Assembly (NCBI GenBank): GCA_014860225.1
Contig: JACZKE010000053.1
Span: 1 to 64,000 of the forward strand
DNA from: Desulfuromonadales bacterium
GTDB taxonomy: Bacteria > Desulfobacterota > Desulfuromonadia > Desulfuromonadales > BM103
Length of the DNA stretch: 64,000 bases
Direction of reading: 5' to 3'
This document shows positions 1 through 64,000 of the stretch, in pieces; positions within the stretch are counted from its first letter, which is position 1; every line of letters begins with the position of its first letter. Made by a program: the position numbers and the translations under genes. Under the pieces are notes generated by a model. That model saw only the letters and a program-made list of their open reading frames with translations, did not search any database and had not been told where the DNA came from.

Positions 1-175
1 TTTCGTCCGGAAACGGCCCTTTTCCGCAATCTCTGCGTCAATCGGCGGATTTGATTGTGCGGCGTAAAGGACTACGCCTCCGCTCAAATCCTTGATTTCC
101 TTGACCTTGCGAAAAATTGCTCGTTTCCAGATCGAAAACTGCGGTCGTGCCATCCGGAGTTTCCGGATGAACACT
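1..175. repeat. Intergenic palindromic repeat element, left end possibly cut by window
   Basis: No gene is seen. The segment is bounded by near-perfect inverted ends: TTCGTCCGGAAAC at about 2-14 and GTTTCCGGATGAA at about 158-170, 12 of 13 positions matching. It contains an internal hairpin, GCGGCGTA...TACGCC, near 60-80. This is the architecture of a dispersed non-coding repeat; other copies cannot be checked here apart from a short similar end (GTTTCCGGATGGAAA) near 2170-2184. Confidence 0.45.
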
Positions 176-244
176 ATCGAAGATTATAAAGTAAGTCACC
201 TAAAACATCGAAATCATTGCACAGGGGAAATAGGGTTTTAAAAG

Positions 245-282
245 AAAACAGCCACCTACAAATCAATGTAAGTGGCTGTTTT
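245..282 (-). terminator. Rho-independent terminator after tRNA-Arg
   Basis: Arms AAAACAGCCAC (245-255) and GTGGCTGTTTT (272-282) pair over 11 bp around a 16-nt loop. Read leftward, the hairpin follows the tRNA 3' end directly and runs into a T-rich stretch. Its design closely resembles the terminator at 18623-18660 that belongs to the integrative element. Confidence 0.7.
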
Positions 283-285
283 TAT

Positions 286-362
286 TGGTGGCCCCGATGC
301 GATTCGAACGCATGGCCTACCGCTTAGGAGGCGGTTGCTCTATCCATCTGAGCTACGGAGCC
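286..362 (-). tRNA. tRNA-Arg (anticodon CCT)
   Basis: The reverse complement folds as a cloverleaf. The acceptor stem GGCTCCG pairs with CGGGGCC (one G-T pair). The anticodon stem ACCGC/GCGGT encloses the loop CTCCTAA, giving anticodon CCT, which reads AGG. The T arm contains TTCGAATC. The discriminator is A and CCA is encoded at 286-288. The gene lies downstream of apt on the same strand. Confidence 0.95.
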
Positions 363-461
363 GGAACATTCAATGAACGACCCTGCCGCAAGCAGCGGGG
401 TATGAGTACGGTTATTTTTTCTCTTCGCGGCAAGCCGCGGGGAATTTGACCCAGTTTCTGA

Positions 462-977
462 TTAGAACCTGAGCAGACTGAAAACTTTCCCTTCAGGTAA
501 TCTTTTCCGACCTTCGAGAAAATCAAGTTCAGCCATGAAGGCGCATTCTATAATTTCAGCACCAAGAGCCTCTACCATCTTGACAACAGCAGAAACAGTG
601 CCGCCAGTGGCCAGTAAATCGTCAGCGATAATCACCTTGTCACCCTTGTTGAAAGCATCTTCGTGAATCTCCAGGGTGTCTGAGCCATATTCAAGATCGT
701 AGGTAATCTGACTGACTTTGTATGGAAGTTTGCCGGGCTTGCGGACCAGCGTTACGCCGACGCCGAGTTTGTAGGCTAACGCCGATCCAAGCACAAATCC
801 GCGGGCCTCGACTCCGACAACCTGATCAATATGCATACCAACATAACGATGAGCGATCAGATCAATCATGCGGTGAAAGCTGCGACCATCAGAGAGCAAC
901 GTCGTAATATCTTTAAAGATGATACCCTTTTTAGGGAAATCAGGAATATCACGAATGATGTTCTTCAGTTCTTCCAT
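462..977 (-). CDS. apt: Adenine phosphoribosyltransferase
   Basis: Converts adenine and PRPP to AMP in purine salvage, in the cytoplasm. The 171-residue length is normal for the family. The PRPP-binding loop [13 protein letters not shown] is at residues 115-127, and the N-terminal [12 protein letters not shown] segment is typical of Apt. The ATG is preceded by GGAG and begins only 3 bp after the rpoS stop, so apt is the last gene of the surE-pcm-nlpD-rpoS-apt run. The order matches Geobacter-type genomes. Nothing is unusual. Confidence 0.96.
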
Positions 978-980
978 GTA

Positions 981-1970
981 TTAACTCCAGTCTTCTAACT
1001 GAGACGGATCACGCTCAGCGAGAAGAGCACGTAATTTGTCCAGGCTTTTGGCTTCAATCTGTCGAATCCGCTCGCGGGTAACCCCAAACTGGCGGCCAAT
1101 GGTGTCCAGCGTCTGCGGATCACGATCATCCAGGCCAAAACGCAGAGCGATAATTTCCTTTTCATTGTCATTGAGACTCGCCAGCAATTCCGAGATAATC
1201 TGATACTTGTTAAGACCTTCGGCAAGTTCAAGCGGATTGACGGCAGAGGAATCTTCTATGGTGTCAATGAGACTGTAATCACTGTTTTCCCCCATGGGGT
1301 GCTCAATCGAATAGGTTTTCTTGAGCAAGACCATGAGACGTCTGATGTAAGACGGATCTACGCCCATCGCTTCGGACACTTCTGTGACCTGCGGTTCACG
1401 ATTGTAGACCCGCACCAGTTCCCTGGTGATTTTGATCAGCTTGTTGATATCATCAGAAACGTGGACCGGCAGGCGAATCGTCCGGCTCTGGTTGACCAGG
1501 GCGCGTTCAATCGACTGACGAATCCACCAGGTTGCATAAGTTGAAAAACGGCATTCCTTGCTGAGCTTGAAACGCTCAACAGCCTTTATCAGACCGAGGT
1601 TGCCTTCTTCGATAAGATCGAGAAACGGCAGGCCGCGGTTCATATAGCGTTTGGCAATTTTGACGACCAACCTCAGGTTTGACTCGATCATGCGGTCGCG
1701 GGCGGCCATGTCGCCCTCATCGATGCGCCTGGCCAGTGCCCGTTCTTCTTCAGCCGTCAGCAGACTGGTTTTCTGAATATCTTTCAGATAGAGCTTGATC
1801 GCATCCATTGAAAAATCTTCATAATCGTCGCCAGTGTCTTTCTCTTCTTCTTCACTCTCTACGGCAGCCAGGCTCTCGCTATCAGGTTCTTCCTCTTCCC
1901 CTGGCTGCGAAATTCTCTGGACATCATCCTCAAATTCGACTTTTTCACTGTCCGGCAAAGCATCATTCAT
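981..1970 (-). CDS. rpoS: RNA polymerase sigma factor RpoS
   Basis: Stationary-phase/general stress sigma factor of the sigma-70 group. The 329 residues show an acidic N-terminal extension (about 1-45), region 1.2 (about 55-80), region 2 with NLRLVVKIAKRYMNRGLPFLDLI and the -10 recognition helix FSTYATWWIRQSIERAL, region 3, and region 4 with the -35 helix-turn-helix TLDTIGRQFGVTRERIRQIE. The upstream neighbour is an NlpD-type lipoprotein, as in the classical nlpD-rpoS pair; this favours RpoS over RpoD or RpoH. A promoter-like sequence lies in the 237-bp gap after nlpD, so rpoS probably has its own promoter besides operon read-through. Confidence 0.95.
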   Translation of the reverse strand: MNDALPDSEKVEFEDDVQRISQPGEEEEPDSESLAAVESEEEEKDTGDDYEDFSMDAIKLYLKDIQKTSLLTAEEERALARRIDEGDMAARDRMIESNLRLVVKIAKRYMNRGLPFLDLIEEGNLGLIKAVERFKLSKECRFSTYATWWIRQSIERALVNQSRTIRLPVHVSDDINKLIKITRELVRVYNREPQVTEVSEAMGVDPSYIRRLMVLLKKTYSIEHPMGENSDYSLIDTIEDSSAVNPLELAEGLNKYQIISELLASLNDNEKEIIALRFGLDDRDPQTLDTIGRQFGVTRERIRQIEAKSLDKLRALLAERDPSQLEDWS

Positions 1971-2055
1971 GGCTTCGGCTCTTTCTGCACAGAGTTTAAG
2001 AGACTCTCGAGTTTAGTGTTAACCTGTAGACACCGGGAGGCCCGATTCATTCCAG

Positions 2056-2084
2056 AGGGTAAGCATTAAGCCTCTTTAAGTCAA
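2056..2084 (-). promoter_or_regulatory. rpoS: Candidate sigma-70-type promoter for rpoS
   Basis: On the minus strand TTGACT (2079-2084) and TACCCT (2056-2061) are separated by exactly 17 nt. They lie in the nlpD-rpoS intergenic gap about 85-110 bp before the rpoS start. The -35 is strong and the -10 is weak. This is inference from spacing only. Confidence 0.4.
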
Positions 2085-2207
2085 GACAACCAAGCAGTTA
2101 CGCGGGTAAGTAAATTGCTACGCTACACAAGCAAGCAGACCGATAATCACTGAAACCGCGGGAAAGGAGCGTTTCCGGATGGAAAAGAGTCTAAGGGAGC
2201 AACGACT

Positions 2208-2966
2208 CTAAGGCAAGTATAAAATCGGATTCACGGCTGACTTGCCTTTACGAATTTCGAAATGAAGTCGGGCACTTTGTCCATTTGGCGGCAAACCACT
2301 TAAAGCAATTTTTTCCCCTTGCCCGACATGATCATCACTCTTGACAAGGGTCTTCTGATTGTATCCATAAACACTGAAATAACTGTCTGAATGTTCAAGG
2401 ATCACGAGATTGCCATAACCGGGAATCGCGTTGCCACTATAGATAACTTTCCCTGAAGCAGCAGCAACAACTGACGTCCCCTCCGGTACATCGATTTCAA
2501 TTCCTTTGTAGATATTCTGTCCCTGCGCTCCGAATTTATTCAACACTGTACCTTTAACCGGCCATACAAAGATTCCTTTCGCCGATTTGACAGCAGTAGC
2601 AGAAGATGGTGTCGGCGTTTTTACTGCAGGCATGATACGAGTTGTCGTCGGCTGTTTTTTTGTTACGACAGGTGCAGTAGCAACCTGTGGCGACGTACTT
2701 GCAGAGGTCGGTGTCGTTGCGGAAATGTTACGTCGTTGAGTCACACCCGGGATAAAGAGTTTCTGGCTGACTTTGAGTTGGTTCGGATCCTTGATACGGT
2801 TGACTCTCGCCAGACGGCGTTCATCAACCTCATAAGTTTTGGCTATCCGGTACAGCGTCTGTCCCGGTTGCACAGTGTGATAAATGCCCGTAGGAGCACA
2901 AGCGGTTATCAGAAGCAGACAACCTACCATAAGAATCAGGCTATTTATCAGAACAGATTGCAGCAC
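2208..2966 (-). CDS. nlpD: NlpD-like lipoprotein, LysM plus degenerate M23 domain
   Basis: Probable outer-membrane lipoprotein that binds peptidoglycan and activates a cell-wall amidase. The lipobox LITAC places the acylated Cys at residue 23. A LysM domain spans about 29-73 and a Pro/Thr-rich linker about 80-130. The M23/LytM domain (about 141-240) lacks its metal ligands: K154 replaces the His of HxxxD, and RLH (233-235) replaces HLH. This is the pattern of EnvC/NlpD amidase activators rather than active endopeptidases. The start is a GTG inside a heptamer repeat that also supplies the Shine-Dalgarno sequence. It lies immediately upstream of rpoS. Confidence 0.88.
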   Translation of the reverse strand: MLQSVLINSLILMVGCLLLITACAPTGIYHTVQPGQTLYRIAKTYEVDERRLARVNRIKDPNQLKVSQKLFIPGVTQRRNISATTPTSASTSPQVATAPVVTKKQPTTTRIMPAVKTPTPSSATAVKSAKGIFVWPVKGTVLNKFGAQGQNIYKGIEIDVPEGTSVVAAASGKVIYSGNAIPGYGNLVILEHSDSYFSVYGYNQKTLVKSDDHVGQGEKIALSGLPPNGQSARLHFEIRKGKSAVNPILYLP

Positions 2967-2998
2967 TCCTCACTCCTCACTCCTCACTCCTCACTCCC
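2964..2998 (-). repeat. Heptamer tandem repeat spanning nlpD start and ribosome binding site
   Basis: Four perfect copies of CACTCCT and one variant, CACTCCC (2992-2998). On the coding strand each unit reads AGGAGTG, a Shine-Dalgarno sequence plus a GTG. The nlpD start GTG is in the copy nearest the gene, with AGGAG of the preceding copy 6 nt upstream. Confidence 0.9.
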
Positions 2999-3012
2999 CA
3001 TACTGTTTTATA

Positions 3013-3606
3013 TCAGAAAATATATTTCAACAACAGGAAACCTCCAATCAGCAACACCAGAAAAATGATGCTGAGAAGGTTGAAATAACGATCGATGAAT
3101 CCGCGCATACCGGGCCCATAACGATGTATAAGCCAGGCCACCAGAAAAAAACGCAGGCTGCGACTGATCAGAGAAGCAATCAGGAAAATCGCCAGATTGA
3201 TCTGGAAGACCCCGGATCCAATGGTAATGACTTTATAAGGTATTGGAGTAAAACCGGCAGTAAAGACAGCCCAGAAGCCGTATTCGGCAAACAGGCCCTG
3301 TACCTTGGCAAAAACATCTGGAGTAAAGCCGGGGATGTATTGAAAGAAAAATCCGTTGACCAGCGGCCAGAGTCCCCAGCCGATTCCGTAACCGAGCATC
3401 CCGCCCAGCACGGAACCTGCGGATGCCAGCAGGGCGAATCTCCAGGCCCGTGTCGGCAGTGAAATACACAGGGCGATCAAAAGAACATCGGGAGGGACAG
3501 GAAAAACAGAGGATTCTACCAGGGCCAACAGAAAAAGAGCCGGACCGCCATAAGGGGTTTCGGCCCAATGCAGAACCCAGTCATAAAGCTTACGCATCAA
3601 TCGCAT
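3013..3606 (-). CDS. YqaA/DedA-family inner-membrane protein (VTT domain)
   Basis: Integral membrane protein of 197 residues with about five hydrophobic segments. It carries the family signature ESSVFPVPPDVLL near residue 30, the glycine-rich GGMLGYGIGW segment and GFTPIPYKVITIGSGVF around residue 120. YqaA/DedA relatives act in membrane homeostasis, probably as lipid scramblases or transporters; the substrate here cannot be told. It starts 3 bp after the pcm stop, so it is co-transcribed. A second ATG three codons downstream is an alternative start. Confidence 0.85.
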   Translation of the reverse strand: MRLMRKLYDWVLHWAETPYGGPALFLLALVESSVFPVPPDVLLIALCISLPTRAWRFALLASAGSVLGGMLGYGIGWGLWPLVNGFFFQYIPGFTPDVFAKVQGLFAEYGFWAVFTAGFTPIPYKVITIGSGVFQINLAIFLIASLISRSLRFFLVAWLIHRYGPGMRGFIDRYFNLLSIIFLVLLIGGFLLLKYIF

Positions 3607-3609
3607 TGG

Positions 3610-4263
3610 TCAAGCACTCTCATGCCAGCCGTGGTTGCCGATCAATGGAACAAAACGGCACCCCATCAACTGCTCCTCCCGGTATTCCTGCTCTCCGATA
3701 CGTGTGATCCGCATAAGCACCTGGCTGCTCCGATCACCGACAGGAATGACCAGGCAACCGCCTATAGCCAGTTGATCGAGATAGTCCCGGGGAACTTCGG
3801 GAGCTCCTGCAGTAACGAGGATAGCATCAAATGGCGCCATATCCTGCCAGCCATGAGTTCCATCAGCCAGGCGGATATTGACTTTGCTGAAGCCGCAGCC
3901 ATCAAGCACTTTGCGGGCACGGCGGGCCAGTGCCGGTATCCGTTCGAGCGAAAAGACCCGGTCTGCGAGCAGTGCCAGGATTGCCGCCTGATAACCGGAA
4001 CCAGTGCCGACTTCAAGAACTTTTTCGGAACCCTTTAAAGCAAGGGCTTCGCTCATGACCGCGACCATGTACGGTTGGGAAATCGTCTGTTTTTCCCCAA
4101 TCGGCAACGGCGCATCCTGATAAGCTTTGCCTTCCAAAGCTTCTTCGACAAACTTATGACGTGGAACTTTCAGCATGGCATCGAGGACGCGTTTGTCTTT
4201 GACTCCGCGAGCTGATACCTGTTCCTCGACCATACGCCTGCGGGCTATCGCGAAGTCTCTCAT
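3610..4263 (-). CDS. pcm: Protein-L-isoaspartate O-methyltransferase
   Basis: Uses SAM to methylate isoaspartyl residues and so repairs aged proteins. The 217-residue form starts at the ATG at 4263. That ATG overlaps the surE stop by 4 bp (ATGA), and the form begins [16 protein letters not shown] like other family members; an in-frame upstream extension would run into surE and is rejected. The SAM-binding motif [15 protein letters not shown] and the TISQPYMVA segment are present. The surE-pcm coupling matches the stress operon of many proteobacteria. Confidence 0.95.
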
Positions 4264-5039
4264 GTAGACGATCCTGCACCGGCGGCATCGAATTGCATTT
4301 CTTCCAGTTGCCACTGCCGCAGACGGTCCATCGCTGAATAGTTAGTCAAATCAAGGTGTAAAGGAGTGACCGAGACATAACCGTTATGCACCGCATTGAA
4401 ATCTGTCCCCGCAAGATCCTGGAAACCAAATTCACCAGCACCGATCCAGTAGTAGCAACGTCCTCTCGGATCACATTTTTCGACAACCGCATCTTCGTAA
4501 ACCCGCTTACCTTGCCGGGTCAGTCTGATGCCAAGTGGCTTTCGATCTGGAACATTGACATTAATAAAGGTGTCAGCAGGCAGGCCATGCTCAATAACTG
4601 TTGCAGCAAGTTGTTTGGCAACCCCTGCGGCGTCGGCAAAATCATCATACTTGAAACTCTGCGAAGCTAGAGATATCGCAATGGCCGGCACACCCATCAG
4701 GGTAGCTTCCATGGCCGCCGCGACCGTGCCTGAGTAGGTCAGGTCATCACCCAGATTGCCGCCTTTGTTGATCCCGGAAATTACCAGGTCAGGTTTTTCT
4801 TTCAAAAGGGTGCAGATACCAAGGATGACAGCATCGGTCGGTGTTCCGCTGACGGCCCAGTGATCTTTGGTGATTTCTTCTGCTCGCAGAGGGGAATGCA
4901 ATGTCAGAGCATGACCGACTGCGCTGCGTTCACGGTCAGGAGCAACAACGACTACTCTGCCAAGGCTTTGCAGGTGCTCTGCAAGGGCCTGCAAACCTGC
5001 GGAGTGGATTCCATCATCATTGGTGAGTAAAATCAACAC
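4260..5039 (-). CDS. surE: 5'/3'-nucleotidase SurE
   Basis: Metal-dependent nucleoside monophosphate phosphatase of stationary-phase survival. The 259 residues begin [10 protein letters not shown]. The divalent-metal ligands D8, D9, S39 and N91 are all present, along with SGTPTD and SGINKGGN. The start is a GTG (5037-5039) without an obvious strong Shine-Dalgarno sequence. It is the first gene of the coupled surE-pcm-yqaA-nlpD-rpoS-apt series, 43 bp after the MerR-type gene. Confidence 0.95.
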
Positions 5040-5082
5040 GGAGATTAATTCAGAGAGAGGTTATGAAACAGGGGGCACCAAC

Positions 5083-5481
5083 TCAAGGTTTAGTTTCCAA
5101 ACTCTTCTTGAGGCGTAGAATATCCTGGCGGAGCTCCTTGAAGATTTTCGGATCGCAGGCTCCTGCGAGAGGCAATGCCAGCTGATCATCAGCTTTAGCT
5201 GTTGAAGGGTCGACATCTTCGACAACATTTTTTGCCGGCTTCTCACGCAGTTTTTTGCGGGCACCGGCAATGGTGAATCCTTGATTGTACAGAAGGTCTT
5301 TCAGGTGCAGGATGAGATCGACATCCTGTCTGCGATAGAGTCGCTGATTGCTGCGGCTCTTGTTGGGACGAATCGTGTTGAACTCTGTCTCCCAGTAGCG
5401 GAGGACATGAGTTTTGACGCCGGTGAATTTAGCGACTTCACCGATCTTGTAATAAAGTTTCTCGGGAATCTGAAAGTCCAT
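5083..5481 (-). CDS. MerR-family transcriptional regulator
   Basis: 132 residues. An N-terminal MerR winged helix-turn-helix covers about 9-80 (YYKIGEVAKFTGVKTHVLRYWETEF, then RLYRRQDVDLILHLKDLL). A short C-terminal region with a basic amphipathic end follows and has no Cys metal site. The effector is therefore unknown. It lies 36 bp after ihfA, as in Geobacter relatives, and probably belongs to the pheST-ihfA transcript. Confidence 0.88.
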   Translation of the reverse strand: MDFQIPEKLYYKIGEVAKFTGVKTHVLRYWETEFNTIRPNKSRSNQRLYRRQDVDLILHLKDLLYNQGFTIAGARKKLREKPAKNVVEDVDPSTAKADDQLALPLAGACDPKIFKELRQDILRLKKSLETKP

Positions 5482-5517
5482 GCGCCGAATTCCTGAAGAT
5501 GGCGGAGCGGACCAGCT

Positions 5518-5802
5518 TTAGTCCTCCGACCCGTTAATCGCCGCCTTGAGCACCTGGCTCGGCTTAAAAGTCAAGATCCGGCGGGATGATATTTCAATTT
5601 CATCACCGGTCTGGGGATTGCGACCACGGCGTGTCGCTTTGTCCTTGACGACGAAATTTCCGAAGCCGGCAATCTTGATCTTATCGCCGTCTTCAAGAGT
5701 GGCTTTCATGATATCAAAAACCATTTCGACGATCTCAGCGGATTCCTTTTTGGAGAAACCGGTCTTCAGATACACATTTTCGACAAGGTCCGCCTTAGTC
5801 AT
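5518..5802 (-). CDS. ihfA: Integration host factor subunit alpha
   Basis: DNA-bending nucleoid protein of the HU/IHF family, 94 residues. The first residues MTKADLVENVYLKTGFSKKES, the GFGNF motif and the DNA-binding arm RRGRNPQTGDEIEI identify it. Position after pheT is the usual one for the alpha subunit. A strong AGGAGGTGG precedes the ATG. IHF is also the kind of protein that integrases such as the one at 13328 commonly require. Confidence 0.94.
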   Translation of the reverse strand: MTKADLVENVYLKTGFSKKESAEIVEMVFDIMKATLEDGDKIKIAGFGNFVVKDKATRRGRNPQTGDEIEISSRRILTFKPSQVLKAAINGSED

Positions 5803-5881
5803 TTCAATCCACCTCCTGTTATATCTACCCGAATTTTCAGGTTTTTATATCACAACCAGAACCTGCTAAGCAACTGAATTT

Positions 5882-8296
5882 TTAACGAAGCTCTGCTCCA
5901 AGCTCCTTTTCCATTGCCTTGATCAATTTACCATGAAGATTCTGGATCAGTTCATCTGTCAAGGTACGGTCCATAGCCCGATAACAGGCACGGATGGCCA
6001 GGCTCTTTTTGCCTGCAGGAACACCCTCTCCGCAATAGACGTCAAACAGCTCGATGCTCTCAAGATCATTGATTTTAACCTGGCCAAGAACGGCGAGCGC
6101 TCGTTGCGCCGGGACATCTGCATCGACCAGAAAAGCAGAGTCACGCTGAACATCCGGGAAGCGCGACAAGGGCTGAAACTTAACCGTTGCGCAGCTTAAT
6201 TCAATAAGGGCTTCCACATCCAGATCACAAAGTATTGCAGATTGACCGAGATCAAAGTCGTGTAAAACTTCAGGATGGAGTTCACCCAGCGTACCAAGCA
6301 GACGTGCCCCCTGATAAACTGCACAGGATTTCCCGGGATGATAAAAAGATTCATCGTGTTCCGCTTGCCAGCTCACATTGCTGATTCTCAATTGCGTCAG
6401 AAGCTGTTCAACAACGCCCTTCATATCGAAGAAATCTGCCTTTTCGGCAGATTGAGCCCAGCCTTGCGGCTCACGTCGACCACAGAGGACTGCAGTCAAA
6501 CGCAGACTTTCGCGAGGCAACTCAGCGCCATCTTCCGGCTGGAATACAGGTCTCAACTCAAAGAGAGCCAGATCTTCACTGCGATAAGCCTGATTTCGCA
6601 CAGCGTTCTCGAGCAAGCTCGGTACCAGAGTGGTCCGCATGCTCCCCTGCTCTTCCGTCAGCGGGTTGAGTATCTGGACGTTCTGCCGTCGCAAATCTTC
6701 TGCTGAGAGCCTGATCTTATCGAGACACTCAGGGTTAAAAAACGAATAATTGATAACCTCGGCATACCCTGCATGCACCATGCATTCCCGAACCTGGCGC
6801 TCCAGCGAGAGGTGGCCGGGCAGTTGTTGACAAGTCAGGGTGCTGGCAGGCATGGTCACCGGGATATGATCGTAACCGATCAGGCGGGCAACTTCTTCAA
6901 TCAGGTCAATTTCGCGTTCCAGATCAGGACGGAAATTGGGAATTTCTACGCTGATTGCTCCATCACGCCGATCAATCAGGAGCTTACACTTCAAATCGAT
7001 CGAATTAAGCTTGTTGCGAATATCATCGGCATCGACCTCAAGACCGAGGACCTGGCTGGTGCGCGACGCAGTTATCGTGACGAGCCGACGTGTCAATACC
7101 TCTGGATAAACGTCGATGACACCCCGGGCAATCGCACCATCTGCCAGGACTGCAATCAGGGCGGCCGCACGGTCGAGCGCCAGCGGCACCATATCGACGT
7201 CAGTGCCACGTTCGAAACGATGTGAAGATTCGGTATGCAGACCCAGGCGTTTACCGGTGCGGCGTATGGTGGAAGGCTTGAAATATGCACTCTCGAGAAG
7301 GATATCAGTCGTTTCTGGACTGATTTCCGAGTTTCCGCCGCCCATAATGCCAGCCAGTGCGACCGGACCCACGCCATCGCAGATAACCAGATCTGACTCC
7401 ATCAAAGTCCGGATCTGACCATCGAGGGTTGTAAATTGGTCACCATCATGAGCCCGACGCACCTGAATCCGATGCTCGCGCAAAAGGTTGAAATCAAAGG
7501 CGTGAAGAGGCTGCCCCAACTCCATCATGACAAAGTTGGTAATGTCGACGACGTTGTTGATGGAACGCATGCCAACTGATTCCAGGCGTCGTGCGAGCCA
7601 TTCTGGCGATGGGCCGATCTTGACATTTTCGATCAGGCGCGCTGCATAACGCGGACAAAGGTCGGCATCCTCAATGGTCACTGATGTTTTCTGCGTAACC
7701 AGAGAATCACTTTCTGTAATGACAGGCTCCGGCAACTGCAGCGTGGCACCGACCATAGCCGATATTTCACGTGCGACACCGACAATGCTGAGACAATCAG
7801 ACCGGTTCGGCGTCAAGCCGATTTCATACATGACGTCCTTGAGACCAAGTGCCTTGAAAACCGGTTGCCCGAGGGGTAGTCCGGGCGGCAGAATCAGAAT
7901 ACCGTCAGACTCATCTGCCAGGCCTAGTTCGCTCACGGAGCAGAGCATGCCACAAGACTCCTGGCCGCGGATTTTTGATTTCTTGATTTTGAAATTTCCG
8001 GGCAGGACAGTACCGACCTGCGCCAGAGCAACCAAATCTCCCGTCTTGTGATTTTGGGCACCGCAAACGACCTGCTGAGTCACGCTGCCTGTTTCGACCT
8101 TGCAGATTGTAAGCCTGTCTGCGTCGGGATGCTGTTGAACATCTGCGAGCCGTGCGACGATGACACTGTCCAGACCTTCACCGAGACGTTCCATGGCATC
8201 GACCTCCAGACCTACCATGGTCAGGCGGTGTGAGAGATCGTCGGCAGTGAGGTCAAAATCAACATAATCCTTGAGCCAGTTCAAGGTGACTTTCAT
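5882..8296 (-). CDS. pheT: Phenylalanine-tRNA ligase beta subunit
   Basis: Large subunit of the alpha2-beta2 enzyme charging tRNA-Phe. With the start MKVTLNWLKDYVDF it has 804 residues, close to the usual length. A TTG-initiated extension of 17 residues is possible but unlikely, because AAGGA precedes the internal ATG. Visible parts are the EMAP-type tRNA-binding domain (about 40-150), B3/B4 (about 210-380), B5 (about 405-475) and the C-terminal FDX-ACB anticodon-binding domain (about 710-804). It lies about 95 bp downstream of pheS. Confidence 0.96.
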   Translation of the reverse strand: MKVTLNWLKDYVDFDLTADDLSHRLTMVGLEVDAMERLGEGLDSVIVARLADVQQHPDADRLTICKVETGSVTQQVVCGAQNHKTGDLVALAQVGTVLPGNFKIKKSKIRGQESCGMLCSVSELGLADESDGILILPPGLPLGQPVFKALGLKDVMYEIGLTPNRSDCLSIVGVAREISAMVGATLQLPEPVITESDSLVTQKTSVTIEDADLCPRYAARLIENVKIGPSPEWLARRLESVGMRSINNVVDITNFVMMELGQPLHAFDFNLLREHRIQVRRAHDGDQFTTLDGQIRTLMESDLVICDGVGPVALAGIMGGGNSEISPETTDILLESAYFKPSTIRRTGKRLGLHTESSHRFERGTDVDMVPLALDRAAALIAVLADGAIARGVIDVYPEVLTRRLVTITASRTSQVLGLEVDADDIRNKLNSIDLKCKLLIDRRDGAISVEIPNFRPDLEREIDLIEEVARLIGYDHIPVTMPASTLTCQQLPGHLSLERQVRECMVHAGYAEVINYSFFNPECLDKIRLSAEDLRRQNVQILNPLTEEQGSMRTTLVPSLLENAVRNQAYRSEDLALFELRPVFQPEDGAELPRESLRLTAVLCGRREPQGWAQSAEKADFFDMKGVVEQLLTQLRISNVSWQAEHDESFYHPGKSCAVYQGARLLGTLGELHPEVLHDFDLGQSAILCDLDVEALIELSCATVKFQPLSRFPDVQRDSAFLVDADVPAQRALAVLGQVKINDLESIELFDVYCGEGVPAGKKSLAIRACYRAMDRTLTDELIQNLHGKLIKAMEKELGAELR

Positions 8297-8391
8297 ACTT
8301 AAAGTCCTTTGTAAAACAAAAGCTGCAAACAGCTGAATAAAAAGCAAAAAGCAAAAGGCTAGAAACTTACAGCTAGAGGCCAGCGATCAGG

Positions 8392-9408
8392 TTAAAACTG
8401 CTTCAAAAACCGCAGATCGTTTTCGAAGAACAGCCGCAGGTCATTAACGCCGTATTTAAGCATGGCGATGCGTTCGATGCCCAAACCGAAAGCAAAACCG
8501 GTATAAAGCTCCGGGTCGTAATCAACCGACTTAAAAACCTCCGGGTCAATCATGCCGCTGCCGAGGATTTCCAGCCATCCTGATTGGCCGCAAACCCGGC
8601 AGCCTGTGCCGCCGCAGATCACGCACTGGATGTCAACTTCGGCACTTGGTTCCGTAAAGGGGAAAAACGAGGGACGGAAGCGAACATCAACGTTCTTGCC
8701 GAAGAATTCAGTAACAAAGGTCGTCAGAATCCCCTTGAGATCACCGAACGTCACCTGACGATCAACCAGAAAACCTTCTATCTGGTGAAACATGGGACTG
8801 TGAGTAATATCGGAGTCTCGTCGATAGACTGTTCCGGGCGCGACCACACGCACCGGCGGTTTTTGCTTCAGCATGGTCCGGATCTGTACCGGCGAGGTAT
8901 GAGTGCGCAACACCACATCTTCCGAGACATAAAAGGTGTCCTGCATATCACGGGCCGGGTGATCTTTGGGGATGTTCAAAGCTTCGAAATTATAAAAATC
9001 TCTTTCGATTTCCGGCCCTTCCGCGACACCGAAACCAAGAGCAGCAAAGATTTCAATGATTTCTTCAGTTACCTGGGTTATCGGATGCTTATAGCCGCGC
9101 CTCCTTCTTCGTCCTGGCAAGGTGACGTCCAGGCACTCGTTGGCAAGCTTCTGCTGCATGAGTTCCTGGCGCAGGCTTTCCTGACGCTCAGCAAAAGCTG
9201 CTTCCAGTCGATCCTTAACCTGGTTGGCGAGAGCACCGGCCAGGGGGCGCTCTTCAGGGGACAACTGGCCCATCCCCTTCATCACTGCAGTAATTTCGCC
9301 CTTACGACCCAGATAGCGTGCACGTACCTGCTGCAACTCGGCTTCAGAAGCAGCCACAGAGGCCGACTGCAAAGCAGCTTCTTCGATCTTGTTCAGTTTA
9401 TCTTTCAT
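8392..9408 (-). CDS. pheS: Phenylalanine-tRNA ligase alpha subunit
   Basis: Catalytic subunit, 338 residues from [13 protein letters not shown]. It has an N-terminal coiled coil (about 1-85). The class II core carries motif 2 ([22 protein letters not shown]) and motif 3 ([17 protein letters not shown]). The motif [13 protein letters not shown] is typical of bacterial PheS. A longer upstream start would lie in the terminator hairpins at 9435-9494 and is rejected. A terminator separates it from rplT, so expression may be attenuated or independently promoted. Confidence 0.96.
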
Positions 9409-9434
9409 GAATATACCAGACCAGAGAACATTTC

Positions 9435-9455
9435 GGCCTGGCGGTAAGCCAGGCC
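9435..9455 (-). promoter_or_regulatory. Hairpin in pheS leader
   Basis: GGCCTGGC (9435-9442) and GCCAGGCC (9448-9455) form a perfect 8-bp stem with a 5-nt loop, 27 nt upstream of the pheS ATG. No U-run follows, so it is not a terminator by itself; it may act with the terminator just upstream. Confidence 0.55.
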
Positions 9456-9460
9456 GTAAC

Positions 9461-9494
9461 AAAAAAAAGAGATGGGGTATTTCCCCATCTCTTT
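9461..9494 (-). terminator. Strong intrinsic terminator between rplT and pheS
   Basis: A perfect 12-bp stem, AAAGAGATGGGG (9466-9477) with CCCCATCTCTTT (9483-9494), has a 5-nt loop. Read leftward it is followed by eight U residues (9461-9468). It follows the rplT stop by 12 nt and could act as a partial terminator or attenuator ahead of pheST. Confidence 0.85.
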
Positions 9495-9506
9495 AGCTTT
9501 TGACAA

Positions 9507-9863
9507 TTACTGAAGCTGGGACTTGGCTTTCTCGACGATAGACCCAAACCCGGTTGGATCGGTGACAGCCAGTAGAGCAAGAATCTTCCGGTCTATTGCG
9601 ATTTCTGCTTGTTTCAAGCCGTGAATCAACCGGCTGTAGGACAGACCGTTGTCACGGGCAGCTGCGTTAATCCGGGCAATCCAGAGAGCCCTGAAGTCGC
9701 GTTTGCGTACGCGACGGTCGCGGTATGCATAATTCAGTGCACGGTCAACGGCTTCGGTTGCACTACGGAACAGTTTGCTCCGGGCGCCACGATAACCCTT
9801 GGCAAGCTTAAGGACCTTGTTCCTTCTACGTCTGGCTTTGAAGCCTCTTTTTACTCTTGGCAT
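9507..9863 (-). CDS. rplT: 50S ribosomal protein L20
   Basis: 118 residues, normal length. It has the basic N-terminus [24 protein letters not shown] and the conserved [15 protein letters not shown] segment. It binds 23S rRNA early in assembly and in other bacteria represses its own operon. It lies in the order infC-rpmI-rplT, 104 bp after rpmI. Confidence 0.97.
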
Positions 9864-9967
9864 TGCTTTCTCCTTGTGAGTCAGTTATGCGGATTTTCCG
9901 CACCCGGATCTGAAGGGGGAGATATTAAGCCCCACAGTTCACGGGTTGTTGAAGTCTTGCCGGTTCC

Positions 9968-10165
9968 TTAAAGGTAAGGGATCAGGCAGCTGATGTTCTT
10001 GGCGTCGCTTTTATTTACCAGAGTCGCCTGGCGCAGGTCACGCTTACGCTTGGTCGACTTTTTAGTCAGGATATGACTGGTAAATGCCTTGTTGCGACGG
10101 ATTTTGCCGGTTCCGGTTTTACGGAAACGTTTGGCAGCTCCACGGTTAGTCTTGATTTTTGGCAT
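9968..10165 (-). CDS. rpmI: 50S ribosomal protein L35
   Basis: 65 residues. The basic sequence [21 protein letters not shown] and the [11 protein letters not shown] segment are diagnostic. AGGAG precedes the start. It lies between infC and rplT as in most bacteria. Confidence 0.97.
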
Positions 10166-10231
10166 CTTTTTCTCCTTAGCTTTTTATAAACCAGCAATGG
10201 CCGGGTCAGGCAGACCACGAGCCATTATCTT

Positions 10232-10747
10232 TTATTTTTTCAAGGGACTGATCACCATGCTCATAAAACGACCTGACATGTTCGGCCAGCTTTCAACTTG
10301 ACCAAGATCCTTAACATCATTCGCAATTCTCTCGAGAATACGGCGGCCAAATTCAGGGTGAGTCACTTCACGGCCACGGAACATGATCGTTACCTTGACT
10401 TTATTGCCTTCTCCAAGGAAGCGCATGGCATTTTTCACCTTGAACAGATAATCGTGTTCATCAGTTTTGGGGCGTAGCTTGACTTCCTTGATTTCAACCC
10501 TGACCTGCTTCTTTTTCGCATCGGCTGCACGTTTGCTCTGCTGATATTTGTACTTGCCATAATCCATGATCCGACAAACCGGGGGTTTCGCAGTCGGCGA
10601 AACTTCGACCAAATCAAGGCCGGCCTCGGCTGCAGTCTGCAAAGCGGTATTCAGGTCCATAACACCCAGCTGGTTGCTTTCATCGTCGATGACGCGAACT
10701 TCACTGGCTCGGATAGCCTGGTTGATATTAGTTGTGTCCTTGCTTAT
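10232..10747 (-). CDS. infC: Translation initiation factor IF-3, probable AUA start
   Basis: Blocks subunit joining and checks start-codon pairing. The protein, ISKDTTNINQAIRASEVRVID onward (171 residues), has the N-domain, the linker and the C-domain with VKVTIMFRGREVTHPEFG. No ATG, GTG or TTG lies at the expected place. A perfect AGGAGG is followed 6 nt later by ATA (10745-10747), so AUA is the likely start. An in-frame ATG further up (10798) would overlap thrS by 41 bp and put the Shine-Dalgarno inside the gene. Non-standard infC starts are known to let IF-3 repress its own translation. Confidence 0.9.
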   Translation of the reverse strand: MSKDTTNINQAIRASEVRVIDDESNQLGVMDLNTALQTAAEAGLDLVEVSPTAKPPVCRIMDYGKYKYQQSKRAADAKKKQVRVEIKEVKLRPKTDEHDYLFKVKNAMRFLGEGNKVKVTIMFRGREVTHPEFGRRILERIANDVKDLGQVESWPNMSGRFMSMVISPLKK

Positions 10748-10757
10748 GACGCACCTC

Positions 10758-12674
10758 CTAATGATACAGTCGACATTCTTCCTGAATAAACGTGACAAAC
10801 GCTGCCGGGGTCATTGGCTCCAGATTTTCACCTGAACGATGCCTCGCCGTTACGGTGCCGGCAGAAACTTCCTGATCACCGATCACCAGCATATAGGGAA
10901 CTTTTTCCATCTGGGCTTCGCGAATCTTGAAACCCAGCTTTTCATTACGCAAATCAGACTGCACGCGTACACCTTGTGAGCGTAGTTCCTCACAAACCTG
11001 TTCGACATAAGCAGCCTGATTATCTGTTACATTGAGAACCTTAACCTGAACCGGGGCAATCCAGAGCGGGAAGTTACCAGCATAATGTTCTATCAACACA
11101 CCGACAAAACGTTCGATAGCCCCCAGGATGACCCGGTGAACCATGACAGGACGGTGCTTCTCGCCGTCACTCCCGATGTAACTGAGATCGAAGCGTTCCG
11201 GAAGAGTAAAATCGCACTGAATTGTAGCACACTGCCACTTCCTGTCAAGGGCGTCCTTGAGCTTGACGTCGATCTTCGGCCCGTAGAAAGCACCATCTCC
11301 CTCGTTGATTTCATAAGGCAGGCCGGTGTCGTCAAGAGCACTCTTCAAGGCATTGGTGGCGCGCTCCCAATCCTCGTCGGAACCGATCGCCTTCTCCGGA
11401 CGGGTCGAGAGCTCCAGCTCGTATTCAAAACCAAAGATCGCCATAACGTCCTGAATGAACTTGATGACTTTTTTGATCTCGCCATCAAGCTGTTCGGGCA
11501 TACAGAGGATATGAGCATCATCCTGAGTGAAGCCGCGCACACGTAACAGGCCGTGCAGCACCCCGCTCTTCTCGTGACGATGAACCGTGCCCAGCTCGAA
11601 ATAGCGCAGCGGAAGGTCACGATACGAACGTTTCTTCGACTTGTAGATGAGCATATGGGCCAGACAGTTCATCGGCTTGATGCCATAACTCTGCTCATCG
11701 ATTTCTGTGAAATACATATTTTCGCGGTAATTATCGAAATGACCGGAGGTTTTCCAGAGTTCGGTGCGCAGAATCTGCGGACCCATGACAATATCGTAGC
11801 CGCGTTTAAGATGCTCACGCCTTTCGAAATCTTCGATCACGGTCCTCAGAAGTGCACCTTTGGGGTGCCAGATAACCAGGCCGGCGCCCGCCTCTTCACT
11901 GAAGGAGAAGAGGTCCAGTTCGCGACCAAGTTTGCGGTGATCACGCTTCTTCGCCTCTTCAAGGCGGTGCAGATACTGTTTGAGTTCTTTTTTATCGGTA
12001 AAAGCCGTAGCGTAGATACGCTGCAGCATAGCGTTCTTTTCACTGCCACGCCAGTAGGCACCAGCAACGCTGGTCAGTTTAAAAGCTTTCAGTAAACCGG
12101 TTGACGGGATATGCGGGCCACGGCAGAGATCGACAAAGTTGCCCTGGCGGTAGAGGGTCACCTCCTCCACGCCAAGATCTTCAATCAGTTCGACTTTGTA
12201 ATTCTCACCCATTTCACGAAACAGCTTGATTGCATCGGTGCTTTTAACGACTTGACGCTCGATCGGCAAATCGGCCTTGGCCAGCTCTGCCATTTTCTGC
12301 TCGATCCTGTCAAACTCTTCAGGGCTGAAGGTATGAGACTCACTGTAGAAATCGTAATAAAAGCCAGAGTCGATTGCCGGACCGATGGTCACCTGCACTT
12401 CACGACCGAACAGTTCCTTGACCGCGTGTGCCATCAGATGAGCTGTGGAGTGCCGGTAAAGCTGCAACCCTTCGGGAGTATTGAGCGTCACCAGGCGCAA
12501 ATCAGCGTCTGATTCAAGGGGAGTCGAGGCATCAACCATGGTGTCGTTGAGGTATGCAGCAACGGTTTGCCGTGCAAGGCCTTCACCAATGGAACGGGCC
12601 ACATCAAGAGGCGTTGTTCCAGCGGCCACTTCCTTAACAGTTCCATCCGGTAATGTTATTTTCAGCATCGACAT
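10758..12674 (-). CDS. thrS: Threonine-tRNA ligase
   Basis: Class II synthetase of 638 residues from [12 protein letters not shown], with AAGGG 7 nt upstream. Domains in order are TGS (about 1-62), the editing domain with [11 protein letters not shown] (HxxxH, about 70-75), the catalytic core with [13 protein letters not shown] (zinc Cys) and [11 protein letters not shown] (motif 2), and the C-terminal anticodon-binding domain (about 535-638). A longer start would begin inside the palindrome at 12694-12715 and is unlikely. The infC Shine-Dalgarno lies directly after its stop. Confidence 0.96.
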
Positions 12675-12693
12675 ATCGAGACCCTTAACGAAA

Positions 12694-12715
12694 AGAGGCA
12701 TCCATGGATGCCTCT
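12694..12715 (-). promoter_or_regulatory. Perfect 22-bp palindrome between tRNA-Val and thrS
   Basis: AGAGGCATCCA and TGGATGCCTCT form a perfect palindrome. Read leftward it is followed by TTTT, so it resembles a short terminator or RNA-processing hairpin between tRNA-Val(GAC) and thrS. Loop formation costs the central bases. Confidence 0.6.
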
Positions 12716-12737
12716 GCGTGATCTGGGTGAGGAATTT

Positions 12738-12812
<75 letters not shown>

Positions 12813-13037
12813 ACACCCAAAATGCCGGTTAGATTTAACAGAGGAGGCTCGCCCTGTCAAGCCTTTTTCAGCGTAATTCAAGGCATTTGCTGCAAAAAGC
12901 GATTCGCCTCACACGAAAGGAATTACAAGGTCAAGAAATTGTCAGAACAGGCTAACAGACAGGTCGATACAGAAAGGCTTTCCGTCTTTGACGCTTTCTT
13001 AAACTCATTCAGCTAAGGAGGCAACCTTCGTTAAAAA

Positions 13038-13102
13038 CCAAGGCCTCAGCTGGCTTGCCAGCCGAAGCTTTGCCTCAAATGGCTTGCCAGCCGAAGCCTT
13101 GG
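13038..13102 (-). terminator. Displaced original terminator of tRNA-Val(CAC)
   Basis: Outer arms CCAAGGC (13038-13044) and GCCTTGG (13096-13102) enclose two direct copies of TGGCTTGCCAGCCGAAGC (13051-13068 and 13080-13097). Read leftward it ends in a U-run. It lies directly after the displaced tRNA 3' end at 13110, so it was probably this tRNA's terminator before the element inserted. Confidence 0.65.
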
Positions 13103-13109
13103 CGAAGGC

Positions 13110-13157
13110 TGGTGCAGGTAGTTGGGATTGAACCAACGACCCTCCGCGTGTGAGGCG
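13110..13157 (-). other. Left attachment site, displaced tRNA-Val 3' fragment
   Basis: Matches the 3' 48 nt of the tRNA at 18666-18740, including CCA, with one change in each strand of the T stem (T-A pair here, C-G there). Identity is continuous over 13137-13157, covering the anticodon arm, and stops sharply at 13158. The crossover therefore lies in the anticodon region. Confidence 0.85.
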
Positions 13158-13283
13158 AGTTTATAGGGTTTTCATAGGCACTCATACAATACCATTTATC
13201 ATCTATAAAGTATTGCTAACACTTGACTTTTACGATATTATGCTTTCATGTCTATTCATTCGCAATCACTGTTTATCAGAATT

Positions 13284-13305
13284 ACTTGTATCTCAACTTG
13301 TATTT
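13284..13305 (+). repeat. Left arm-type repeat next to integrase gene
   Basis: ACTTGTATCTCAACTTGTAT plus TT. The same 22 bp recurs exactly at 18582-18603 near the other end. Each copy holds two ACTTGTAT words 12 bp apart, as expected for integrase arm-binding sites. It ends 22 bp before the integrase ATG, so binding may also repress int. Confidence 0.75.
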
Positions 13306-13327
13306 CTAAGCGAGGAGACTCTCAATC

Positions 13328-14542
13328 ATGGCAAAGACACTAACAGCGCTCGGAGTCGAAAGACTATCTGTTAAATCAAAGCTTTACACAAGGCGAGTCG
13401 CTGAAAACCTTTATATCAAGGTTATGCCGACCGGGAAAAAATTCTGGCTTTTTCGATATGTCATGCCAGGAGGGCTAAAGGGCCGTAATCTCTCGCTTGG
13501 AGAGCTTACCGAGGCTAACAATTTCAAAACAGCAACCGCCAAGGCTGAAGAGTACCGCCTCAAGGTAAAGGACGGCATTGACCCTGCCATACCGGAAAAG
13601 AACGATGATTGCCACACCCTGCAAGACGTGTATGACCTGTTCATGAAAAAGGGCGTTGATCGTGCCGGGAATCCTCTCAGGGAATCGACCTTGAAGAGTT
13701 ATTACTGGGCTTTTGAAAAAGATATCCTGCCAGCACTCGGAGACATGGAAGTTACCGACATACGCAAAAAACATATTTTACCAATGCTTGAGGCAATCGA
13801 AGAACGCGGAGCACCGAACCAGGCGAATCAGGTTTATCGCCGCTTGCAACGTGTGCTGTCATTCGCCGCAGCCCGTGACCTGATCGAGTTCAACCCGATG
13901 GCAACGATGGAACCAGCAGGCAAAACACAATCACGGGACAGAGTATTGACGGCAGAGGAAATAAAAACCTTCATGGCCTGGACGTCGAGATCAGAAGAGG
14001 CACACCGTATTCTAAAGCTAGTCCTCTTGACCGGCGCACGGCCTGGCGAGGTTGCCGGGATAACATCAAAGGAAATTAGCGGGAGCTGGTGGAAGATCCC
14101 TGCAGCACGGACAAAGACCGGCAACGAGCATCTTGTTTACCTGACCACCGAAGCAAAAGCGCTCTTGAAAGGAGACAGCTTTACAATATCGCGTCACGTT
14201 GTCGATAGATGCCTTGCCAGAGCATTAAAGAGTGCTGTTGACTTCCCCGAAGGCTCACCACGGCGCAAAGGTGGACAGCATTACCCACTCTACATTGATA
14301 AGTTCGTACCGCACGACCTACGCCGGACAATGGCAACAGGGCTTGCTGCACTTGGGTTCTCTGATGAAATTATAGATGTAGTGCAGGGCCGACAGAAGCG
14401 CGGCGTTGTTGCTGTCTACAACCGGCACGACTACATAGCCGAACGCAAACGGGCAGCGCTGGCATGGAACCGGCGAGTGCAGCAGATCATCGCTGGAGAG
14501 GTTGCCGGTAAGGTTGTCAATATTAGGCGAGCTAGTGCATAG
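13328..14542 (+). CDS. int: Tyrosine recombinase, P4-type integrase
   Basis: 404 residues. An N-terminal DUF4102-type arm-binding domain (about 1-90, with GKKFWLFRYVMPGGLKGRNLSLG), a core-binding domain (about 95-190) and the catalytic domain (about 200-375) are visible. Catalytic residues are Arg in GARPGE, Lys in TKTGNEH, HDLRR, and Tyr in VAVYNRHDY. The position usually filled by His/Trp reads VVQGRQKRGVV, so this residue differs or is shifted. GAGGAG precedes the ATG. Its place beside the tRNA fragment shows that it made the insertion. Confidence 0.93.
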   Translation: MAKTLTALGVERLSVKSKLYTRRVAENLYIKVMPTGKKFWLFRYVMPGGLKGRNLSLGELTEANNFKTATAKAEEYRLKVKDGIDPAIPEKNDDCHTLQDVYDLFMKKGVDRAGNPLRESTLKSYYWAFEKDILPALGDMEVTDIRKKHILPMLEAIEERGAPNQANQVYRRLQRVLSFAAARDLIEFNPMATMEPAGKTQSRDRVLTAEEIKTFMAWTSRSEEAHRILKLVLLTGARPGEVAGITSKEISGSWWKIPAARTKTGNEHLVYLTTEAKALLKGDSFTISRHVVDRCLARALKSAVDFPEGSPRRKGGQHYPLYIDKFVPHDLRRTMATGLAALGFSDEIIDVVQGRQKRGVVAVYNRHDYIAERKRAALAWNRRVQQIIAGEVAGKVVNIRRASA

Positions 14543-14585
14543 GCTGGTAGGAGAAAGTCGCTTACAGGGAAGATATGGAGGCCGC

Positions 14586-14768
14586 ATGTACGCTATCGAG
14601 ATCACAACCAAGGATTACACGACAGGGCAGCTCATAACCCGGCAGTTACCGAAGAAATACAAAAGCATGAAGGCTGCACAACGAGCGGCTGACCAGATCG
14701 GCTGCATTGTCAGGCCAAACGGTGGACAGATAACGAAAGTCACTGACGGCAGAGTGATTGCTGTTTAA
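14586..14768 (+). CDS. Small hypothetical protein of the element
   Basis: 60 residues starting MYAIEITTKDYTTGQ, with GGAGG 4 nt before the ATG. It is basic, with no membrane segment and no family that I recognise. A longer in-frame form from 14502 would overlap the end of int and lacks a ribosome site. It lies 43 bp after int. Function unknown. Confidence 0.6.
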   Translation: MYAIEITTKDYTTGQLITRQLPKKYKSMKAAQRAADQIGCIVRPNGGQITKVTDGRVIAV

Positions 14769-14795
14769 CACCCTTCCCCGCGTCTAGACTGATCA

Positions 14796-14813
14796 TCGAA
14801 AAGCCGGAACACT
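14796..14813 (+). terminator. Weak hairpin after the 60-aa gene
   Basis: GCCGG and CCGGC enclose a 9-nt A-rich loop in the 92-bp gap between two element genes. No clear U-run follows, so it may be only a stabilising stem. Coordinates are approximate. Confidence 0.3.
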
Positions 14814-14842
14814 CAACCGGCCTGGCGCGGGATCCTTTTGAG

Positions 14843-14857
14843 GCGTAGGAGCTACGC
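14843..14857 (+). promoter_or_regulatory. Ribosome-site hairpin before the 212-aa gene
   Basis: GCGTAG, GAG loop, CTACGC: a perfect 6-bp stem that holds the Shine-Dalgarno TAGGAG partly in the stem, 3 nt before the ATG. It should hinder translation unless opened. Confidence 0.5.
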
Positions 14858-14860
14858 AAG

Positions 14861-15499
14861 ATGAGAAAACCCCCTCCAGCATATATCCTTGATGAATTTA
14901 AAGCCCGTTGTGAAGCTGCATTGAATAATGTTGAAGCCTACTTCAATCATCCCCTAAGACATGAAGATTATCAAAACCCTGAAAGTATAGAAGGCGTCTA
15001 CATAAAGAACATTCGCAACTTTTCAAAATACATTATTGACGGCATCAATGATCAAGAAAACTGGGTGGATATCACAAACCTACTAGGCCTAATGATAGCA
15101 ATCACCAGGATGGAAACTCACTTGGCCTCTGCAAGACACATGAGGGCTTTGCTTGGCCGTCCAGAAAGCACACTGAAGGCCGCCGTCAATGAAGCTCAGT
15201 TTTATTCGGCAATAGGAAAAGAGCTTCACCCTAAAATTGAACAGGACAAACTAAACAGGATCCTCAAGGACGAACGAATCAGAGAAGCAAAAATTAAAGC
15301 TGGCAGAAACTCGCACAACCTCAAAGCTGAGGAAAGGACAGAACGAAACCAATATTTCCAGAAAGAGATCAACAGATTATGCTTAGATGAAGGTTACGGA
15401 TATATGGACGCAAGCGAGAAAATATCCGGAGATTTAGCTAATTCAACTTGGAAACTTTCAGCTAGGAAGATCAGAGAAAACACAACAAACCCCCGATAA
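14861..15499 (+). CDS. Hypothetical protein of the element, helical
   Basis: 212 residues, MRKPPPAYILDEFKARCEAAL onward. It is mostly helical and charged, with a Lys/Arg/Glu-rich stretch at about 140-170 and no signal peptide or transmembrane segment. Codon use is more AT-rich than the flanking chromosome. I recognise no domain. The ribosome site sits in the hairpin at 14843-14857. It is followed by a long inverted repeat. Confidence 0.7.
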   Translation: MRKPPPAYILDEFKARCEAALNNVEAYFNHPLRHEDYQNPESIEGVYIKNIRNFSKYIIDGINDQENWVDITNLLGLMIAITRMETHLASARHMRALLGRPESTLKAAVNEAQFYSAIGKELHPKIEQDKLNRILKDERIREAKIKAGRNSHNLKAEERTERNQYFQKEINRLCLDEGYGYMDASEKISGDLANSTWKLSARKIRENTTNPR

Positions 15500-15518
15500 A
15501 ATAGCACCCTCCATGACT

Positions 15519-15554
15519 GTGGACGTCGCTACCTACCTGCTTAGTGACGTCCAC
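15519..15554 (+). promoter_or_regulatory. 13-bp inverted repeat upstream of alpA-like gene
   Basis: GTGGACGTCGCTA (15519-15531) pairs with TAGTGACGTCCAC (15542-15554), with a single G-T pair and a 10-nt loop. It follows the 212-aa gene by 19 bp. No U-run is present, so an operator or RNA-stability stem is as likely as a terminator. Confidence 0.6.
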
Positions 15555-15559
15555 CGAAA

Positions 15560-15611
15560 GCCTCCTGTATCGTCGCTGACAGTTAGCATCGTCAACCATA
15601 TAACAGGAGGC
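15560..15611 (+). promoter_or_regulatory. Anti-Shine-Dalgarno hairpin of alpA-like gene
   Basis: GCCTCCTGT (15560-15568) is complementary to ACAGGAGGC (15603-15611), which contains the AGGAGG ribosome site of the gene starting at 15617. Pairing would mask it. A smaller stem, GCTGACAGTTAGC, lies in the loop. Confidence 0.55.
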
Positions 15612-15616
15612 CACAC

Positions 15617-15811
15617 ATGGGAAACCCATCCGCAGCACACTATCCCTTAATCATTCGCCGCTCGCAATTGAAACCCGTTGTCGGGCTGAGCCCGTCAACT
15701 GTTGACCGACTCCCGGACTTCCCGCCAAAGCGCCGCTACTCTGCTGGTGTAGTCGGCTGGGATGGTCAAGAGGTCGCCGCTTGGGTTGCCGAAAAAAGGC
15801 GGGAGGGTTAA
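15617..15811 (+). CDS. AlpA-like regulator / excisionase
   Basis: 64 residues with an AlpA/MerR-like winged helix: IIRRSQLKPVVGLSPSTVDRL forms the helix-turn-helix, followed by FPPKRRYSAGVVGWDGQEVAAWVAEKRREG, the standard end of AlpA-type proteins. Such proteins activate excision or act as recombination directionality factors in P4-type elements. CAGGAGG precedes the ATG but is inside a potential masking hairpin. Confidence 0.85.
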   Translation: MGNPSAAHYPLIIRRSQLKPVVGLSPSTVDRLPDFPPKRRYSAGVVGWDGQEVAAWVAEKRREG

Positions 15812-15813
15812 CG

Positions 15814-15975
15814 ATGGCAAAATCACATTGCGAGTGGAGCTGTCGATGTGTTGAGCCTTGCCGTAATTGTCTTTGCGGTGATTGTCCTTCATCAGAAACG
15901 CAACCTCACAAACAAAAAATTACCGCTGCAATCAAGGCCTATGCTGACCGGATAAACGGAAGCAAGCATGGATAA
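15814..15975 (+). CDS. Small cysteine-rich protein of the element
   Basis: 53 residues starting MAKSHCEWSCRCVEPCRNC, with GGGAGGG 6 nt upstream, 2 bp after the AlpA-like stop. Seven Cys within the first 25 residues (C-x3-C-x-C-x3-C-x2-C-x-C-x2-C) suggest a zinc- or redox-binding knuckle. No named family is recognised. Confidence 0.65.
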   Translation: MAKSHCEWSCRCVEPCRNCLCGDCPSSETQPHKQKITAAIKAYADRINGSKHG

Positions 15976-16059
15976 CAACCTGCGGCCCTTAACTTGGTAT
16001 GGCCTGAATGTTTTAACTCTCTCTTATCGTCCTCAGACGGTGAAACAGGAGCAAGATTC

Positions 16060-16254
16060 ATGAATCTCTCAAGAACTAATGCCGTTAAAAATCATTGCCG
16101 GGATTGTGCAGGATCGGACAACGGCAACAGATCGGCAAGCCTTTGCACTGCAACCGCCTGCTTCATGTGGCCATTTCGCAACGGGACACCTCAGAAGTCC
16201 GACATTGAAAAGCACTTACAGGCGCGTGCCGCTATGGACGCTCGCAACAGTTAA
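16060..16254 (+). CDS. Small phage-type zinc-finger-like protein
   Basis: 64 residues, MNLSRTNAVKNHCRDC onward, with AGGAG 8 nt before the ATG. The pattern CxxC...LCTATACFMWPFRNG resembles a common small phage protein with C-x-x-C, then C-x4-C-P-L-W-P-Y-R-x-G. It is probably a zinc-binding, DNA-associated protein; the role is unknown in that family. A longer start at 15994 lacks a ribosome site. Confidence 0.65.
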   Translation: MNLSRTNAVKNHCRDCAGSDNGNRSASLCTATACFMWPFRNGTPQKSDIEKHLQARAAMDARNS

Positions 16255-16348
16255 CCATTTGACTGACCGGCGCTGGCCTGGGAACCAGTGAAAAGAAGAA
16301 CCGTTGCCCCTACGTGTTCTCCGGTCAGCAAAGATTGAGGGGTTTTAT

Positions 16349-16747
16349 ATGGTAAAAGCAAAGCTTCTGAAGAATGGCCGCGACAAAGGGACAAAAGGCG
16401 GATTATCCCAAGTCAAAACGGAGATGCAGGAAAGTGCAGCGTTTAAGTCCCTCAATGCATCATCACTCAGGGTCTTGATTTATGCAATTTTCCTCAACTA
16501 CTTCGAGGCAACCAGAACCACAGGACAGCCGGTGTTTAAATTCACAAACAATACAGCCAGAAAAATATTAGGGATGAACCAGGACACTTTCACTCGTGCC
16601 AAAAAAGAGCTTGCAGAAAAAGGCTTCTGGAAATGGGCGCGACGCGGAGGGTTGAAGGGCTGCAACGGAATAGCCTCAGAGTTTGTTTTATCAGGGGATT
16701 GGAAAACATGGGAAGCCGACAAAAAAAAGCAAGTCAGACAGACCTGA
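16349..16747 (+). CDS. Winged-helix DNA-binding protein, likely frameshifted to 16920
   Basis: 132 residues in the zero frame (MVKAKLLKNGRDKG onward), with GAGGGG upstream of the ATG. The winged helix at about 45-120 (FKFTNNTARKILGMNQDTFTRAKKELAEKGF) resembles phage or plasmid replication-associated proteins. Near the end lies A8 at 16721-16728, forming A AAA AAG, the dnaX-type slippery heptamer. A -1 shift there gives a 190-residue protein whose new tail contains repeated QTDLT words and ends in ATGA with the next gene. The tail-coding DNA holds four iteron-like repeats. It is probably an initiator or regulator that binds them; this is inference. Confidence 0.75.
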   Translation: MVKAKLLKNGRDKGTKGGLSQVKTEMQESAAFKSLNASSLRVLIYAIFLNYFEATRTTGQPVFKFTNNTARKILGMNQDTFTRAKKELAEKGFWKWARRGGLKGCNGIASEFVLSGDWKTWEADKKKQVRQT

Positions 16748-16920
16748 CAGGTGGCAGTCAGACAGACCTGACAGGTGGCAGCAAATCACCTTGGATTTTT
16801 ACCCAAACCAATCAGGCAGACCTGACAGCTTTACTCAAAAAGCAGTCAGACAGACCTGACACTATTAATACTATTACCAGGGTGTATAGCAGAAAGCACA
16901 TACAAACGGGGCAAGAATGA
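16727..16920 (+). other. Minus-one frame extension of the winged-helix gene
   Basis: After the slippery A AAA AAG the -1 frame stays open for 63 codons, ASQTDLTGGSQTDLTGGS and onward to TGQE. Its TGA (16918-16920) overlaps the ATG of the 47-aa membrane protein. A tail in this frame restores coupling that the zero-frame stop at 16745-16747 would lose. A real frameshift mutation or a sequencing error in A8 is the alternative. Confidence 0.5.
16733..16860 (+). repeat. Four iteron-like repeats GTCAG-N6-CTGAC
   Basis: Copies are at 16733-16748, 16757-16772, 16811-16826 (one base changed in the left half) and 16845-16860. The spacer is ACAGAC, GCAGAC in copy three. The first two are part of a 24-bp tandem repeat. 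Each is an inverted repeat, suiting a dimeric binding protein. Their position at the end of a winged-helix gene suggests a replication origin or autoregulatory operator. Confidence 0.75.
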
Positions 16921-17060
16921 GATCAGACACTTCTACCGACTGCTGCCTATGTTTAGCCCTCTTACTGGCGCTGATTGTGTTCATGACATACATCTTTAAC
17001 CGCCCATTTGAGCTTCCTCAAGAGGCCGCAAAGCCTCACAAACAAAGCGAAAGGAGTTAA
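16917..17060 (+). CDS. Small single-span membrane protein of the element
   Basis: 47 residues, starting at the ATG that overlaps the stop of the -1 frame tail. One hydrophobic segment, CLCLALLLALIVFMTYIF (about residues 11-28), is followed by a polar tail ending KPHKQSERS. Function unknown; small membrane proteins at this place are common in phage-like elements. Confidence 0.55.
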   Translation: MRSDTSTDCCLCLALLLALIVFMTYIFNRPFELPQEAAKPHKQSERS

Positions 17061-17069
17061 CCCCTACCT

Positions 17070-17306
17070 ATGGCAAGGCGCAGATTAAAGACAGCAACCG
17101 ACCTCAGGCGCTATCTGGCAAACTTGATAAACCGAGTTGAGCAGGGAGAAACGACCCCGGAGATGGCAAGCAAACTTGGCTTCCTGGTCAACATTCTGTT
17201 GAAGGCAATCGAGATCAGCGACTTAGAAAAACGCATCGAAGCACTTGAGCAGAAAGGAGGCAGACAAAATGAATTCATCCTTGGTCAAACGGTTAGCAAA
17301 ACTTGA
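17070..17306 (+). CDS. Phage-type conserved small protein
   Basis: 78 residues, MARRRLKTATDLRRYLANLINRV onward. It is helical with a basic N-terminus, and ISDLEKRIEALEQ near the C-terminus may form a short coiled coil. From memory of the family, similar proteins occur beside terminase genes of tailed phages, but no terminase is found here. GGAG is 13 nt before the ATG, a weak site, so coupling to the upstream gene is possible. It overlaps the next gene by 38 bp. Confidence 0.65.
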   Translation: MARRRLKTATDLRRYLANLINRVEQGETTPEMASKLGFLVNILLKAIEISDLEKRIEALEQKGGRQNEFILGQTVSKT

Positions 17307-17658
17307 GCAGCAAACAGGCGACCCGCACGGCGAGAATATGTTCTTAGGCGAACTTTACGCCCGCTGGCTTTGCGCTGAGACAGTTCCGGGAGAGACACCA
17401 GAGCAGAGCGCGGCATGGCGCGGGATCGGGCAGAGAGACTATGAGAGGACTTGGCCTACTGATGACGCAGTGTTATTGCAAGTCGCGTTTGACCACGCAA
17501 GGTCTGAAGGTGACACGCACGCAGCGAGCGCCGAGACTTGGCAAGCCGAACGCATGGCCGCTTATGTTTCTGGGAGTGTCTCACTTCTCTACGACATTGA
17601 AATCTTTGAACGCGCCGGACAAAAAAACATCGAACGAGAACAACAACCGGCCGAATGA
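17269..17658 (+). CDS. Hypothetical phage-type protein
   Basis: 129 residues from MNSSLVKRLAKLEQQ, with AAAGGAGG 8 nt before the ATG. It begins with a short coiled coil and continues with acidic and helical segments (TPEQSAAWRGIGQRDYERTW). It overlaps the upstream gene in another frame, typical of compact phage DNA. No function can be assigned. Confidence 0.65.
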   Translation: MNSSLVKRLAKLEQQTGDPHGENMFLGELYARWLCAETVPGETPEQSAAWRGIGQRDYERTWPTDDAVLLQVAFDHARSEGDTHAASAETWQAERMAAYVSGSVSLLYDIEIFERAGQKNIEREQQPAE

Positions 17659-17685
17659 GGCCCACCACCAAGGAGAAAACGACTT

Positions 17686-18339
17686 ATGAAACTCGCTGAC
17701 CCTTCACACATTATGCGGCAGGCCGATGCCCGAAACTGGGCACAGAAAAACCTCTTAGACCTTGAAAAAACGTTCACCGATGGAGCCGACATTCTCATGT
17801 CTGCCAGCTACCGGGATGCTATCAAAGCCATTTCTTCAGCAGCAGAAACAGCAGCGAGAAAATACTCCTCTGAAGTATTGCACAACAGTAAATTGACAGA
17901 TGAGGGCAAAGGGGAAGAGGCTGCAAAGATTGCTCTTGAGGTGCAGGACACCATTACAGCACAGCAAAAGGCGATTGACCGCATTACCGAAAAGATTGCA
18001 GCGGTTGAGGCAACAGTTATCACTGAGCAACCGGCAGGCGATCCGACACTAAACTATCTTCAACAGATGGAGATCCGGCAGCGGCTTGCAACCGTTCCAG
18101 ACTTAGAACTGAGGGTGCAATATGAAAGGGCTGTCAATGCCGGGGAGTTTTCCCCATTAGTTGAAGCCCTGGAAGCCGACCCTTTGCCGCGATACTTTGT
18201 CACCGACCAGACCAGAGCGCAGAGTAAGCACAATCGAGCAAAGACACTAAATCCGGCACAGGTGCAGCAGATTGAAAAACTTGTTAATGCAAGGGAGGCC
18301 TTGAGCCGATACACCTCAATCGTTAAGAGCCTTGTCTAA
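17686..18339 (+). CDS. Hypothetical coiled-coil protein, last gene of the element
   Basis: 217 residues, MKLADPSHIMRQADARNWAQKN onward, with AAGGAG before the ATG. Mostly helical; residues about 45-115 (AAETAARKYSSEVL, then ALEVQDTITAQQKAIDRITEKIAAVEA) look like a coiled coil. No known domain is recognised. It is followed by the terminator at 18369-18396. Confidence 0.65.
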   Translation: MKLADPSHIMRQADARNWAQKNLLDLEKTFTDGADILMSASYRDAIKAISSAAETAARKYSSEVLHNSKLTDEGKGEEAAKIALEVQDTITAQQKAIDRITEKIAAVEATVITEQPAGDPTLNYLQQMEIRQRLATVPDLELRVQYERAVNAGEFSPLVEALEADPLPRYFVTDQTRAQSKHNRAKTLNPAQVQQIEKLVNAREALSRYTSIVKSLV

Positions 18340-18368
18340 CCTGAACGCTTCACCATCGCAGCACAAGA

Positions 18369-18396
18369 GCCGCCTCAGAAATGGGGCGGTTTTTTA
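18369..18396 (+). terminator. Intrinsic terminator closing the element's gene series
   Basis: GCCGCCTC and GGGGCGG(T) pair around a short A-rich loop and are followed by six T. It lies about 30 bp after the last element gene. Confidence 0.65.
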
Positions 18397-18465
18397 GTGT
18401 CTACTTTTGTCTACTTTAGACTGCCGAAGAGATCCGCAACCGCCTGGGGCAATCCTGGGCCGTTT

Positions 18466-18567
18466 TTTAGTTTTGTCTGTCCCTAAAGAGATGAGCGGCT
18501 TTAGTTTTGTCAGTCCCTAAAGAGATTAGCGGCTTTAGTTTTGCAACACCCTAAAGAGAAATTTTTT
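18466..18567. repeat. Three tandem 34-bp repeats near the right end of the element
   Basis: The unit is TTTAGTTTTGTCNGTCCCTAAAGAGATNAGCGGC. Key A positions recur at 18469, 18503 and 18537, so the period is exactly 34 bp. Copy three diverges after CCCTAAAGAGA. No open frame uses it. It could be a set of protein-binding sites for integration or excision. Confidence 0.75.
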
Positions 18568-18581
18568 AGCTCAAAAAAAAC

Positions 18582-18603
18582 ACTTGTATCTCAACTTGTA
18601 TTT
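18582..18603 (+). repeat. Right arm-type repeat
   Basis: Exact copy of the 22 bp at 13284-13305 in the same orientation, 63 bp inside the right attachment site. It supports both the element boundaries and integrase binding at both arms. Confidence 0.75.
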
Positions 18604-18622
18604 TTCGTGAATTTCAGACAAG

Positions 18623-18660
18623 AAAACAGGCACCTGGAAATAACCATAAGTACCTGTTTT
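18623..18660 (-). terminator. Element-borne terminator of tRNA-Val(CAC)
   Basis: AAAACAGGCAC (18623-18633) pairs with GTACCTGTTTT (18650-18660) with one G-T pair, and a U-run follows on the minus strand. It replaces the displaced terminator at 13038-13102, so the tRNA remains properly terminated after insertion. Confidence 0.65.
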
Positions 18661-18665
18661 TATTG

Positions 18666-18740
18666 TGGTGCAGGTAGCTGGGATTGAACCAGCGACCCTC
18701 CGCGTGTGAGGCGGATGCTCTCCCGCTGAGCTATACCTGC
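18666..18740 (-). tRNA. tRNA-Val (anticodon CAC), right attachment site
   Basis: The acceptor GCAGGTA pairs with TACCTGC, and the anticodon stem TCCGC/GCGGA holds loop CTCACAC, giving CAC. The T arm is GCTGG/CCAGC. CCA is encoded at 18666-18668. Its 3' 48 nt came with the integrative element, the 5' part is resident. Confidence 0.94.
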
Positions 18741-18862
18741 ATTATGTATGAAGCAGAACCGCTTGAAGCGGAGAATTTTTATAACAACTACCCGCTAAGC
18801 TGTCAATCGGTTTCTGGTAGCAGGGGGTCGGGAACTGGCAAAACCAGCCTCAGCCTCCAGCC

Positions 18863-19405
18863 TCAGGATTCTATCCCCACCCTCGCCTGCTGACCGGCAT
18901 TATAATAATGCTTGATCTCGCGCATTTCAGTCACCAGGTCGGCCAGTTCAACAATCTCCGGGTGAACATTACGTCCGGTAATAACCAGTTCCGTGTGCTC
19001 AGGTTTGCTGCGAATCATCTCTTTGACAGCCTCAAGCTCCACCAGGTCGAAATCAACAGCGCAGTTCAATTCATCGAGCACGACCAGATCGTAATTACCA
19101 CTGGACACCAGAGCCCTGGCACGTGCAAAGGCTTCCTGAGCCAGCTGCCTGTCCACATGCGTCTGCTTGCCTTGCTTGACGAATTGGGGCCGACCGACCT
19201 GTTCGATGGTCAACTGGTCGCTAAATTGCTTCGCTGATTCGAGTTCGCCATAAACAGTCTGACCTTTCATGAATTGCATAACGTAAATACGCAAACCGTG
19301 CCCCAGAGCCCGAAACACAAGGCCTAATGACGCAGTCGTTTTGCCTTTGCCGTTGCCGGTATAAACCTGAACCAATCCTCTAGTGAGCTTATGTTCTTCT
19401 GTCAT
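18863..19405 (-). CDS. cobO: Cob(I)yrinic acid a,c-diamide adenosyltransferase
   Basis: Adds the adenosyl group to cobalamin precursors using ATP. From MTEEHKLTRGLVQVYTGNG it has 180 residues. The P-loop TGNGKGKTTAS is at about 16-26, and DLVVLDELNCAVDFDLV and ITGRNVHPEIVELADLVTEM are the CobO/BtuR motifs. GGGA lies 6 nt before the chosen ATG; two ATGs upstream are alternatives. It is 45 bp after the HD-domain gene. Confidence 0.93.
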   Translation of the reverse strand: MTEEHKLTRGLVQVYTGNGKGKTTASLGLVFRALGHGLRIYVMQFMKGQTVYGELESAKQFSDQLTIEQVGRPQFVKQGKQTHVDRQLAQEAFARARALVSSGNYDLVVLDELNCAVDFDLVELEAVKEMIRSKPEHTELVITGRNVHPEIVELADLVTEMREIKHYYNAGQQARVGIES

Positions 19406-19450
19406 CAGCATTTCCCATGCATGAACTGCGGGCAAACTCGCGACGGAATA

Positions 19451-19993
19451 TCATTTATGGTCTTGGCGATTATTTAAAAAGAGTTGACGGGCCATTTGCA
19501 ACCCCGGCTCAGTGACCATGTGCTTCTGCAGAATACATTCTACCTGCTCGGCACTCCTGTAAGACAAAACGTCAGAAAAATTCACCAGTGCATCGGCATC
19601 CCAGATAATGCGAAACTCTGGGGATTCAACGGCGCGTGCTGTGTGATGATTGCCGACGATCTCAGCAACCAGCGTTATGAATGCGAGATCGGCATCAAGT
19701 TCAGTGAGGATTGCAACAGCAACCGGTGGGCCCTCAAGCTCCTGCCAGTTGCCGGCACTGGAACCATGTTTGCGTTCTGCTTCATGAATACCGATATCGT
19801 GCAGACAGGCAGACGTTAAAGTCAGCACCGGATCAGCATCGATGAAAGTCAGCAATTCCTCGGCATAACGGCAGACTTGCAAAGCATGATCAATGCGTTT
19901 TTGATCGTCGCCAAAGTAGTGCTCCATGGCAGCACGAACCTTGGCGAGAAACTGTTTCTGTTCAGAAGTTGGTTTGACAAGGAGGTTGAACAT
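19451..19993 (-). CDS. HD-domain phosphohydrolase family protein
   Basis: 180 residues. Metal-site residues fit the HD superfamily: H36 in RIDHALQVCRYAEELL, the HD doublet in SACLHDIGIHEAER (about 65-66) and NHHTARAVESPEF (about 115), with a later Asp in IIWDADALVNFSD. The substrate, possibly a nucleotide, is unknown. It lies between cobO and the ferredoxin-like gene on the same strand. Confidence 0.82.
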   Translation of the reverse strand: MFNLLVKPTSEQKQFLAKVRAAMEHYFGDDQKRIDHALQVCRYAEELLTFIDADPVLTLTSACLHDIGIHEAERKHGSSAGNWQELEGPPVAVAILTELDADLAFITLVAEIVGNHHTARAVESPEFRIIWDADALVNFSDVLSYRSAEQVECILQKHMVTEPGLQMARQLFLNNRQDHK

Positions 19994-20039
19994 ATCAGAC
20001 TGCCTTCACAAGAGACGAAGTAAGATGCCCAGGGAATCT

Positions 20040-20816
20040 CTATTTCCTGTCGCCACGAATACCGATACAAACCGTTTCAAAAGGGATGTCACGACCGCTG
20101 TCGGCAATTGCCTGTTTGGCCATGAAGACAAGCCCGTTGCAGCAAGGAACTTCCATATGAACCACGGTCAGGCTTTTGATGTTGCTCTGCGTGATCATCG
20201 CGGTCAATTTCTCAACATAAGGTTCCGTGTTGTCGAGTTTCGGGCAGGCAATCGCCAGCGCCTTGCCTTTAAGCAGGTCTTCCTGAAAATCAGCATAGGC
20301 GAAAGGTGCGCAGTCGGCAGCGAGGAGCACATCGGCATTCTGGAAAAAAGGTGCGGTCGGTGGAACAAGGTGCAGCTGAACCGGCCATTGCGCCAGCTGT
20401 GAAGGACGTGAGGCAACGTCACCCGCCGTGTCGGCAGACGGCTCGTTGAAACTCATCGACCGGGCCGAAGGACAACCACCTGCTGCGGGCGCTGCAAAGC
20501 TCTTCACTGCCGCGGAGGGACAACCGCCTGCGACCGGGACAGCCGGGCCGTCATGATGGGGCAGCGGTTCGCGACGGATCTCCTTGAGATGATCGTGCAC
20601 GGCAACCTCATCGTACTCATCTGCTTCGCGTTCTTCAACGGTAATCGCGCCGAGCGGACAATCGCCGAGACAGGCCCCCAGGCCATCACAGAGGTTATCG
20701 GCAAGCAGCCTGGCCTTGCCGTCGATGATCTGGATTGCACCTTCAGCACATGAGGGCACGCATTCACCGCAACCGTTGCATTTCTCTTCGTCAATCCTGA
20801 CCATTTGCCGAATCAT
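20040..20816 (-). CDS. Ferredoxin-like 4Fe-4S protein
   Basis: 258 residues. N-terminal cluster motifs are C13-x2-C16-x2-C19-x3-C23 and C43-x5-C49-x3-C53-P. Two GGCPSA motifs (about 97 and 112) and a late VPCCNG follow, so further Cys may bind a cluster. It is an electron carrier or a sensor-type protein; the partner is unknown. A perfect CTTGAC-N4-GTCAAG palindrome lies 77 bp upstream, and a Crp/Fnr regulator and a YgbA-like gene are neighbours. This resembles HcpR-controlled ferredoxin genes of related anaerobes and suggests a nitrosative-stress role. Confidence 0.85.
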   Translation of the reverse strand: MIRQMVRIDEEKCNGCGECVPSCAEGAIQIIDGKARLLADNLCDGLGACLGDCPLGAITVEEREADEYDEVAVHDHLKEIRREPLPHHDGPAVPVAGGCPSAAVKSFAAPAAGGCPSARSMSFNEPSADTAGDVASRPSQLAQWPVQLHLVPPTAPFFQNADVLLAADCAPFAYADFQEDLLKGKALAIACPKLDNTEPYVEKLTAMITQSNIKSLTVVHMEVPCCNGLVFMAKQAIADSGRDIPFETVCIGIRGDRK

Positions 20817-20892
20817 AAGCCGTCTCCTATAAATGATGCCGCTGAAATTTGTCTTTGCAAGGTCGACTTTAACCGCTCTCGCCCCAGTCAGC

Positions 20893-20908
20893 CTTGACCA
20901 GAGTCAAG
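20893..20908. promoter_or_regulatory. Candidate HcpR/Fnr-family operator
   Basis: A perfect palindrome, CTTGAC CAGA GTCAAG. The form TTGAC-N4-GTCAA is that of Crp/Fnr-family sites. It lies between the ygbA-like stop and the ferredoxin-like start, 77 bp upstream of the latter. The likely binder is the regulator encoded at 21556-22233. Confidence 0.55.
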
Positions 20909-20911
20909 CGA

Positions 20912-21292
20912 CTAGAAAAAATAATGCCAGAGCAAATCCAGCCTGCCGCGCCTGATCAGATACTGCCCGGAAAAGCGCATGATTTCACGCACCTTTTGTC
21001 GATATTCCGGCTTGTAACAGTGCACTGGGCAATGTTTGCAGACTGGTTTGTCATCGAGCGGACAGCACAGTCGACGTTGCATGGCATAGAGCAGAAATTC
21101 GCGGCATTCTTTGCAGACAGGATGTTTTTTCAGCGACAGGGCTTGCAACTCAGGCTCAGTAGTCGTGATGCTTAACTTGGCGCCTTCATGTTTCACGCGA
21201 CAGTAGACCTCGGTAAACTGCAGCAACACCTTGAGATCTTTGATCTCTTTACGGGTCAATGGCTGAGTTGTGCTATTCAAGTTGTCATTCAT
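20912..21292 (-). CDS. YgbA-like nitric-oxide-response protein
   Basis: 126 residues. The Cys-rich core KHPVCKECREFLLYAMQRRLCCPLDDKPVCKHCPVHCYKPEYRQKVREIMRFSG matches the YgbA_NO family (nitrous oxide-stimulated promoter), which in enterobacteria is NO-induced. About seven Cys and one His could bind zinc or iron. It lies downstream of a Crp/Fnr regulator on the same strand, separated by the 14-bp arrays at 21312-21552, which fall in its leader. Confidence 0.85.
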   Translation of the reverse strand: MNDNLNSTTQPLTRKEIKDLKVLLQFTEVYCRVKHEGAKLSITTTEPELQALSLKKHPVCKECREFLLYAMQRRLCCPLDDKPVCKHCPVHCYKPEYRQKVREIMRFSGQYLIRRGRLDLLWHYFF

Positions 21293-21311
21293 GGTGACTT
21301 AACGGTCTATA

Positions 21312-21366
21312 AATCCGTGACAAGGAATCCGTGACAAGGAATCCGTGATAAAGAATCCGTGACGCG
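21312..21366. repeat. Tandem array A, four 14-bp units AATCCGTGACAAGG
   Basis: Units start at 21312, 21326, 21340 and 21354; the third and fourth diverge. They start 20 bp upstream of the ygbA-like ATG. Rotated, the unit is CCGTGACAAGGAAT, related in inverted orientation to the unit of the adjacent array at 21371. Confidence 0.85.
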
Positions 21367-21370
21367 TGAC

Positions 21371-21552
21371 GGCCCTTTCATCACGTCCCTTTCATCACGT
21401 CCCTTTCATCACGTCCCTTTCATCACGTCCCTTTCATCACGGCCCTTTCATCACGGCCCTTTCATCACGTCCCTTTCATCACGGCCCTTTCATCACGGCC
21501 CTTTCATCACGGCCCTTTCATCACGGCCCTTTCATCACGGCCCTTTCATCAC
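21371..21552. repeat. Tandem array B, thirteen 14-bp units G(T/G)CCCTTTCATCAC
   Basis: Thirteen contiguous units of exactly 14 bp without spacers. Eight read GGCCC and five GTCCC (units 2-5 and 8); no other differences are seen. It ends 3 bp before the 3' end of the Crp/Fnr regulator gene. On the coding strand the unit is CCGTGATGAAAGGG, sharing 10 of 14 positions with CCGTGATAAAGAAT of array A read on the other strand. Confidence 0.92.
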
Positions 21553-21555
21553 TCC

Positions 21556-22233
21556 TCACCCCTCCTTGCACTTCTCGGCAAGTTCCTGCAGACGATCGAA
21601 ATCCAGGATCTCTACCGATTTACCGGTAACAGTAATCAGATCATCCTCGGAGAGTTTACGCAGGGTGCGTGAAAGTGTTTCACTGACCGTACCCAGGTTT
21701 GAGGCCAGCTGGGTTTTGGAGATCGGCAATACAACGGTCTGTTTTGTGCCATGTGAAAGGTCCATCAGGTAACGCGCAAGACGCGAGGGTACATCCTTAA
21801 AAGTAAGTTCCTCGATCTGGTTAGCAAACTGGCGAAGGAATCTGGACAGACCGGCGATCATGTTGATGGCGATCCGGCCATTGTTCATCAACAGGCCTAG
21901 AAATCCGTCCTTAGGTAAAAAGAGCAGCATGGAAGTCTGTAACGGTTCAGCATACGCAGGATACAACCCATCACCGAAAATTGCCGCCTCTGCAAATGTT
22001 CCTCCGGGATGGATGACGTGCAGAATCCGTTCTTTACCGTCTGGAGAAAGTTTGTAGACTTTCACCTTGCCATCCAGCACCATAAAAAAACCGGCGGCCT
22101 CTTCCCCGTCGGAAAAGAGCAGCTCACCGCGCGGATGTTCGCGGATGCGGGCAATGCCCAGCAGGGCATCAAGATCTGATTCGGAAAGGCCTGCAAAAAA
22201 AGGGCTGTTTTTCAGGATTTGACGATAGTTCAT
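21556..22233 (-). CDS. Crp/Fnr-family regulator, HcpR/Dnr-like
   Basis: 225 residues. A cyclic-nucleotide-type sensor domain spans about 10-125 (GELLFSDGEEAAGFFMVLDGKVKVYKLSPDGKE), then a long dimer helix, then a C-terminal winged helix (ISKTQLASNLGTVSETLSRTLRKL, about 170-195). No N-terminal Fnr-type Cys cluster is present, so it does not sense oxygen by that route. Neighbouring YgbA-like and ferredoxin-like genes, plus the palindrome at 20893, suggest control of a nitrosative-stress set. The name HcpR is inference. Confidence 0.85.
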   Translation of the reverse strand: MNYRQILKNSPFFAGLSESDLDALLGIARIREHPRGELLFSDGEEAAGFFMVLDGKVKVYKLSPDGKERILHVIHPGGTFAEAAIFGDGLYPAYAEPLQTSMLLFLPKDGFLGLLMNNGRIAINMIAGLSRFLRQFANQIEELTFKDVPSRLARYLMDLSHGTKQTVVLPISKTQLASNLGTVSETLSRTLRKLSEDDLITVTGKSVEILDFDRLQELAEKCKEG

Positions 22234-22302
22234 GATGCACCATTGGCTGGAGAAGAAAAACTTGCTCAGTCATTCTAAACATATTGGCAGCCTTTGCAAA
22301 GA

Positions 22303-22328
22303 GCTATCGACTTTAGCTATCGACTTTA
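22303..22328. repeat. 13-bp direct repeat upstream of regulator gene
   Basis: AGCTATCGACTTT occurs twice in tandem. It lies about 70-95 bp before the Crp/Fnr regulator start and may be an operator or chance duplication. Confidence 0.5.
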
Positions 22329-22412
22329 ACGATCGTAATAAGTCAGCCCGCTCAAAACCGAAAGGCCTTCAATTATAAGCATTCCTGTTCCAGCAAGTGA
22401 CCATAACGTCGG

Positions 22413-25055
22413 TTATTGTACAAGAACGGTTCTGACCTCACTCTGGGTCTCAGCACCACGACTGTCTCTGGCGACGATCTTCCAATAGTATGTCGTCCCT
22501 GATATCAGGCCATTGACTGTTATCGACTGAGCCTCCGCCGGCAACACTACACCACCGTCATCGACCGGGCTGTCATCACCACCACCCCCGCCACCGCAGG
22601 CAGCTATAGTCAGCAACAGACCTGAGAAAACAAGCACCAAAGCAAGATTGCGTCGCCGCCGTGTCAGACCAGGGATCAGGGTTCCTAACAGCAGGCAACA
22701 GGCACTTAACGCAACAGCCTGAACGGTCTCGACTTCCCGTGTTGTCGCTGAAGAGAAGTCAGCATTAGGAGAATATACAAGGAACTGGGCGACTGTATCA
22801 CCATCAGCATCGCTGGCCGGCAGCCAACTGAACGTTACGCTGTCGCCAACCGTTGCTCCATTTACAGGCGCCAGCGATTGTGGTGGCATTGGCGGCGTAT
22901 TGCCTGTGCCAGACAGGAAGACGGTCGCACGTTCATCACCGGTTGCATCAGAAAGGATATCGAGACTCCCTGTGAAATTTCCGGGAAGAGTCGGAGCGAA
23001 GCGGACATCAACGGTACAGACCTCAGCGGTAAGCAAAACTCTACCGCTGCAGGCATCGCTGATAACAGAAAAGGGGGGTTTTACAAGATTGGTATCAACC
23101 TCTCCGAGCGTCAATAGCGAATCGCCAACATTCTGCACCCAGATACTGGCCGAATCAGTGGCCCCGGGAGTGATTTGGGAGAAGATGACCATCCCATCGG
23201 TCTCCGGACTGATCGAGTCGGTGACGGAGATGGCCTTTCGTCCTTCCAGACTGCCGATCCCGGTCAGATCGAGCGTCACTCGTTCACGTTCAATAACATT
23301 GGAGAGTACCGCCAGACTACCGGCAAAGCTTCCTTCAGCCGTCGGAGCGAAGTTGACTCCGATACTGCAGCTCTCTCCAGCATCCAGTCGCATGCCGCTG
23401 CACGAATCACTGGTTACTGAGAACGGCGCTGCGACCGAGCTGTCATCAACCACACCGAGCAACAAGGGCAAGCTGCCGGAGTTGCGTACGGATACCGTAG
23501 CGGAAGCGATAGTTTGCGGTGGGATTTCTCCGAAAGCAATCAGGCCGTCAGTTTCAGGACTGATCGAGTCAGTCACTGAAATATCCTGTTGACCACTCAG
23601 GTAGTTGAATGCTGCCAGGGAATCAATCAGTCCGAACCCGTACACATTATCCGCTCCAACCGCTCCGAGATCAGTCGCCGACTGCTTGAGCGCTGTTTCA
23701 ATCGCATCGACCGAAACGCCAGGAAAAGCACTCAGCAACAGGGCCATGACACCACTGACATGTGAAGTTGAGAAAGAGGTCCCGCTAACCTGGGCATAGG
23801 AAAATGGAAAGGCACCACCAGCGGTCAGATCGCTCGTCCAGACCAGGAAACCGGGAGCAACGACTTCCGGATAAATCGTACCGTCACAGGCAGAGGGCCC
23901 ACGCGCACTGAAATCACTGATCAAAGTCGTAGACAAGAAAGTGCCGACTGATCCGACGGCGAAACTTTCCGGATAGTTAGCCGGAGCAACACTGGAACTT
24001 GTGCTCGGTCCGGTATTGCCGGCGGCAAAGACAACAGCAATTCCTGCTGCTTTCAATACCTGGATATCAGCCTGAAACTCTCTGGACAGGGTATTACAGA
24101 CATCGGTAGAGGTCTCAAAAGCCCAGGAGTTATTTACGATGTCCGGAGCATCGTCGGTGTTCGGGTTATCGTCCGGATCGAGCAGCCACTGGAAGCCGGC
24201 ATGGATGGCGCTATTCGAAGCCAACCCGTTGTCAGCGAATATTTTCACTCCAATCCATTCAGCATCGGGCGCAACACCGATGTAGGTGCCATCGTTATTA
24301 CCGCCAAGGACCAGACCTGCAACCTGAGTCCCGTGACCATTAAGATCCGTTGGCACAGCAGGATGTTCTCCATTGGGATCGTACCAGCTGTTGGTTCCAC
24401 TACGCCAGCGTTCTCCCAGATCTGCATGGTTGACATCGACACCACTATCGACGATGGCCACCGTGGTTCCTTGACCGGCATAGCCAAGGGCCCATAGGCT
24501 TGGGGCTTTAACCTGGTCGATATTCGGCTCTGCCGGGCCTGAAGCCTGGCTCATGACAACTTCTGGTATCTCGACAACCTGATCAAGGACAAGTGACTCC
24601 ACTTCCGGCAGTCGGGAGATTTCTTCGATCAATGCAGGTTTAGCCAGAAAAGCCGTGCCGTTTATCAACCAGAGATCTTTGTACCTGGAAACCCCGTGGT
24701 AATCGAGCAGACTTTTAAGGGACTGTTGACTATGCTTCGCTCGTGATTTGAGCGTATGAACCAGATTCGCTCGACCCTGTGCCCGAAGGTATCCCTTCTT
24801 GCGCGTTGGAACGGCAAGAGCCTGAACAGCTACAGAATCTTTCATCCGAACGATAATCGGAATCATTTCATCAGGATCGGCAAAAACAAGTTTATTCTGC
24901 AGCATGGTGTCAATTGAGGCCGCAGTAGCTGATGTAGTCGGAAACGGGAGCAGAAAGAGTCCCACGAAGACCGACAGGATTATTCTCAAACATATATAAT
25001 TCATGCGCCGATATCCCAGGAAAGATATAAAGATAGATGTCTGTTTACAGGGCAT
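22413..25055 (-). CDS. Secreted subtilase (S8) with choice-of-anchor repeats and internal lipobox-like segment
   Basis: 880 residues. A signal peptide is present; a second start at 25004 (MNYICLRIILSVFVG) gives a cleaner one. An I9-type propeptide is followed by the S8 domain with Asp in VAIVDSGVD (about 202), His in NGHGTQVAG (about 243) and Ser in SGTSFSTSHVSG (about 425). Two ISVTDSISPETDG repeats of the HYDIN/ASPM type follow. The last domain is a fibronectin type III-like fold split by a block with two hydrophobic spans around TRRRR, ending LLLTIAACGGGGGG (about 765-820). It is probably an exported protease with unusual anchoring. Confidence 0.88.
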   Translation of the reverse strand: MPCKQTSIFISFLGYRRMNYICLRIILSVFVGLFLLPFPTTSATAASIDTMLQNKLVFADPDEMIPIIVRMKDSVAVQALAVPTRKKGYLRAQGRANLVHTLKSRAKHSQQSLKSLLDYHGVSRYKDLWLINGTAFLAKPALIEEISRLPEVESLVLDQVVEIPEVVMSQASGPAEPNIDQVKAPSLWALGYAGQGTTVAIVDSGVDVNHADLGERWRSGTNSWYDPNGEHPAVPTDLNGHGTQVAGLVLGGNNDGTYIGVAPDAEWIGVKIFADNGLASNSAIHAGFQWLLDPDDNPNTDDAPDIVNNSWAFETSTDVCNTLSREFQADIQVLKAAGIAVVFAAGNTGPSTSSSVAPANYPESFAVGSVGTFLSTTLISDFSARGPSACDGTIYPEVVAPGFLVWTSDLTAGGAFPFSYAQVSGTSFSTSHVSGVMALLLSAFPGVSVDAIETALKQSATDLGAVGADNVYGFGLIDSLAAFNYLSGQQDISVTDSISPETDGLIAFGEIPPQTIASATVSVRNSGSLPLLLGVVDDSSVAAPFSVTSDSCSGMRLDAGESCSIGVNFAPTAEGSFAGSLAVLSNVIERERVTLDLTGIGSLEGRKAISVTDSISPETDGMVIFSQITPGATDSASIWVQNVGDSLLTLGEVDTNLVKPPFSVISDACSGRVLLTAEVCTVDVRFAPTLPGNFTGSLDILSDATGDERATVFLSGTGNTPPMPPQSLAPVNGATVGDSVTFSWLPASDADGDTVAQFLVYSPNADFSSATTREVETVQAVALSACCLLLGTLIPGLTRRRRNLALVLVFSGLLLTIAACGGGGGGDDSPVDDGGVVLPAEAQSITVNGLISGTTYYWKIVARDSRGAETQSEVRTVLVQ

Positions 25056-25193
25056 TATACCTCAACTTCAGTGTCGATTTGCACCATAAGTTCAAGACAA
25101 TCTGAGGACATTGGAGATAATTTGCGTTTGTTTACGTATGGGTGGGACATATTTACAGATGCAACAAAGCAAATAACACAAACGGCTTCATAA

Positions 25194-25228
25194 TAAAAAA
25201 TGGAGGGGAAGATTACTCTTCCACCTCC
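25194..25228 (-). terminator. Intrinsic terminator after the oxidase operon
   Basis: GGAGGGGAAGA (25202-25212) pairs with TCTTCC-A-CCTCC (25217-25228), one bulged A, and is followed leftward by a run of T. It closes the leftward operon 35639-25280. Confidence 0.75.
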
Positions 25229-25279
25229 AGTATCTGCATTCAATCAAAAAATGGTGTAATTAATTCCTTAAATGTAAGT

Positions 25280-27013
25280 TTATGGCCAATTGCCGGTGAC
25301 AGGCTTATCACCCGCCTGGCCGAAATTAGCAAACTCAACGTCGATACCGGCATTCCAAATCCCATTGCCATTCATGTCGAGATGCCATGAACCGTTTCTA
25401 AAGAAACCGATCTGGGTGGTTCCGTCGCCGATCCAATCACCTGTAACTGGGATGTCACCTGCTTGGCCAAAGACGGCATATACGGTATCAGTATCGGGGT
25501 CCCAGGCTCCGTTGCCGTTTGCATCCAGATACCAGGTGCCGTTGCGGAAGACGCCGACCTGGTCAATCCCGTTTCCGTCCCAATCACCTGCAACCGCGAT
25601 ATCACCCACCTGACCGAAGTTGGCATAGACTGTATCGATAAGCGGATCCCAGGCTCCATTGCCGTTTGCATCCAGATACCAGGTGCCGTTGCGGAAGACG
25701 CCGACCTGGTCAATACCGTTACCGTCCCAATCGCCAGCAACCGCCTGGTCGCCAGTCTGACCGAAGTTAGCATAGACTGTATCGACAAGGGGATCCCAGG
25801 CCCCGTTGCCGTTAGCATCCAGGTACCAGGGGCCATTACGGAAAACACCAATCTGGGAGAAACTGTCGTTGTTCCAATCACCTGCAACTGTTTGATCGCC
25901 AGTTTGGCCGAAATTGACATAGGCGGCGTCGGTGCCTGGGTCCCAGGCCCCATTGCCATTGGCATCCAGAAACCATGGGCCACTACGGAAGACTCCGAAT
26001 TTTTCTGCAAGGACCGCCTTCTGAACAACATGTGGCGAAAAGGCCAAGCGACGATCGTATATGGGAATCTCGGTTAAATTGTCGGCCGTAACGATAACAT
26101 CGAATGTTTTGCCGGCCGGCAAGACCAGGGAGGACTGATCCTTGGCAAAAGGAACCTGGTTGCCGTCCTCACCCAGCAGGGTCATATAAGCACCCAGCAA
26201 CTGGGGAACGCGAGTCTGGAGCCCAGCATTCAAAAAGCGCACCAGGTTATCCCCTGGCACTACAGGAACTCCCAGATCCCCGGCATCGTAATACGGCACA
26301 CCGTTGAGAAGGAAATACCTGGGGTCATAATCGATTGTACTGGTTATCTCTTGTCCTGGGCCATAGTTGCCCGTGGCCACGGCATTGTGTATCACCGGAT
26401 CGATTTCACTAAACAGCATGTCCACTTCGTTGTTGTAAGGTGTATCGTAAACTGATGACCCACCAACATCATCGACCTTGAGCATGGCGTACAGACCCAT
26501 CTGCACCTGAACCGCCGGATGCGTACCACTCTGGATCAAGTAGGTGCCGGGGGTGAGGGTGTCCCATACATAAGTTGCGTTCCCGCCCGGTAGAGCTTCA
26601 TGGGTGAAGGACCTCACCCGCTTGGTTACGTCGCCACCACGTGAACCGGAAGTACCATCCGTCCAGGTCGGCACCATGGCACCGGCTTCGGTCGCGATCA
26701 AACCCGGGATGACGATCGAGGTCGGTTCGACCAAACCAGGCCCCAGATCATCAAGAGCATTGTTAAGATTGATGGTCAGGGTGTCGGCAGTGGTCAAAGA
26801 GATCGTCGGTCCAGGCACGGTCGCCGTTCCGGGATCATCCGTTGCAAGTCGATAACCCCACATGGGGATCACCTCACCGGTACCCGGCATTGTGAGATTA
26901 ATCTTTTCTGCCACCAGATCGACATCTACAGCCAAGGCCGGTCCGGCAATCATCATAACCAGCCCGACAGAAAATACGAGTGTGCGAAGTTTTTTCATCA
27001 TTAAGCCTCTCAT
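25280..27013 (-). CDS. Cupredoxin-like protein C with five Ca-type repeats
   Basis: 577 residues with a signal peptide ending ALA (about residue 28). Residues about 30-335 form multicopper-oxidase-like cupredoxin domains. The copper motifs have decayed: the YHCH position reads YLIQSGTHPAVQVQMGL, and no HxHG is seen. The rest (339-577) is five repeats of about 49 residues, GVFRNGTWYLDANGNGAWD and so on, each with a DxNxNGxxD loop likely to bind calcium. The same repeats end the 1926-residue protein of this operon. It is probably a structural partner of the oxidases. It starts 16 bp after protein B. Confidence 0.78.
   Translation of the reverse strand: MRGLMMKKLRTLVFSVGLVMMIAGPALAVDVDLVAEKINLTMPGTGEVIPMWGYRLATDDPGTATVPGPTISLTTADTLTINLNNALDDLGPGLVEPTSIVIPGLIATEAGAMVPTWTDGTSGSRGGDVTKRVRSFTHEALPGGNATYVWDTLTPGTYLIQSGTHPAVQVQMGLYAMLKVDDVGGSSVYDTPYNNEVDMLFSEIDPVIHNAVATGNYGPGQEITSTIDYDPRYFLLNGVPYYDAGDLGVPVVPGDNLVRFLNAGLQTRVPQLLGAYMTLLGEDGNQVPFAKDQSSLVLPAGKTFDVIVTADNLTEIPIYDRRLAFSPHVVQKAVLAEKFGVFRSGPWFLDANGNGAWDPGTDAAYVNFGQTGDQTVAGDWNNDSFSQIGVFRNGPWYLDANGNGAWDPLVDTVYANFGQTGDQAVAGDWDGNGIDQVGVFRNGTWYLDANGNGAWDPLIDTVYANFGQVGDIAVAGDWDGNGIDQVGVFRNGTWYLDANGNGAWDPDTDTVYAVFGQAGDIPVTGDWIGDGTTQIGFFRNGSWHLDMNGNGIWNAGIDVEFANFGQAGDKPVTGNWP
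25283..25999 (-). repeat. Tandem coding repeat, five units of about 147 bp
   Basis: Encodes residues 339-577 of protein C. Units two to four are nearly identical in protein sequence; unit five is shorter and more diverged. Closely similar units occur at 29862-30446. Confidence 0.85.
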
Positions 27014-27029
27014 AGCTCAGCCCCCCTTC

Positions 27030-28346
27030 CTATTCGATAGTCACTGAGGGTGGCTCGATAATGAGGAAGGTCAGCATACCACCAGGGAAGATGTCCCAGT
27101 TTGTAAGCTCTTTCTCATTGTGCGAATGCCACATGTAATAAAAACCGCCATTCTGGTTGAAGCCGCCCTCTCCCGGTGGCAAGAAAGAACCACCACCCAG
27201 GTAGGGACTGCCGCTGTAGAAGGGGCTGAAGGTCAGCTCAGAGATAGCCGGCAGGGTGACAGGGATAGGCAATCCGTGAGAAGAGGCCCCCGGGCCGAAA
27301 TCTGCTTCTACCTGCTGCTCACATGCCGTCATTGTTTCTACATCTTCGGTAGCATGACCATAATAATCCCAGCCCATGTTTGCTCCGGTCCAGGTGAACA
27401 GGGCATCATAAGTCTCTCCGGGATAAACCGACTGGGTGAAATCTGAGAACGCAAGGTCGGCCGTAGCTCCGTCAGTCGACAGCAGGCGAGCATCCTTGGC
27501 GATAACGTTGATATTATTCCCATGGGTATGAAATGGGTGTCCATCCAGGCCACCACCGACCAGACGCAGCAGAAGATTTTCACAAGGCCGGATGCGCGGC
27601 AGGCTGTTGTATGGCTGAGTCGGCAGCCAGGACACAAAAGGATCAAGCAGGGTATCGGGACCGTTCCGGCCATTGATGAACCAGTAGACAGCATTACGCT
27701 TTGTCAAATCGATCTCATCGAAGCGGCCGAACTCGACAAGATCATGGATCACCGGGTCCATATCGGTGAGGAGAAACAGTGTCTCGTAATCGTAGCTGCT
27801 GTCGGCAGAATCATAAGCTTGGCCAGCTGTGCCTGAGCGGACGACGATGGCGCCGACCAATCCCATCTCCACCTGCAGATCCATATTGGTGCCGCTGTAA
27901 TAAGTGTAGGTGCCGGGTTGGTTGTAGGTGACCTGGTATTGGGCAGTACCGTTGGCAAAGGCCGCTTCCATGGTCAAGGTCCCTGCTATATTGCCGGTCG
28001 CGTTGACCACATCGGCGCCGGGAAAAAGCATCGATGTCGCTTGTGGCAGGTGATTGGTCAGGTTAATGGTGATCGATTCACCTGCGTTGATAATAATTGT
28101 CGGTCCTGGATATTGAGCCTGGCCGCTGAGGCTGCCCTGGTGACCGCCGTCATCGGCATATCCCCAGAACAGCACGGTGTTCCCTTCGCCGGTCGTTATA
28201 TGACCCGCTTTGGCCGTAAAATTAAATGTTGTGACTCCTTCCAAGCCGTCAATTTTTGCCTGGCCGGTCCCCATCCCGGCAAACATGAGCAGGGCCGATA
28301 ACAGCAGAACACTGTTGAGTTTTCTAAAATTCTTGATATACATCAT
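27030..28346 (-). CDS. Multicopper oxidase-like protein B
   Basis: 438 residues from ATG with GGAGG 5-6 nt upstream; a TTG extension is rejected. A signal peptide is followed by two or more cupredoxin domains. The C-terminal domain carries HPFHTHGNN (about 272), the HxxHxH motif of a trinuclear copper site, and MWHSHNEKELTN (about 408), an HxH with Ser in place of the type 1 Cys. The N-terminal domain has a decayed site (YYSGTNMDLQVEMGL). Alone it can supply only half of the copper ligands; protein A supplies the other half. Confidence 0.82.
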   Translation of the reverse strand: MMYIKNFRKLNSVLLLSALLMFAGMGTGQAKIDGLEGVTTFNFTAKAGHITTGEGNTVLFWGYADDGGHQGSLSGQAQYPGPTIIINAGESITINLTNHLPQATSMLFPGADVVNATGNIAGTLTMEAAFANGTAQYQVTYNQPGTYTYYSGTNMDLQVEMGLVGAIVVRSGTAGQAYDSADSSYDYETLFLLTDMDPVIHDLVEFGRFDEIDLTKRNAVYWFINGRNGPDTLLDPFVSWLPTQPYNSLPRIRPCENLLLRLVGGGLDGHPFHTHGNNINVIAKDARLLSTDGATADLAFSDFTQSVYPGETYDALFTWTGANMGWDYYGHATEDVETMTACEQQVEADFGPGASSHGLPIPVTLPAISELTFSPFYSGSPYLGGGSFLPPGEGGFNQNGGFYYMWHSHNEKELTNWDIFPGGMLTFLIIEPPSVTIE

Positions 28347-28385
28347 CGTTTCCTCCAAAGGTCTTGAACCGATTCAACACGTATC

Positions 28386-29648
28386 CTACAGTGCGGCTGC
28401 CTGCACAACGATTTCCGTCATCATCCCGCCGTAATCTTCCTGGTCATTGCTCAGGTTGTTAAGATTAGTTGTATAAATGAAATAAGTTCCTTCAGGAATA
28501 TCGGTGGTATCAAGAAGGATATCCTTCGCTTCACCACCCCCGAGTGTCACCGAATGTGTGGTGTAGAACAGGTCCTGTACTCCGTCCGTTTCACCAGCAG
28601 TTCGCAGGATGCGCGCGCCCTGGCCGACTACGGTCATCGGAATGCTCGGTGAAGCAACCGTATAGAAGTCGACTGTTGCCAGGCTCGAGAGTCGCAGAAG
28701 AACCCGCTCGCCCTGAGGTACCTCGATGATGGAATCCATCAACTGAGCCTCGTAAAGCTCCTGGTTTGCGATGTTGTCCGGGTTCAGCGTATCCGGGTAA
28801 CCCCGACCATTGAACATCGGGTACCGGTCATGCATAAGCGCAAAAGGCAAAGGCTGAACCAATTCATTGGCGTCGTGGAAATTCGGGTCAAAGGAGTGAA
28901 TCTGCAGAGGCTTGGCAACATGATAGCCAGTGGTTCCATCGCCATCATTGTAGGCATAGCTGGGATAACCGAGATCAGTGCCATCTGTGAGGTCCTGCAT
29001 CGGACGAACGTAGATATTGCCGAGCATACCCATCTGCATGTGCTCGGTCGCTTCCACGTGACAGTGATACATAAACGTGCCCGGCTCAACCAGGTTGTAG
29101 AAATAGGTCAGGCTGAAGCCCATATTGATGGAGATCGCAGAATCCGGCAGGCCGTCGAAGATCGAGGCAACATTGGGAAAACCGTGATAATGAACCGTGT
29201 GCGGGTCGAACAGGTCCGGACGCATCAACATGCCGACGTTACTCAGGGTCAGGTAGAGTTTCTGCCCTTCGCGGACTTCGATGGTCGGCGCAGGGAAAGT
29301 GGCGCCCAGGTTCAATCCGCCCTCACTGGTCGGTAAACCGATACTTTCTGCCGGCGGACGGGATTCTCCTGGCTCTGGCTGGAACACGACCGGGTCCGAA
29401 TTTGCTAATCGATGAGACGCAAAGCCGAAGATGTAACTGTCGCGTCCGTCAGCCATTTTAATGAACCCATCACCACTGCTCAGATGTACGCAGACATGAT
29501 CGTTATTAACATCACCATCCCCATCGGTATCAATCCCATCTACATCAGGTGGGCACTGGACGCTGAATTCAGCCCAGGCGGGCATCACCCCCAGACAAAA
29601 CAACAGGGCAAGGATTGAAATGATACTGAATGCTCTATGATGCCTCAT
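28386..29648 (-). CDS. Multicopper oxidase-like protein A with type 1 copper site
   Basis: 420 residues, signal peptide ending AWA (about 26). It has a DxDxDGDGD calcium-type loop near 40-50, then cupredoxin domains. HTVHYHGFPN (about 152) is the HxHG motif. GTFMYHCHVEATEHMQMGMLG (about 192-212) gives His, Cys, His and Met in the order of a type 1 copper site like that of two-domain enzymes and nitrite reductases. HPxHxH is missing. AAAGGAG precedes the ATG. First oxidase after the giant protein, and likely partner of protein B. Confidence 0.84.
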   Translation of the reverse strand: MRHHRAFSIISILALLFCLGVMPAWAEFSVQCPPDVDGIDTDGDGDVNNDHVCVHLSSGDGFIKMADGRDSYIFGFASHRLANSDPVVFQPEPGESRPPAESIGLPTSEGGLNLGATFPAPTIEVREGQKLYLTLSNVGMLMRPDLFDPHTVHYHGFPNVASIFDGLPDSAISINMGFSLTYFYNLVEPGTFMYHCHVEATEHMQMGMLGNIYVRPMQDLTDGTDLGYPSYAYNDGDGTTGYHVAKPLQIHSFDPNFHDANELVQPLPFALMHDRYPMFNGRGYPDTLNPDNIANQELYEAQLMDSIIEVPQGERVLLRLSSLATVDFYTVASPSIPMTVVGQGARILRTAGETDGVQDLFYTTHSVTLGGGEAKDILLDTTDIPEGTYFIYTTNLNNLSNDQEDYGGMMTEIVVQAAAL

Positions 29649-29811
29649 AATGAACTCCTTTCAGAGAAAACTTTTCGACAGTGCACGGGCGAAAGCCATC
29701 AAAGGTTGTATGTTTTAGTTACAAGAGAAAATAACTTTTACTTCTATATTGTTCATTATTCATTGAGGCGAACAGAGTCATGACAGACAGCCTTTGCTTC
29801 ATCCTCAAATC

Positions 29812-29839
29812 CTCCCCACCAGTTTCTACTGGTGGGGAG
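29812..29839 (-). promoter_or_regulatory. Perfect 12-bp hairpin between giant gene and oxidase A
   Basis: CTCCCCACCAGT (29812-29823) pairs with ACTGGTGGGGAG (29828-29839) around TTCT. No U-run follows on the minus strand, so it more likely limits read-through or protects the upstream mRNA than terminates fully. Confidence 0.65.
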
Positions 29840-29858
29840 AGTCCTAGCCGATGGTTAA

Positions 29859-32800
29859 TTAATCGTTCAGCCAGTTACCAGTAACCGGATAATCTCCAGC
29901 CTGGCCGAAGTTGATAAGCACCGTATCGGAGCCGGGGCCCCATATACCGCTGCCGTTAGCGTCCAGATACCAGGTGCCGTTGCGGAAAACGCCGACCTCA
30001 GATGAGACACCGTCGCCGTTCCAGTCACCGACAACCGGGAGATCGCCAGCCTGGCCAAAGTTGGCATACACGGTATCGATACCGGAATCCCAGGCACCGT
30101 TGCCGTTTGCATCAAGATACCAGATACCGTTGCGGAAGACGCCGATCTGGAGTACGCCGTCACCATTCCAATCGCCGACAACCGGGAGGTCGCCAGCCTG
30201 ACCAAAGTTGGCATATACGGTATCGGTATCAGGATCCCAGGCCCCGTTGCCATTAGCATCTAAATACCAGGTGCCGTTACGGAAGACCCCGATCTGAACC
30301 TGGTTTACAGCATCATCAGGCCAGTCGCCGACAACCGGAAGATCACCAGCCTGACCAAAGTTGGCATACATGGTATCGGTATCAGGATCCCAGGCCCCGT
30401 TGCCATTGGCGTCCAGGAACCATGGTCCGCTCCTGAAAACACCGATCGGTGTGGGTACCGGGATCTCATCCGCACCGATATCAGGTGCTCCACCCTGGGG
30501 TCTGACATCACCGTCATAATCCATCGCAAGTTCCGGGGCTACGACGGCAGCACCAACGTCGATGGCCGGTGACGTGCCAGTCAAATGGTAATTACCAAAG
30601 GTCAGGTCCAGCTCATCGAACCGTACCGAAATGTTGTTGCCGCCCTCATCGAGGGTCGCAGCACTTTGCAGCGTGTTGAAATAGCCCAGGTTGAAGGCCG
30701 GATCAGAGATGATATTGCTACCACCATCGTTGTAATCTTCTCCGAAGGCTCCTGTGAGACTGCTCAGCACCGAGGAGACCGGGTTTAGCGCACTGGTGCC
30801 GGGAACAGCCTGTCCGGTGATTCCGAGATCCCAGTAACCGGTGTCTACGAGCGCGTTAGAGCCAACATTCAACCCCTCATGATAGAAGGAGCGGTTCTGG
30901 AAGACGATGTTGTTCACCAGGACCGGATTGGGGACATTGGTGCCCAGCGCCGCAGCGAGACCCGCACTGTGGACATTCGCCTGAATACCCGCCGGCATTG
31001 GCACCGAGGCGTTCAGATTGGTGTTCGGGAAAGCCAGCAAGGCCGTGGAGGTGCTGTCATTGTGTGCGATGGTATTATTGACAATCGACACGAAAGCAGC
31101 ATCCTGCAAGGAAATCCCTGCACCTGCCATGGCCGCGACGTTGTTGACAATGATGTTGTTGTAGATCTCGGCAGTATAGTCAACGTCTGTGTCCGCTGAG
31201 TTAAGCCCCTCGATACGAATCCCGCCGCCAAAACCGGAACCGGTCAGGTTACTCTTGATCAGGTTGGCGTCGATCACCACGGAACCGGTGCCGTCACCGA
31301 TGTTGCCGATATAGATGCCACCACCATCCCCATTTGGGCCGGGGGCAAAGTAGAAGTTCTCGTTCAGCGCGATGACGTTAGCCTGAATCCTGCCGCCATC
31401 ACTGTTACCGACATGACTGATACCGGCACCGTTGCCGCGGCTGAAGTTACCCAGGATAACGTTGTTCTCAACCAGGTAGTTGTGAGAGGCTTCGTACAGA
31501 ACGACCCCGCCGCCGCCATTGACACCGGAGTTTGTGAAGACCTGGTTTTTGTGAATATGGATGCCGGTATTGTTGACATTGGCTGCGCCAGGGATACCGA
31601 CAGTGATCCCGCCACCAAGCTGACCCTGGTTGCCAGTGATGAGGTTGTTGCGGATTTCGGCATTGGCGCCATTGTCGAGCACGTAAATCCCGCCACCGAC
31701 AGTACCACCAGTGATCTTGAAGCCTTCGATGACAATTTCAGCTTCATGAGTCCTGCCCAGCGGATATATAAGTTCAGGGAAGGTTATCATGATGCCCGGC
31801 ACCTCGATCGCGGCATCAGGTGTACCGCCGAGAGCAGTCAGTTTGTCGCGCCAGACCTGGATGAGGCTCTGCACCGCCGGGCGGGAGTTGATGACTGTGC
31901 CTACCCCGGACCCGATCAGAGAGACCTCCTTGTACAGGATGACCTGCTCATTATAAGTGCCTTCGGTGACAAAGATACGCGTACCGGCACTCGCCTGATC
32001 ACTGTCAATGGCGTACTGGATCGTCTTGAACGGCGCTTCGGAAGTTCCGCCAGCCGGATCATCCACGCCATTATTGGCATCAACGAAGAGGTCGTTGGTA
32101 CAACCCCCTACCAGAACTTCGGTACCAAGCACACTGGTGTTGTCATTATCACCGCGGGTCACAGTCAAGGTCCCGGATGGCACACCGGCCGGAACGGTCG
32201 CCGTGATGCTTGTATTGGTCCAATCGCCAGGGGCGACAGGCAGCCTGATGCCACTGAGGAACACCGTCCCGGGGATGGAGCCGAAGCCGTTGTCGCGGCC
32301 ATCTACCGTCCCCTGTGAGGTGATCACGATCTGATCACCCGGGGCACACACAACCGCACCCACTCCTCCGGACTGATTCACCGAAAAGATCACAGGTATA
32401 CCGCTCGGTGGATTTACATCCAGCGGCGTGGAAGGATAACCGACAAAGGCTGCCGTCGGCACGATCGGCGAATCGATATAGCTGGTCCGTCCTGTTTCGA
32501 ACTGGAACACCCATGGTGGCACGGAGTACTCGGTTGCATGCCATTCATCGGGGATGCGCGCACCGGTCGGATTTGCCGGATTCGGCTTCAATGGGTCATT
32601 GAGGATGATATTATACATGGCCAGGGTCACGCCGGTCGGCGAGGCCTGGTTGACCGTATAGGACCCCGGTACGAGGAATTCGTAGGAGCCGAATTCATCG
32701 GAATACGTACGTGCCACTTCGCGACCATTCCAGTCGCGCAGTGAGACCGGCAGCCAGGACGGCGCCATCTTCTCACCGAAGGCCGGGCTGGCCATGTTGA

Positions 32801-35639
32801 ACTCGGGCGCCAGGTCATTATTGATAAAGCCTACACCGCGCGCCGCCTTGGGCACCTTGGTAAAGAAGAAGAATTCGGCCGCAGCGTTGAGGCCTGATCT
32901 CAGGCTCACCTGCTTGCGATCGCACAAGGGCCGTACATCCCCGGAAAATGGTGCAGAGAGGTCGGCCACGGAAAAACTTACATCGGGCAGGATCGCTCCG
33001 GCATCATCAGTCCAGAGGGACAAATAGGGTGGTACGGTTCGCGGTTCACCGACACAGACAGGCGGCAACGCCTGAGTGCTGGGGATAAACTCGTCTCCGA
33101 AATCGACGTTCTTGTCTTCTTCACGGACCTGGATGTATCCATGTGGCGTTCCAGCTTCAACGATATAGGTCCCGCTCTGCAGGGGAATCGGCGCGTCTCC
33201 GCCCGGCACGCCGACACGCATGCCGCGTTCATAGTGGTCGCCGAAGGCATAGCCACCATCGAACACTCCGTCGCGCACCTGGTTCCAGGTGCCATAGCCA
33301 TCGAAGCAAGGCGTGACAGCATTACCATGGACAACAGGTAAATCCTGGATACAACCGGTCGGCTTGTTGTCATCAAAGCTGTCGGTATAGGTGATCTGTA
33401 CAGCATCACCGTAGTCGAAGGTACCGTTGCTGTTGTGGTCGATATCTTCCGCACCCGGGAAATTGCTGAACGGCGGATTATCGATATCGGCCAACTCCGG
33501 AGTACAGGTCAACTGTTCGCTGACCGGCAGTGGGTCACCGAACTCATCGAGACAGTCGATCGTGCCGAACGGCGCGACATCGTCATGATAAAGGTTCATC
33601 TGTACATTGGGGATACCCGGCTCCCATGTTTCGGCCGCTGCATAGCGAGGGTCATCCTCGGCGCGGGTTACGGCATAGTAGACAATGCCCGAGATACCGC
33701 CGTTTTCGTCATCCAGGGTGCCGGCAACTCCGTCCGGTCCCGGACCGTAGAAATTCTTGCCCCAATCGATCACATTGGTCTGGGTGAGATAAAGCTGTAT
33801 CGCCTGGGTCAAGACCTCGCCCTCCTCCGTGCGGGACAGGTTGTTGCCAGTGTTGGGGTTGTCGATCGGCGGGCCATCGAAGCTGCCATCAGTGGTCTGC
33901 GGCTGAGGGGTCAGTGCGTCGAAGGACGGCGAAACCCAACCGTCGGCTAGCGGGATGGGACCCCCCATGTCTGCGGCTGCTGTCATACCGGTCGCTTTAT
34001 AGCGCAAAAAGTCGACTTCTGCGATCAGCCATTTGAAGAACGGGAAAACTTCGGTCAACTCATAGTCTCCTGCAGGGTCAGACACGGTCGCCTGATAGAT
34101 CGTGCCGTCGCGGAAACGAAGGTTGACCGCCTGGTCAATCAATCCGCCCATGTCATCATCGGGGAAACCGTTTTCGTTGCCATCGACGAAGATGTTGCCT
34201 TTCAAAGTACCGAACCAACGACTTGAGAGAAAAACCCTTGGCTCCCCTGCGCCGTTGTCAATGTTGTAGTTTGGAGGATCGACCGGTTCTCCGTTGACAT
34301 CAATTGTTTCAGGCATCTGGAATGCATGGAAACTGAAAAGCGCATCGAGCGGGAGATCCCAGGTGACAAGTTCGTATTGCCCTTCGGGAATCCCACTGAT
34401 AGTGAAGGTACTGTCCTCTTCGCAGGACGCGGCGTACAGGCCCTGCCCGGTAACCGCGTCGTTCACGCCAACCCAGCAGTTGTCGACCGGCGGACCGATA
34501 GCGAACGCCTGGTTATTGGGGGGCCGGGCGAAATGATTGAAGCGGTTTTCCCCTGACAGTGAGCCGAAAGTTTCACCCTCACCAGGGACGGGAGGGGTCG
34601 CCACCCAAGGCAGTTCCGCAGGGGTAACAAAACCAAAAAAGGCGTGCCAGGGAGAGGCTGCACCGAACTGCTCAACGAAGAACGGCGCCTCGTTCGCCAA
34701 TACCCAGGCGTCCACGGTCGGCGTTCCTTCAATGGTCGAGGTCAGGATGTATTCTTTGCCGTCATTCGGTGGGTTGACGACGATGCCATACTTGCCTGGC
34801 GGAATGTATTTGACGATGGCCTCGCCCGGCATCAGGTTGTACGGGTTCAGGTTTGGATTTGGAACCGGATCGGCTATGTCAACACAGTAGCCGGCAACCA
34901 ACGGATCGGTATTGACCTCAAGTCCCAGGGACCCGCAGTAATCCTCGACTGTCAGGGTGGTGAGTACGCCATCGCCGATGGTGGTTGCACATGTTTCCGG
35001 ATCGAAAGCAGTTGCAACGCATGCCTCATCATACATCGTCCCGAGCGGGTTGCCGAAAGCATCCTGCCACAACGGGCCGGCCGCATCGCTGATGATTAGT
35101 GTCGCCCCGCCCAGGCCGGGCTCGTTGTCTACTAGGTCGGGAGCGTTGTTGATCGGCCAGTGGTCCTTGAAGACGAAGACCGTAATTTGCGCCGTGGGTA
35201 ACGGATAAGGCTCAACATAGACATAAACGTCTGTTGCGCCTACCGGAACCTGGGCCCCGCCAATAGCATAACCGCTGTTAGGCATAACCGTGACATAATA
35301 CCGGCCCGCCGTGCCAACATTCACGCTTGCAGTACCGGCTGAGCCATCGCCCTTAGCCGGGGAACCATCAGTAAGCATCGCCACCGGTGCATAACTGTTG
35401 TGTATGGCAAATGACAACTGGTCTGTCACTTCAGCCCCGGGAACGGTGTTAAACGTATTGTCTACCTCGACCATCCAGCGGAAGGCCGTGTCGGTCATCG
35501 GTGTATTCGTCTGACCGTCAATCACGTGCAGCGTAAAGGCCTGGACCGGTGGAGACAGGAATAATCCTGCAAGCAGTGCGATAACCAAAACGTTCAATAC
35601 GGATACGATAAATTTACGACCACGACCTTTTTTGCTCAT
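29859..35639 (-). CDS. Giant secreted SdrD-like/beta-helix protein with Ca-type repeats
   Basis: 1926 residues. The signal peptide ends VQA (about 34). Up to about residue 1180 it shows beta-sandwich segments of the SdrD B/prealbumin type (for example GSYEFLVPGSYTVNQASPTG), with many DxDxNG loops and few Cys. Residues about 1185-1600 are a DUF1565 start (DLFVDANNGVDDPAGG) and a right-handed parallel beta-helix (repeated NNxI/GGGI). Residues 1732-1926 hold four copies of the FRNGTWYLDANGNGAWD repeat shared with protein C. GGAGG precedes the ATG. It is probably a surface or extracellular scaffold for the oxidases encoded downstream. Confidence 0.85.
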   Translation of the reverse strand: MSKKGRGRKFIVSVLNVLVIALLAGLFLSPPVQAFTLHVIDGQTNTPMTDTAFRWMVEVDNTFNTVPGAEVTDQLSFAIHNSYAPVAMLTDGSPAKGDGSAGTASVNVGTAGRYYVTVMPNSGYAIGGAQVPVGATDVYVYVEPYPLPTAQITVFVFKDHWPINNAPDLVDNEPGLGGATLIISDAAGPLWQDAFGNPLGTMYDEACVATAFDPETCATTIGDGVLTTLTVEDYCGSLGLEVNTDPLVAGYCVDIADPVPNPNLNPYNLMPGEAIVKYIPPGKYGIVVNPPNDGKEYILTSTIEGTPTVDAWVLANEAPFFVEQFGAASPWHAFFGFVTPAELPWVATPPVPGEGETFGSLSGENRFNHFARPPNNQAFAIGPPVDNCWVGVNDAVTGQGLYAASCEEDSTFTISGIPEGQYELVTWDLPLDALFSFHAFQMPETIDVNGEPVDPPNYNIDNGAGEPRVFLSSRWFGTLKGNIFVDGNENGFPDDDMGGLIDQAVNLRFRDGTIYQATVSDPAGDYELTEVFPFFKWLIAEVDFLRYKATGMTAAADMGGPIPLADGWVSPSFDALTPQPQTTDGSFDGPPIDNPNTGNNLSRTEEGEVLTQAIQLYLTQTNVIDWGKNFYGPGPDGVAGTLDDENGGISGIVYYAVTRAEDDPRYAAAETWEPGIPNVQMNLYHDDVAPFGTIDCLDEFGDPLPVSEQLTCTPELADIDNPPFSNFPGAEDIDHNSNGTFDYGDAVQITYTDSFDDNKPTGCIQDLPVVHGNAVTPCFDGYGTWNQVRDGVFDGGYAFGDHYERGMRVGVPGGDAPIPLQSGTYIVEAGTPHGYIQVREEDKNVDFGDEFIPSTQALPPVCVGEPRTVPPYLSLWTDDAGAILPDVSFSVADLSAPFSGDVRPLCDRKQVSLRSGLNAAAEFFFFTKVPKAARGVGFINNDLAPEFNMASPAFGEKMAPSWLPVSLRDWNGREVARTYSDEFGSYEFLVPGSYTVNQASPTGVTLAMYNIILNDPLKPNPANPTGARIPDEWHATEYSVPPWVFQFETGRTSYIDSPIVPTAAFVGYPSTPLDVNPPSGIPVIFSVNQSGGVGAVVCAPGDQIVITSQGTVDGRDNGFGSIPGTVFLSGIRLPVAPGDWTNTSITATVPAGVPSGTLTVTRGDNDNTSVLGTEVLVGGCTNDLFVDANNGVDDPAGGTSEAPFKTIQYAIDSDQASAGTRIFVTEGTYNEQVILYKEVSLIGSGVGTVINSRPAVQSLIQVWRDKLTALGGTPDAAIEVPGIMITFPELIYPLGRTHEAEIVIEGFKITGGTVGGGIYVLDNGANAEIRNNLITGNQGQLGGGITVGIPGAANVNNTGIHIHKNQVFTNSGVNGGGGVVLYEASHNYLVENNVILGNFSRGNGAGISHVGNSDGGRIQANVIALNENFYFAPGPNGDGGGIYIGNIGDGTGSVVIDANLIKSNLTGSGFGGGIRIEGLNSADTDVDYTAEIYNNIIVNNVAAMAGAGISLQDAAFVSIVNNTIAHNDSTSTALLAFPNTNLNASVPMPAGIQANVHSAGLAAALGTNVPNPVLVNNIVFQNRSFYHEGLNVGSNALVDTGYWDLGITGQAVPGTSALNPVSSVLSSLTGAFGEDYNDGGSNIISDPAFNLGYFNTLQSAATLDEGGNNISVRFDELDLTFGNYHLTGTSPAIDVGAAVVAPELAMDYDGDVRPQGGAPDIGADEIPVPTPIGVFRSGPWFLDANGNGAWDPDTDTMYANFGQAGDLPVVGDWPDDAVNQVQIGVFRNGTWYLDANGNGAWDPDTDTVYANFGQAGDLPVVGDWNGDGVLQIGVFRNGIWYLDANGNGAWDSGIDTVYANFGQAGDLPVVGDWNGDGVSSEVGVFRNGTWYLDANGSGIWGPGSDTVLINFGQAGDYPVTGNWLND
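29862..30446 (-). repeat. Tandem coding repeat, four units of about 147 bp
   Basis: Encodes residues 1732-1926 of the giant protein. Units match those at 25283-25999 closely, for example FLDANGNGAWDP in both first units, pointing to duplication or gene conversion between the two genes. Confidence 0.85.
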
Positions 35640-35640
35640 C

Positions 35641-35886
35641 TCACGTTCCTCCCAGCAGAAAGAAATCCGGGCTCTGAACAGCCTCGAATATTTCGGTCAA
35701 AGGTTTTAGAGCGATTTTATAAAAACAAAACAGCCGACCAGGTTGTCTTGCCATACGGCATTCCCGGACCGGCTGTTTCGTTTGATCAACAGCATGTGGT
35801 TGCAATAACAGGGGAGCAATCAACTTATTGGCAGCTGAAATGAAAGCTACGGGGGCAGATTCATTTGCTGTCTGATTGGCAGGCAT
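35641..35886 (-). CDS. Possible leader ORF before the giant gene
   Basis: 81 codons from MPANQTANESAPVAF. Its TGA is separated from the giant gene's ATG by a single base, which could couple translation. It spans the terminator-like hairpin at 35729-35777. AGGA lies 10 nt before the ATG, a weak site. No family is recognised, and it may be non-coding leader RNA. Confidence 0.25.
   Translation of the reverse strand: MPANQTANESAPVAFISAANKLIAPLLLQPHAVDQTKQPVRECRMARQPGRLFCFYKIALKPLTEIFEAVQSPDFFLLGGT
35721..35777 (-). terminator. Attenuator-like hairpin in leader of giant operon
   Basis: AACAGCCG (35729-35736) pairs with CGGCTGTT (35770-35777); an inner GCC-GTAT-GGC stem is present, and TTTTGTTTTT follows on the minus strand. 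It lies about 90 bp before the giant gene ATG, so it can end transcription before the operon. The trigger is unknown. Confidence 0.55.
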
Positions 35887-35919
35887 AATATTTAAGTCCT
35901 GAAAGTAACTAATGAACAA

Positions 35920-36311
35920 ATAGATAAAATAACATTTTAAAAAAACGATAACCCAGGTTCGCAGTTACAGCTTTTGCTGCAAACCTGTTGAACTTTTGTT
36001 TATTTAACCAATGATGACTTTAACAGTCAAGCATCCGTTAATGTTATAAGCACCTAATATTTAGTGATTCACGTCATTATTTACCCTTAATGTAAACAAT
36101 CGTTTTCTTACTTTATTACGTGATTACAAGCACTTGTAGAGTTGTCATCAAACTAATCACAAGGAAAGCTTGAGCAAAAGCGCACGGTAGGAATTCCCTT
36201 CTTTCGCCGGTAGGGTTTTTCGTAAACCTGGTGATGGTTTTTTTTGTGGCTGCGTTTAGCCGTTTCAAACAAGGTTTTGTATTGTAAGAGAGTCGCCTCA
36301 TCCTCATTTAA
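35920..36311. other. AT-rich gap, no gene; candidate structured RNA on plus strand
   Basis: No convincing gene. On the plus strand ATCACAAGG (36156-36164) pairs with CCTGGTGAT (36227-36235), one mismatch, followed by T8 (36238-36245). Inside are CAAG-GAAAG-CTTG and GGTTT-TTCGT-AAACC stems. This may be a small RNA with its own terminator. No plus-strand gene follows it, so a riboswitch role is unlikely. Confidence 0.35.
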
Positions 36312-36466
36312 AAACGGTTCTATAACCCAAAAGAAGGTTTAACGCGACGCAGAGTAAAAAAACATTTCGAGGGCAAAATGACGGACACCTTGGTCATTCT
36401 TCACAGCGTCTCCGTGTCTCTGCGTTAATTTTTGGACTGACCTTTGTTTGGGTTATAGGTCCGTTT
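36312..36466. repeat. MITE-like element, copy 1
   Basis: Terminal inverted repeats of about 20 bp, with a perfect core CTATAACCCAAA (36320-36331) and TTTGGGTTATAG (36447-36458). The interior shares a long block starting CATTTCGAGGGCAAAATGAC with the copy at 48481-48681. No coding capacity. Confidence 0.75.
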
Positions 36467-36537
36467 AAAAAAGGACAGATGTCCCGCGGCCCAGTGTCTG
36501 GCAGGTAACAAGCAAATTCACGCACTGAAATCAGTGA

Positions 36538-37056
36538 TTATTCTACAACCAGGTTTTCCACCCGATTTTCGCCAACCACAATCGTGACCGGATTGCCCTT
36601 TTTGACAAAGTTACCAGGGTTACCGAACAACATGAAATAAGTGATCCCTACCCGGGGGTCACGAGACGTCGGTCGCATGGGTCCACCCTTTGCAGGAACG
36701 GGCACTTCAAGGGCTGCACCCGTATTTTCGTCGATCAAATGGGGTTTAAGCTCTTTAAGGAAAAAGGGCATTGCTTTGTCTTTATCCAGCACTTTGAAGC
36801 GAAAGTCGAGCATGGAACCGGCTGCCGTTGTACGGATGGCAATGACTTCAATGCCCAGGTTCTCAAGAACCCGATTGTTGACAACAGCAGCTTCCTTCGC
36901 TTCGACGACTGAGGTGTCAGTCTCAGCGCGGACTGGAGTCTTGCCCACAGTCTGACAGCCACTGAGCACCAGCAACAAAATGCAACCATATACAAGCAAC
37001 TGCAGGGTTTTGGAAACAAGCAGGCTTCTACCAGAAGAAACAATTGAGAGATTCAT
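36538..37056 (-). CDS. Lipoprotein of unknown function
   Basis: 172 residues from ATG 37056. Signal peptide with lipobox LVLSGC (about residue 34). The mature part has VLENLGIEVIAIRTTAAGSMLDFRFKVLD and later DPRVGITYFMLFGNPG, with no metal motif. I recognise no family. Last gene of the copper-type operon, 90 bp after the cytochrome fusion, so it probably serves the same envelope function. Confidence 0.7.
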   Translation of the reverse strand: MNLSIVSSGRSLLVSKTLQLLVYGCILLLVLSGCQTVGKTPVRAETDTSVVEAKEAAVVNNRVLENLGIEVIAIRTTAAGSMLDFRFKVLDKDKAMPFFLKELKPHLIDENTGAALEVPVPAKGGPMRPTSRDPRVGITYFMLFGNPGNFVKKGNPVTIVVGENRVENLVVE

Positions 37057-37148
37057 CAATGTTATAGACCTTTCTTTTCTTTAAATGGACATCGCAAAAA
37101 ACTAAGGACATCTGCCCGGATTCATTATGAAATCTCATGCAGGAACAA

Positions 37149-38837
37149 TTAATGCACAATCCAGCCGCTGATCGGGACAAGCTCAGGCTGTGCCCCCTTG
37201 CTGAGCTTCGCGACAAAACAACCTTTCGAGGCATAACGCTGCCCGGGGCCAAAGCTGACCCGGGGATAGGTGGCAATAGCATAACTTTCATCGTGCATCA
37301 TATCAAATACATCCAAAAAATAGTCCCGGTAAAAATCGTCGCTCATCATGCGCGTCACGCCGGTCAGCATCCAACCGAGAAAATACATTTTTGACTGAAT
37401 GTCGATGTTGCTTATGGGTATGTTCCGGATCTTCAACCAGGACCTGACGGTCTTTTCAATCGCAGTCTTTTGCGTGAGCAGTCGATACGGATAAGTTATG
37501 TGAACAATGTCCCGTACATTCTCTGGCAAAGCACTATTTTCTTCTCCAAGGAGCCTTGACGACATGAATATGATCTCGGGCCCCGACTCTTCACTTGTTA
37601 TAAAGGGTAGTGCCTGGACACCCCCGGGACCAGCCCAGAGTGCGAACACGGCATCGGGATAGCGCCTTTTCAAATCACTCCAAAAAACCGTACTCTTCAA
37701 AGTCGCCGGATCGGCCATCTGGTCAACGTAAAGGGCCTGGCCAAACATCTTTAATGTCTGCCGGAACCCTGAGGCAAGCAAATGGCTTTCCGGATCATCA
37801 ACAAACACCTGTATAACAGGAGTGTCGCCGGTAAGCTTCATGTTGTGCAGAAATCTGGCAGCGGTTTCACCCTCCTGATAATATCCTTTGGAGAAATACA
37901 GGGTATACCAGTCATCATCGAGAACCGGCAAATCAGTCACCGGAAAAATGCTGGGAATCTCATGTTCTTCACTAAATTCATGCACAGGAGACCAGTCTCC
38001 CGTGACGATGCCGCCCAGCAGTGCGAATACCGGAGTTTTTTGATAATACAATGCCAGCTGGTCGCGCCAGGTTTCGCGTGGGCCCTTGAGTTCCCAGACA
38101 TCAAGGACCGTTTTTCGATAAGCAGAGAACTTATCCTGCTTGTAAAATGGACCTTGCCTGGCCCGGGATTCCTGGTGACGGGATTGGGCGTTGCGATCTT
38201 TAACCGCAGCCTGAAGGGGTAAGAGCATGGCATCGCGATCTTTTTGTGGCACGCCGTCGGCAACGATCGTGGCAAAACGGATTTCCGTATCGGTGACCCC
38301 GGGAGAATATTCTGCCGATAAATTCTTCAGATAGTGGACCATGATCTCCATTTCATGATCGTCAAGAAGATAGCGGGGCATGGTCCAATCAAATTCACGT
38401 CCATTCGGATCGATACCGTTGCGAAGTGCATCGGCAAGGGTTTCATCTGTGTAAGCCGGGCGGAGATCCCCACTCTGGAACGGTTTGGCAAGAAGGGTGC
38501 GGGCAGGACGGGTTTCAATCTCGGCACCGGCACGAAACGTGCGATACAATTTATCACCATTGGTGGGTAGCGTAATGATGGTTCCTTCAACCGTCCCCAA
38601 GCCACTTCTGAGGTGACAATTGTCACAGGTGAACATGGTCCCCTCCACTGGAATATCCAGTTGAACCAGAGCCTGCATCGGCTCTCCGGAAGGAAGAAGG
38701 CCCTCTCGGTACATCCGCTCGCCCAGACGCATAGCTTCTTCAGGAGAGTAGCCAGCGACGGTGGCTGGCTGGTCCGCCAGAACCGATGTCGCAATAAAAA
38801 AAAGCAGCACGCTCAGCAAACTTATTTTTTTGATCAT
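37149..38837 (-). CDS. Cytochrome c fused to periplasmic binding protein
   Basis: 562 residues, cleavable signal peptide (about 1-21). A mono-haem cytochrome c domain has C71-D-N-C74-H75 and spans about 25-185. The remainder (about 185-562) looks like a type I periplasmic ligand-binding protein (FALLGGIVTGDWSPVHEFSEEHEIPSIFPVTDLP, then GETAARFLHNMKLTG). Such a fusion could sense or deliver electrons with a bound ligand. GAGGAA lies 5 nt before the ATG. Neighbours are SCO, a membrane protein, an ABC system and NosL. Confidence 0.82.
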   Translation of the reverse strand: MIKKISLLSVLLFFIATSVLADQPATVAGYSPEEAMRLGERMYREGLLPSGEPMQALVQLDIPVEGTMFTCDNCHLRSGLGTVEGTIITLPTNGDKLYRTFRAGAEIETRPARTLLAKPFQSGDLRPAYTDETLADALRNGIDPNGREFDWTMPRYLLDDHEMEIMVHYLKNLSAEYSPGVTDTEIRFATIVADGVPQKDRDAMLLPLQAAVKDRNAQSRHQESRARQGPFYKQDKFSAYRKTVLDVWELKGPRETWRDQLALYYQKTPVFALLGGIVTGDWSPVHEFSEEHEIPSIFPVTDLPVLDDDWYTLYFSKGYYQEGETAARFLHNMKLTGDTPVIQVFVDDPESHLLASGFRQTLKMFGQALYVDQMADPATLKSTVFWSDLKRRYPDAVFALWAGPGGVQALPFITSEESGPEIIFMSSRLLGEENSALPENVRDIVHITYPYRLLTQKTAIEKTVRSWLKIRNIPISNIDIQSKMYFLGWMLTGVTRMMSDDFYRDYFLDVFDMMHDESYAIATYPRVSFGPGQRYASKGCFVAKLSKGAQPELVPISGWIVH

Positions 38838-38911
38838 CGTATTTCCTCGAATTGACCTGAATATTTTAAGAAATCGACCAGGAGTCTGTCGTCAGCCTCC
38901 TGGCAACGTAA

Positions 38912-39484
38912 TCAGTTTTTGTAAAGAGCGTCTACTTCCTGTTTGAGTTCTTTTGTGCCGACCAGTCCATAAATCCTGATCCAGGTGCTTCCTTCCGGTG
39001 AGCGAATCAGAGTCAGCGGGTAATGGGACATTTTATCCTGAACATATGCATCAAAGGCATGCATCACCTTTTCGATGTCTACCCGGCTCCCGGTCAGGTA
39101 GTCCCAGCCCGGCTTGGCTTGGTAACGGGACAAATATTCGGTCATGACCTCAGGCGTATCATATTCCGGATCAATTGAGATTGAAACCAGTTGAATCTGG
39201 TCCGAATCCTCACCGAGTTTTCGCTGCAGATTCGAATAGCCCGCAGAGAGAATCGGACAGATAGTCGTACAGGTCCCATAAATAAAGTCAACCAGTACCG
39301 GTTTGTCTGAAGCAAGGAGTTCAACCAGGTGCACACTCTGCCGATCCTGATTGGTCAAAACAACATCCGGAACCACATAAACTTCTTCCGTTCTTTTATA
39401 TCTTTTTTCCTCTGCGACCGCATTGAATACAGTGAAGATCGATAAGAGCAATAGACAGATCAGAGAAAAAACCGTTTTTTTCAT
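38912..39484 (-). CDS. SCO1/SenC/PrrC-family copper chaperone
   Basis: 190 residues with signal peptide. Thioredoxin-like fold with the copper motif C72-T-T-I-C76 in FIYGTCTTICPILSAGY and a candidate His ligand H154 (KMSHYPLTLI). SCO proteins insert copper into CuA or related sites, or act as thiol reductases. AAGGAG precedes the ATG. It lies 45 bp after the polytopic membrane protein gene. Confidence 0.9.
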   Translation of the reverse strand: MKKTVFSLICLLLLSIFTVFNAVAEEKRYKRTEEVYVVPDVVLTNQDRQSVHLVELLASDKPVLVDFIYGTCTTICPILSAGYSNLQRKLGEDSDQIQLVSISIDPEYDTPEVMTEYLSRYQAKPGWDYLTGSRVDIEKVMHAFDAYVQDKMSHYPLTLIRSPEGSTWIRIYGLVGTKELKQEVDALYKN

Positions 39485-39529
39485 TATTTACTCCTTTTAG
39501 CCTGAGTTATGAGACAGCGACTGGTCATG

Positions 39530-40540
39530 TCAAAAATAAGCGGTCATTGCCAAAGGTCCGAAGAGTACCGGCCACCCCGTTAATAAAGCAAACAGCATCC
39601 AAAAAAACAAAGTCATCAGAAGCCATGGCCTCTGAGCTCGAGACGTAATAACACTGAGACCGGGGATCCGGCATAGATATTCTAGCATGGCCTGGACCAG
39701 GCCGCAGATGGTCGCACCCAGCAGGCTGAGGTAAATCGGGTACCCGACAAAATTCGAAGATCTCTGAAGCATGTCGAAAGGACAATGATGAGTCGGCAGT
39801 TCGTAAATGTAAAGTGAGATGAAAGAGACTATGGCGGTCAGTCCCAGAACAAGAAAAAGGCCGGAGGCCAGAGCCAGAAGATAATGCATCCACGGCCGCC
39901 GGCTTAACAAGCTTAACAGCACCAGGCACCCATAAGCAGCAAGCCCCGCGTAGAAGACAATCATCATCGGCCGCAGAGGCAACGCCGCCAGTTCGCTGGC
40001 GAGTCCATCCCCTCCACTGCTGAACAGCGCCCCGCAGCATGAGGTTATCACTTCTGGCTCGAGGCCGGCAAAGTAGATCACCATCAGAGTCAGATCAGCT
40101 ATGGCCAGCGGCAAAAATGGTATCAGGGCAATGAACTTGAATCGGGTCAGGGGCGCCTCTGGGCATTGCAGATCGAGATGGTTAAGTACCATCCAGAGAC
40201 CGCCGAGCAAAAACAGCAGCAGCTTGATCCAGATAAGGTGCCAGCCGATCGGGTTGGCGTTGAGCGTGCCGGTAGCGCACATGGCCCCGACGAACAAGGG
40301 GTGAATGACCTCTGCGGTATAGATAAAGAGTAGTAACGACAGGGCTTCGAAGACGATGGCCCAGCGCACAAGGACAGCCACCAGCCAGGCGCGTCGCTCA
40401 AGACTGAGCTGGTCGGCTTCAGCACCGTCCGGGTTCCAGCGGCGCGCTATCCGGATACCAAGCAGAGCGCCAGCTGACAGCATCAACAGGCTGACCAGTC
40501 CACCCAGGAGCAGTGCCAGCACCCCCGGATGCAGAATCAT
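39530..40540 (-). CDS. Polytopic membrane protein with Cys/His motifs
   Basis: 336 residues with about eight to nine hydrophobic spans. Loops carry MCATGTLNANPIGW, ITSCCGALFSS and ELPTHHCPFDML, all with Cys or His able to bind copper. No named family is recognised. Its ATG overlaps the stop of the ATPase gene (ATGA), so it is tightly co-translated with the ABC transporter. Likely a copper-handling or oxidase-assembly membrane partner; inference. Confidence 0.72.
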   Translation of the reverse strand: MILHPGVLALLLGGLVSLLMLSAGALLGIRIARRWNPDGAEADQLSLERRAWLVAVLVRWAIVFEALSLLLFIYTAEVIHPLFVGAMCATGTLNANPIGWHLIWIKLLLFLLGGLWMVLNHLDLQCPEAPLTRFKFIALIPFLPLAIADLTLMVIYFAGLEPEVITSCCGALFSSGGDGLASELAALPLRPMMIVFYAGLAAYGCLVLLSLLSRRPWMHYLLALASGLFLVLGLTAIVSFISLYIYELPTHHCPFDMLQRSSNFVGYPIYLSLLGATICGLVQAMLEYLCRIPGLSVITSRAQRPWLLMTLFFWMLFALLTGWPVLFGPLAMTAYF

Positions 40541-41229
40541 GCCCCACCCTCTTTACACAGACGGCCGTCGTGTAATTCGATGATCCGGTCCACCAGGGGA
40601 TGTGTATAGACCTGGGGATCGTGGGTGGCAATCACCAATGTCAATCCGGCTTGCTTGAGTGCGGCAAAGCGTTCGAGAAGAACAGTACTGAGCCGGCTGT
40701 CAAGGTGGGCAGTCGGTTCATCGGCAATTAGTACACGCGGCTCGTTGACCAGGGCACGGGCAATGGCCACCCGTTGCTGTTCTCCGCCGGAAAGCTCGGT
40801 CACCCGGCGGCGGGCAAGCCCGGTCAGTTCGACTTCAGCGAGAGCCGCTGCAACTCTCCGTCCCATCTCGTTGGCAGAGAGGCGCTCAGGATAGAGCGGC
40901 AGCATGACATTGTCCCGGACACTCAGCTCAGGAATCAGATGATACTGCTGGAAAACAAAACCGAACGTCCGTCGCCGCACCAGGGTCAGAAACCGTTCGG
41001 GCAACCGCGACACTTCCTCCCCGGTAACAATCACCCGTCCGCTGGTCGGCCGGGTCATACAACCGACCAGACTCAGTAATGATGTCTTGCCTGAGCCGCT
41101 TGGCCCTTTGAGTACCACAGCTTCACCGGAAGCGACCTGCATAGTGATGCCGGCAACCGCTTGAGTCGCATCAGCTTTGCGGGGATGGTAGGTCTTGCAG
41201 ACCTCTTCGGTACGAATCAAAGGATTCAT
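40537..41229 (-). CDS. ABC transporter ATPase, LolD/MacB type
   Basis: 230 residues from the ATG at 41229, which overlaps the permease stop (ATGA). Walker A GPSGSGKTS, Q-loop FVFQQYHL, signature LSGGEQQRVAIARAL, Walker B VLIADEPTAHLD and the H-loop ATHDP are complete. Partners with the FtsX-like permease upstream. Cofactor or lipoprotein release from the inner membrane is the usual role of this type. Confidence 0.92.
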   Translation of the reverse strand: MNPLIRTEEVCKTYHPRKADATQAVAGITMQVASGEAVVLKGPSGSGKTSLLSLVGCMTRPTSGRVIVTGEEVSRLPERFLTLVRRRTFGFVFQQYHLIPELSVRDNVMLPLYPERLSANEMGRRVAAALAEVELTGLARRRVTELSGGEQQRVAIARALVNEPRVLIADEPTAHLDSRLSTVLLERFAALKQAGLTLVIATHDPQVYTHPLVDRIIELHDGRLCKEGGA

Positions 41230-42383
41230 GACGCACGCATCACTTCGTCGGGGTCGGTCACCGCTGCCCGCCATGCTGGAATGACAGTGCTTGCCACGTA
41301 AGGGATAATGGTCAAAAAGGCCAGCGTACCAAGCTGGTAAAAATCAATGAAGGGAGTCGGCCGAAGCGCCGGGAAGAGCACGGACCAACCGCGCAGGATA
41401 CCGCCGAGAACTGGTGTTCCCCACCAGAAGACCAAAATAAAAGCGATCAGACATCCTGAAAGGAACGCCAGCAGAGACAGGGCCAATCCCTCCCATAACT
41501 TGAGCAGCAGCACATCGCCGGTGTCCCAGCCGACAGCTTTCAGAATACCGATCTCGCGTCTTTCCCCGGCACTGAGACCGGTCGCCTTGTCCCAGGCCAG
41601 AATGCAGAACGCCATCAGGGCCGAGGAGAAGAGCGCCAGCATCATGCCGCCACGCCAATCGAAGACCGCATGGTAAGTCCGTAACAGTTCACTCTGTGTA
41701 ATCGGTCGGGAGTCGGGCAGTGACCGCTTGATCTTGTTGGCGATCGTGTCGACCTCGTTCGGGTTATAAACCTCGACCGCCAGATCCGTGGCAAGAGAGT
41801 CAGGCATACCGAAGAACTGACGCAAAGGACCCTCTGGCATCACCACCAGGTCCTGGGTGAGCAGGTCTGCGGCGGAGACAAAGACCCCGGTCACCGTGAA
41901 TATCCGGCCGATGTTGTCGTAATCAATCAAAATCAGTTCATCCTGCAGATGTATCAGGCGGCTTCTGGCAACCCCCGCACCGATAGCACACTCTCCCTCT
42001 TCGCGCGGCAGGCGGCCGTTCAGCAGGCTCAATTCATTTGCCAAGGTATCAAAACCCTGCAATGTATAATTCGTCCCGGTCAGAGCATCGTAATAATAGC
42101 CCCAGACTCTCGGCTTGACCGCCTTGACTCCCGGAATCTCCACTAATTTTTCGACCGCGGATACCGGGATCAGCTCATGACGCCCGGCCATGGTCTTTTG
42201 CACAACGAGTTGCGGACCGCCGGCAAGCATGGTTGTCGCTTCGGTCTTCAACGCCTGAGTCAAAAAAAGCACAGACGCCAGCACGACGATCATCAGCGTG
42301 TATACGACCAGAATGGCGCAGGTCTTACCGGGACGCCTGAGCAACGATGCCAAGGCATATTCAAGGATTTTGAGATAGCGCAT
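41226..42383 (-). CDS. ABC transporter permease, FtsX/MacB type
   Basis: 385 residues. One N-terminal transmembrane span (about 22-45), a large periplasmic MacB-type domain (about 46-240) and three C-terminal spans, ending with AWRAAVTDPDEVMRAS, an FtsX-family end. Its ATG shares one base with the preceding stop (TGATG). Transport substrate unknown; the operon implies copper or redox protein maturation. Confidence 0.9.
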   Translation of the reverse strand: MRYLKILEYALASLLRRPGKTCAILVVYTLMIVVLASVLFLTQALKTEATTMLAGGPQLVVQKTMAGRHELIPVSAVEKLVEIPGVKAVKPRVWGYYYDALTGTNYTLQGFDTLANELSLLNGRLPREEGECAIGAGVARSRLIHLQDELILIDYDNIGRIFTVTGVFVSAADLLTQDLVVMPEGPLRQFFGMPDSLATDLAVEVYNPNEVDTIANKIKRSLPDSRPITQSELLRTYHAVFDWRGGMMLALFSSALMAFCILAWDKATGLSAGERREIGILKAVGWDTGDVLLLKLWEGLALSLLAFLSGCLIAFILVFWWGTPVLGGILRGWSVLFPALRPTPFIDFYQLGTLAFLTIIPYVASTVIPAWRAAVTDPDEVMRAS

Positions 42384-42709
42384 CAGGGTTGTGCCACGCG
42401 GCGGATGTGCATGGTCGTCTCCGGCCGAGGGCCAGCAGGGGCCATCAGGCTACCAGCGGGAAAATGGTCAAACGCACCCGGATGATCCTGAAATGGGCTG
42501 AACAGATCAGCCATCGAAGGATGACGGGTATAGCGGGCTTCTGTCCACAGCGCCAGGTCGGTCAGAGACAGAACGCTGACCAGCTGTCTTCTCGCCGGCA
42601 ACCCATCCGCCAGAAAAGTTGCCGATGTCTTTTGCGCCCATCCCGTCAAACCGGCCAGCGCTGTCAGCAGCACAGCTATGAGACAGAGATAAGCGCGGCT
42701 GCGGATCAT
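42383..42709 (-). CDS. Small exported or membrane-anchored protein of the copper operon
   Basis: 108 residues with an N-terminal hydrophobic segment (YLCLIAVLLTALAGLTGWA). The rest has many His, Pro and Met (PSMADLFSPFQDHPGAFDHFPAG, then TTMHIRRVAQP) and could bind metal. No family recognised. Both ends overlap its neighbours, ATGA with nosL and TGATG with the permease, so it is certainly part of the operon. Confidence 0.7.
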   Translation of the reverse strand: MIRSRAYLCLIAVLLTALAGLTGWAQKTSATFLADGLPARRQLVSVLSLTDLALWTEARYTRHPSMADLFSPFQDHPGAFDHFPAGSLMAPAGPRPETTMHIRRVAQP

Positions 42710-43170
42710 GGCTGTTCCTGAGCATCGAGCAGCTCGCGACCATCAAAACGCATCAGCTTGGTCCCGGAATGGTCGCGCATGAACGTCGCGGCCGCTTCAC
42801 GACCCGCAACCGGTACCAGCTCCCTCCCCATCGGACCGAGAACATCGCTGCCCACAACGAAAAAAACCTCCGTGGCAGGGATCAGGCGGGCTGTATAGTA
42901 TTCCGTGACATACAGGTTCGCCACCTGATCGCGCGTGGCACCAGGCTGATAGGTTGCCAGATTTTCGTAGAAAATGAACAGGTCCTTAGGGCCATCAAAA
43001 TAGAAATATTGCCCGTCGGTCATTTCCAGGGCCGCGACCCAGTGGGGATAAGGAGCGACAAACATACCGCAGACCCCGCAACGGGTCTTGTCATCAGGCC
43101 CGGCAGGGGTAGCGGCGAACAGCGGCGAACAGATCAGAATAAACAAGAGACAGAGTATGGACAGACGCAT
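42706..43170 (-). CDS. NosL-like copper chaperone
   Basis: 154 residues, signal peptide (about 1-20). The mature N-terminus has C31-G-V-C34-G-M36, the Cys/Met copper(I) site of the NosL family, then YFYFDGPKDLFIFYENL and the double betabeta-alpha-beta fold pattern. GAGG lies 5 nt before the ATG; a TTG start 10 codons upstream is less likely. NosL serves nitrous oxide reductase elsewhere, but no nosZ is in this window. First gene of the operon running to 36538. Confidence 0.88.
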   Translation of the reverse strand: MRLSILCLLFILICSPLFAATPAGPDDKTRCGVCGMFVAPYPHWVAALEMTDGQYFYFDGPKDLFIFYENLATYQPGATRDQVANLYVTEYYTARLIPATEVFFVVGSDVLGPMGRELVPVAGREAAATFMRDHSGTKLMRFDGRELLDAQEQP

Positions 43171-43392
43171 CAGAACCTCACGATTGGCAGTAGATAACAA
43201 GTGGAATTCAGAAAAAACACATGATGCACTCGCAAAAATTTATGAATCACCAGCCATGCTATACCAGATTCTCCATGTGGATCAACAGCAAGTGAGGGTA
43301 CAACGTTCCGCAGACCGCTGGAATTGAAATTAAGTATATGGAGTGCAGAGCTTTTCATCGAAGTTCAAAGAGCGAGCAAGCCTTGCTTTTGA

Positions 43393-44055
43393 TTACCACG
43401 AATCCATATCAATAATGCCCAGTTGCACAGCATATTTCACCATATCGACCAGATTGCGAATACCGAGTTTTTTACAGACATTCGTACGATGTTTTTCGAT
43501 AGTCTTAGGACTCAGGTCAAGACTTTTGGAAATTTGCTGAGTGCTGCTGCCGGCGACCAGCAAACGGAAAACCTGCTGCTCCCGTTCAGTCAGCAGGTCA
43601 TAACCACTTGGCGTACTAGGATCATCCTGACGGTTTCTCAAATAATTTTGAAATACCTCTTTCTTCATACATGAACTCAAATAATATTCGCCGGCATGAA
43701 CTGTCCGAATGGCATCTATCAGTTCGGTGATGGGCGAACCTTTCACGACGTAACCAAGAGCCCCGGCAGACAGCGCCCGATGAACATAGGCCTCCTTTTC
43801 ATGCATGGAAAAGATCAGGATTTGAGTTCTTGGCAATTCTGCTTTGAGCAATGGGATGGCATCGAGCCCGCTTAACTGTGGTAAAGAAATATCCAGGATG
43901 ATAACATCCGGGGTCAGGTATTTGAGTTTTGCAAGGGCCCCGTGGGCATCCGCTGCACTGCCGATCACCTGCAATTCAGGATAATGTTCCAGCATGACCG
44001 GCAACCCTTCTTTGATGACCGGATGATCGTCGACGATGAATATGCTTAAAGCCAT
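43393..44055 (-). CDS. NarL/LuxR-family response regulator
   Basis: 220 residues. Receiver domain (about 1-120) with phospho-acceptor D55 in VIILDISLPQ, acidic pair D9/D10 and K105 region YVVKGSPI. C-terminal LuxR helix-turn-helix (about 150-210): LTEREQQVFRLLVAGSSTQQISKSLDLSPKTIEKH. It overlaps the histidine kinase gene by 10 bp. It probably controls the adjacent copper operon; inference from position. Confidence 0.92.
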   Translation of the reverse strand: MALSIFIVDDHPVIKEGLPVMLEHYPELQVIGSAADAHGALAKLKYLTPDVIILDISLPQLSGLDAIPLLKAELPRTQILIFSMHEKEAYVHRALSAGALGYVVKGSPITELIDAIRTVHAGEYYLSSCMKKEVFQNYLRNRQDDPSTPSGYDLLTEREQQVFRLLVAGSSTQQISKSLDLSPKTIEKHRTNVCKKLGIRNLVDMVKYAVQLGIIDMDSW

Positions 44056-45029
44056 GCTGATTCAGCCTCCCCTTTAATCGGGATCAAGGCCCGGACAGTC
44101 GTTTTCTCTCCTGGCTTTGAAGAAAGCTCAAGTGAGCCGCCTACGGCAGCAAGACGTTCACGCATTCCCAGCAATCCAAACCCACTCTTTTTTTCGAAAA
44201 ACTCTGTTGTCTTCAGCTTCGAAAAGCCACCACCGTTGTCACAAATTTTAAGAATGATCAGGGGATGGCAATAAGTGAGGGTTACGCTGACAAAGCTCGC
44301 ATTGGCATGTTTGATGATGTTGTTCAAGGCTTCCTGGCAAACCCGGTACAGTGCAATCTCGATGTCTGCATGCAGACGCTGCTTAACTCCGGCAGCACTG
44401 TATTCAATCTGCAGAAGTGGGTGTTCCTTTGCCAGGCCGCTAACATACCATTTGAGCGTCTCAACCAGACCGAGATCGTCAAGCATGTCAGGCCTCAGCT
44501 CTGAGGTGAATCCCCGGATATCATGCCCCAACTGTGAGATTGTCTCCATCAAGGACTCACATGTCTGCAAGGCAGTAATATCTTTTACGGATATTTGCCA
44601 CTGGATTCTCTCTGCCTTGCATTGCAGAGTCGTAACCATCTGACCGAAATGGTCATGTAATTCCAGGGCAAGTTTTCGTCGTTCATCTTCGGCTGCCCGC
44701 AACAATTTATGGCTCAATTGACGGACTTCCTGTCGAGCTTTGATTTCCTGCTGCCAATGGGCTTTGAGAGGCCGGTAAAAGAGAAAGTAGGTCGGCGACA
44801 AAAAAATACCCAGTACCATTACGTCAACCAGTGCTTCAACCAGATCAGAAGAAAAAGAGAGTTCGTGCAGGAAGAGAACATCTGTGAGCTCTGCTACACA
44901 GATCCAAGTGAAGATTATAGCCAGGAGCATGCCGGGCCGCCACCATACAGGTGAATATCTCTTCTTTACACTGACGACTTTGGTAGCGGTCTCTGTGGGA
45001 TATGACTCATCAAGCGTTGATTCAGTCAT
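44046..45029 (-). CDS. NarX-type sensor histidine kinase
   Basis: 327 residues. Two transmembrane spans (about 33-55 and 67-86) with almost no periplasmic loop, so it likely senses a membrane or cytoplasmic signal. HisKA_3 domain with H125 in ALELHDHFGQMVTTLQ, then an HATPase domain (ALYRVCQEALNNIIKHAN, DNGGGF, GFGLLGMRERL). Forms a pair with the downstream regulator. Confidence 0.92.
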   Translation of the reverse strand: MTESTLDESYPTETATKVVSVKKRYSPVWWRPGMLLAIIFTWICVAELTDVLFLHELSFSSDLVEALVDVMVLGIFLSPTYFLFYRPLKAHWQQEIKARQEVRQLSHKLLRAAEDERRKLALELHDHFGQMVTTLQCKAERIQWQISVKDITALQTCESLMETISQLGHDIRGFTSELRPDMLDDLGLVETLKWYVSGLAKEHPLLQIEYSAAGVKQRLHADIEIALYRVCQEALNNIIKHANASFVSVTLTYCHPLIILKICDNGGGFSKLKTTEFFEKKSGFGLLGMRERLAAVGGSLELSSKPGEKTTVRALIPIKGEAESAWL

Positions 45030-45292
45030 AATTTACACCTTCGCTCCATTTTTCATGTCACGTGGCTCTATATATTACTAATCTTATCATATTTATTTTA
45101 AAATTTGCGGCAGTAGATCAAGAACGACTAAATACGATGATCTATACCATTTAAAGGATGACGCTGCAAGATTGGCTCGGAGTAAGGGATATGAAATTTT
45201 TCAGCTTCGAATCTCCGACCGCGCCTTGCTGACTGCATAGACTATGATATGTTTTGCAGACAACCAACAGCCGAAAGGAAAGGAGAAAAGCC

Positions 45293-45493
45293 ATGTCTGT
45301 CGCTAAAGTCATTGAGATCCATGCAGAAGGCAGTTCCATCGAGGAGGCAGCTGCAGCAGCCCTGGGAGAGGCGGCCAAAACGGTAGACCAGATCAGGACC
45401 CTCTACATAGAAGATATTCAGGCTATCGTCGAGAATAACAAAATCACCAGGTACCGCCTCAATACCAAGATTACTTTTGTCATCAAAAATTGA
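45293..45493 (+). CDS. Dodecin, flavin-storage protein
   Basis: 66 residues from MSVAKVIEIHAEGSS, AAGGAG upstream. The sequence SIEEAAAAALGEAAKTVDQIRTLYIEDIQAIVENNKITRYRLNTKITFVI is the compact beta-alpha-beta-beta dodecin fold; W in many family members is Y here (YIEDIQ). It assembles as a dodecamer that binds riboflavin or FAD. Isolated rightward gene followed by a terminator. Confidence 0.93.
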   Translation: MSVAKVIEIHAEGSSIEEAAAAALGEAAKTVDQIRTLYIEDIQAIVENNKITRYRLNTKITFVIKN

Positions 45494-45632
45494 CGACAAT
45501 TGGTTATTCTTGAAACGGGAGTTGTGAGGGGAAGATAACGAGTCAAACACTGAAGAAAGGTTCAAAGACCAGCCAGGATACGTGGAGCCAAGCTGCAACG
45601 ACCTGCAAACTGTGAGCAGCCAGAAAAAACAG

Positions 45633-45664
45633 AAGGCCAGCAAACCCCTGAGGTTGCTGGCCTT
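45633..45664 (+). terminator. Intrinsic terminator after dodecin
   Basis: AAGGCCAGCAA (45633-45643) and TTGCTGGCCTT (45654-45664) form a perfect 11-bp stem. Each end has a short T or A run, so it can work in both directions. Confidence 0.75.
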
Positions 45665-45729
45665 TATCGTCTTGGCCTAACACAATCACACGGCGCCAGC
45701 CCGACCCCAGCTCACTCAAGACCCAAACG

Positions 45730-45945
45730 CTAACGCTTCAAATGAGGATAAAAATCTTTTCGATGCCCGACGTGGACGACAAGAACCACAAGCTTGTCTC
45801 CGTCAATCTGATAGATGACCCTATAATCTCCAACACGCAATCGATAAAGGTGATCCCCAAATGGCCACTCCAAGGCTGTTTTTAGAGAATAAATCTGGGA
45901 CTTTCTCAAGCAAATACATATGGTTGCACGGTTCTGTCTCGGCAT
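45730..45945 (-). pseudogene. Truncated RelE/ParE-type toxin fragment
   Basis: The last 40 residues, DHLYRLRVGDYRVIYQIDGDKLVVLVVHVGHRKDFY, are the C-terminal half of a RelE/ParE toxin. The preceding part does not resemble the usual N-terminal half, and no antitoxin gene is adjacent. It is therefore a remnant and unlikely to be active. Confidence 0.6.
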
Positions 45946-46084
45946 TCAATTGGAGAACAGTGATTGTTGACTGTTGACTAGTCACGGATTTCACAATAAA
46001 AACACAACCGCAGGGCGCAGCGCCTGCGGTCCTGCTTTTTGCTGTGAAATCCTCACCCATCACATCACTTTGAACTGCTGCCCA

Positions 46085-46591
46085 TCACTTCAAACATATT
46101 TCCTCTGGAACGCTATCCCCAGAGACAAACCATTCATTGGCAACAAACTCCGCATCGGTAATCTGATCAAGGCGTCGCTTCATGTATTTACCTTCGGCTT
46201 CGACAGCGACATCGCCATTGGGCAGATAGAGCTCGCCTGTGCCTTCGAAGGTCCGGCTTCTTTGTTTGGTAATGCGGCCGACGGCTTTCAGTTCAACCCC
46301 AAGGGGTACCGGGCTTTTGTAGCGGACCTTCAGTTCGATCGTGACGCCAAACGTGTTGCTGTCAGTGGTCATCATGATGGCGCGGCCAATCACTTCATCG
46401 AGGATTGCCGCCGAGATGCCGCCATGCATGACATGCGGATAGCTCTGGTGTTCCGGCAGAGGTTTGAACACGGCAATCAGTTCTTTATCAGCAGTCTCGT
46501 AAAAACGGGTTTTCAGGCCAAAATCGTTGTCGACTCCGCAGACGAGGCAGTTTTTAGAGATGTGCTGACTGCTGGTGATTTTGTGGTTCAT
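46085..46591 (-). CDS. PaaI-type hot-dog thioesterase family protein
   Basis: 168 residues from MNHKITSSQHISKNCLVCG, AGGAG 4 nt before the ATG. Hot-dog fold with the signature VMHGGISAAILDEVIGRAI, then ELKVRYKSPVPLG. An N-terminal CLVCG segment is common in this subgroup. Probably hydrolyses an acyl-CoA; substrate unknown. A longer start at 46651 is rejected for lack of a ribosome site. Confidence 0.85.
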   Translation of the reverse strand: MNHKITSSQHISKNCLVCGVDNDFGLKTRFYETADKELIAVFKPLPEHQSYPHVMHGGISAAILDEVIGRAIMMTTDSNTFGVTIELKVRYKSPVPLGVELKAVGRITKQRSRTFEGTGELYLPNGDVAVEAEGKYMKRRLDQITDAEFVANEWFVSGDSVPEEICLK

Positions 46592-46657
46592 GGTTCTCCT
46601 GATTATCAGAAATGTTGAAAAAACTAACGCAAAGTTTATAACCAAAAACAATGGTTA

Positions 46658-46747
46658 GCCGCCAAGGCACCAAGGCACGGAGTAAGCTTTGTGTAAATCG
46701 ATCTTTAGTAAAAAATGAACTTCTTGGTGTCTTGGAGCCTTGGTGGC
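46658..46747. repeat. Palindromic intergenic repeat
   Basis: Arms GCCGCCAAGGCACCAAG and CTTGGAGCCTTGGTGGC are imperfect inverted repeats about 90 bp apart in total. Non-coding; fills most of the 177-bp gap between the thioesterase and ABC-2 permease genes. Confidence 0.6.
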
Positions 46748-46768
46748 AAGCACTACCGTCAACCAACC

Positions 46769-47556
46769 TCATTTGACGATGCGCCGCACCATCAGGGCTA
46801 TGGCCAGTGGCAGCAGAATGGCCGTTGCAGTCAGCAGGTAGAGCAGGCTCAACCACAGCGATGCCGACCAGAACTGCAGGGCGCAGCCGCGCACCAGGGC
46901 GACCAGATGCGTTAACGGTAGCAGTTGCGCTACAGACTGGGCCCAACCGGGCAGGTTCTGCAGCGGGAAGAACGTGCCGCTGAACAGGAACATCGGCGTG
47001 ATGCCGAGGAAGATCGGCAGATTGAAGGTTTCGATCCCCGGCACCAGGGCGGTGCAGATCATGCCCAGCGCCGCGAACAGCAGGCCGCCGAGCAGCGCGA
47101 GAGGGATCAGCAGCAAGGCTCCAGGGAACTCGAACAGGCCACACAGGGAGATGACTGTGCCCATCAGCGTCGTCGCGATTACCGACTTGGTTGCCGCCCA
47201 GAGCATTTCACCGAGAATGATTTCTTCGAGGTTGAGCGGCGTGGCAAGCAACGCATCGAAGGTCTTCTGGTAGTACATGCGTACGAAGCTGTTATAAGTG
47301 CATTCGAAAAAAGCATTGTACATGATCGCGACCGAGACCAGTGCCGGGGCGATAAAAACCGTGTAGGAAAGCTGTCGACCGGCATAGTGAAATTCGCCGA
47401 CCAGTACGGCAAGGCCGACACCGAAAGCAAGGATATAGAGCAGCGGCTCAATCAACGGCGGCAGGAAGGAGATCTTCCAGGTGCGCCGGTAGACGCTGAA
47501 GTTGCGCTGCCAGACCCGCAGAGTGCGGTGGCTGATTTGCGAAGGTTTCGGCCAGT

Positions 47557-47560
<4 letters not shown>
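46769..47560 (-). CDS. ABC-2 type transporter permease
   Basis: 263 residues, six transmembrane spans, with the ABC-2 motif in PLTHLVALVRG near the C-terminus and MYNAFFECTYNSF near the middle, as in NodJ-like permeases. The ATG overlaps the ATPase stop by 4 bp. Exports an unknown substrate with the ATPase upstream. Confidence 0.9.
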
Positions 47561-48465
<905 letters not shown>

Positions 48466-48480
48466 TGCAAGCCTTTCTTT

Positions 48481-48681
48481 AACGGATCTATAACCTGAAC
48501 AAAGGCTATGGACAAACCATTGCAAAGACGCAAAGAGAACCTTTCATTATTTAACGCGGAGACGCAGAGTACGCAGAGAAAAAAACATTTCGAGGGCAAA
48601 ATGACGGACACCTTGGTCATTCTTCTCAGCGTCGCCGTATCTCTGCGTGAATTATTGGACTGACCTTTGTTTGGGTTATAG
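48481..48681. repeat. MITE-like element, copy 2
   Basis: Ends CTATAACCTGAACAAAGG (48488-48505) and CCTTTGTTTGGGTTATAG (48664-48681) match as inverted repeats at 16 of 18 positions. It shares its interior with the copy at 36312-36466 but is about 50 bp longer, with extra GACGCAGAG-type repeats. It occupies the gap before the NodI-type ATPase and may carry its promoter. Confidence 0.75.
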
Positions 48682-48761
48682 GGGGCAATTAAGCCTTTGT
48701 ATTTGCGAACTGAGTTCTCTTATATAGAACCAAGCAATTCAGTATACGAGGGGGCTGCCGC

Positions 48762-51700
48762 TCAATCAAATTTAATCAGGTAGTAAAGGTCGACACCGCT
48801 TTCGACGCCGAGCGTCGATTCGACCTCCCACTTCTCGGACAGGCGTTTTCGCAGGGTCACTCCGCCCGTGCCGGAGAACAACCCCTGGATATCGATCTCG
48901 CTGATCCCCAGATCGGAGAACGTCCCGCCGTATCCTGGAAGCAGGGCGCCGGCGCCGATCATCAGGGCATCTTCACCCTCCTGCCCTTCCCGCATCGGCC
49001 GGCCCATGAAAATATAGCCCAGAATATCGCGCTCCGGCATGGCCGGCTGAGAATACAGGGTGACCACCGGAGCCTCGGCGGTTCCGGTGACCTGCACCCC
49101 CGCCTGCACTGTCCCCACGTCACGAGTCGCCAGGATGTTCAGCCTCGGGTTGCTGACCTGCCTGCCTGCATAAGTCAACACCCCCTGCTTGATGTCGAGA
49201 TTTGCCCCATAGGCCTTGTAGACGCCTTTGGCCAGGGTGATCTCTCCAAAAACCACCACCTGGTTCTGGTCATTAAGAGTGATCATACCGCCGCCCTGAA
49301 GCCGGGTTGATACGCCGACGGTCCTGATCCATACACGCTCACCGAGTTCGACGGCAACCTGAATGTCGGCATCAATCGGCAAGGCCTTGCGACGGTCCTG
49401 ATCTTCGCCGGCGATGACCACATCGTTGCTGGGCAAGACCTCTGGTGAAGTCTCTGCTTCAAGCAGGCTCATCTCCGGAATCAGCAGGCTGCCTTCAAGG
49501 CGAAGCTTCTCAAGATCACCGGTCAGGGTCAGCTCAGGGCTGCACAGCACTTGCAGTTCCGGGAAGTTATAGACCTGCAGACGCTCGCCCTCGACCGTCA
49601 GCCGGTAACGCTGTAGCTGCCACCGCTCGAAATCGATCACGCCTGAACCAATCAGCGTTCCCGGACCTGATCGCAAAGAGAACTCCTCGATTTTCAGCTG
49701 CGTTCCCTGCAGAACCGTACGTATTTCGAAATCTTCGATAGTGATACCGGTCATCGGCACATAAGCACCTGCTTCAAGCAGCGCCAGATCACCGGAGAAA
49801 ACCGGATCCTGCCAGCTCCCGGTGACCTGCAGGTCGCCCTTGATCTGGCCATGCAGATCCTGAATCAGCCCCGGGGCAAGCGCAGCCAGCATCCCGGTCG
49901 CATGCAGTTGTCCCTGCAGGGAAGCCTGCAGCGCACCATCTTCGACAAAACTGATCGGCCAGCGGGCCGGCAGCGGTAATTGCCAGCTTCCGTGCAGCTG
50001 CCCTTCCCTGGCCAGCTGCACTGCCAGCGAACCGATGAGCTGGTCGCCCTGCCACTGCCACTCGACATCTGCCTGAGGCACCTGAATATCGATCTGACCT
50101 CCGGGATTTTGCAGCGTCAAGCTGCTGTCCGCGAATTTAAGCTGTCCGTCCATGAAGATCTGGCCATCGTCCTGCCAATAACCGCCGGACTTGCCATGGA
50201 TGGCACCAACGAGCGTCACCTTGTCCGGCAACACGGGATTGAGCGACTCGAGCTTGAAGTTATCGATGTTTAAATCAATCTGGCCAGAATCCGGCCACGC
50301 AAAGCGAGGGGTATCCGTCGAGGTTAAGTTCAGGTCGAGAATGCCCTTATGAACACCTTCGACATGCGCGGTACAGTGAAAACCCCGGCCATCCCAGTTC
50401 AGGTCGGCGAGCAGCGACCGGAATCCGACCGGCTGGTTCTTCTGCTGCATAAGCCCGTCGGCCGAGACCGTGGAGTTGACATGCAGGAGCTTTCCTCCCC
50501 GAATTTCAAGTTGTGCATGACCATCGCTGAAGCCTTGTACTTCAAGTTCTTCGCGGATCCGGCTGATACGCTCCAGGTTCACCCCCTGCCAGCGCATATC
50601 CAGGGAAAGCTGCTCAGGCGGCCACTGCCAGCTCAGTGACTCGGATGAATGGGCGGCGAGTTCGAAGTGCTCGCCGGTGTCGCTGTCGGCGGCAACGTTG
50701 AGATCAAGGCCATCCTTCAGCCAGACAGCTTCCGCTGACAGAGCAGGGATTGTTACCACGGATAGTTCGTTCTGCAGCTCGGCATCAGCTGTCAGTCGGG
50801 CCTTCAGGGAGACAGGTTGTTGCGCAGCCATCTCCAGGAGTAGATCACCTGAGCTTTGGCCAGAGACTTTGAGCGACGGCCGCAGATAAGCGAGCCAGTC
50901 ATGACTAAGTGCATGCCAGGACAGTGCCAGCTGCGCATTCGTCGTGCGCCCCCAATTGGTGATCTTGAGAGCCAGGCGTTCACCACGGCGACTGACCACG
51001 GAAAAGTCTTCAAGGTTGATCACCCCCGACTGCCAGGTGATACGGGCCGGATCCTCGAGATTCCAGGTACCAAGTTCCGGAACCTCTCCGGACAATGCCT
51101 GCAATTGCGCTTGCCAGACCTTATCCCGGTACTGACCGGCCAGCTGCAAAGCCAGGTTGGCACCTAGACCGTTGATCATGACCTGCACATCATGCTGCTC
51201 GAGGGTGCCGCTCATGACGAGTTGCAGGTGCTCGGCCAGCAGTTCGCCATACTGAAAATTCTGGCCGTCAAGGTCCAGCACCAGCGGTGCCTGCTGTGCC
51301 AGGTGGCGGGCATTGAAGTTCAGACTGGCAAAAGAAGTTTCCTTCCAGACGATTTTCGCAGCTGAGCCCTGGACTTCCCCGGTCAGGTAACCATCAACCC
51401 AACGCAGCCAGCCTGACGCCGTCAACTTGCCGGCGAGGTCCGGATAGAACGGGCTCAGATCGGCGACTGCAAGGTCCATCTCGAGACGCTCGGAAGGTTT
51501 CCCGCGGGCGATCACCCTGGCGCTTTCACCGGTCAGGTCAAGGTTGATTTTATGCAGACCGCCATCCCGCCAATCAGCAGCAACTTGTCCGGCGATAGCA
51601 TAACCGCGCAGCTGACCTTCATAGATGACCGCACCAAGGCTGGCCTGCAGAGGTCTGCCGTCATAGGGGACCAGCAAATCACCGGAAACATCGAGTCGGG

Positions 51701-52667
51701 TCCGCCCATCCAGCTCCTTGATCAGGACTCCGGGATCGAGCCCGTTACCGGTCAATTCGCCATTCATGTGGTAGGAATCGATCCAGGCGAGTTGCAGATC
51801 TCCGGCTAGGTCGCCGTTCAAATACCTGCCTTGCAGATTGTCGAAGCGGATGCCCTGCCAGGAGCCCCGAGCCTCGGCGGTCAGCCAGACGTTGTCATCA
51901 TCGTCTGCGACATTGCCGAAACGAACCGGCCCGGAGAAATCATTCCAGTCGCCATCAAGAGAGAGTTGTGCCGGGAAATCGATCGGTACAGCGATATCCT
52001 GGAACAGCTTGGGTTTAATCAGCGTGTCCGGGAGGTGGACATCTGCCGTCATTTGCAGATGAGGTTGCTGCAAGTCCCAATCGAACGCGCCGCTCAACTG
52101 GACAAAGGGAGAGAGGTAGCTGAATTCCGGAGCCTTGAGCTGCTTCCTTGACCAAAGATAACTCCCTGAAATTTCGTCGGCGATGACAACGCCACCGCCA
52201 TCTTTCTGCAGGGCGACTCCCTGAACCTGCAAGTGGTCGATCTGCACTGACAGCCAGACTGGCAGGAAGGCAAGATTGCTTACGGCAAACGGCGACCCGT
52301 TCACCTCGACCGCCCTGCCCTCCGCCTGGTCAGCATCAGCCAACGTCCGGACTACCAGTTGATCGACTTCCAGAGTACGGATAATCAGCTTTTGCTGCAG
52401 TAAACTGAAAGGCTCCCATTCCAACCGGAAGTGCTGGACGGTCAGCTCTCCATTTGGCCAGGCGACCACGCAGTCGCCGACAAGCAGCTCATCTGCCAGC
52501 CGGCCCTCCAACTGCCCGATCGTGATCTGCACGTCGGCTGCGTCAGCGATTGTTTCGATCAGCCATGAAGCTCCGGCCGTAGAGCGCAGCAGCCAACTGC
52601 CGAAACCGATCACGGTCAGGACGAGCAACACCAGCAGCACACAGATTGACAGAATCCAGCGTCTCAT
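48762..52667 (-). CDS. tamB: Translocation and assembly module subunit TamB
   Basis: 1301 residues. An N-terminal signal anchor (about 5-27) is followed by very long beta-rich AsmA/TamB repeats, and the C-terminal DUF490 domain includes NPRLNILATRDVGTVQAGVQVTGTAEAPVV and SEKWEVESTLGVESGVDLYYLIKFD. It spans the periplasm and moves lipids or autotransporters to the outer membrane together with TamA. It overlaps tamA by 4 bp (ATGA). Confidence 0.93.
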   Translation of the reverse strand: MRRWILSICVLLVLLVLTVIGFGSWLLRSTAGASWLIETIADAADVQITIGQLEGRLADELLVGDCVVAWPNGELTVQHFRLEWEPFSLLQQKLIIRTLEVDQLVVRTLADADQAEGRAVEVNGSPFAVSNLAFLPVWLSVQIDHLQVQGVALQKDGGGVVIADEISGSYLWSRKQLKAPEFSYLSPFVQLSGAFDWDLQQPHLQMTADVHLPDTLIKPKLFQDIAVPIDFPAQLSLDGDWNDFSGPVRFGNVADDDDNVWLTAEARGSWQGIRFDNLQGRYLNGDLAGDLQLAWIDSYHMNGELTGNGLDPGVLIKELDGRTRLDVSGDLLVPYDGRPLQASLGAVIYEGQLRGYAIAGQVAADWRDGGLHKINLDLTGESARVIARGKPSERLEMDLAVADLSPFYPDLAGKLTASGWLRWVDGYLTGEVQGSAAKIVWKETSFASLNFNARHLAQQAPLVLDLDGQNFQYGELLAEHLQLVMSGTLEQHDVQVMINGLGANLALQLAGQYRDKVWQAQLQALSGEVPELGTWNLEDPARITWQSGVINLEDFSVVSRRGERLALKITNWGRTTNAQLALSWHALSHDWLAYLRPSLKVSGQSSGDLLLEMAAQQPVSLKARLTADAELQNELSVVTIPALSAEAVWLKDGLDLNVAADSDTGEHFELAAHSSESLSWQWPPEQLSLDMRWQGVNLERISRIREELEVQGFSDGHAQLEIRGGKLLHVNSTVSADGLMQQKNQPVGFRSLLADLNWDGRGFHCTAHVEGVHKGILDLNLTSTDTPRFAWPDSGQIDLNIDNFKLESLNPVLPDKVTLVGAIHGKSGGYWQDDGQIFMDGQLKFADSSLTLQNPGGQIDIQVPQADVEWQWQGDQLIGSLAVQLAREGQLHGSWQLPLPARWPISFVEDGALQASLQGQLHATGMLAALAPGLIQDLHGQIKGDLQVTGSWQDPVFSGDLALLEAGAYVPMTGITIEDFEIRTVLQGTQLKIEEFSLRSGPGTLIGSGVIDFERWQLQRYRLTVEGERLQVYNFPELQVLCSPELTLTGDLEKLRLEGSLLIPEMSLLEAETSPEVLPSNDVVIAGEDQDRRKALPIDADIQVAVELGERVWIRTVGVSTRLQGGGMITLNDQNQVVVFGEITLAKGVYKAYGANLDIKQGVLTYAGRQVSNPRLNILATRDVGTVQAGVQVTGTAEAPVVTLYSQPAMPERDILGYIFMGRPMREGQEGEDALMIGAGALLPGYGGTFSDLGISEIDIQGLFSGTGGVTLRKRLSEKWEVESTLGVESGVDLYYLIKFD

Positions 52668-54436
52668 ATGTCAAACCCGACGCTCAGATGGAGACGCAGG
52701 CCGAACCCGCCCTCGCTGACGCGGTTGGCCAGGTCGATCTTTATCGGTCCGATCGGCGTGTAGCGACGTACGCCGATACCGGCACCGCTGACAAACGTCA
52801 TCGTTTCACTCGCATTGAAGGCACTGCCGATGTCGTAGAAGACCGCCAGCCCCCAGTTGTTGTTGAGAGCGTACTCGCCTTCGATACTGCCGACCAGCAT
52901 GGAGTCGCCGCCGACCACATCGTTGTTTTCGTCACGCGGCCCCTGCGATTTATAGGCGTAACCGCGCACACTGCTGTCGCCGCCGACGAAGAAACGCAGG
53001 GAGGGAGGAATCTCACTGATTTCTTTATCTTTAATCGTGGTTGCAGCCTCCACCCGGCTGTGCAAGGTGAAGCGGCGGCCGAGCGGCCACATAAAACTCC
53101 CTCCCCCGAGAGCCTGGCCGAGCGTGACATCGGAAAAGGGCCCATCGTAGCTGCCGCGCAGTTCGAAACGCAGCTGATACCCGGTCTTCGGGTTGATCAG
53201 GTCATCGTAGGAGCGCTGGTAGTAGCGTAGGCCTGGAATCATCAGGCGAGAGAGATTATCATCCGTACCGACCTCGCTGTCCTCCCGGGAATAGCGCAGG
53301 TAAACTGATCCGGTTTTACCGCTGCCAAGTCCGAAAGTCTGCTCCAGTTCGGTATAGATGATCTGGGTTTTGTAGGTATCAAGGTCCTCCTGACTGGCCC
53401 CGATTGAGGCAACCAGGTTGTTGTCGGAGCTGCCCGCCTGGGGGATGGAGTAGCTGGTTTCCAGGGACTGGGCCTTCTCGGCCAGAGACAGATCGAAGGT
53501 GTAAAGGTCCGGGCGATCAAAGGCCTGGGTGTTCTGGTAGTTAAGTGAGAGTCGGGCCCCGGTGTTGGTTCCGTAACCGATGCCCGGCCGCAAACGCTGC
53601 TGCGGACCTGGAACCAGCTTGATGTTGACCGGAACCCTGTTCTCCTCGACCAAGTCCATGCGCGGCACCATCAGGACTTCGTCAAAGCGGTTCGCCTGGT
53701 AGAAGTTGATGCGGGTCTGGTGTAACTCGCGATGAGAAAAAACGTCGCCTTCGGCAAAAGTAATGAACCTGCGCAGGAAGGTTTCGTCAAAACGGTCGGT
53801 CCCGCCTTCGAACTCAGCGGGTCCGAACCGGTAGAGTGCTCCGGTATCCAGCACCAGTTCGATATCCGCCGCATCCTCTGTCGGGTAGACAGTGATCCGG
53901 TGAGTTGTGTATGAGGCCTTCAGGTAACCCAGGTCGATCGCTTTGAGCTGCAGTGTCTTCTTGCCTGCTTCATAGAGTTCATGGTGCAGCACATCTCCCT
54001 GTTTGAGGGGAAAGCTGCGGCGCTCAGCTTTCAGTTCTGCCTCGTCGGCACCCGTACCGACCAACCGCAAGGTCAGCTGCCGTACCCTGGCCGGAACCCC
54101 GGGGTTGATCTGAACGTCGATTCGATAGAGATCGGCTGTCTCCTGCAGATCGGTCGTGATCTCGCTGCGGTAATAACCGAAAGGCTGCAGGGCCTTCTCG
54201 ACCTGGCTGGGAATCTTGTCGACAAAGCGCAGCAGCCAGCGCTGGTCAACCTTTCCGTCGCGCACGATGCCCGGAGGCAGTGCGAGCGCAGCTTCTACAT
54301 TCTGCTTTTCCTGCCCGGTCACACCTGAGACATTAACTGCGACATCCGAAGGCAAGGCAAACACCGATGTCGGCAAAGACATTGCCAGCACGCAGAAAAA
54401 AATGCAGCACTTTACTCTGAGGAAGAGCAGAGACAT
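52664..54436 (-). CDS. tamA: Translocation and assembly module subunit TamA (Omp85 family)
   Basis: 590 residues from MSLLFLRVKCCIFF, which gives a normal signal peptide; a TTG start 10 codons upstream is possible. Three POTRA domains (about 30-265) are followed by a 16-strand Omp85 barrel with the VRGY motif (SSVRGYAYKSQGP) and the C-terminal GFGLRLHLSVGFDI. Outer-membrane partner of TamB. Confidence 0.93.
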   Translation of the reverse strand: MSLLFLRVKCCIFFCVLAMSLPTSVFALPSDVAVNVSGVTGQEKQNVEAALALPPGIVRDGKVDQRWLLRFVDKIPSQVEKALQPFGYYRSEITTDLQETADLYRIDVQINPGVPARVRQLTLRLVGTGADEAELKAERRSFPLKQGDVLHHELYEAGKKTLQLKAIDLGYLKASYTTHRITVYPTEDAADIELVLDTGALYRFGPAEFEGGTDRFDETFLRRFITFAEGDVFSHRELHQTRINFYQANRFDEVLMVPRMDLVEENRVPVNIKLVPGPQQRLRPGIGYGTNTGARLSLNYQNTQAFDRPDLYTFDLSLAEKAQSLETSYSIPQAGSSDNNLVASIGASQEDLDTYKTQIIYTELEQTFGLGSGKTGSVYLRYSREDSEVGTDDNLSRLMIPGLRYYQRSYDDLINPKTGYQLRFELRGSYDGPFSDVTLGQALGGGSFMWPLGRRFTLHSRVEAATTIKDKEISEIPPSLRFFVGGDSSVRGYAYKSQGPRDENNDVVGGDSMLVGSIEGEYALNNNWGLAVFYDIGSAFNASETMTFVSGAGIGVRRYTPIGPIKIDLANRVSEGGFGLRLHLSVGFDI

Positions 54437-54466
54437 CGACCTGGCAGCTCCGAATATTCGTATCAA

Positions 54467-54752
54467 GTTTATATAATCCCTAAAGCTTTCTTAAACGCCG
54501 TTGCGTGACATTACTCTCATCGCAACAGTACCCTGTCATTCTAGCGAGGTTCGTCTGAATGCCAAGCAGAACCAGCCATGAACACAAGAAAAACCGGTCA
54601 AATAGTGTCCATGCATGAATTGTAAAATTCCACTGGAGCAAGTTTGCATATAAACATTTTATCTTATACTAAATTCAAAATCCCACGACCAGAGAAATGG
54701 CGGATAATTGCATCGACTGGCCCCGACTGGGGACTGCCCTTTCAGGTTTAAG
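54467..54752. other. Intergenic, no gene seen
   Basis: AT-rich region upstream of tamA. Short frames only; no terminator or promoter that I can defend. Confidence 0.5.
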
Positions 54753-54963
54753 GGTGTAAAACTCGTAGTCATCCACCAACGTTTCATGGCCGTTAAGATA
54801 GGCCGCAGCGTTAACAATTGCGGCCCAATGTCTTTTGCAGTGTCGCCCTTAACCTCCATAAATCTCTGAGCAAGAAATGCCCTCCGCAGGAGATAGCCGA
54901 TTTTTGCTTACTTTTTGGCGGCTTGCAAAAAGTAAGGCGTCTGGCGGGACGCGACCCGCCGGT
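54753..54963. repeat. Direct repeat copy 1 (211 bp)
   Basis: Begins GGTGTAAAACTCGTAGTCAT and ends GCGACCCGCCGGT. Matches 55300-55510 with few differences and no net indel; spacing 547 bp. Contains the stem CTTACTTTTTG/CAAAAAGTAAG (54907-54936). Confidence 0.85.
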
Positions 54964-55115
54964 GTTAAGATTTGGATTCTTATATGATTTCAGTGTTTTA
55001 CAGAAAAAATTAGAACCGCAGGCGCTGCGCCCTGCACCCGCCTCACTTTCTTTTTATCCCGCCGAAAAGAAAGTAAGCAAAGAAAACGGCGGCCATGGCA
55101 TGGAGCATTTCTTGC
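54870..55115. mobile_element. MITE-like inverted-repeat element without genes
   Basis: Outer ends GCAAGAAATGC (54870-54880) and GCATTTCTTGC (55105-55115) are exact inverses. Behind them lie related segments with GCTTACTTTTT on one arm and AAAGTAAGC on the other. An inner stem ACTTTCTTTT/AAAAGAAAGT is at 55045-55074. No transposase. The copy at 55415-55510 has only the left arm. Confidence 0.6.
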
Positions 55116-55187
55116 GCGAAGTTTTCTGTGGTGTGAACTATCAGAGTTCCCGGGAACAACAGAGTGCTGTTCTGTAACGAAAAAAGG

Positions 55188-55210
55188 GGGCCTGTGTTAT
55201 CGGCCCCCGC
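55188..55210. terminator. GC-rich hairpin in the gap before pntAA
   Basis: GGGGGCC and GGCCCCC pair around a 9-nt loop, with a run of A just before. It could terminate leftward transcripts. No gene ends here. Confidence 0.4.
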
Positions 55211-55299
55211 GTTAATAAATGGTTCTGCCGATGAATTGCCGCATCGCTGTTGTTTCTTGCGCTGGTTTACAGTAACAATCCCCGGATGGAGTGTGTGAA

Positions 55300-55510
55300 G
55301 GTGTAAAACTCGTAGTCATCCACCAAAGCCTCATGGCCGTTAAGATAGGCCGCAGCGTTAACAGCTGCAACCAATTGTCGTGTGCAGTGTCGCCCTTAAC
55401 CTCCAGAAATCTCTGAGCAAGAAATGCCCTCCGCAGGAGATAGCCGATTTTTGCTTACTTTTTGGCGGCTTGCAAAAAGTAAGGCGTCTGGCGGGACGCG
55501 ACCCGCCGGT
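55300..55510. repeat. Direct repeat copy 2 (211 bp)
   Basis: Second copy of 54753-54963. Lies about 200 bp before pntAA. Small frames within it are by-products of the repeat. Confidence 0.85.
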
Positions 55511-55712
55511 TTTGCTTGAGGTAAGATCACTAAAATCTGCGCATTTTTTGTGGATTGTGTAGACCTGGCCCTTAAGTCCAGCCCCCGACCTTATCGCAGT
55601 CAGTTTACGTATTATTTCTGCAATACGGTAGAATATAAAAACATCGAGAAACTTCAGTGACATCAAAGCTCGCCCTCGACTAAAATCATGCCCGGAAACG
55701 GAGCAACGCAGT

Positions 55713-56849
55713 ATGACGTTAATCGCTATTCCAAACGAGACAAGCACGAGGGATAAACGTACTGCAATAACCCCGGAAAACGCCGACAAGCTGATACGCT
55801 CCGGTGCCGAGGTTTTGGTAGAGGCTGGACTCGGCTCCGGATGCGGCTTTGTCGATGAGCAGTACCGAGAAGCCGGCGCCAGAGTGACCGATAAGCTTCA
55901 GACCCTGCTCGCTGAGGCCGATATTGTCCTGCGCGTGCATAAACCGACCGTCGATGAAATCGCGCAACTTAAGCGGGGCGCCATCCATATCAGTTATCTC
56001 GACCCGTTCAATGAACGGGCGCTGGTCGAGGCCCTCAAGGATCGGCAGATTACCGCGATCAGCATGGAGATGATTCCCCGGACAACACGTGCGCAGAAAA
56101 TGGACGCTTTGAGCTCCCAGGCCAGTCTGGCCGGATATGTTATGGTGATGCAGGCGGCCAACCGTCTGAACCGCATCCTGCCGATGATGATGACCCCGTC
56201 CGGCACGATCAAGCCGGCCAGGGTGTTCATAATCGGCGCCGGGGTCGCCGGCCTGCAGGCAATTGCCACTGCCAGGCGTCTCGGCGCGCGGGTGACCGCT
56301 TTTGACACGCGTGCAGTCGTAGCGGAGCAGGTGGAGTCACTGGGGGCGAGCTTCCTGAAGATCGACCTGGGTGAAACCAGCCAGACCAGCGACGGCTATG
56401 CCCTGCAGTTGACACCGGAGCAGTTGGCCAGACAGCAGCAGGGGCAGGCTGACGAAATCGCCAGATCCGATATCGTCGTCACCACGGCCCAGGTGTTCGG
56501 ACGCAAGCCGCCGCGGCTGGTGACCCGTGACATGATCCGACGCATGCTGCAGGGGAGCGTGGTCGTCGACATGGCCGCAGAGAGCGGTGGCAATGTTGAA
56601 GGCTCGGTGGCCGGCGAGGTGGTTGAAGTCGATGATGTGATCATCGTCGGCAGCGGCAACTGGTCAGGTCAGGTGAGTCGTGATGCCAGCAACATGTACT
56701 CCAACAACCTCTTCAACCTGGTCAACGAGTACTGGAACGCTGAGCAGAAGACCTTTGAACTCGACCTGGACGACGATATCCTGTGCGGCTGCGTGATCAC
56801 CCATGCCGGCGAAATCGTCAACGAATCCATCCGTAAACAATATGCATAA
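55713..56849 (+). CDS. pntAA: NAD(P) transhydrogenase subunit alpha, part 1
   Basis: 378 residues, the soluble NAD(H)-binding domain I of proton-translocating transhydrogenase. MTLIAIPNETSTRDKRTAITPENADKL and the Rossmann motif VFIIGAGVAGLQAIATARRLGA (about 171) are diagnostic. The alpha subunit is split from its membrane part, as in many non-enteric bacteria. First gene of the pnt operon. Confidence 0.95.
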   Translation: MTLIAIPNETSTRDKRTAITPENADKLIRSGAEVLVEAGLGSGCGFVDEQYREAGARVTDKLQTLLAEADIVLRVHKPTVDEIAQLKRGAIHISYLDPFNERALVEALKDRQITAISMEMIPRTTRAQKMDALSSQASLAGYVMVMQAANRLNRILPMMMTPSGTIKPARVFIIGAGVAGLQAIATARRLGARVTAFDTRAVVAEQVESLGASFLKIDLGETSQTSDGYALQLTPEQLARQQQGQADEIARSDIVVTTAQVFGRKPPRLVTRDMIRRMLQGSVVVDMAAESGGNVEGSVAGEVVEVDDVIIVGSGNWSGQVSRDASNMYSNNLFNLVNEYWNAEQKTFELDLDDDILCGCVITHAGEIVNESIRKQYA

Positions 56850-56858
56850 GGAGAGCAT

Positions 56859-57142
56859 ATGGAGCTGGTCTACCTGTCTTTTATCCTGATCCTGGCCATC
56901 TTCCTCGGTTTTGAACTGATTCAGAAAGTGCCGGCCACCCTGCATACCCCGCTGATGTCAGGTGCCAATGCCATCTCCGGTATCACCCTGGTGGGAGCGC
57001 TGGTGGGTGCCGGCAGCGAAGGTACGACACTGACCGTGATACTCGGCACTGCTGCCGTAGCTTTCGCAACCATCAATGTTGTGGGGGGTTACCTGGTCAC
57101 CGACCGGATGCTGGCGATGTTCAAGAAAAGAGTGAGCAAATA

Positions 57143-57143
<1 letters not shown>
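56859..57143 (+). CDS. pntAB: NAD(P) transhydrogenase subunit alpha, part 2 (membrane)
   Basis: 94 residues, three transmembrane helices; TPLMSGANAISGITLVGALVGAG is the conserved membrane segment of the alpha chain. AGGAG lies before the ATG. Starts 9 bp after pntAA and shares one base with pntB. Confidence 0.95.
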
Positions 57144-58507
<1,364 letters not shown>

Positions 58508-58560
58508 CTGCACTGCTTTGGCTTTTCATGATTGTATGGGCTGTGCAGGATTAAGTGAGG

Positions 58561-59217
58561 TTACAAGAGCTCGATTAAATCCTTAGCCTGGGAGCCGCTG
58601 CTGTGCTTGATCAGTATGCGCAGCAGCTTGTCCAGTTTCTCCTCGAGCTGCTTGACGACCAATTCAAGCGGTTGCCACTCTTCGTCAGTGGCTTCAGAGG
58701 CCGCACGGTGGGGAAAGGGAGGCAGGGGAGCCGAGGGTTCAAGCCTGGCTCGTCGACTGGCAGTCGCTCCATATTGCAGATCAATTGCCTTAAGGATCAG
58801 TTCAGCTGAAGCCATCGTCGGCTTGATCCAGCATTCGGTGAGAAACTGCAAGGTGTCAATTACATATAGATTTGTGGGATCGGGCATAGCGACCACCAGG
58901 TGCATGATCCCTCTGATTTCGACGCGATCGACCGGAATGACGCAAAACTCGATAGCCTTGGATTCAGGAATATAATCAAGCACGTCTGCGGGAATTCTGC
59001 GAGTGACAAGATCAACCTCGGGCAAGTCGAACTGCCTGGCGATGAAGCTGTGGAGATCCTCATCAGTAATATAACCCAGCTTGACAAGCGATTCACCCAC
59101 CCGCCCGCCCCAATGACGCTTGTAGGAGAGCGCCGAGTTCATCTGAAAGCCATTGATCAAGCCAGCTTTAATCAGAAGTTCTCCAAGTTTCGGGTTCTTG
59201 TTCAGAGCGCCCTCCAT
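58561..59217 (-). CDS. Stand-alone MshEN (GspE N-terminal) domain protein
   Basis: 218 residues from ATG 59217; a TTG start 3 codons upstream is an alternative and neither has a strong ribosome site. Residues about 8-150 form the GspE/PilB N-terminal domain with two tandem RxGxxL-type motifs, KLGELLIKAGLINGFQMNSAL and RVGESLVKLGYITDEDL, the c-di-GMP-binding pattern of MshE-type domains. No ATPase domain follows; the C-terminus is a coiled coil. It may be a c-di-GMP receptor or adaptor. Confidence 0.82.
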   Translation of the reverse strand: MEGALNKNPKLGELLIKAGLINGFQMNSALSYKRHWGGRVGESLVKLGYITDEDLHSFIARQFDLPEVDLVTRRIPADVLDYIPESKAIEFCVIPVDRVEIRGIMHLVVAMPDPTNLYVIDTLQFLTECWIKPTMASAELILKAIDLQYGATASRRARLEPSAPLPPFPHRAASEATDEEWQPLELVVKQLEEKLDKLLRILIKHSSGSQAKDLIELL

Positions 59218-59226
59218 AAAAGCCAA

Positions 59227-59543
59227 CGCCGATTTTCGGTGGCTTCAAACCGATGACATTTAACTTTCTGCGGCTTCTGTGCCGCCCGGGAGCATGTCGA
59301 TAGGCTCCTGACCAATGATATTTATATCACGCAACGGTTTCTGTACAAGACATAAAAAAACGGACCGATAACTCAAAAAAAGGTTATATGTGAGAAAGGT
59401 TTTCTTTGAGTCTTTCATTACTTTTTGCGTCTTATATGTAGATTGTCCATACAAAAGGAGAGATTAGAAGAAAATCTTTACCTGACTGACTTTATGAGTT
59501 AGATTGTCGATGTCAATTTGATGTTTTCGAGATGGGGGTGAAA
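59227..59543. other. Intergenic, no gene seen
   Basis: Divergent region between the MshEN gene and the GGDEF gene leader. AT-rich with poly-A/T tracts. No specific promoter can be assigned with confidence. Confidence 0.5.
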
Positions 59544-59609
59544 ATGATCAACAGACAACAAAGACAATTTCTCACAAGCTACAAACCGCTGTCGTCAGTA
59601 ATACACTGA
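59544..59609 (+). CDS. Possible 21-residue leader peptide
   Basis: GGGGGTG precedes the ATG at 59544. The peptide MINRQQRQFLTSYKPLSSVIH ends at a TGA inside the terminator loop region. Ribosome position could therefore decide whether the terminator at 59583-59623 forms. Gln-rich start; no match known. Speculative but with a good ribosome site. Confidence 0.4.
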   Translation: MINRQQRQFLTSYKPLSSVIH

Positions 59610-59623
59610 CCAGCGGTTTTTTT
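59583..59623 (+). terminator. Intrinsic terminator 50 bp before the GGDEF gene
   Basis: Outer stem AAACCGCTG (59583-59591) with CAGCGGTTT (59611-59619), inner stem CAGT/ACTG, then seven T. It lies upstream of a gene on the same strand, so it is an attenuator or ends an independent short RNA. Confidence 0.75.
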
Positions 59624-59670
59624 ATATCAACGTCTCCGGTTTTGAAGTCCCGAATGCAGAGAAGATATCT

Positions 59671-61080
59671 ATGAACCCGAACAAAAAAATACTTATTATT
59701 GACGACGAGTTTTTTTTCAGGAAGATCCTGACAGACGCCCTCAGTAACGGTTACGATATCATTGAAGGTGAAAACGGCGACGAAGCCATCTCACTTGCCC
59801 TGGCACATAAACCCAACCTGATCATCATGGATGTAGAGATGCCGGTCAAAAGTGGGATTGAAGCCTGCAAGGTTCTGAAGAGCATAGCTGAAACAAGCCA
59901 TATTCCAGTGATCCTGTTCACTTCGCGTTCAAAAAAAGAGGATCTTATCCTCGGTTTAAAGGCTGGTGCTGATGATTACATCACCAAACCTATCAACCTT
60001 TCTGAAGTCCTTGCAAGGGTGGATGCACATCTCAGGACAAGAGATTACTACACCGAACTGGAGCATAAGGACCTGCTTTTCCTGCTGGAGCTTTCGGAAA
60101 ACATTTCTGCCTTACGAAGTCCCATGGCGATACTTCGACTGATTGTTGACAGGATGAACGATATTGTCGATGTCTCGCGATGTTCTATTGTCAGCATCAA
60201 TGACAGTGGAGAAGCGTTCGTCAAGGCAAGCAGTGACTTAAAAATGAATGACGAAATAAAACTGGAATTATTCAAATACCCGGAAATCCGCAAATCCTTT
60301 GAATCCAAACAGACCGTGATCGTAAATGACATAAAAACCGACCCGCTAATGAATTCAGTCCGGGAGTACATCCAGGATCTCGACTATAATTCCATCGTTG
60401 TCATTCCGATCATTAAAAAAGAGAGCGTCATAGGGACATTTTTCTTAAGGACTGCCTCCCCGTATAAAAACGGTATTACCGTAAGAATTCAAAAGTTGTG
60501 CCAATTGGTAGCGAATATCTCAGCGAATGCTTTGGAAAATGCCATCCTCTTTGAGTCCATGAAAACAGCTCAAGAATATTTCGAAGATATGTCCATTCGT
60601 GATGGCCTGACAAAGCTCTACAACCATCGTCATTTTTATAACCGGCTGGAAGAGGAATTCAGCAGGGCCAACCGTTATAATTCACCACTATCTCTCATTT
60701 TTTTCGACATAGATGACTTTAAACGCGTGAACGACATTTATGGTCACACCAAGGGAGATAAAGTACTGAAGCAAATCGGACAACTCTTGAAGAGCGTCGC
60801 CAGGGAGAGCGATATTGCCGCGCGCTATGGGGGGGAAGAATTTGCCCTTCTCCTCCCGAATACCAATGCTGCAGGAGCTCTTGATGTGACAAACCGGTTA
60901 TCCGCGATCATCCGCGAGCACAAATTTGAAAAAATGAATGGCGAACAGATCACCATCAGCGCCGGGACCGCCACTCTGCTTGGAAAAAACATTGAGTCAT
61001 ATGAGCAACTTGTACGACTTGCCGACGATGCGATGTACAAAGCCAAGAAGCACGGCAAAGATTGCATTACCCAGGCCTGA
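59671..61080 (+). CDS. Response regulator with GAF and GGDEF domains (diguanylate cyclase)
   Basis: 469 residues. Receiver (about 5-125) with D54 in LIIMDVEMPV; GAF domain (about 145-300); GGDEF domain (about 310-468) with an intact active site GGEEF (about 388-392) and the inhibitory I-site RESD five residues before it. It should make c-di-GMP under phosphorylation control and be product-inhibited. No kinase gene is adjacent. Confidence 0.93.
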   Translation: MNPNKKILIIDDEFFFRKILTDALSNGYDIIEGENGDEAISLALAHKPNLIIMDVEMPVKSGIEACKVLKSIAETSHIPVILFTSRSKKEDLILGLKAGADDYITKPINLSEVLARVDAHLRTRDYYTELEHKDLLFLLELSENISALRSPMAILRLIVDRMNDIVDVSRCSIVSINDSGEAFVKASSDLKMNDEIKLELFKYPEIRKSFESKQTVIVNDIKTDPLMNSVREYIQDLDYNSIVVIPIIKKESVIGTFFLRTASPYKNGITVRIQKLCQLVANISANALENAILFESMKTAQEYFEDMSIRDGLTKLYNHRHFYNRLEEEFSRANRYNSPLSLIFFDIDDFKRVNDIYGHTKGDKVLKQIGQLLKSVARESDIAARYGGEEFALLLPNTNAAGALDVTNRLSAIIREHKFEKMNGEQITISAGTATLLGKNIESYEQLVRLADDAMYKAKKHGKDCITQA

Positions 61081-61174
61081 GATCAGGATCTTCACTTCTT
61101 GTCCCGTCTGATCAACTGAAGATGATGTTTTCTGAATAAACATTCAAACTGAATTCAGCAAAAGAGAGACGAAT

Positions 61175-61828
61175 ATGCTGCAGATGGACTGCCCGAATTG
61201 CAAAGGGGTTATTAAATCTCATTTTCTTGTTGATCTGTCGACTATCGAGTGCGACCAATGCAAACAAAACGTTCCGGTTGATAATGTCTTCATCACAACC
61301 AATTATTTCACCATACACCGGGACGACCTGGTGAATCGGACTTTTCGTTTCCAGAAGCTCCTGAGAGAAGTTGAAAAGGAGCTGCTTTTGATGGCCGAAA
61401 ACAAAGAGGTGTCTATCAAAAGCCGGGAAAGTCTGGATCAGTTCTATTCATCCCTTCAGGAGTTGTTAGACGGGGCAAGAGACAGCTACCGGCTGGAGCT
61501 TTGCTGTGATCTGTTTGTAGAAATACACGATAAAGACAGAATAATTAATGGGAAACTGGTGAACTTGAGTACCAAAGGCGGCTCGATTGAATTTGAGGCG
61601 ATTGATAAAGTTCCCCGGAAAAGATCTGAGCTTAAAATTGAATTTTCATTCCCCGGGTCTTCAGAACGTTTGTGCATTAATGCCAAGGTTGTCTGGACGA
61701 AGGAAAAGAAAAAGGATGGTGGGACTCACTTCGCGATTATAGGCTTAACTTTTACCGGTATAGATGAGACGACCCGTAGCTGCATATGGAATTATCTTCT
61801 TGATCATACACCGGCTCCAGTTCAGTGA
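61175..61828 (+). CDS. Zinc-ribbon and PilZ-like protein
   Basis: 217 residues. N-terminal zinc ribbon CPNC...CDQC (about residues 6-32), a helical linker, and a PilZ-like barrel (about 105-210) with NLSTKGGSIEF in place of DxSxxG. The RxxxR c-di-GMP motif is incomplete: only one Arg is seen in YRLELCCDLFV. It may bind c-di-GMP weakly or not. Lies 94 bp after the diguanylate cyclase. Confidence 0.78.
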   Translation: MLQMDCPNCKGVIKSHFLVDLSTIECDQCKQNVPVDNVFITTNYFTIHRDDLVNRTFRFQKLLREVEKELLLMAENKEVSIKSRESLDQFYSSLQELLDGARDSYRLELCCDLFVEIHDKDRIINGKLVNLSTKGGSIEFEAIDKVPRKRSELKIEFSFPGSSERLCINAKVVWTKEKKKDGGTHFAIIGLTFTGIDETTRSCIWNYLLDHTPAPVQ

Positions 61829-61849
61829 ATGTCCGGCTGATGTCTGGCA

Positions 61850-62296
61850 TCAAGGCTCTACAGCCCTATCAACCCACTTACTCCCCTGCAAAACCTCAAA
61901 CTCGGCATTTACAAACGGCCGATCCTGCTTCTTAACCTGATCGATATATACCCTGCCCGCCTCACTGGTGGTCTTCTTTTTCGGGATCTCTTTGGTGACC
62001 TTGAGCAACTCCAGATTCACCTGGTGTTTCCTGAGTCCGAGGATCGGCACAGCCAGGGCAACAACGAGTGCTAGAAAGGCGACCACGTAGAGCACGCTCC
62101 TGTTGATCTGAATCGGCAGCGGAGCCCAGAGTGCCAGGTTGAAGATGACTATGCCGACCCAGAAAACGGTCTTGCACATCATTGACGCCTTTTGGCTGGC
62201 GCTGCGCAACGCACGGATATCTTTTGCCTCTAAGGCAAGGCCCTTGTCGACAGCGTCTTTAACGATCTGATATATCGGGTTGATTTTGTCACCCAT
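61850..62296 (-). CDS. Two-span membrane protein of unknown function
   Basis: 148 residues from MGDKINPIYQ; the ATG overlaps the end of the lapA-like gene by 8 bp. Two transmembrane spans (about 45-62 and 70-88) and a basic C-terminal tail (VTKEIPKKKTTSEAG). Family unknown. A longer start at 62368 would overlap lapA widely and is rejected. Confidence 0.7.
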   Translation of the reverse strand: MGDKINPIYQIVKDAVDKGLALEAKDIRALRSASQKASMMCKTVFWVGIVIFNLALWAPLPIQINRSVLYVVAFLALVVALAVPILGLRKHQVNLELLKVTKEIPKKKTTSEAGRVYIDQVKKQDRPFVNAEFEVLQGSKWVDRAVEP

Positions 62297-62588
62297 GTGC
62301 TTGTTTGTCTCCCTGCATGGCAACGTCTGCAGCTTCCTGCTTTGCAGACTCTTTGGCTTGCAAAGCAACCTGAGTCTTCACCTGTTTGCGGTTGCGAACA
62401 AAACGCAGGTAACTGTTCAGCAGCCAACCGATAATGATTCCGATTCCCAGGATAATGAAAACCAGCAACACAATGGTCATCTCGACTGACCAGGACAGAA
62501 ATTCAACCCTGACAAATTCAGTATTCTGAGAGATAAAGATAAAGACGAGAAACGCCAGAACAAGACTGATACCGAGCTTAATCTTCAT
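62289..62588 (-). CDS. lapA: LapA-domain (DUF1049) membrane protein
   Basis: 99 residues with two transmembrane helices (about 5-22 and 38-62), the SQNTEFVRVEFLSWSVEM link and a basic, helical C-terminal tail, the pattern of LapA involved in LPS assembly control. Preceded by a GTGAGGTGTGAGGAG run similar to the heptamer at 2964. Confidence 0.85.
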   Translation of the reverse strand: MKIKLGISLVLAFLVFIFISQNTEFVRVEFLSWSVEMTIVLLVFIILGIGIIIGWLLNSYLRFVRNRKQVKTQVALQAKESAKQEAADVAMQGDKQAHG

Positions 62589-62618
62589 TTTTTAACTCCT
62601 CACACCTCACGCTCCAAT

Positions 62619-63014
62619 TTAACATCCGCAACCGCAATTGTGACACACCACTTTATTGCTTCCTTCCGGCTCGATCATTTCCGGAGCAAACGCAACACGC
62701 GAAACGCCACGGCGGATATCTTCGAATAAATCACAGTTGGCGCTCTGGCCAATGATGTGTCCCAGGCAGAGGTTGCTGATGTGATCTCCAGGTGAGCGCA
62801 GTCGGATCGTATTGAGCAGGTCACCGTAGCCGTTCACCTCAAGTACAGTGTCAGGCGCTTCAAGGTAAGTGACTGTAATTCCGAGAGTGTTCAGCTCATC
62901 ATGGAGAGTACCAATAAACCCGTTAAGTGCGGCTGAATCGACCTCATGAGACCATTCGCGGTTGGTGATTCGGTATCCGTAGAGAACGACGGTAATCTCT
63001 TTCTGCATTCTCAC
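62619..63014 (-). CDS. Hypothetical protein ending in a CxxCxCxC motif
   Basis: 131 residues. The start is a GTG overlapping the PDZ gene stop, or the ATG two codons later. Mixed alpha/beta, no signal peptide. The last residues CHNCGCGC are a dense Cys motif able to bind zinc, copper or a cluster; another Cys pair occurs at NLCLG and NCDLF. No family recognised. Confidence 0.65.
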   Translation of the reverse strand: MRMQKEITVVLYGYRITNREWSHEVDSAALNGFIGTLHDELNTLGITVTYLEAPDTVLEVNGYGDLLNTIRLRSPGDHISNLCLGHIIGQSANCDLFEDIRRGVSRVAFAPEMIEPEGSNKVVCHNCGCGC

Positions 63015-63430
63015 TTGTCCTCAATGCTGCCGGCTGAACCATCTTGCAGCGTCGGCGTTACAGTCAGGCGTGGGTCGAGCGAAGTACGCTGAAGTGTCAC
63101 CCGGCCCACACCGGCGACTCCCGGCCGGCGATAAATGAGCTCGACAGAACTGCCGACGGGACCCCAGAGATGCTCAGAGATGACTGTGCCGAAGTCGCTG
63201 CCCAGCAACAAGAAATCATTGACCTGAAAAATCAGGTCACCGGGCAACAGGCCCTTGTCCGCGGCAGGTGTATTCTCCAGCACGTTCAGCACGACCAGGT
63301 CACCGTTGATGGTCGGCACAACCTGCAAGCCGATACCGCCGAACTTCATCTCGTCTGCCATAACCGGTGCCGCCAGGCAAACGGCGATGAACAGAACACC
63401 GGACAGCAGGATATAACAGAAACGGGTCAT
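63011..63430 (-). CDS. Exported single-PDZ-domain protein
   Basis: 139 residues from MTRFCYILLSGVLF. Signal peptide ending MADE, then one PDZ domain (about 28-115) with GIGLQVVPTINGDLVVLNVLENTPAADKGLLPGDLIFQVND. No protease domain. It may be an adaptor for envelope proteases or secretion. A longer start at 63487 is less likely. Confidence 0.78.
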   Translation of the reverse strand: MTRFCYILLSGVLFIAVCLAAPVMADEMKFGGIGLQVVPTINGDLVVLNVLENTPAADKGLLPGDLIFQVNDFLLLGSDFGTVISEHLWGPVGSSVELIYRRPGVAGVGRVTLQRTSLDPRLTVTPTLQDGSAGSIEDK

Positions 63431-63553
63431 GGTAGAGACACTCTCGGTAGAGTACGGGAAAAGATCATGGAATGGCGAAGCAATCAAATATCAAAATCTT
63501 CGCTTCGGCCCGTATAGTCCGGCATACTGCTGGGCGGATTTTTTGCGTCGCCA

Positions 63554-64000
63554 TCATGATTGATGAATCCAGGAGATGTCACCGCAGCCTTCACGGAGGA
63601 CTTCAATTTTGTCGTCGATCAAGCTGATCACGGTGGAAGGATCGCCGAAGCGGATGCCGCCATCGATAACCAGATCGAGCATATGCCCCATAGTGGCTTC
63701 AATTTCTACAGGGTCGTGCAAGGGCGTTTCCCCGGTCAGATTGGCGCTGGTGGTGACTAAAGGGTGGCCCAGTTCGCGCACAATAGCCAGGGCAATCTGA
63801 TCATCGGGAATACGGATACCAACCGTTTTCTGGCGGGTGATCAGGCTGTCCGGCACGACACGGGTGGCATCAAGAACAAAGGTGTAGGGTCCCGGAAGGT
63901 GGCGTTTCATAATCTTGAAGGCGAAATTACTTATCTGCGCGTAATTGGCAGCATCGGAAAGGTCGGAACAGATAAAGGAAAAAGGTTTGCGGGCATCGCG
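63554..64000 (-). CDS. Sua5/YciO/YrdC-family protein, start beyond window
   Basis: The C-terminal 148 residues are in the window; the reading frame is open to the right edge. KPFSFICSDLSDAANYAQIS, MKRHLPGPYTFVLDAT, VGIRIPDD and LVTTSANLTG are family motifs. Members make threonylcarbamoyl-AMP for tRNA modification; the YciO branch has unknown function and cannot be excluded. Confidence 0.88.
   Translation of the reverse strand, partial: RDARKPFSFICSDLSDAANYAQISNFAFKIMKRHLPGPYTFVLDATRVVPDSLITRQKTVGIRIPDDQIALAIVRELGHPLVTTSANLTGETPLHDPVEIEATMGHMLDLVIDGGIRFGDPSTVISLIDDKIEVLREGCGDISWIHQS

Follow-up and report, generated by a model that had tools for sequence, protein, structure and literature searches.

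Can the active site of a multicopper oxidase (MCO) be divided between separate proteins? To our knowledge, multicopper oxidases are normally described with identical or complete protomers. The window, a 64,000-nucleotide stretch of a Desulfuromonadales contig (JACZKE010000053.1), was initially annotated as encoding three cupredoxin-type proteins, A, B and C, that may form a heteromeric oxidase, and we found the three ORFs side by side, all on the − strand. Co-occurrence of the genes and a predicted joint fold support that proposal: the three proteins are very probably subunits of one secreted heteromeric multicopper oxidase, the site of which is shared between A and B. No biochemistry is available for it.

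A and B carry complementary half-sites

Protein A (28386..29648, − strand) is a 420-aa two-domain cupredoxin protein with a Sec-like leader. All of its ligands reside in domain 1, where H150, H153, H155, H195, C196, H197, H203 and M208 make up a type 1 site and four trinuclear-site histidines; domain 2 has none. The type 1 site of this N-terminal domain consists of C196 with H150, H203 and M208. The corresponding motifs are PHTVHYHG at residues 149–156 and YHCHVEATEHMQMGM at residues 194–208, and inspection of the ORF translation revealed no HPxHxH motif. A holds the N-terminal-domain half-site only (HxHG, HCH-x5-H-x4-M), which bears out its original description as HYHG plus a type 1 site without HPxHxH. 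The best PDB matches of the ligand-bearing domain are domain 1 of 3g5w (E = 8e-13, residues 30–129) and of 2zwn.

Protein B (27030..28346, − strand; 438 aa, with an alternative TTG start possible at 28358) holds the C-terminal-domain half-site only (HPxHxHG, HSH). Its domain 1 is devoid of ligands, and domain 2 presents H270, H273 and H275 within GHPFHTHG (269–276) as well as H407 and H409 within WHSH (406–409). The annotated HPFHTHG and HSH motifs were thus confirmed, but the claimed absence of cysteine was not: B contains cysteines (in RPCENLL and TACEQQ), none of them at the type 1 position. That position, equivalent to C196 of A, is a serine in 31 of 31 sampled B sequences, and the positions of H197 and H155 are occupied by glycine (31/31) and proline (30/31), respectively. 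A profile of B best matched 2zwn (2.9e-15) and 3g5w (3.8e-15), mostly via the ligand-free domain 1; a weaker second stretch (E = 0.0038) aligned HPFHTHG with the motif in domain 2 of 2zwn. The best PDB matches of the single B sequence were FET3 and ascorbate oxidase, again via domain 1, and its domain 2 gave no match of its own to 3g5w or 2zwn at E 0.01.

Protein C (25280..27013, − strand; 577 aa) contains two ligand-free cupredoxin-like domains (about 26009–27013), followed by five repeats of ~49 aa. As first noted, its copper ligands are all missing. It retains neither half-site, its Pfam score (18.3 or 20.2) lies under the cut-off of 21, and the type 1 cysteine position is a serine in 30 of 31 sampled C sequences.

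Two of the four copper motifs (HxHG, HxH, HPxHxH and HCH-x-H-x-M) are therefore found in A, the other two in B and none in C, so that no single chain carries all four and, as predicted, only A and B jointly do. The two together provide a single type 1 copper site and all eight histidines of the trinuclear site. The motif matches are not due to chance, because Pfam Cu-oxidase_3 matches both B (E = 5.5e-14) and A (1.4e-12), and no other protein of this 3.9-Mb genome matches it at E 0.001. Cupredoxin domains are supported for A and B by Pfam and by their folds, and for C by the sub-cut-off Pfam score only.

The division recurs under many phylum labels

We retained the best 80 of 538 pattern matches for the locus sample and excluded weaker matches (L012–L022) from the resulting 90 loci, 87 of which are distinct (A is repeated exactly in L004/L029, L005/L027 and L010/L056). 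The order A-B-C on one strand was observed in 78 loci, all distinct, with many phylum labels; in the remaining 12 the sequence ends too early to show C, and there were no exceptions to the order. The checked ligand residues are constant in 91 A rows (88 of them distinct) and in up to 90 readable B rows: H150, H153, H155, H195, C196 and H197 of A are invariant (91/91), as are H270, H273 and H275 (90/90) and H407 and H409 (87/87) of B. Because E202, H203, M206 and M208 of A sit inside the pattern used to find the loci, their invariance is partly selected. The counts of leader-like N-termini by a crude rule are 77/79 for A, 87/88 for B and 72/76 for C, open-ended and overlong ORFs being omitted.

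Among 194 genomes of the source's class, strong matches to B and to C were detected in the same 21, of which 20 also have a strong A; in the one genome without it, B begins at the contig start. In the 90 loci, the three genes are adjacent wherever there is enough DNA, and, apart from that contig-end genome, no isolated strong match was found in the 194, as a check on co-occurrence had demanded.

The same A/B division is seen in a related two-gene family (11 loci). There, a Tat motif is present in 9 of 9 examined B-type proteins and a signal in 0 of 8 examined A-type proteins, a pattern that, judged from sequence, would be expected if the pair were exported together.

A predicted joint fold of A, B and C

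AF2 was applied to a read-through A-B-C chain of a relative (L060; pLDDT 82.8, pTM 0.84) and to an A-B chain of the window (pLDDT 72.3, pTM 0.70). Since MAFFT misplaced single B and C rows onto A, folding alignments were restricted to A-B-C, A-B, cropped B-C and A rows. VIA-align superposed the window A-B model on 6vow, a three-domain MCO, with 376 of 409 residues at 2.6 Å over positions 39–865, and the A-B-C model with 380 of 409 residues at 2.8 Å over 51–857, that is, over A and B together. The structure prediction proposed as a check thus gave a confident joint fold in a relative and an A–B pair that superposes on a three-domain oxidase; the convergence of the histidines was not measured. 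Because VIA-align outputs no more than the first and the last residue of an alignment, we infer from order and range that A domain 1 and B domain 2 correspond to domains 1 and 3 of 6vow. In the absence of a folded control chain, a high pTM for any fused set of cupredoxins is not excluded; there are no coordinates or PAE for the models. The A-B-C chain also aligned with 3g5w over 53–984, from A into C (280 residues, 2.7 Å), which remains unexplained. In Foldseek, ceruloplasmin was among the top matches of the A-B-C model by E-value, with an rmsd of 34 Å in the sequential alignment. Such a value would be expected for a permuted domain order, but it is no proof; the model did not match as a ring, and we do not count ceruloplasmin as evidence for one.

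Gene neighbourhood

The neighbouring genes are all on the − strand. Next to A lies a giant secreted protein (29859..35639; 1926 aa) with SdrD_B, beta-helix and choice-of-anchor Q domains and four C-like repeats, relatives of which are fused to A in a single ORF in six loci. It is followed by a 173-aa protein (36538..37059), lipoprotein-like by eye and without a Pfam match, with relatives in 34 of 37 loci having full flanks. The product of an ORF at 37149..38837 has a single CxxCH haem motif together with a periplasmic-binding domain, for which the Pfam match falls slightly under the cut-off; we call it MofC-like after a description in PMC5566968. Further along are a SCO1/SenC copper chaperone (38912..39484; PF02630, 1.3e-21), a membrane protein of the same gene block (39530..40540; assigned by eye, no Pfam match), an ABC transporter ATPase (40537..41274), a MacB/FtsX-type permease (41226..42383), a NosL-family protein (42706..43200; PF05573, 1.7e-23), a response regulator (43393..44055) and a histidine kinase (44046..45029). 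NosL binds copper. Promoters and terminators in 25000–30200 showed no excess over shuffled sequences.

A probable heteromeric oxidase with one shared site

In our preferred reading, which we consider very probable, each of the three proteins is a divergent version of a two-domain MCO subunit resembling type C. In known homotrimers, each trinuclear site is enclosed by domain 1 of a protomer and domain 2 of its neighbour. In the specialised copies, A alone would have a functional domain 1, with the type 1 copper and four histidines that include those of the HCH relay, and B alone a functional domain 2, with four histidines. A single complete site is therefore predicted at the interface of A domain 1 and B domain 2. 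Ligand-free C would take the third place in a ceruloplasmin-like ring; its suggested role as scaffold is compatible with a ring of three subunits, though this is less secure than the rest. Inferred are the stoichiometry of 1:1:1, the precise geometry of the interface, the copper content, the role of C and O2 reduction or any other activity. More tentatively, the giant protein (29859..35639) may hold the complex at the cell surface, copper loading may be of the SCO1/NosL type, the MofC-like cytochrome may be the electron partner, and the complex may oxidise metal outside the cell, for instance solid Fe(II) or Mn(II).

Alternatively, the enzyme might be an A-B heterodimer, or have another A/B stoichiometry, and C would not belong to the active particle but be an accessory protein for surface or adhesion functions. 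The two-gene family fits this, as only two ORFs per locus match any A/B/C profile (11/11 loci examined, each 7–20 kb), and so do the C proteins of Cupriavidus and Paraburkholderia, which are merely the N-terminus of a ~2700-aa protein. C also varies more than the other two proteins (mean pairwise distance 0.561 vs 0.415 for A and 0.447 for B in 70 of the 78 A-B-C loci). We nevertheless consider it unlikely: C and B share their 21 genomes (of 194), C follows B wherever readable and belongs to the confident joint model, and known two-domain MCOs are trimers (PMC13151041). That A is a lone blue copper electron-transfer protein, with B and C as degenerate structural relatives and no trinuclear site, would agree with a type 1 site that is complete in A alone and with the lack of a cysteine there in B and C. 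Yet a blue copper protein needs neither HxHG nor histidines flanking the cysteine on both sides, and B would not retain five ligand-type histidines in all 87–90 readable sequences; we regard this as very improbable.

A nitrite reductase-like or other non-oxidase copper enzyme is suggested by copper nitrite reductases, which number among the nearest structural matches of A as well as of B. Oxidases, however, have an eight-histidine trinuclear set formed by HCH, HxHG, HPxHxH and HSH, whereas the type 2 site of nitrite reductases has three histidines. By E-value, A and the B profile also score best against two-domain oxidases, which leaves this reading hardly credible. Finally, intergenic gaps of only 39 and 16 nt could hint at an artefact in which a single oxidase gene has broken into pieces. 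All three proteins, however, possess a leader and a pair of cupredoxin domains, 78 loci show the same order, and none of the ORFs in the 90 loci combines a high score for A with a high score for B (the largest smaller score is 115 bits vs ~440–740 for complete members), so that such an artefact can practically be dismissed.

Beyond the A-B-C complex itself, we lean slightly towards a clade of obligately heteromeric multicopper oxidases. In this clade, one ancient duplication of a two-domain oxidase would have produced A-type (domain-1 half) and B-type (domain-2 half) proteins. One branch would export the pair by Tat with the signal on B only, and the other would secrete its subunits separately and have completed the ring with C, an inactivated duplicate of B; the members of the clade would be unrecognised extracellular metal oxidases in many phyla. 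If the obligate split is true, the oxygen-reducing site exists only where two different proteins meet, annotation and motif scripts call each half an oxidase or miss it, and single members expressed alone are predicted to be inactive. It would also provide a testable enzyme for the oxidation of mineral-bound iron or manganese, whose extracellular catalysts are an open question.

Comparison with known systems

Nitrosomonas europaea blue copper oxidase (3g5w) and a metagenome laccase (2zwn), both 'type C' two-domain MCOs, rank with the best matches of A and B by sequence and by fold. They share the fold, the type 1 site in domain 1 and, as inferred here for A and B, a trinuclear site to which two adjacent protomers contribute domain 1 and domain 2, respectively. 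Unlike these homotrimers, in which every protomer is complete, A, B and C have their half-sites in different gene products and no complete protomer; one site is therefore expected per A-B-C. Type C enzymes carry the type 1 site in the N-terminal domain and type B enzymes in the C-terminal domain (PMC13151041), so A, with its type 1 site in domain 1, is type C-like, and a 'type B' label is ruled out.

A similar cluster is on record in Sideroxydans lithotrophicus ES-1. Slit_1812-1818 encodes two MCO-motif proteins, a larger third protein without motifs, SCO1 and a cytochrome, and its proteins were higher on magnetite than on Fe(II)-citrate (PMC12016527); three tandem MCO genes in Sideroxydans are described in PMC5566968. 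The clusters correspond by description only, without sequence comparison, and on these reports rests our view that the A-B-C heterotrimer probably oxidises an extracellular metal. The portions examined treat the Sideroxydans proteins as separate MCOs or cupredoxins and do not mention complementary halves.

OmpB (Geobacter) and MofA (Leptothrix) bear all motifs on one chain. ORFs that we infer to be OmpB-like from motifs and neighbours, the OmpB and MofA sequences themselves being uncompared, are flanked, like A-B-C, by MofC-like and SCO1 genes. The A, B and C profiles gave no match at E 1e-3 to such ORFs in L140, L143, L144, L146–L149, L151 and L152. Because the profiles miss these large HLHG/YHDH/WHCH proteins beside MofC-like genes, we rejected OmpB/MofA as a single-chain fusion of A-B-C.

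The Mn(II) oxidase Mnx (MnxEFG) is also a heteromeric MCO complex, and its chain 9bxa_A is among the Foldseek matches. MnxE and MnxF are small copper subunits and the complete active site lies within MnxG, unlike the division in A and B. The literature searched, which left out most subscription papers and was partly judged by titles and the openings of abstracts, contained no account of a divided site in these proteins or of any split multicopper oxidase; similar clusters are already published. In ceruloplasmin, three two-domain units make up a ring that has a single trinuclear site, and the type 1 coppers sit in the even domains; its six domains belong to one polypeptide, whereas A, B and C are three separate ORFs. 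The A-B-C complex would be a natural case of subunit specialisation through complementary loss, comparable to ceruloplasmin but encoded by separate genes.

Complementary half-sites in adjacent genes

The division of multicopper oxidase (MCO) motifs between two proteins, A and B, is real and widespread. The genes for A (28386–29648, minus strand, 420 aa), B (27030–28346, minus strand, 438 aa) and C (25280–27013, minus strand, 577 aa) are separated by 39 and 16 nt. Domain 1 of A contains PHTVHYHG and YHCHVEATEHMQMGM, and its domain 2 lacks a ligand motif; B has GHPFHTHG and WHSH in domain 2 and no ligand motif in domain 1; C retains no ligands at all. The sequences bear out the initial annotation, which gave A no HPxHxH-type site, B HPFHTHG plus HSH, and C no ligands. 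Its further statement that B has no Cys is correct at the type 1 position, not for the protein as a whole. Cu-oxidase_3 (Pfam) matched B (5.5e-14) and A (1.4e-12), with C narrowly under the cut-off, and a whole-genome search at E 0.001 returned A and B alone.

A scan of a species-genome collection, based on the alignment of A, found 538 relatives, and the 80 best of these were retained; ten more (8 from genomes related to the window's, Cupriavidus metallidurans and Paraburkholderia) brought the set to 90 loci. Record titles among the best 80 of 538 name Deltaproteobacteria, Desulfobulbaceae, Betaproteobacteria, Gammaproteobacteria, Nitrospirae, Planctomycetes, Acidobacteria, Myxococcota, Hydrogenedentes, Kiritimatiellae, Bdellovibrionales and one Bacteroidales MAG. 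The order A, B, C on one strand is found in 78/90 loci, all distinct (3 of the 90 duplicate another); in the remaining 12 the available DNA stops within about 1.6 kb past A, and 8 of these are short extracts from genomes in which C is present. H150, H153, H155, H195, C196 and H197 are invariant in 91/91 A rows, which include the window and comprise 88 distinct sequences. B keeps H270, H273 and H275 in 90/90 readable sequences and H407 and H409 in 87/87, those unreadable being cut by contig ends or, in locus L076, by an interruption before the last motif. There (11147–12440), in-frame stops break B, reflecting assembly error or decay. The constancy of E202, H203, M206 and M208 of A is partly built in because these residues lie inside the search pattern; one A has Thr in place of M206, which is not among the counted ligands. 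When 31 sequences of each protein were aligned together, the Cys position of A is Ser in 31/31 B and 30/31 C, and the H197 position is Gly in 31/31 B and 28/31 C. At the level of motifs, the half-sites of A and B are thus shown to be complementary.

Co-occurrence and inheritance

Among 194 genomes of the window's class, 21 have a strong B (E 1e-32 or better; next match 1e-10), and the same 21 have C (E 1e-5). A strong A (E 1e-50 or better; next about 3e-13) is present in 20, always adjoining B; in the one genome with B and no A, B begins 84 bases from a contig end. The expected co-occurrence of the three genes was therefore met. The chance of the A/B genome overlap is about 2e-26, kinship ignored. 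Weaker matches to A, B or C elsewhere in the class look like other oxidases, although they were not checked singly. Only 1/10 other genomes of the genus carries the set, which marks it as accessory. Pairwise-distance correlations over 70 loci (A–B 0.73, A–C 0.66, B–C 0.67; largest shuffle 0.27) show joint inheritance of the sequences, not contact.

Structural relatives and predicted assembly

The top PDB matches of A were 3g5w and 2zwn, both two-domain MCOs, across their first domains (30–129 and 30–130). The B profile also ranked 2zwn (2.9e-15) and 3g5w (3.8e-15) highest, chiefly via the ligand-free domain 1 of B; a weaker second stretch (E 0.0038) aligned HPFHTHG with the motif in domain 2 of 2zwn. 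When B was searched as a single sequence, FET3 and ascorbate oxidase ranked highest, and the match of domain 2 to 3g5w and 2zwn was insufficient alone. As described in PMC13151041, two-domain MCOs are trimers whose trinuclear site is shared by domain 1 of one protomer and domain 2 of the adjacent one; type C members hold the type 1 copper in the N-terminal domain. Since its closest relatives are two-domain MCOs and type C has an N-terminal type 1 copper, A is type C-like. A and B therefore carry the two sides of one domain-1/domain-2 interface; in two-domain MCOs the site lies between neighbouring protomers, whereas here its sides belong to A and B.

Because the three genes share a frame in L060, a locus from another genome, this region was read through two stop codons as one chain of 1197 residues, the leaders serving as linkers. 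AlphaFold2 gave pLDDT 82.8 and pTM 0.84 for this A-B-C chain and 72.3 and 0.70 for the window's A-B chain, both without a control fold. Stretches of the L060 model with pLDDT <50 are the linkers (414–445, 867–895), 806–818, the C-terminus and three shorter ones. VIA-align superposed B on 2zwn in the L060 model (Z 30.0, 2.5 Å, 273 residues) and the window model (Z 27.9, 3.0 Å, 272 residues), and A on 3gdc in the latter (Z 26.4). A three-domain oxidase, 6vow, aligned across A and B in the window model (376/409 residues, 2.6 Å, over 39–865) and the L060 model (380/409 residues, 2.8 Å, over 51–857). Because three-domain oxidases have the trinuclear copper between domains 1 and 3, this alignment places domain 1 of A against domain 2 of B in the predicted chains, with residue mapping inferred from ranges and no distances or control fold. 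A VIA-align match of 3g5w over 53–984 of the L060 model, running from A into C, is unexplained.

A second, two-gene branch

A B-type gene followed by an A-type gene also occurs in L138 (3749–7532), L139 (3769–7531), L142 (3002–6703), L179 (2608–5532), L180 (2151–5194), L181 (2307–5308), L182 (3494–6539), L183 (2583–5650), L184 (2089–5036), L185 (1786–4577) and L186 (898–4022), loci from other genomes in which no third ORF matches the A, B or C profiles. The pairs in L138, L139 and L142 lie beside MofC-like/SCO1 genes. The B-type proteins have HxxHxH[GA] or a variant plus MHDH (MHCH in L184), and a Tat motif in 9/9 examined; the A-type proteins have H[TS]IH[WH]HG plus YHCH, and a signal in 0/8 examined. 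Proteins without their own signal cross by Tat only when bound to a signal-bearing partner. The pairing of signal-less A-type with Tat-bearing B-type proteins supports a physical A/B complex and suggests that the pair is exported preassembled.

An unrooted tree of 65 sequences, built on 316 columns, grouped A with the second-branch A-type proteins at 89, B with C at 91, and B/C with the second B-type proteins at 97; four single-chain two-domain oxidases fell on the A side (97). The topology fits one ancestral A/B division followed by duplication of B to give C, although sites of ligand loss may attract each other.

Gene neighbourhood

Directly upstream of A lies a gene for a giant secreted protein (29859–35639). 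A giant-like ORF of at least 900 aa precedes A in 59/63 unfused loci with room, and the giant's sequence is fused ahead of A in 6/9 long A ORFs. The ends of C (25280–26000) and the giant (about 29862–30440) have the same ~49-aa repeat, FRNGTWYLDANGNGAWDP...; an OmpB-like oxidase in locus L140 ends in FG-GAP-like repeats of similar look. Also on the A-B-C strand are a lipoprotein-like gene, a MofC-like gene (one CxxCH plus a periplasmic-binding domain), SCO1/SenC, an ABC block, NosL and a two-component pair; the first three occur in 34, 17 and 16 (SCO1) of 37 loci with full flanks. An S8 subtilase with choice-of-anchor D domains lies just downstream of C (22413–25055, minus strand). Other genomes of this class have MofC-like and SCO1 genes next to large single-chain HLHG/YHDH/WHCH oxidases (L140 4238–8083, L143, L144, L146–L149, L151, L152), and a single accessory module seems to work with more than one type of oxidase. 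In Cupriavidus metallidurans (L023 5676–13762), ORFs resembling, by eye only, a type II secretion system lie upstream of A-B-C.

Proposed mechanism and relation to known systems

The heteromeric A/B oxidase of the initial annotation, with C as scaffold, gains support: conservation, co-occurrence and prediction strongly suggest that A and B assemble jointly, and C is likely a third ring member. By inference from the family, the type 1 copper in A would oxidize the substrate and pass electrons via Cys196 to His195 and His197 in the trinuclear site, which B would complete. By analogy, given the neighbours and a report on Sideroxydans, it is plausible that the enzyme oxidizes metal outside the cell, with a MofC-like cytochrome as its partner.

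From the portions of the two reports available, Sideroxydans lithotrophicus ES-1 has three MCO genes in tandem, accompanied by mofC-like and copper chaperone genes and predicted to be extracellular (He et al. 2017, PMC5566968); in late cultures on magnetite, Slit_1812-1818 is more highly expressed than with Fe(II)-citrate, and two of its three cupredoxin proteins have MCO motifs, the larger third having none (Keffer et al. 2025, PMC12016527). Neither portion states that the motifs are complementary halves, and no paper among the matches listed in our literature search describes MCO motifs divided in this way. By description only, with no sequence comparison, the three Sideroxydans proteins correspond to A, B and C: as far as those portions tell, that cluster combines two motif-bearing proteins, a larger motif-free third, a mofC-like gene and a copper chaperone, as the window's A-B-C locus does.
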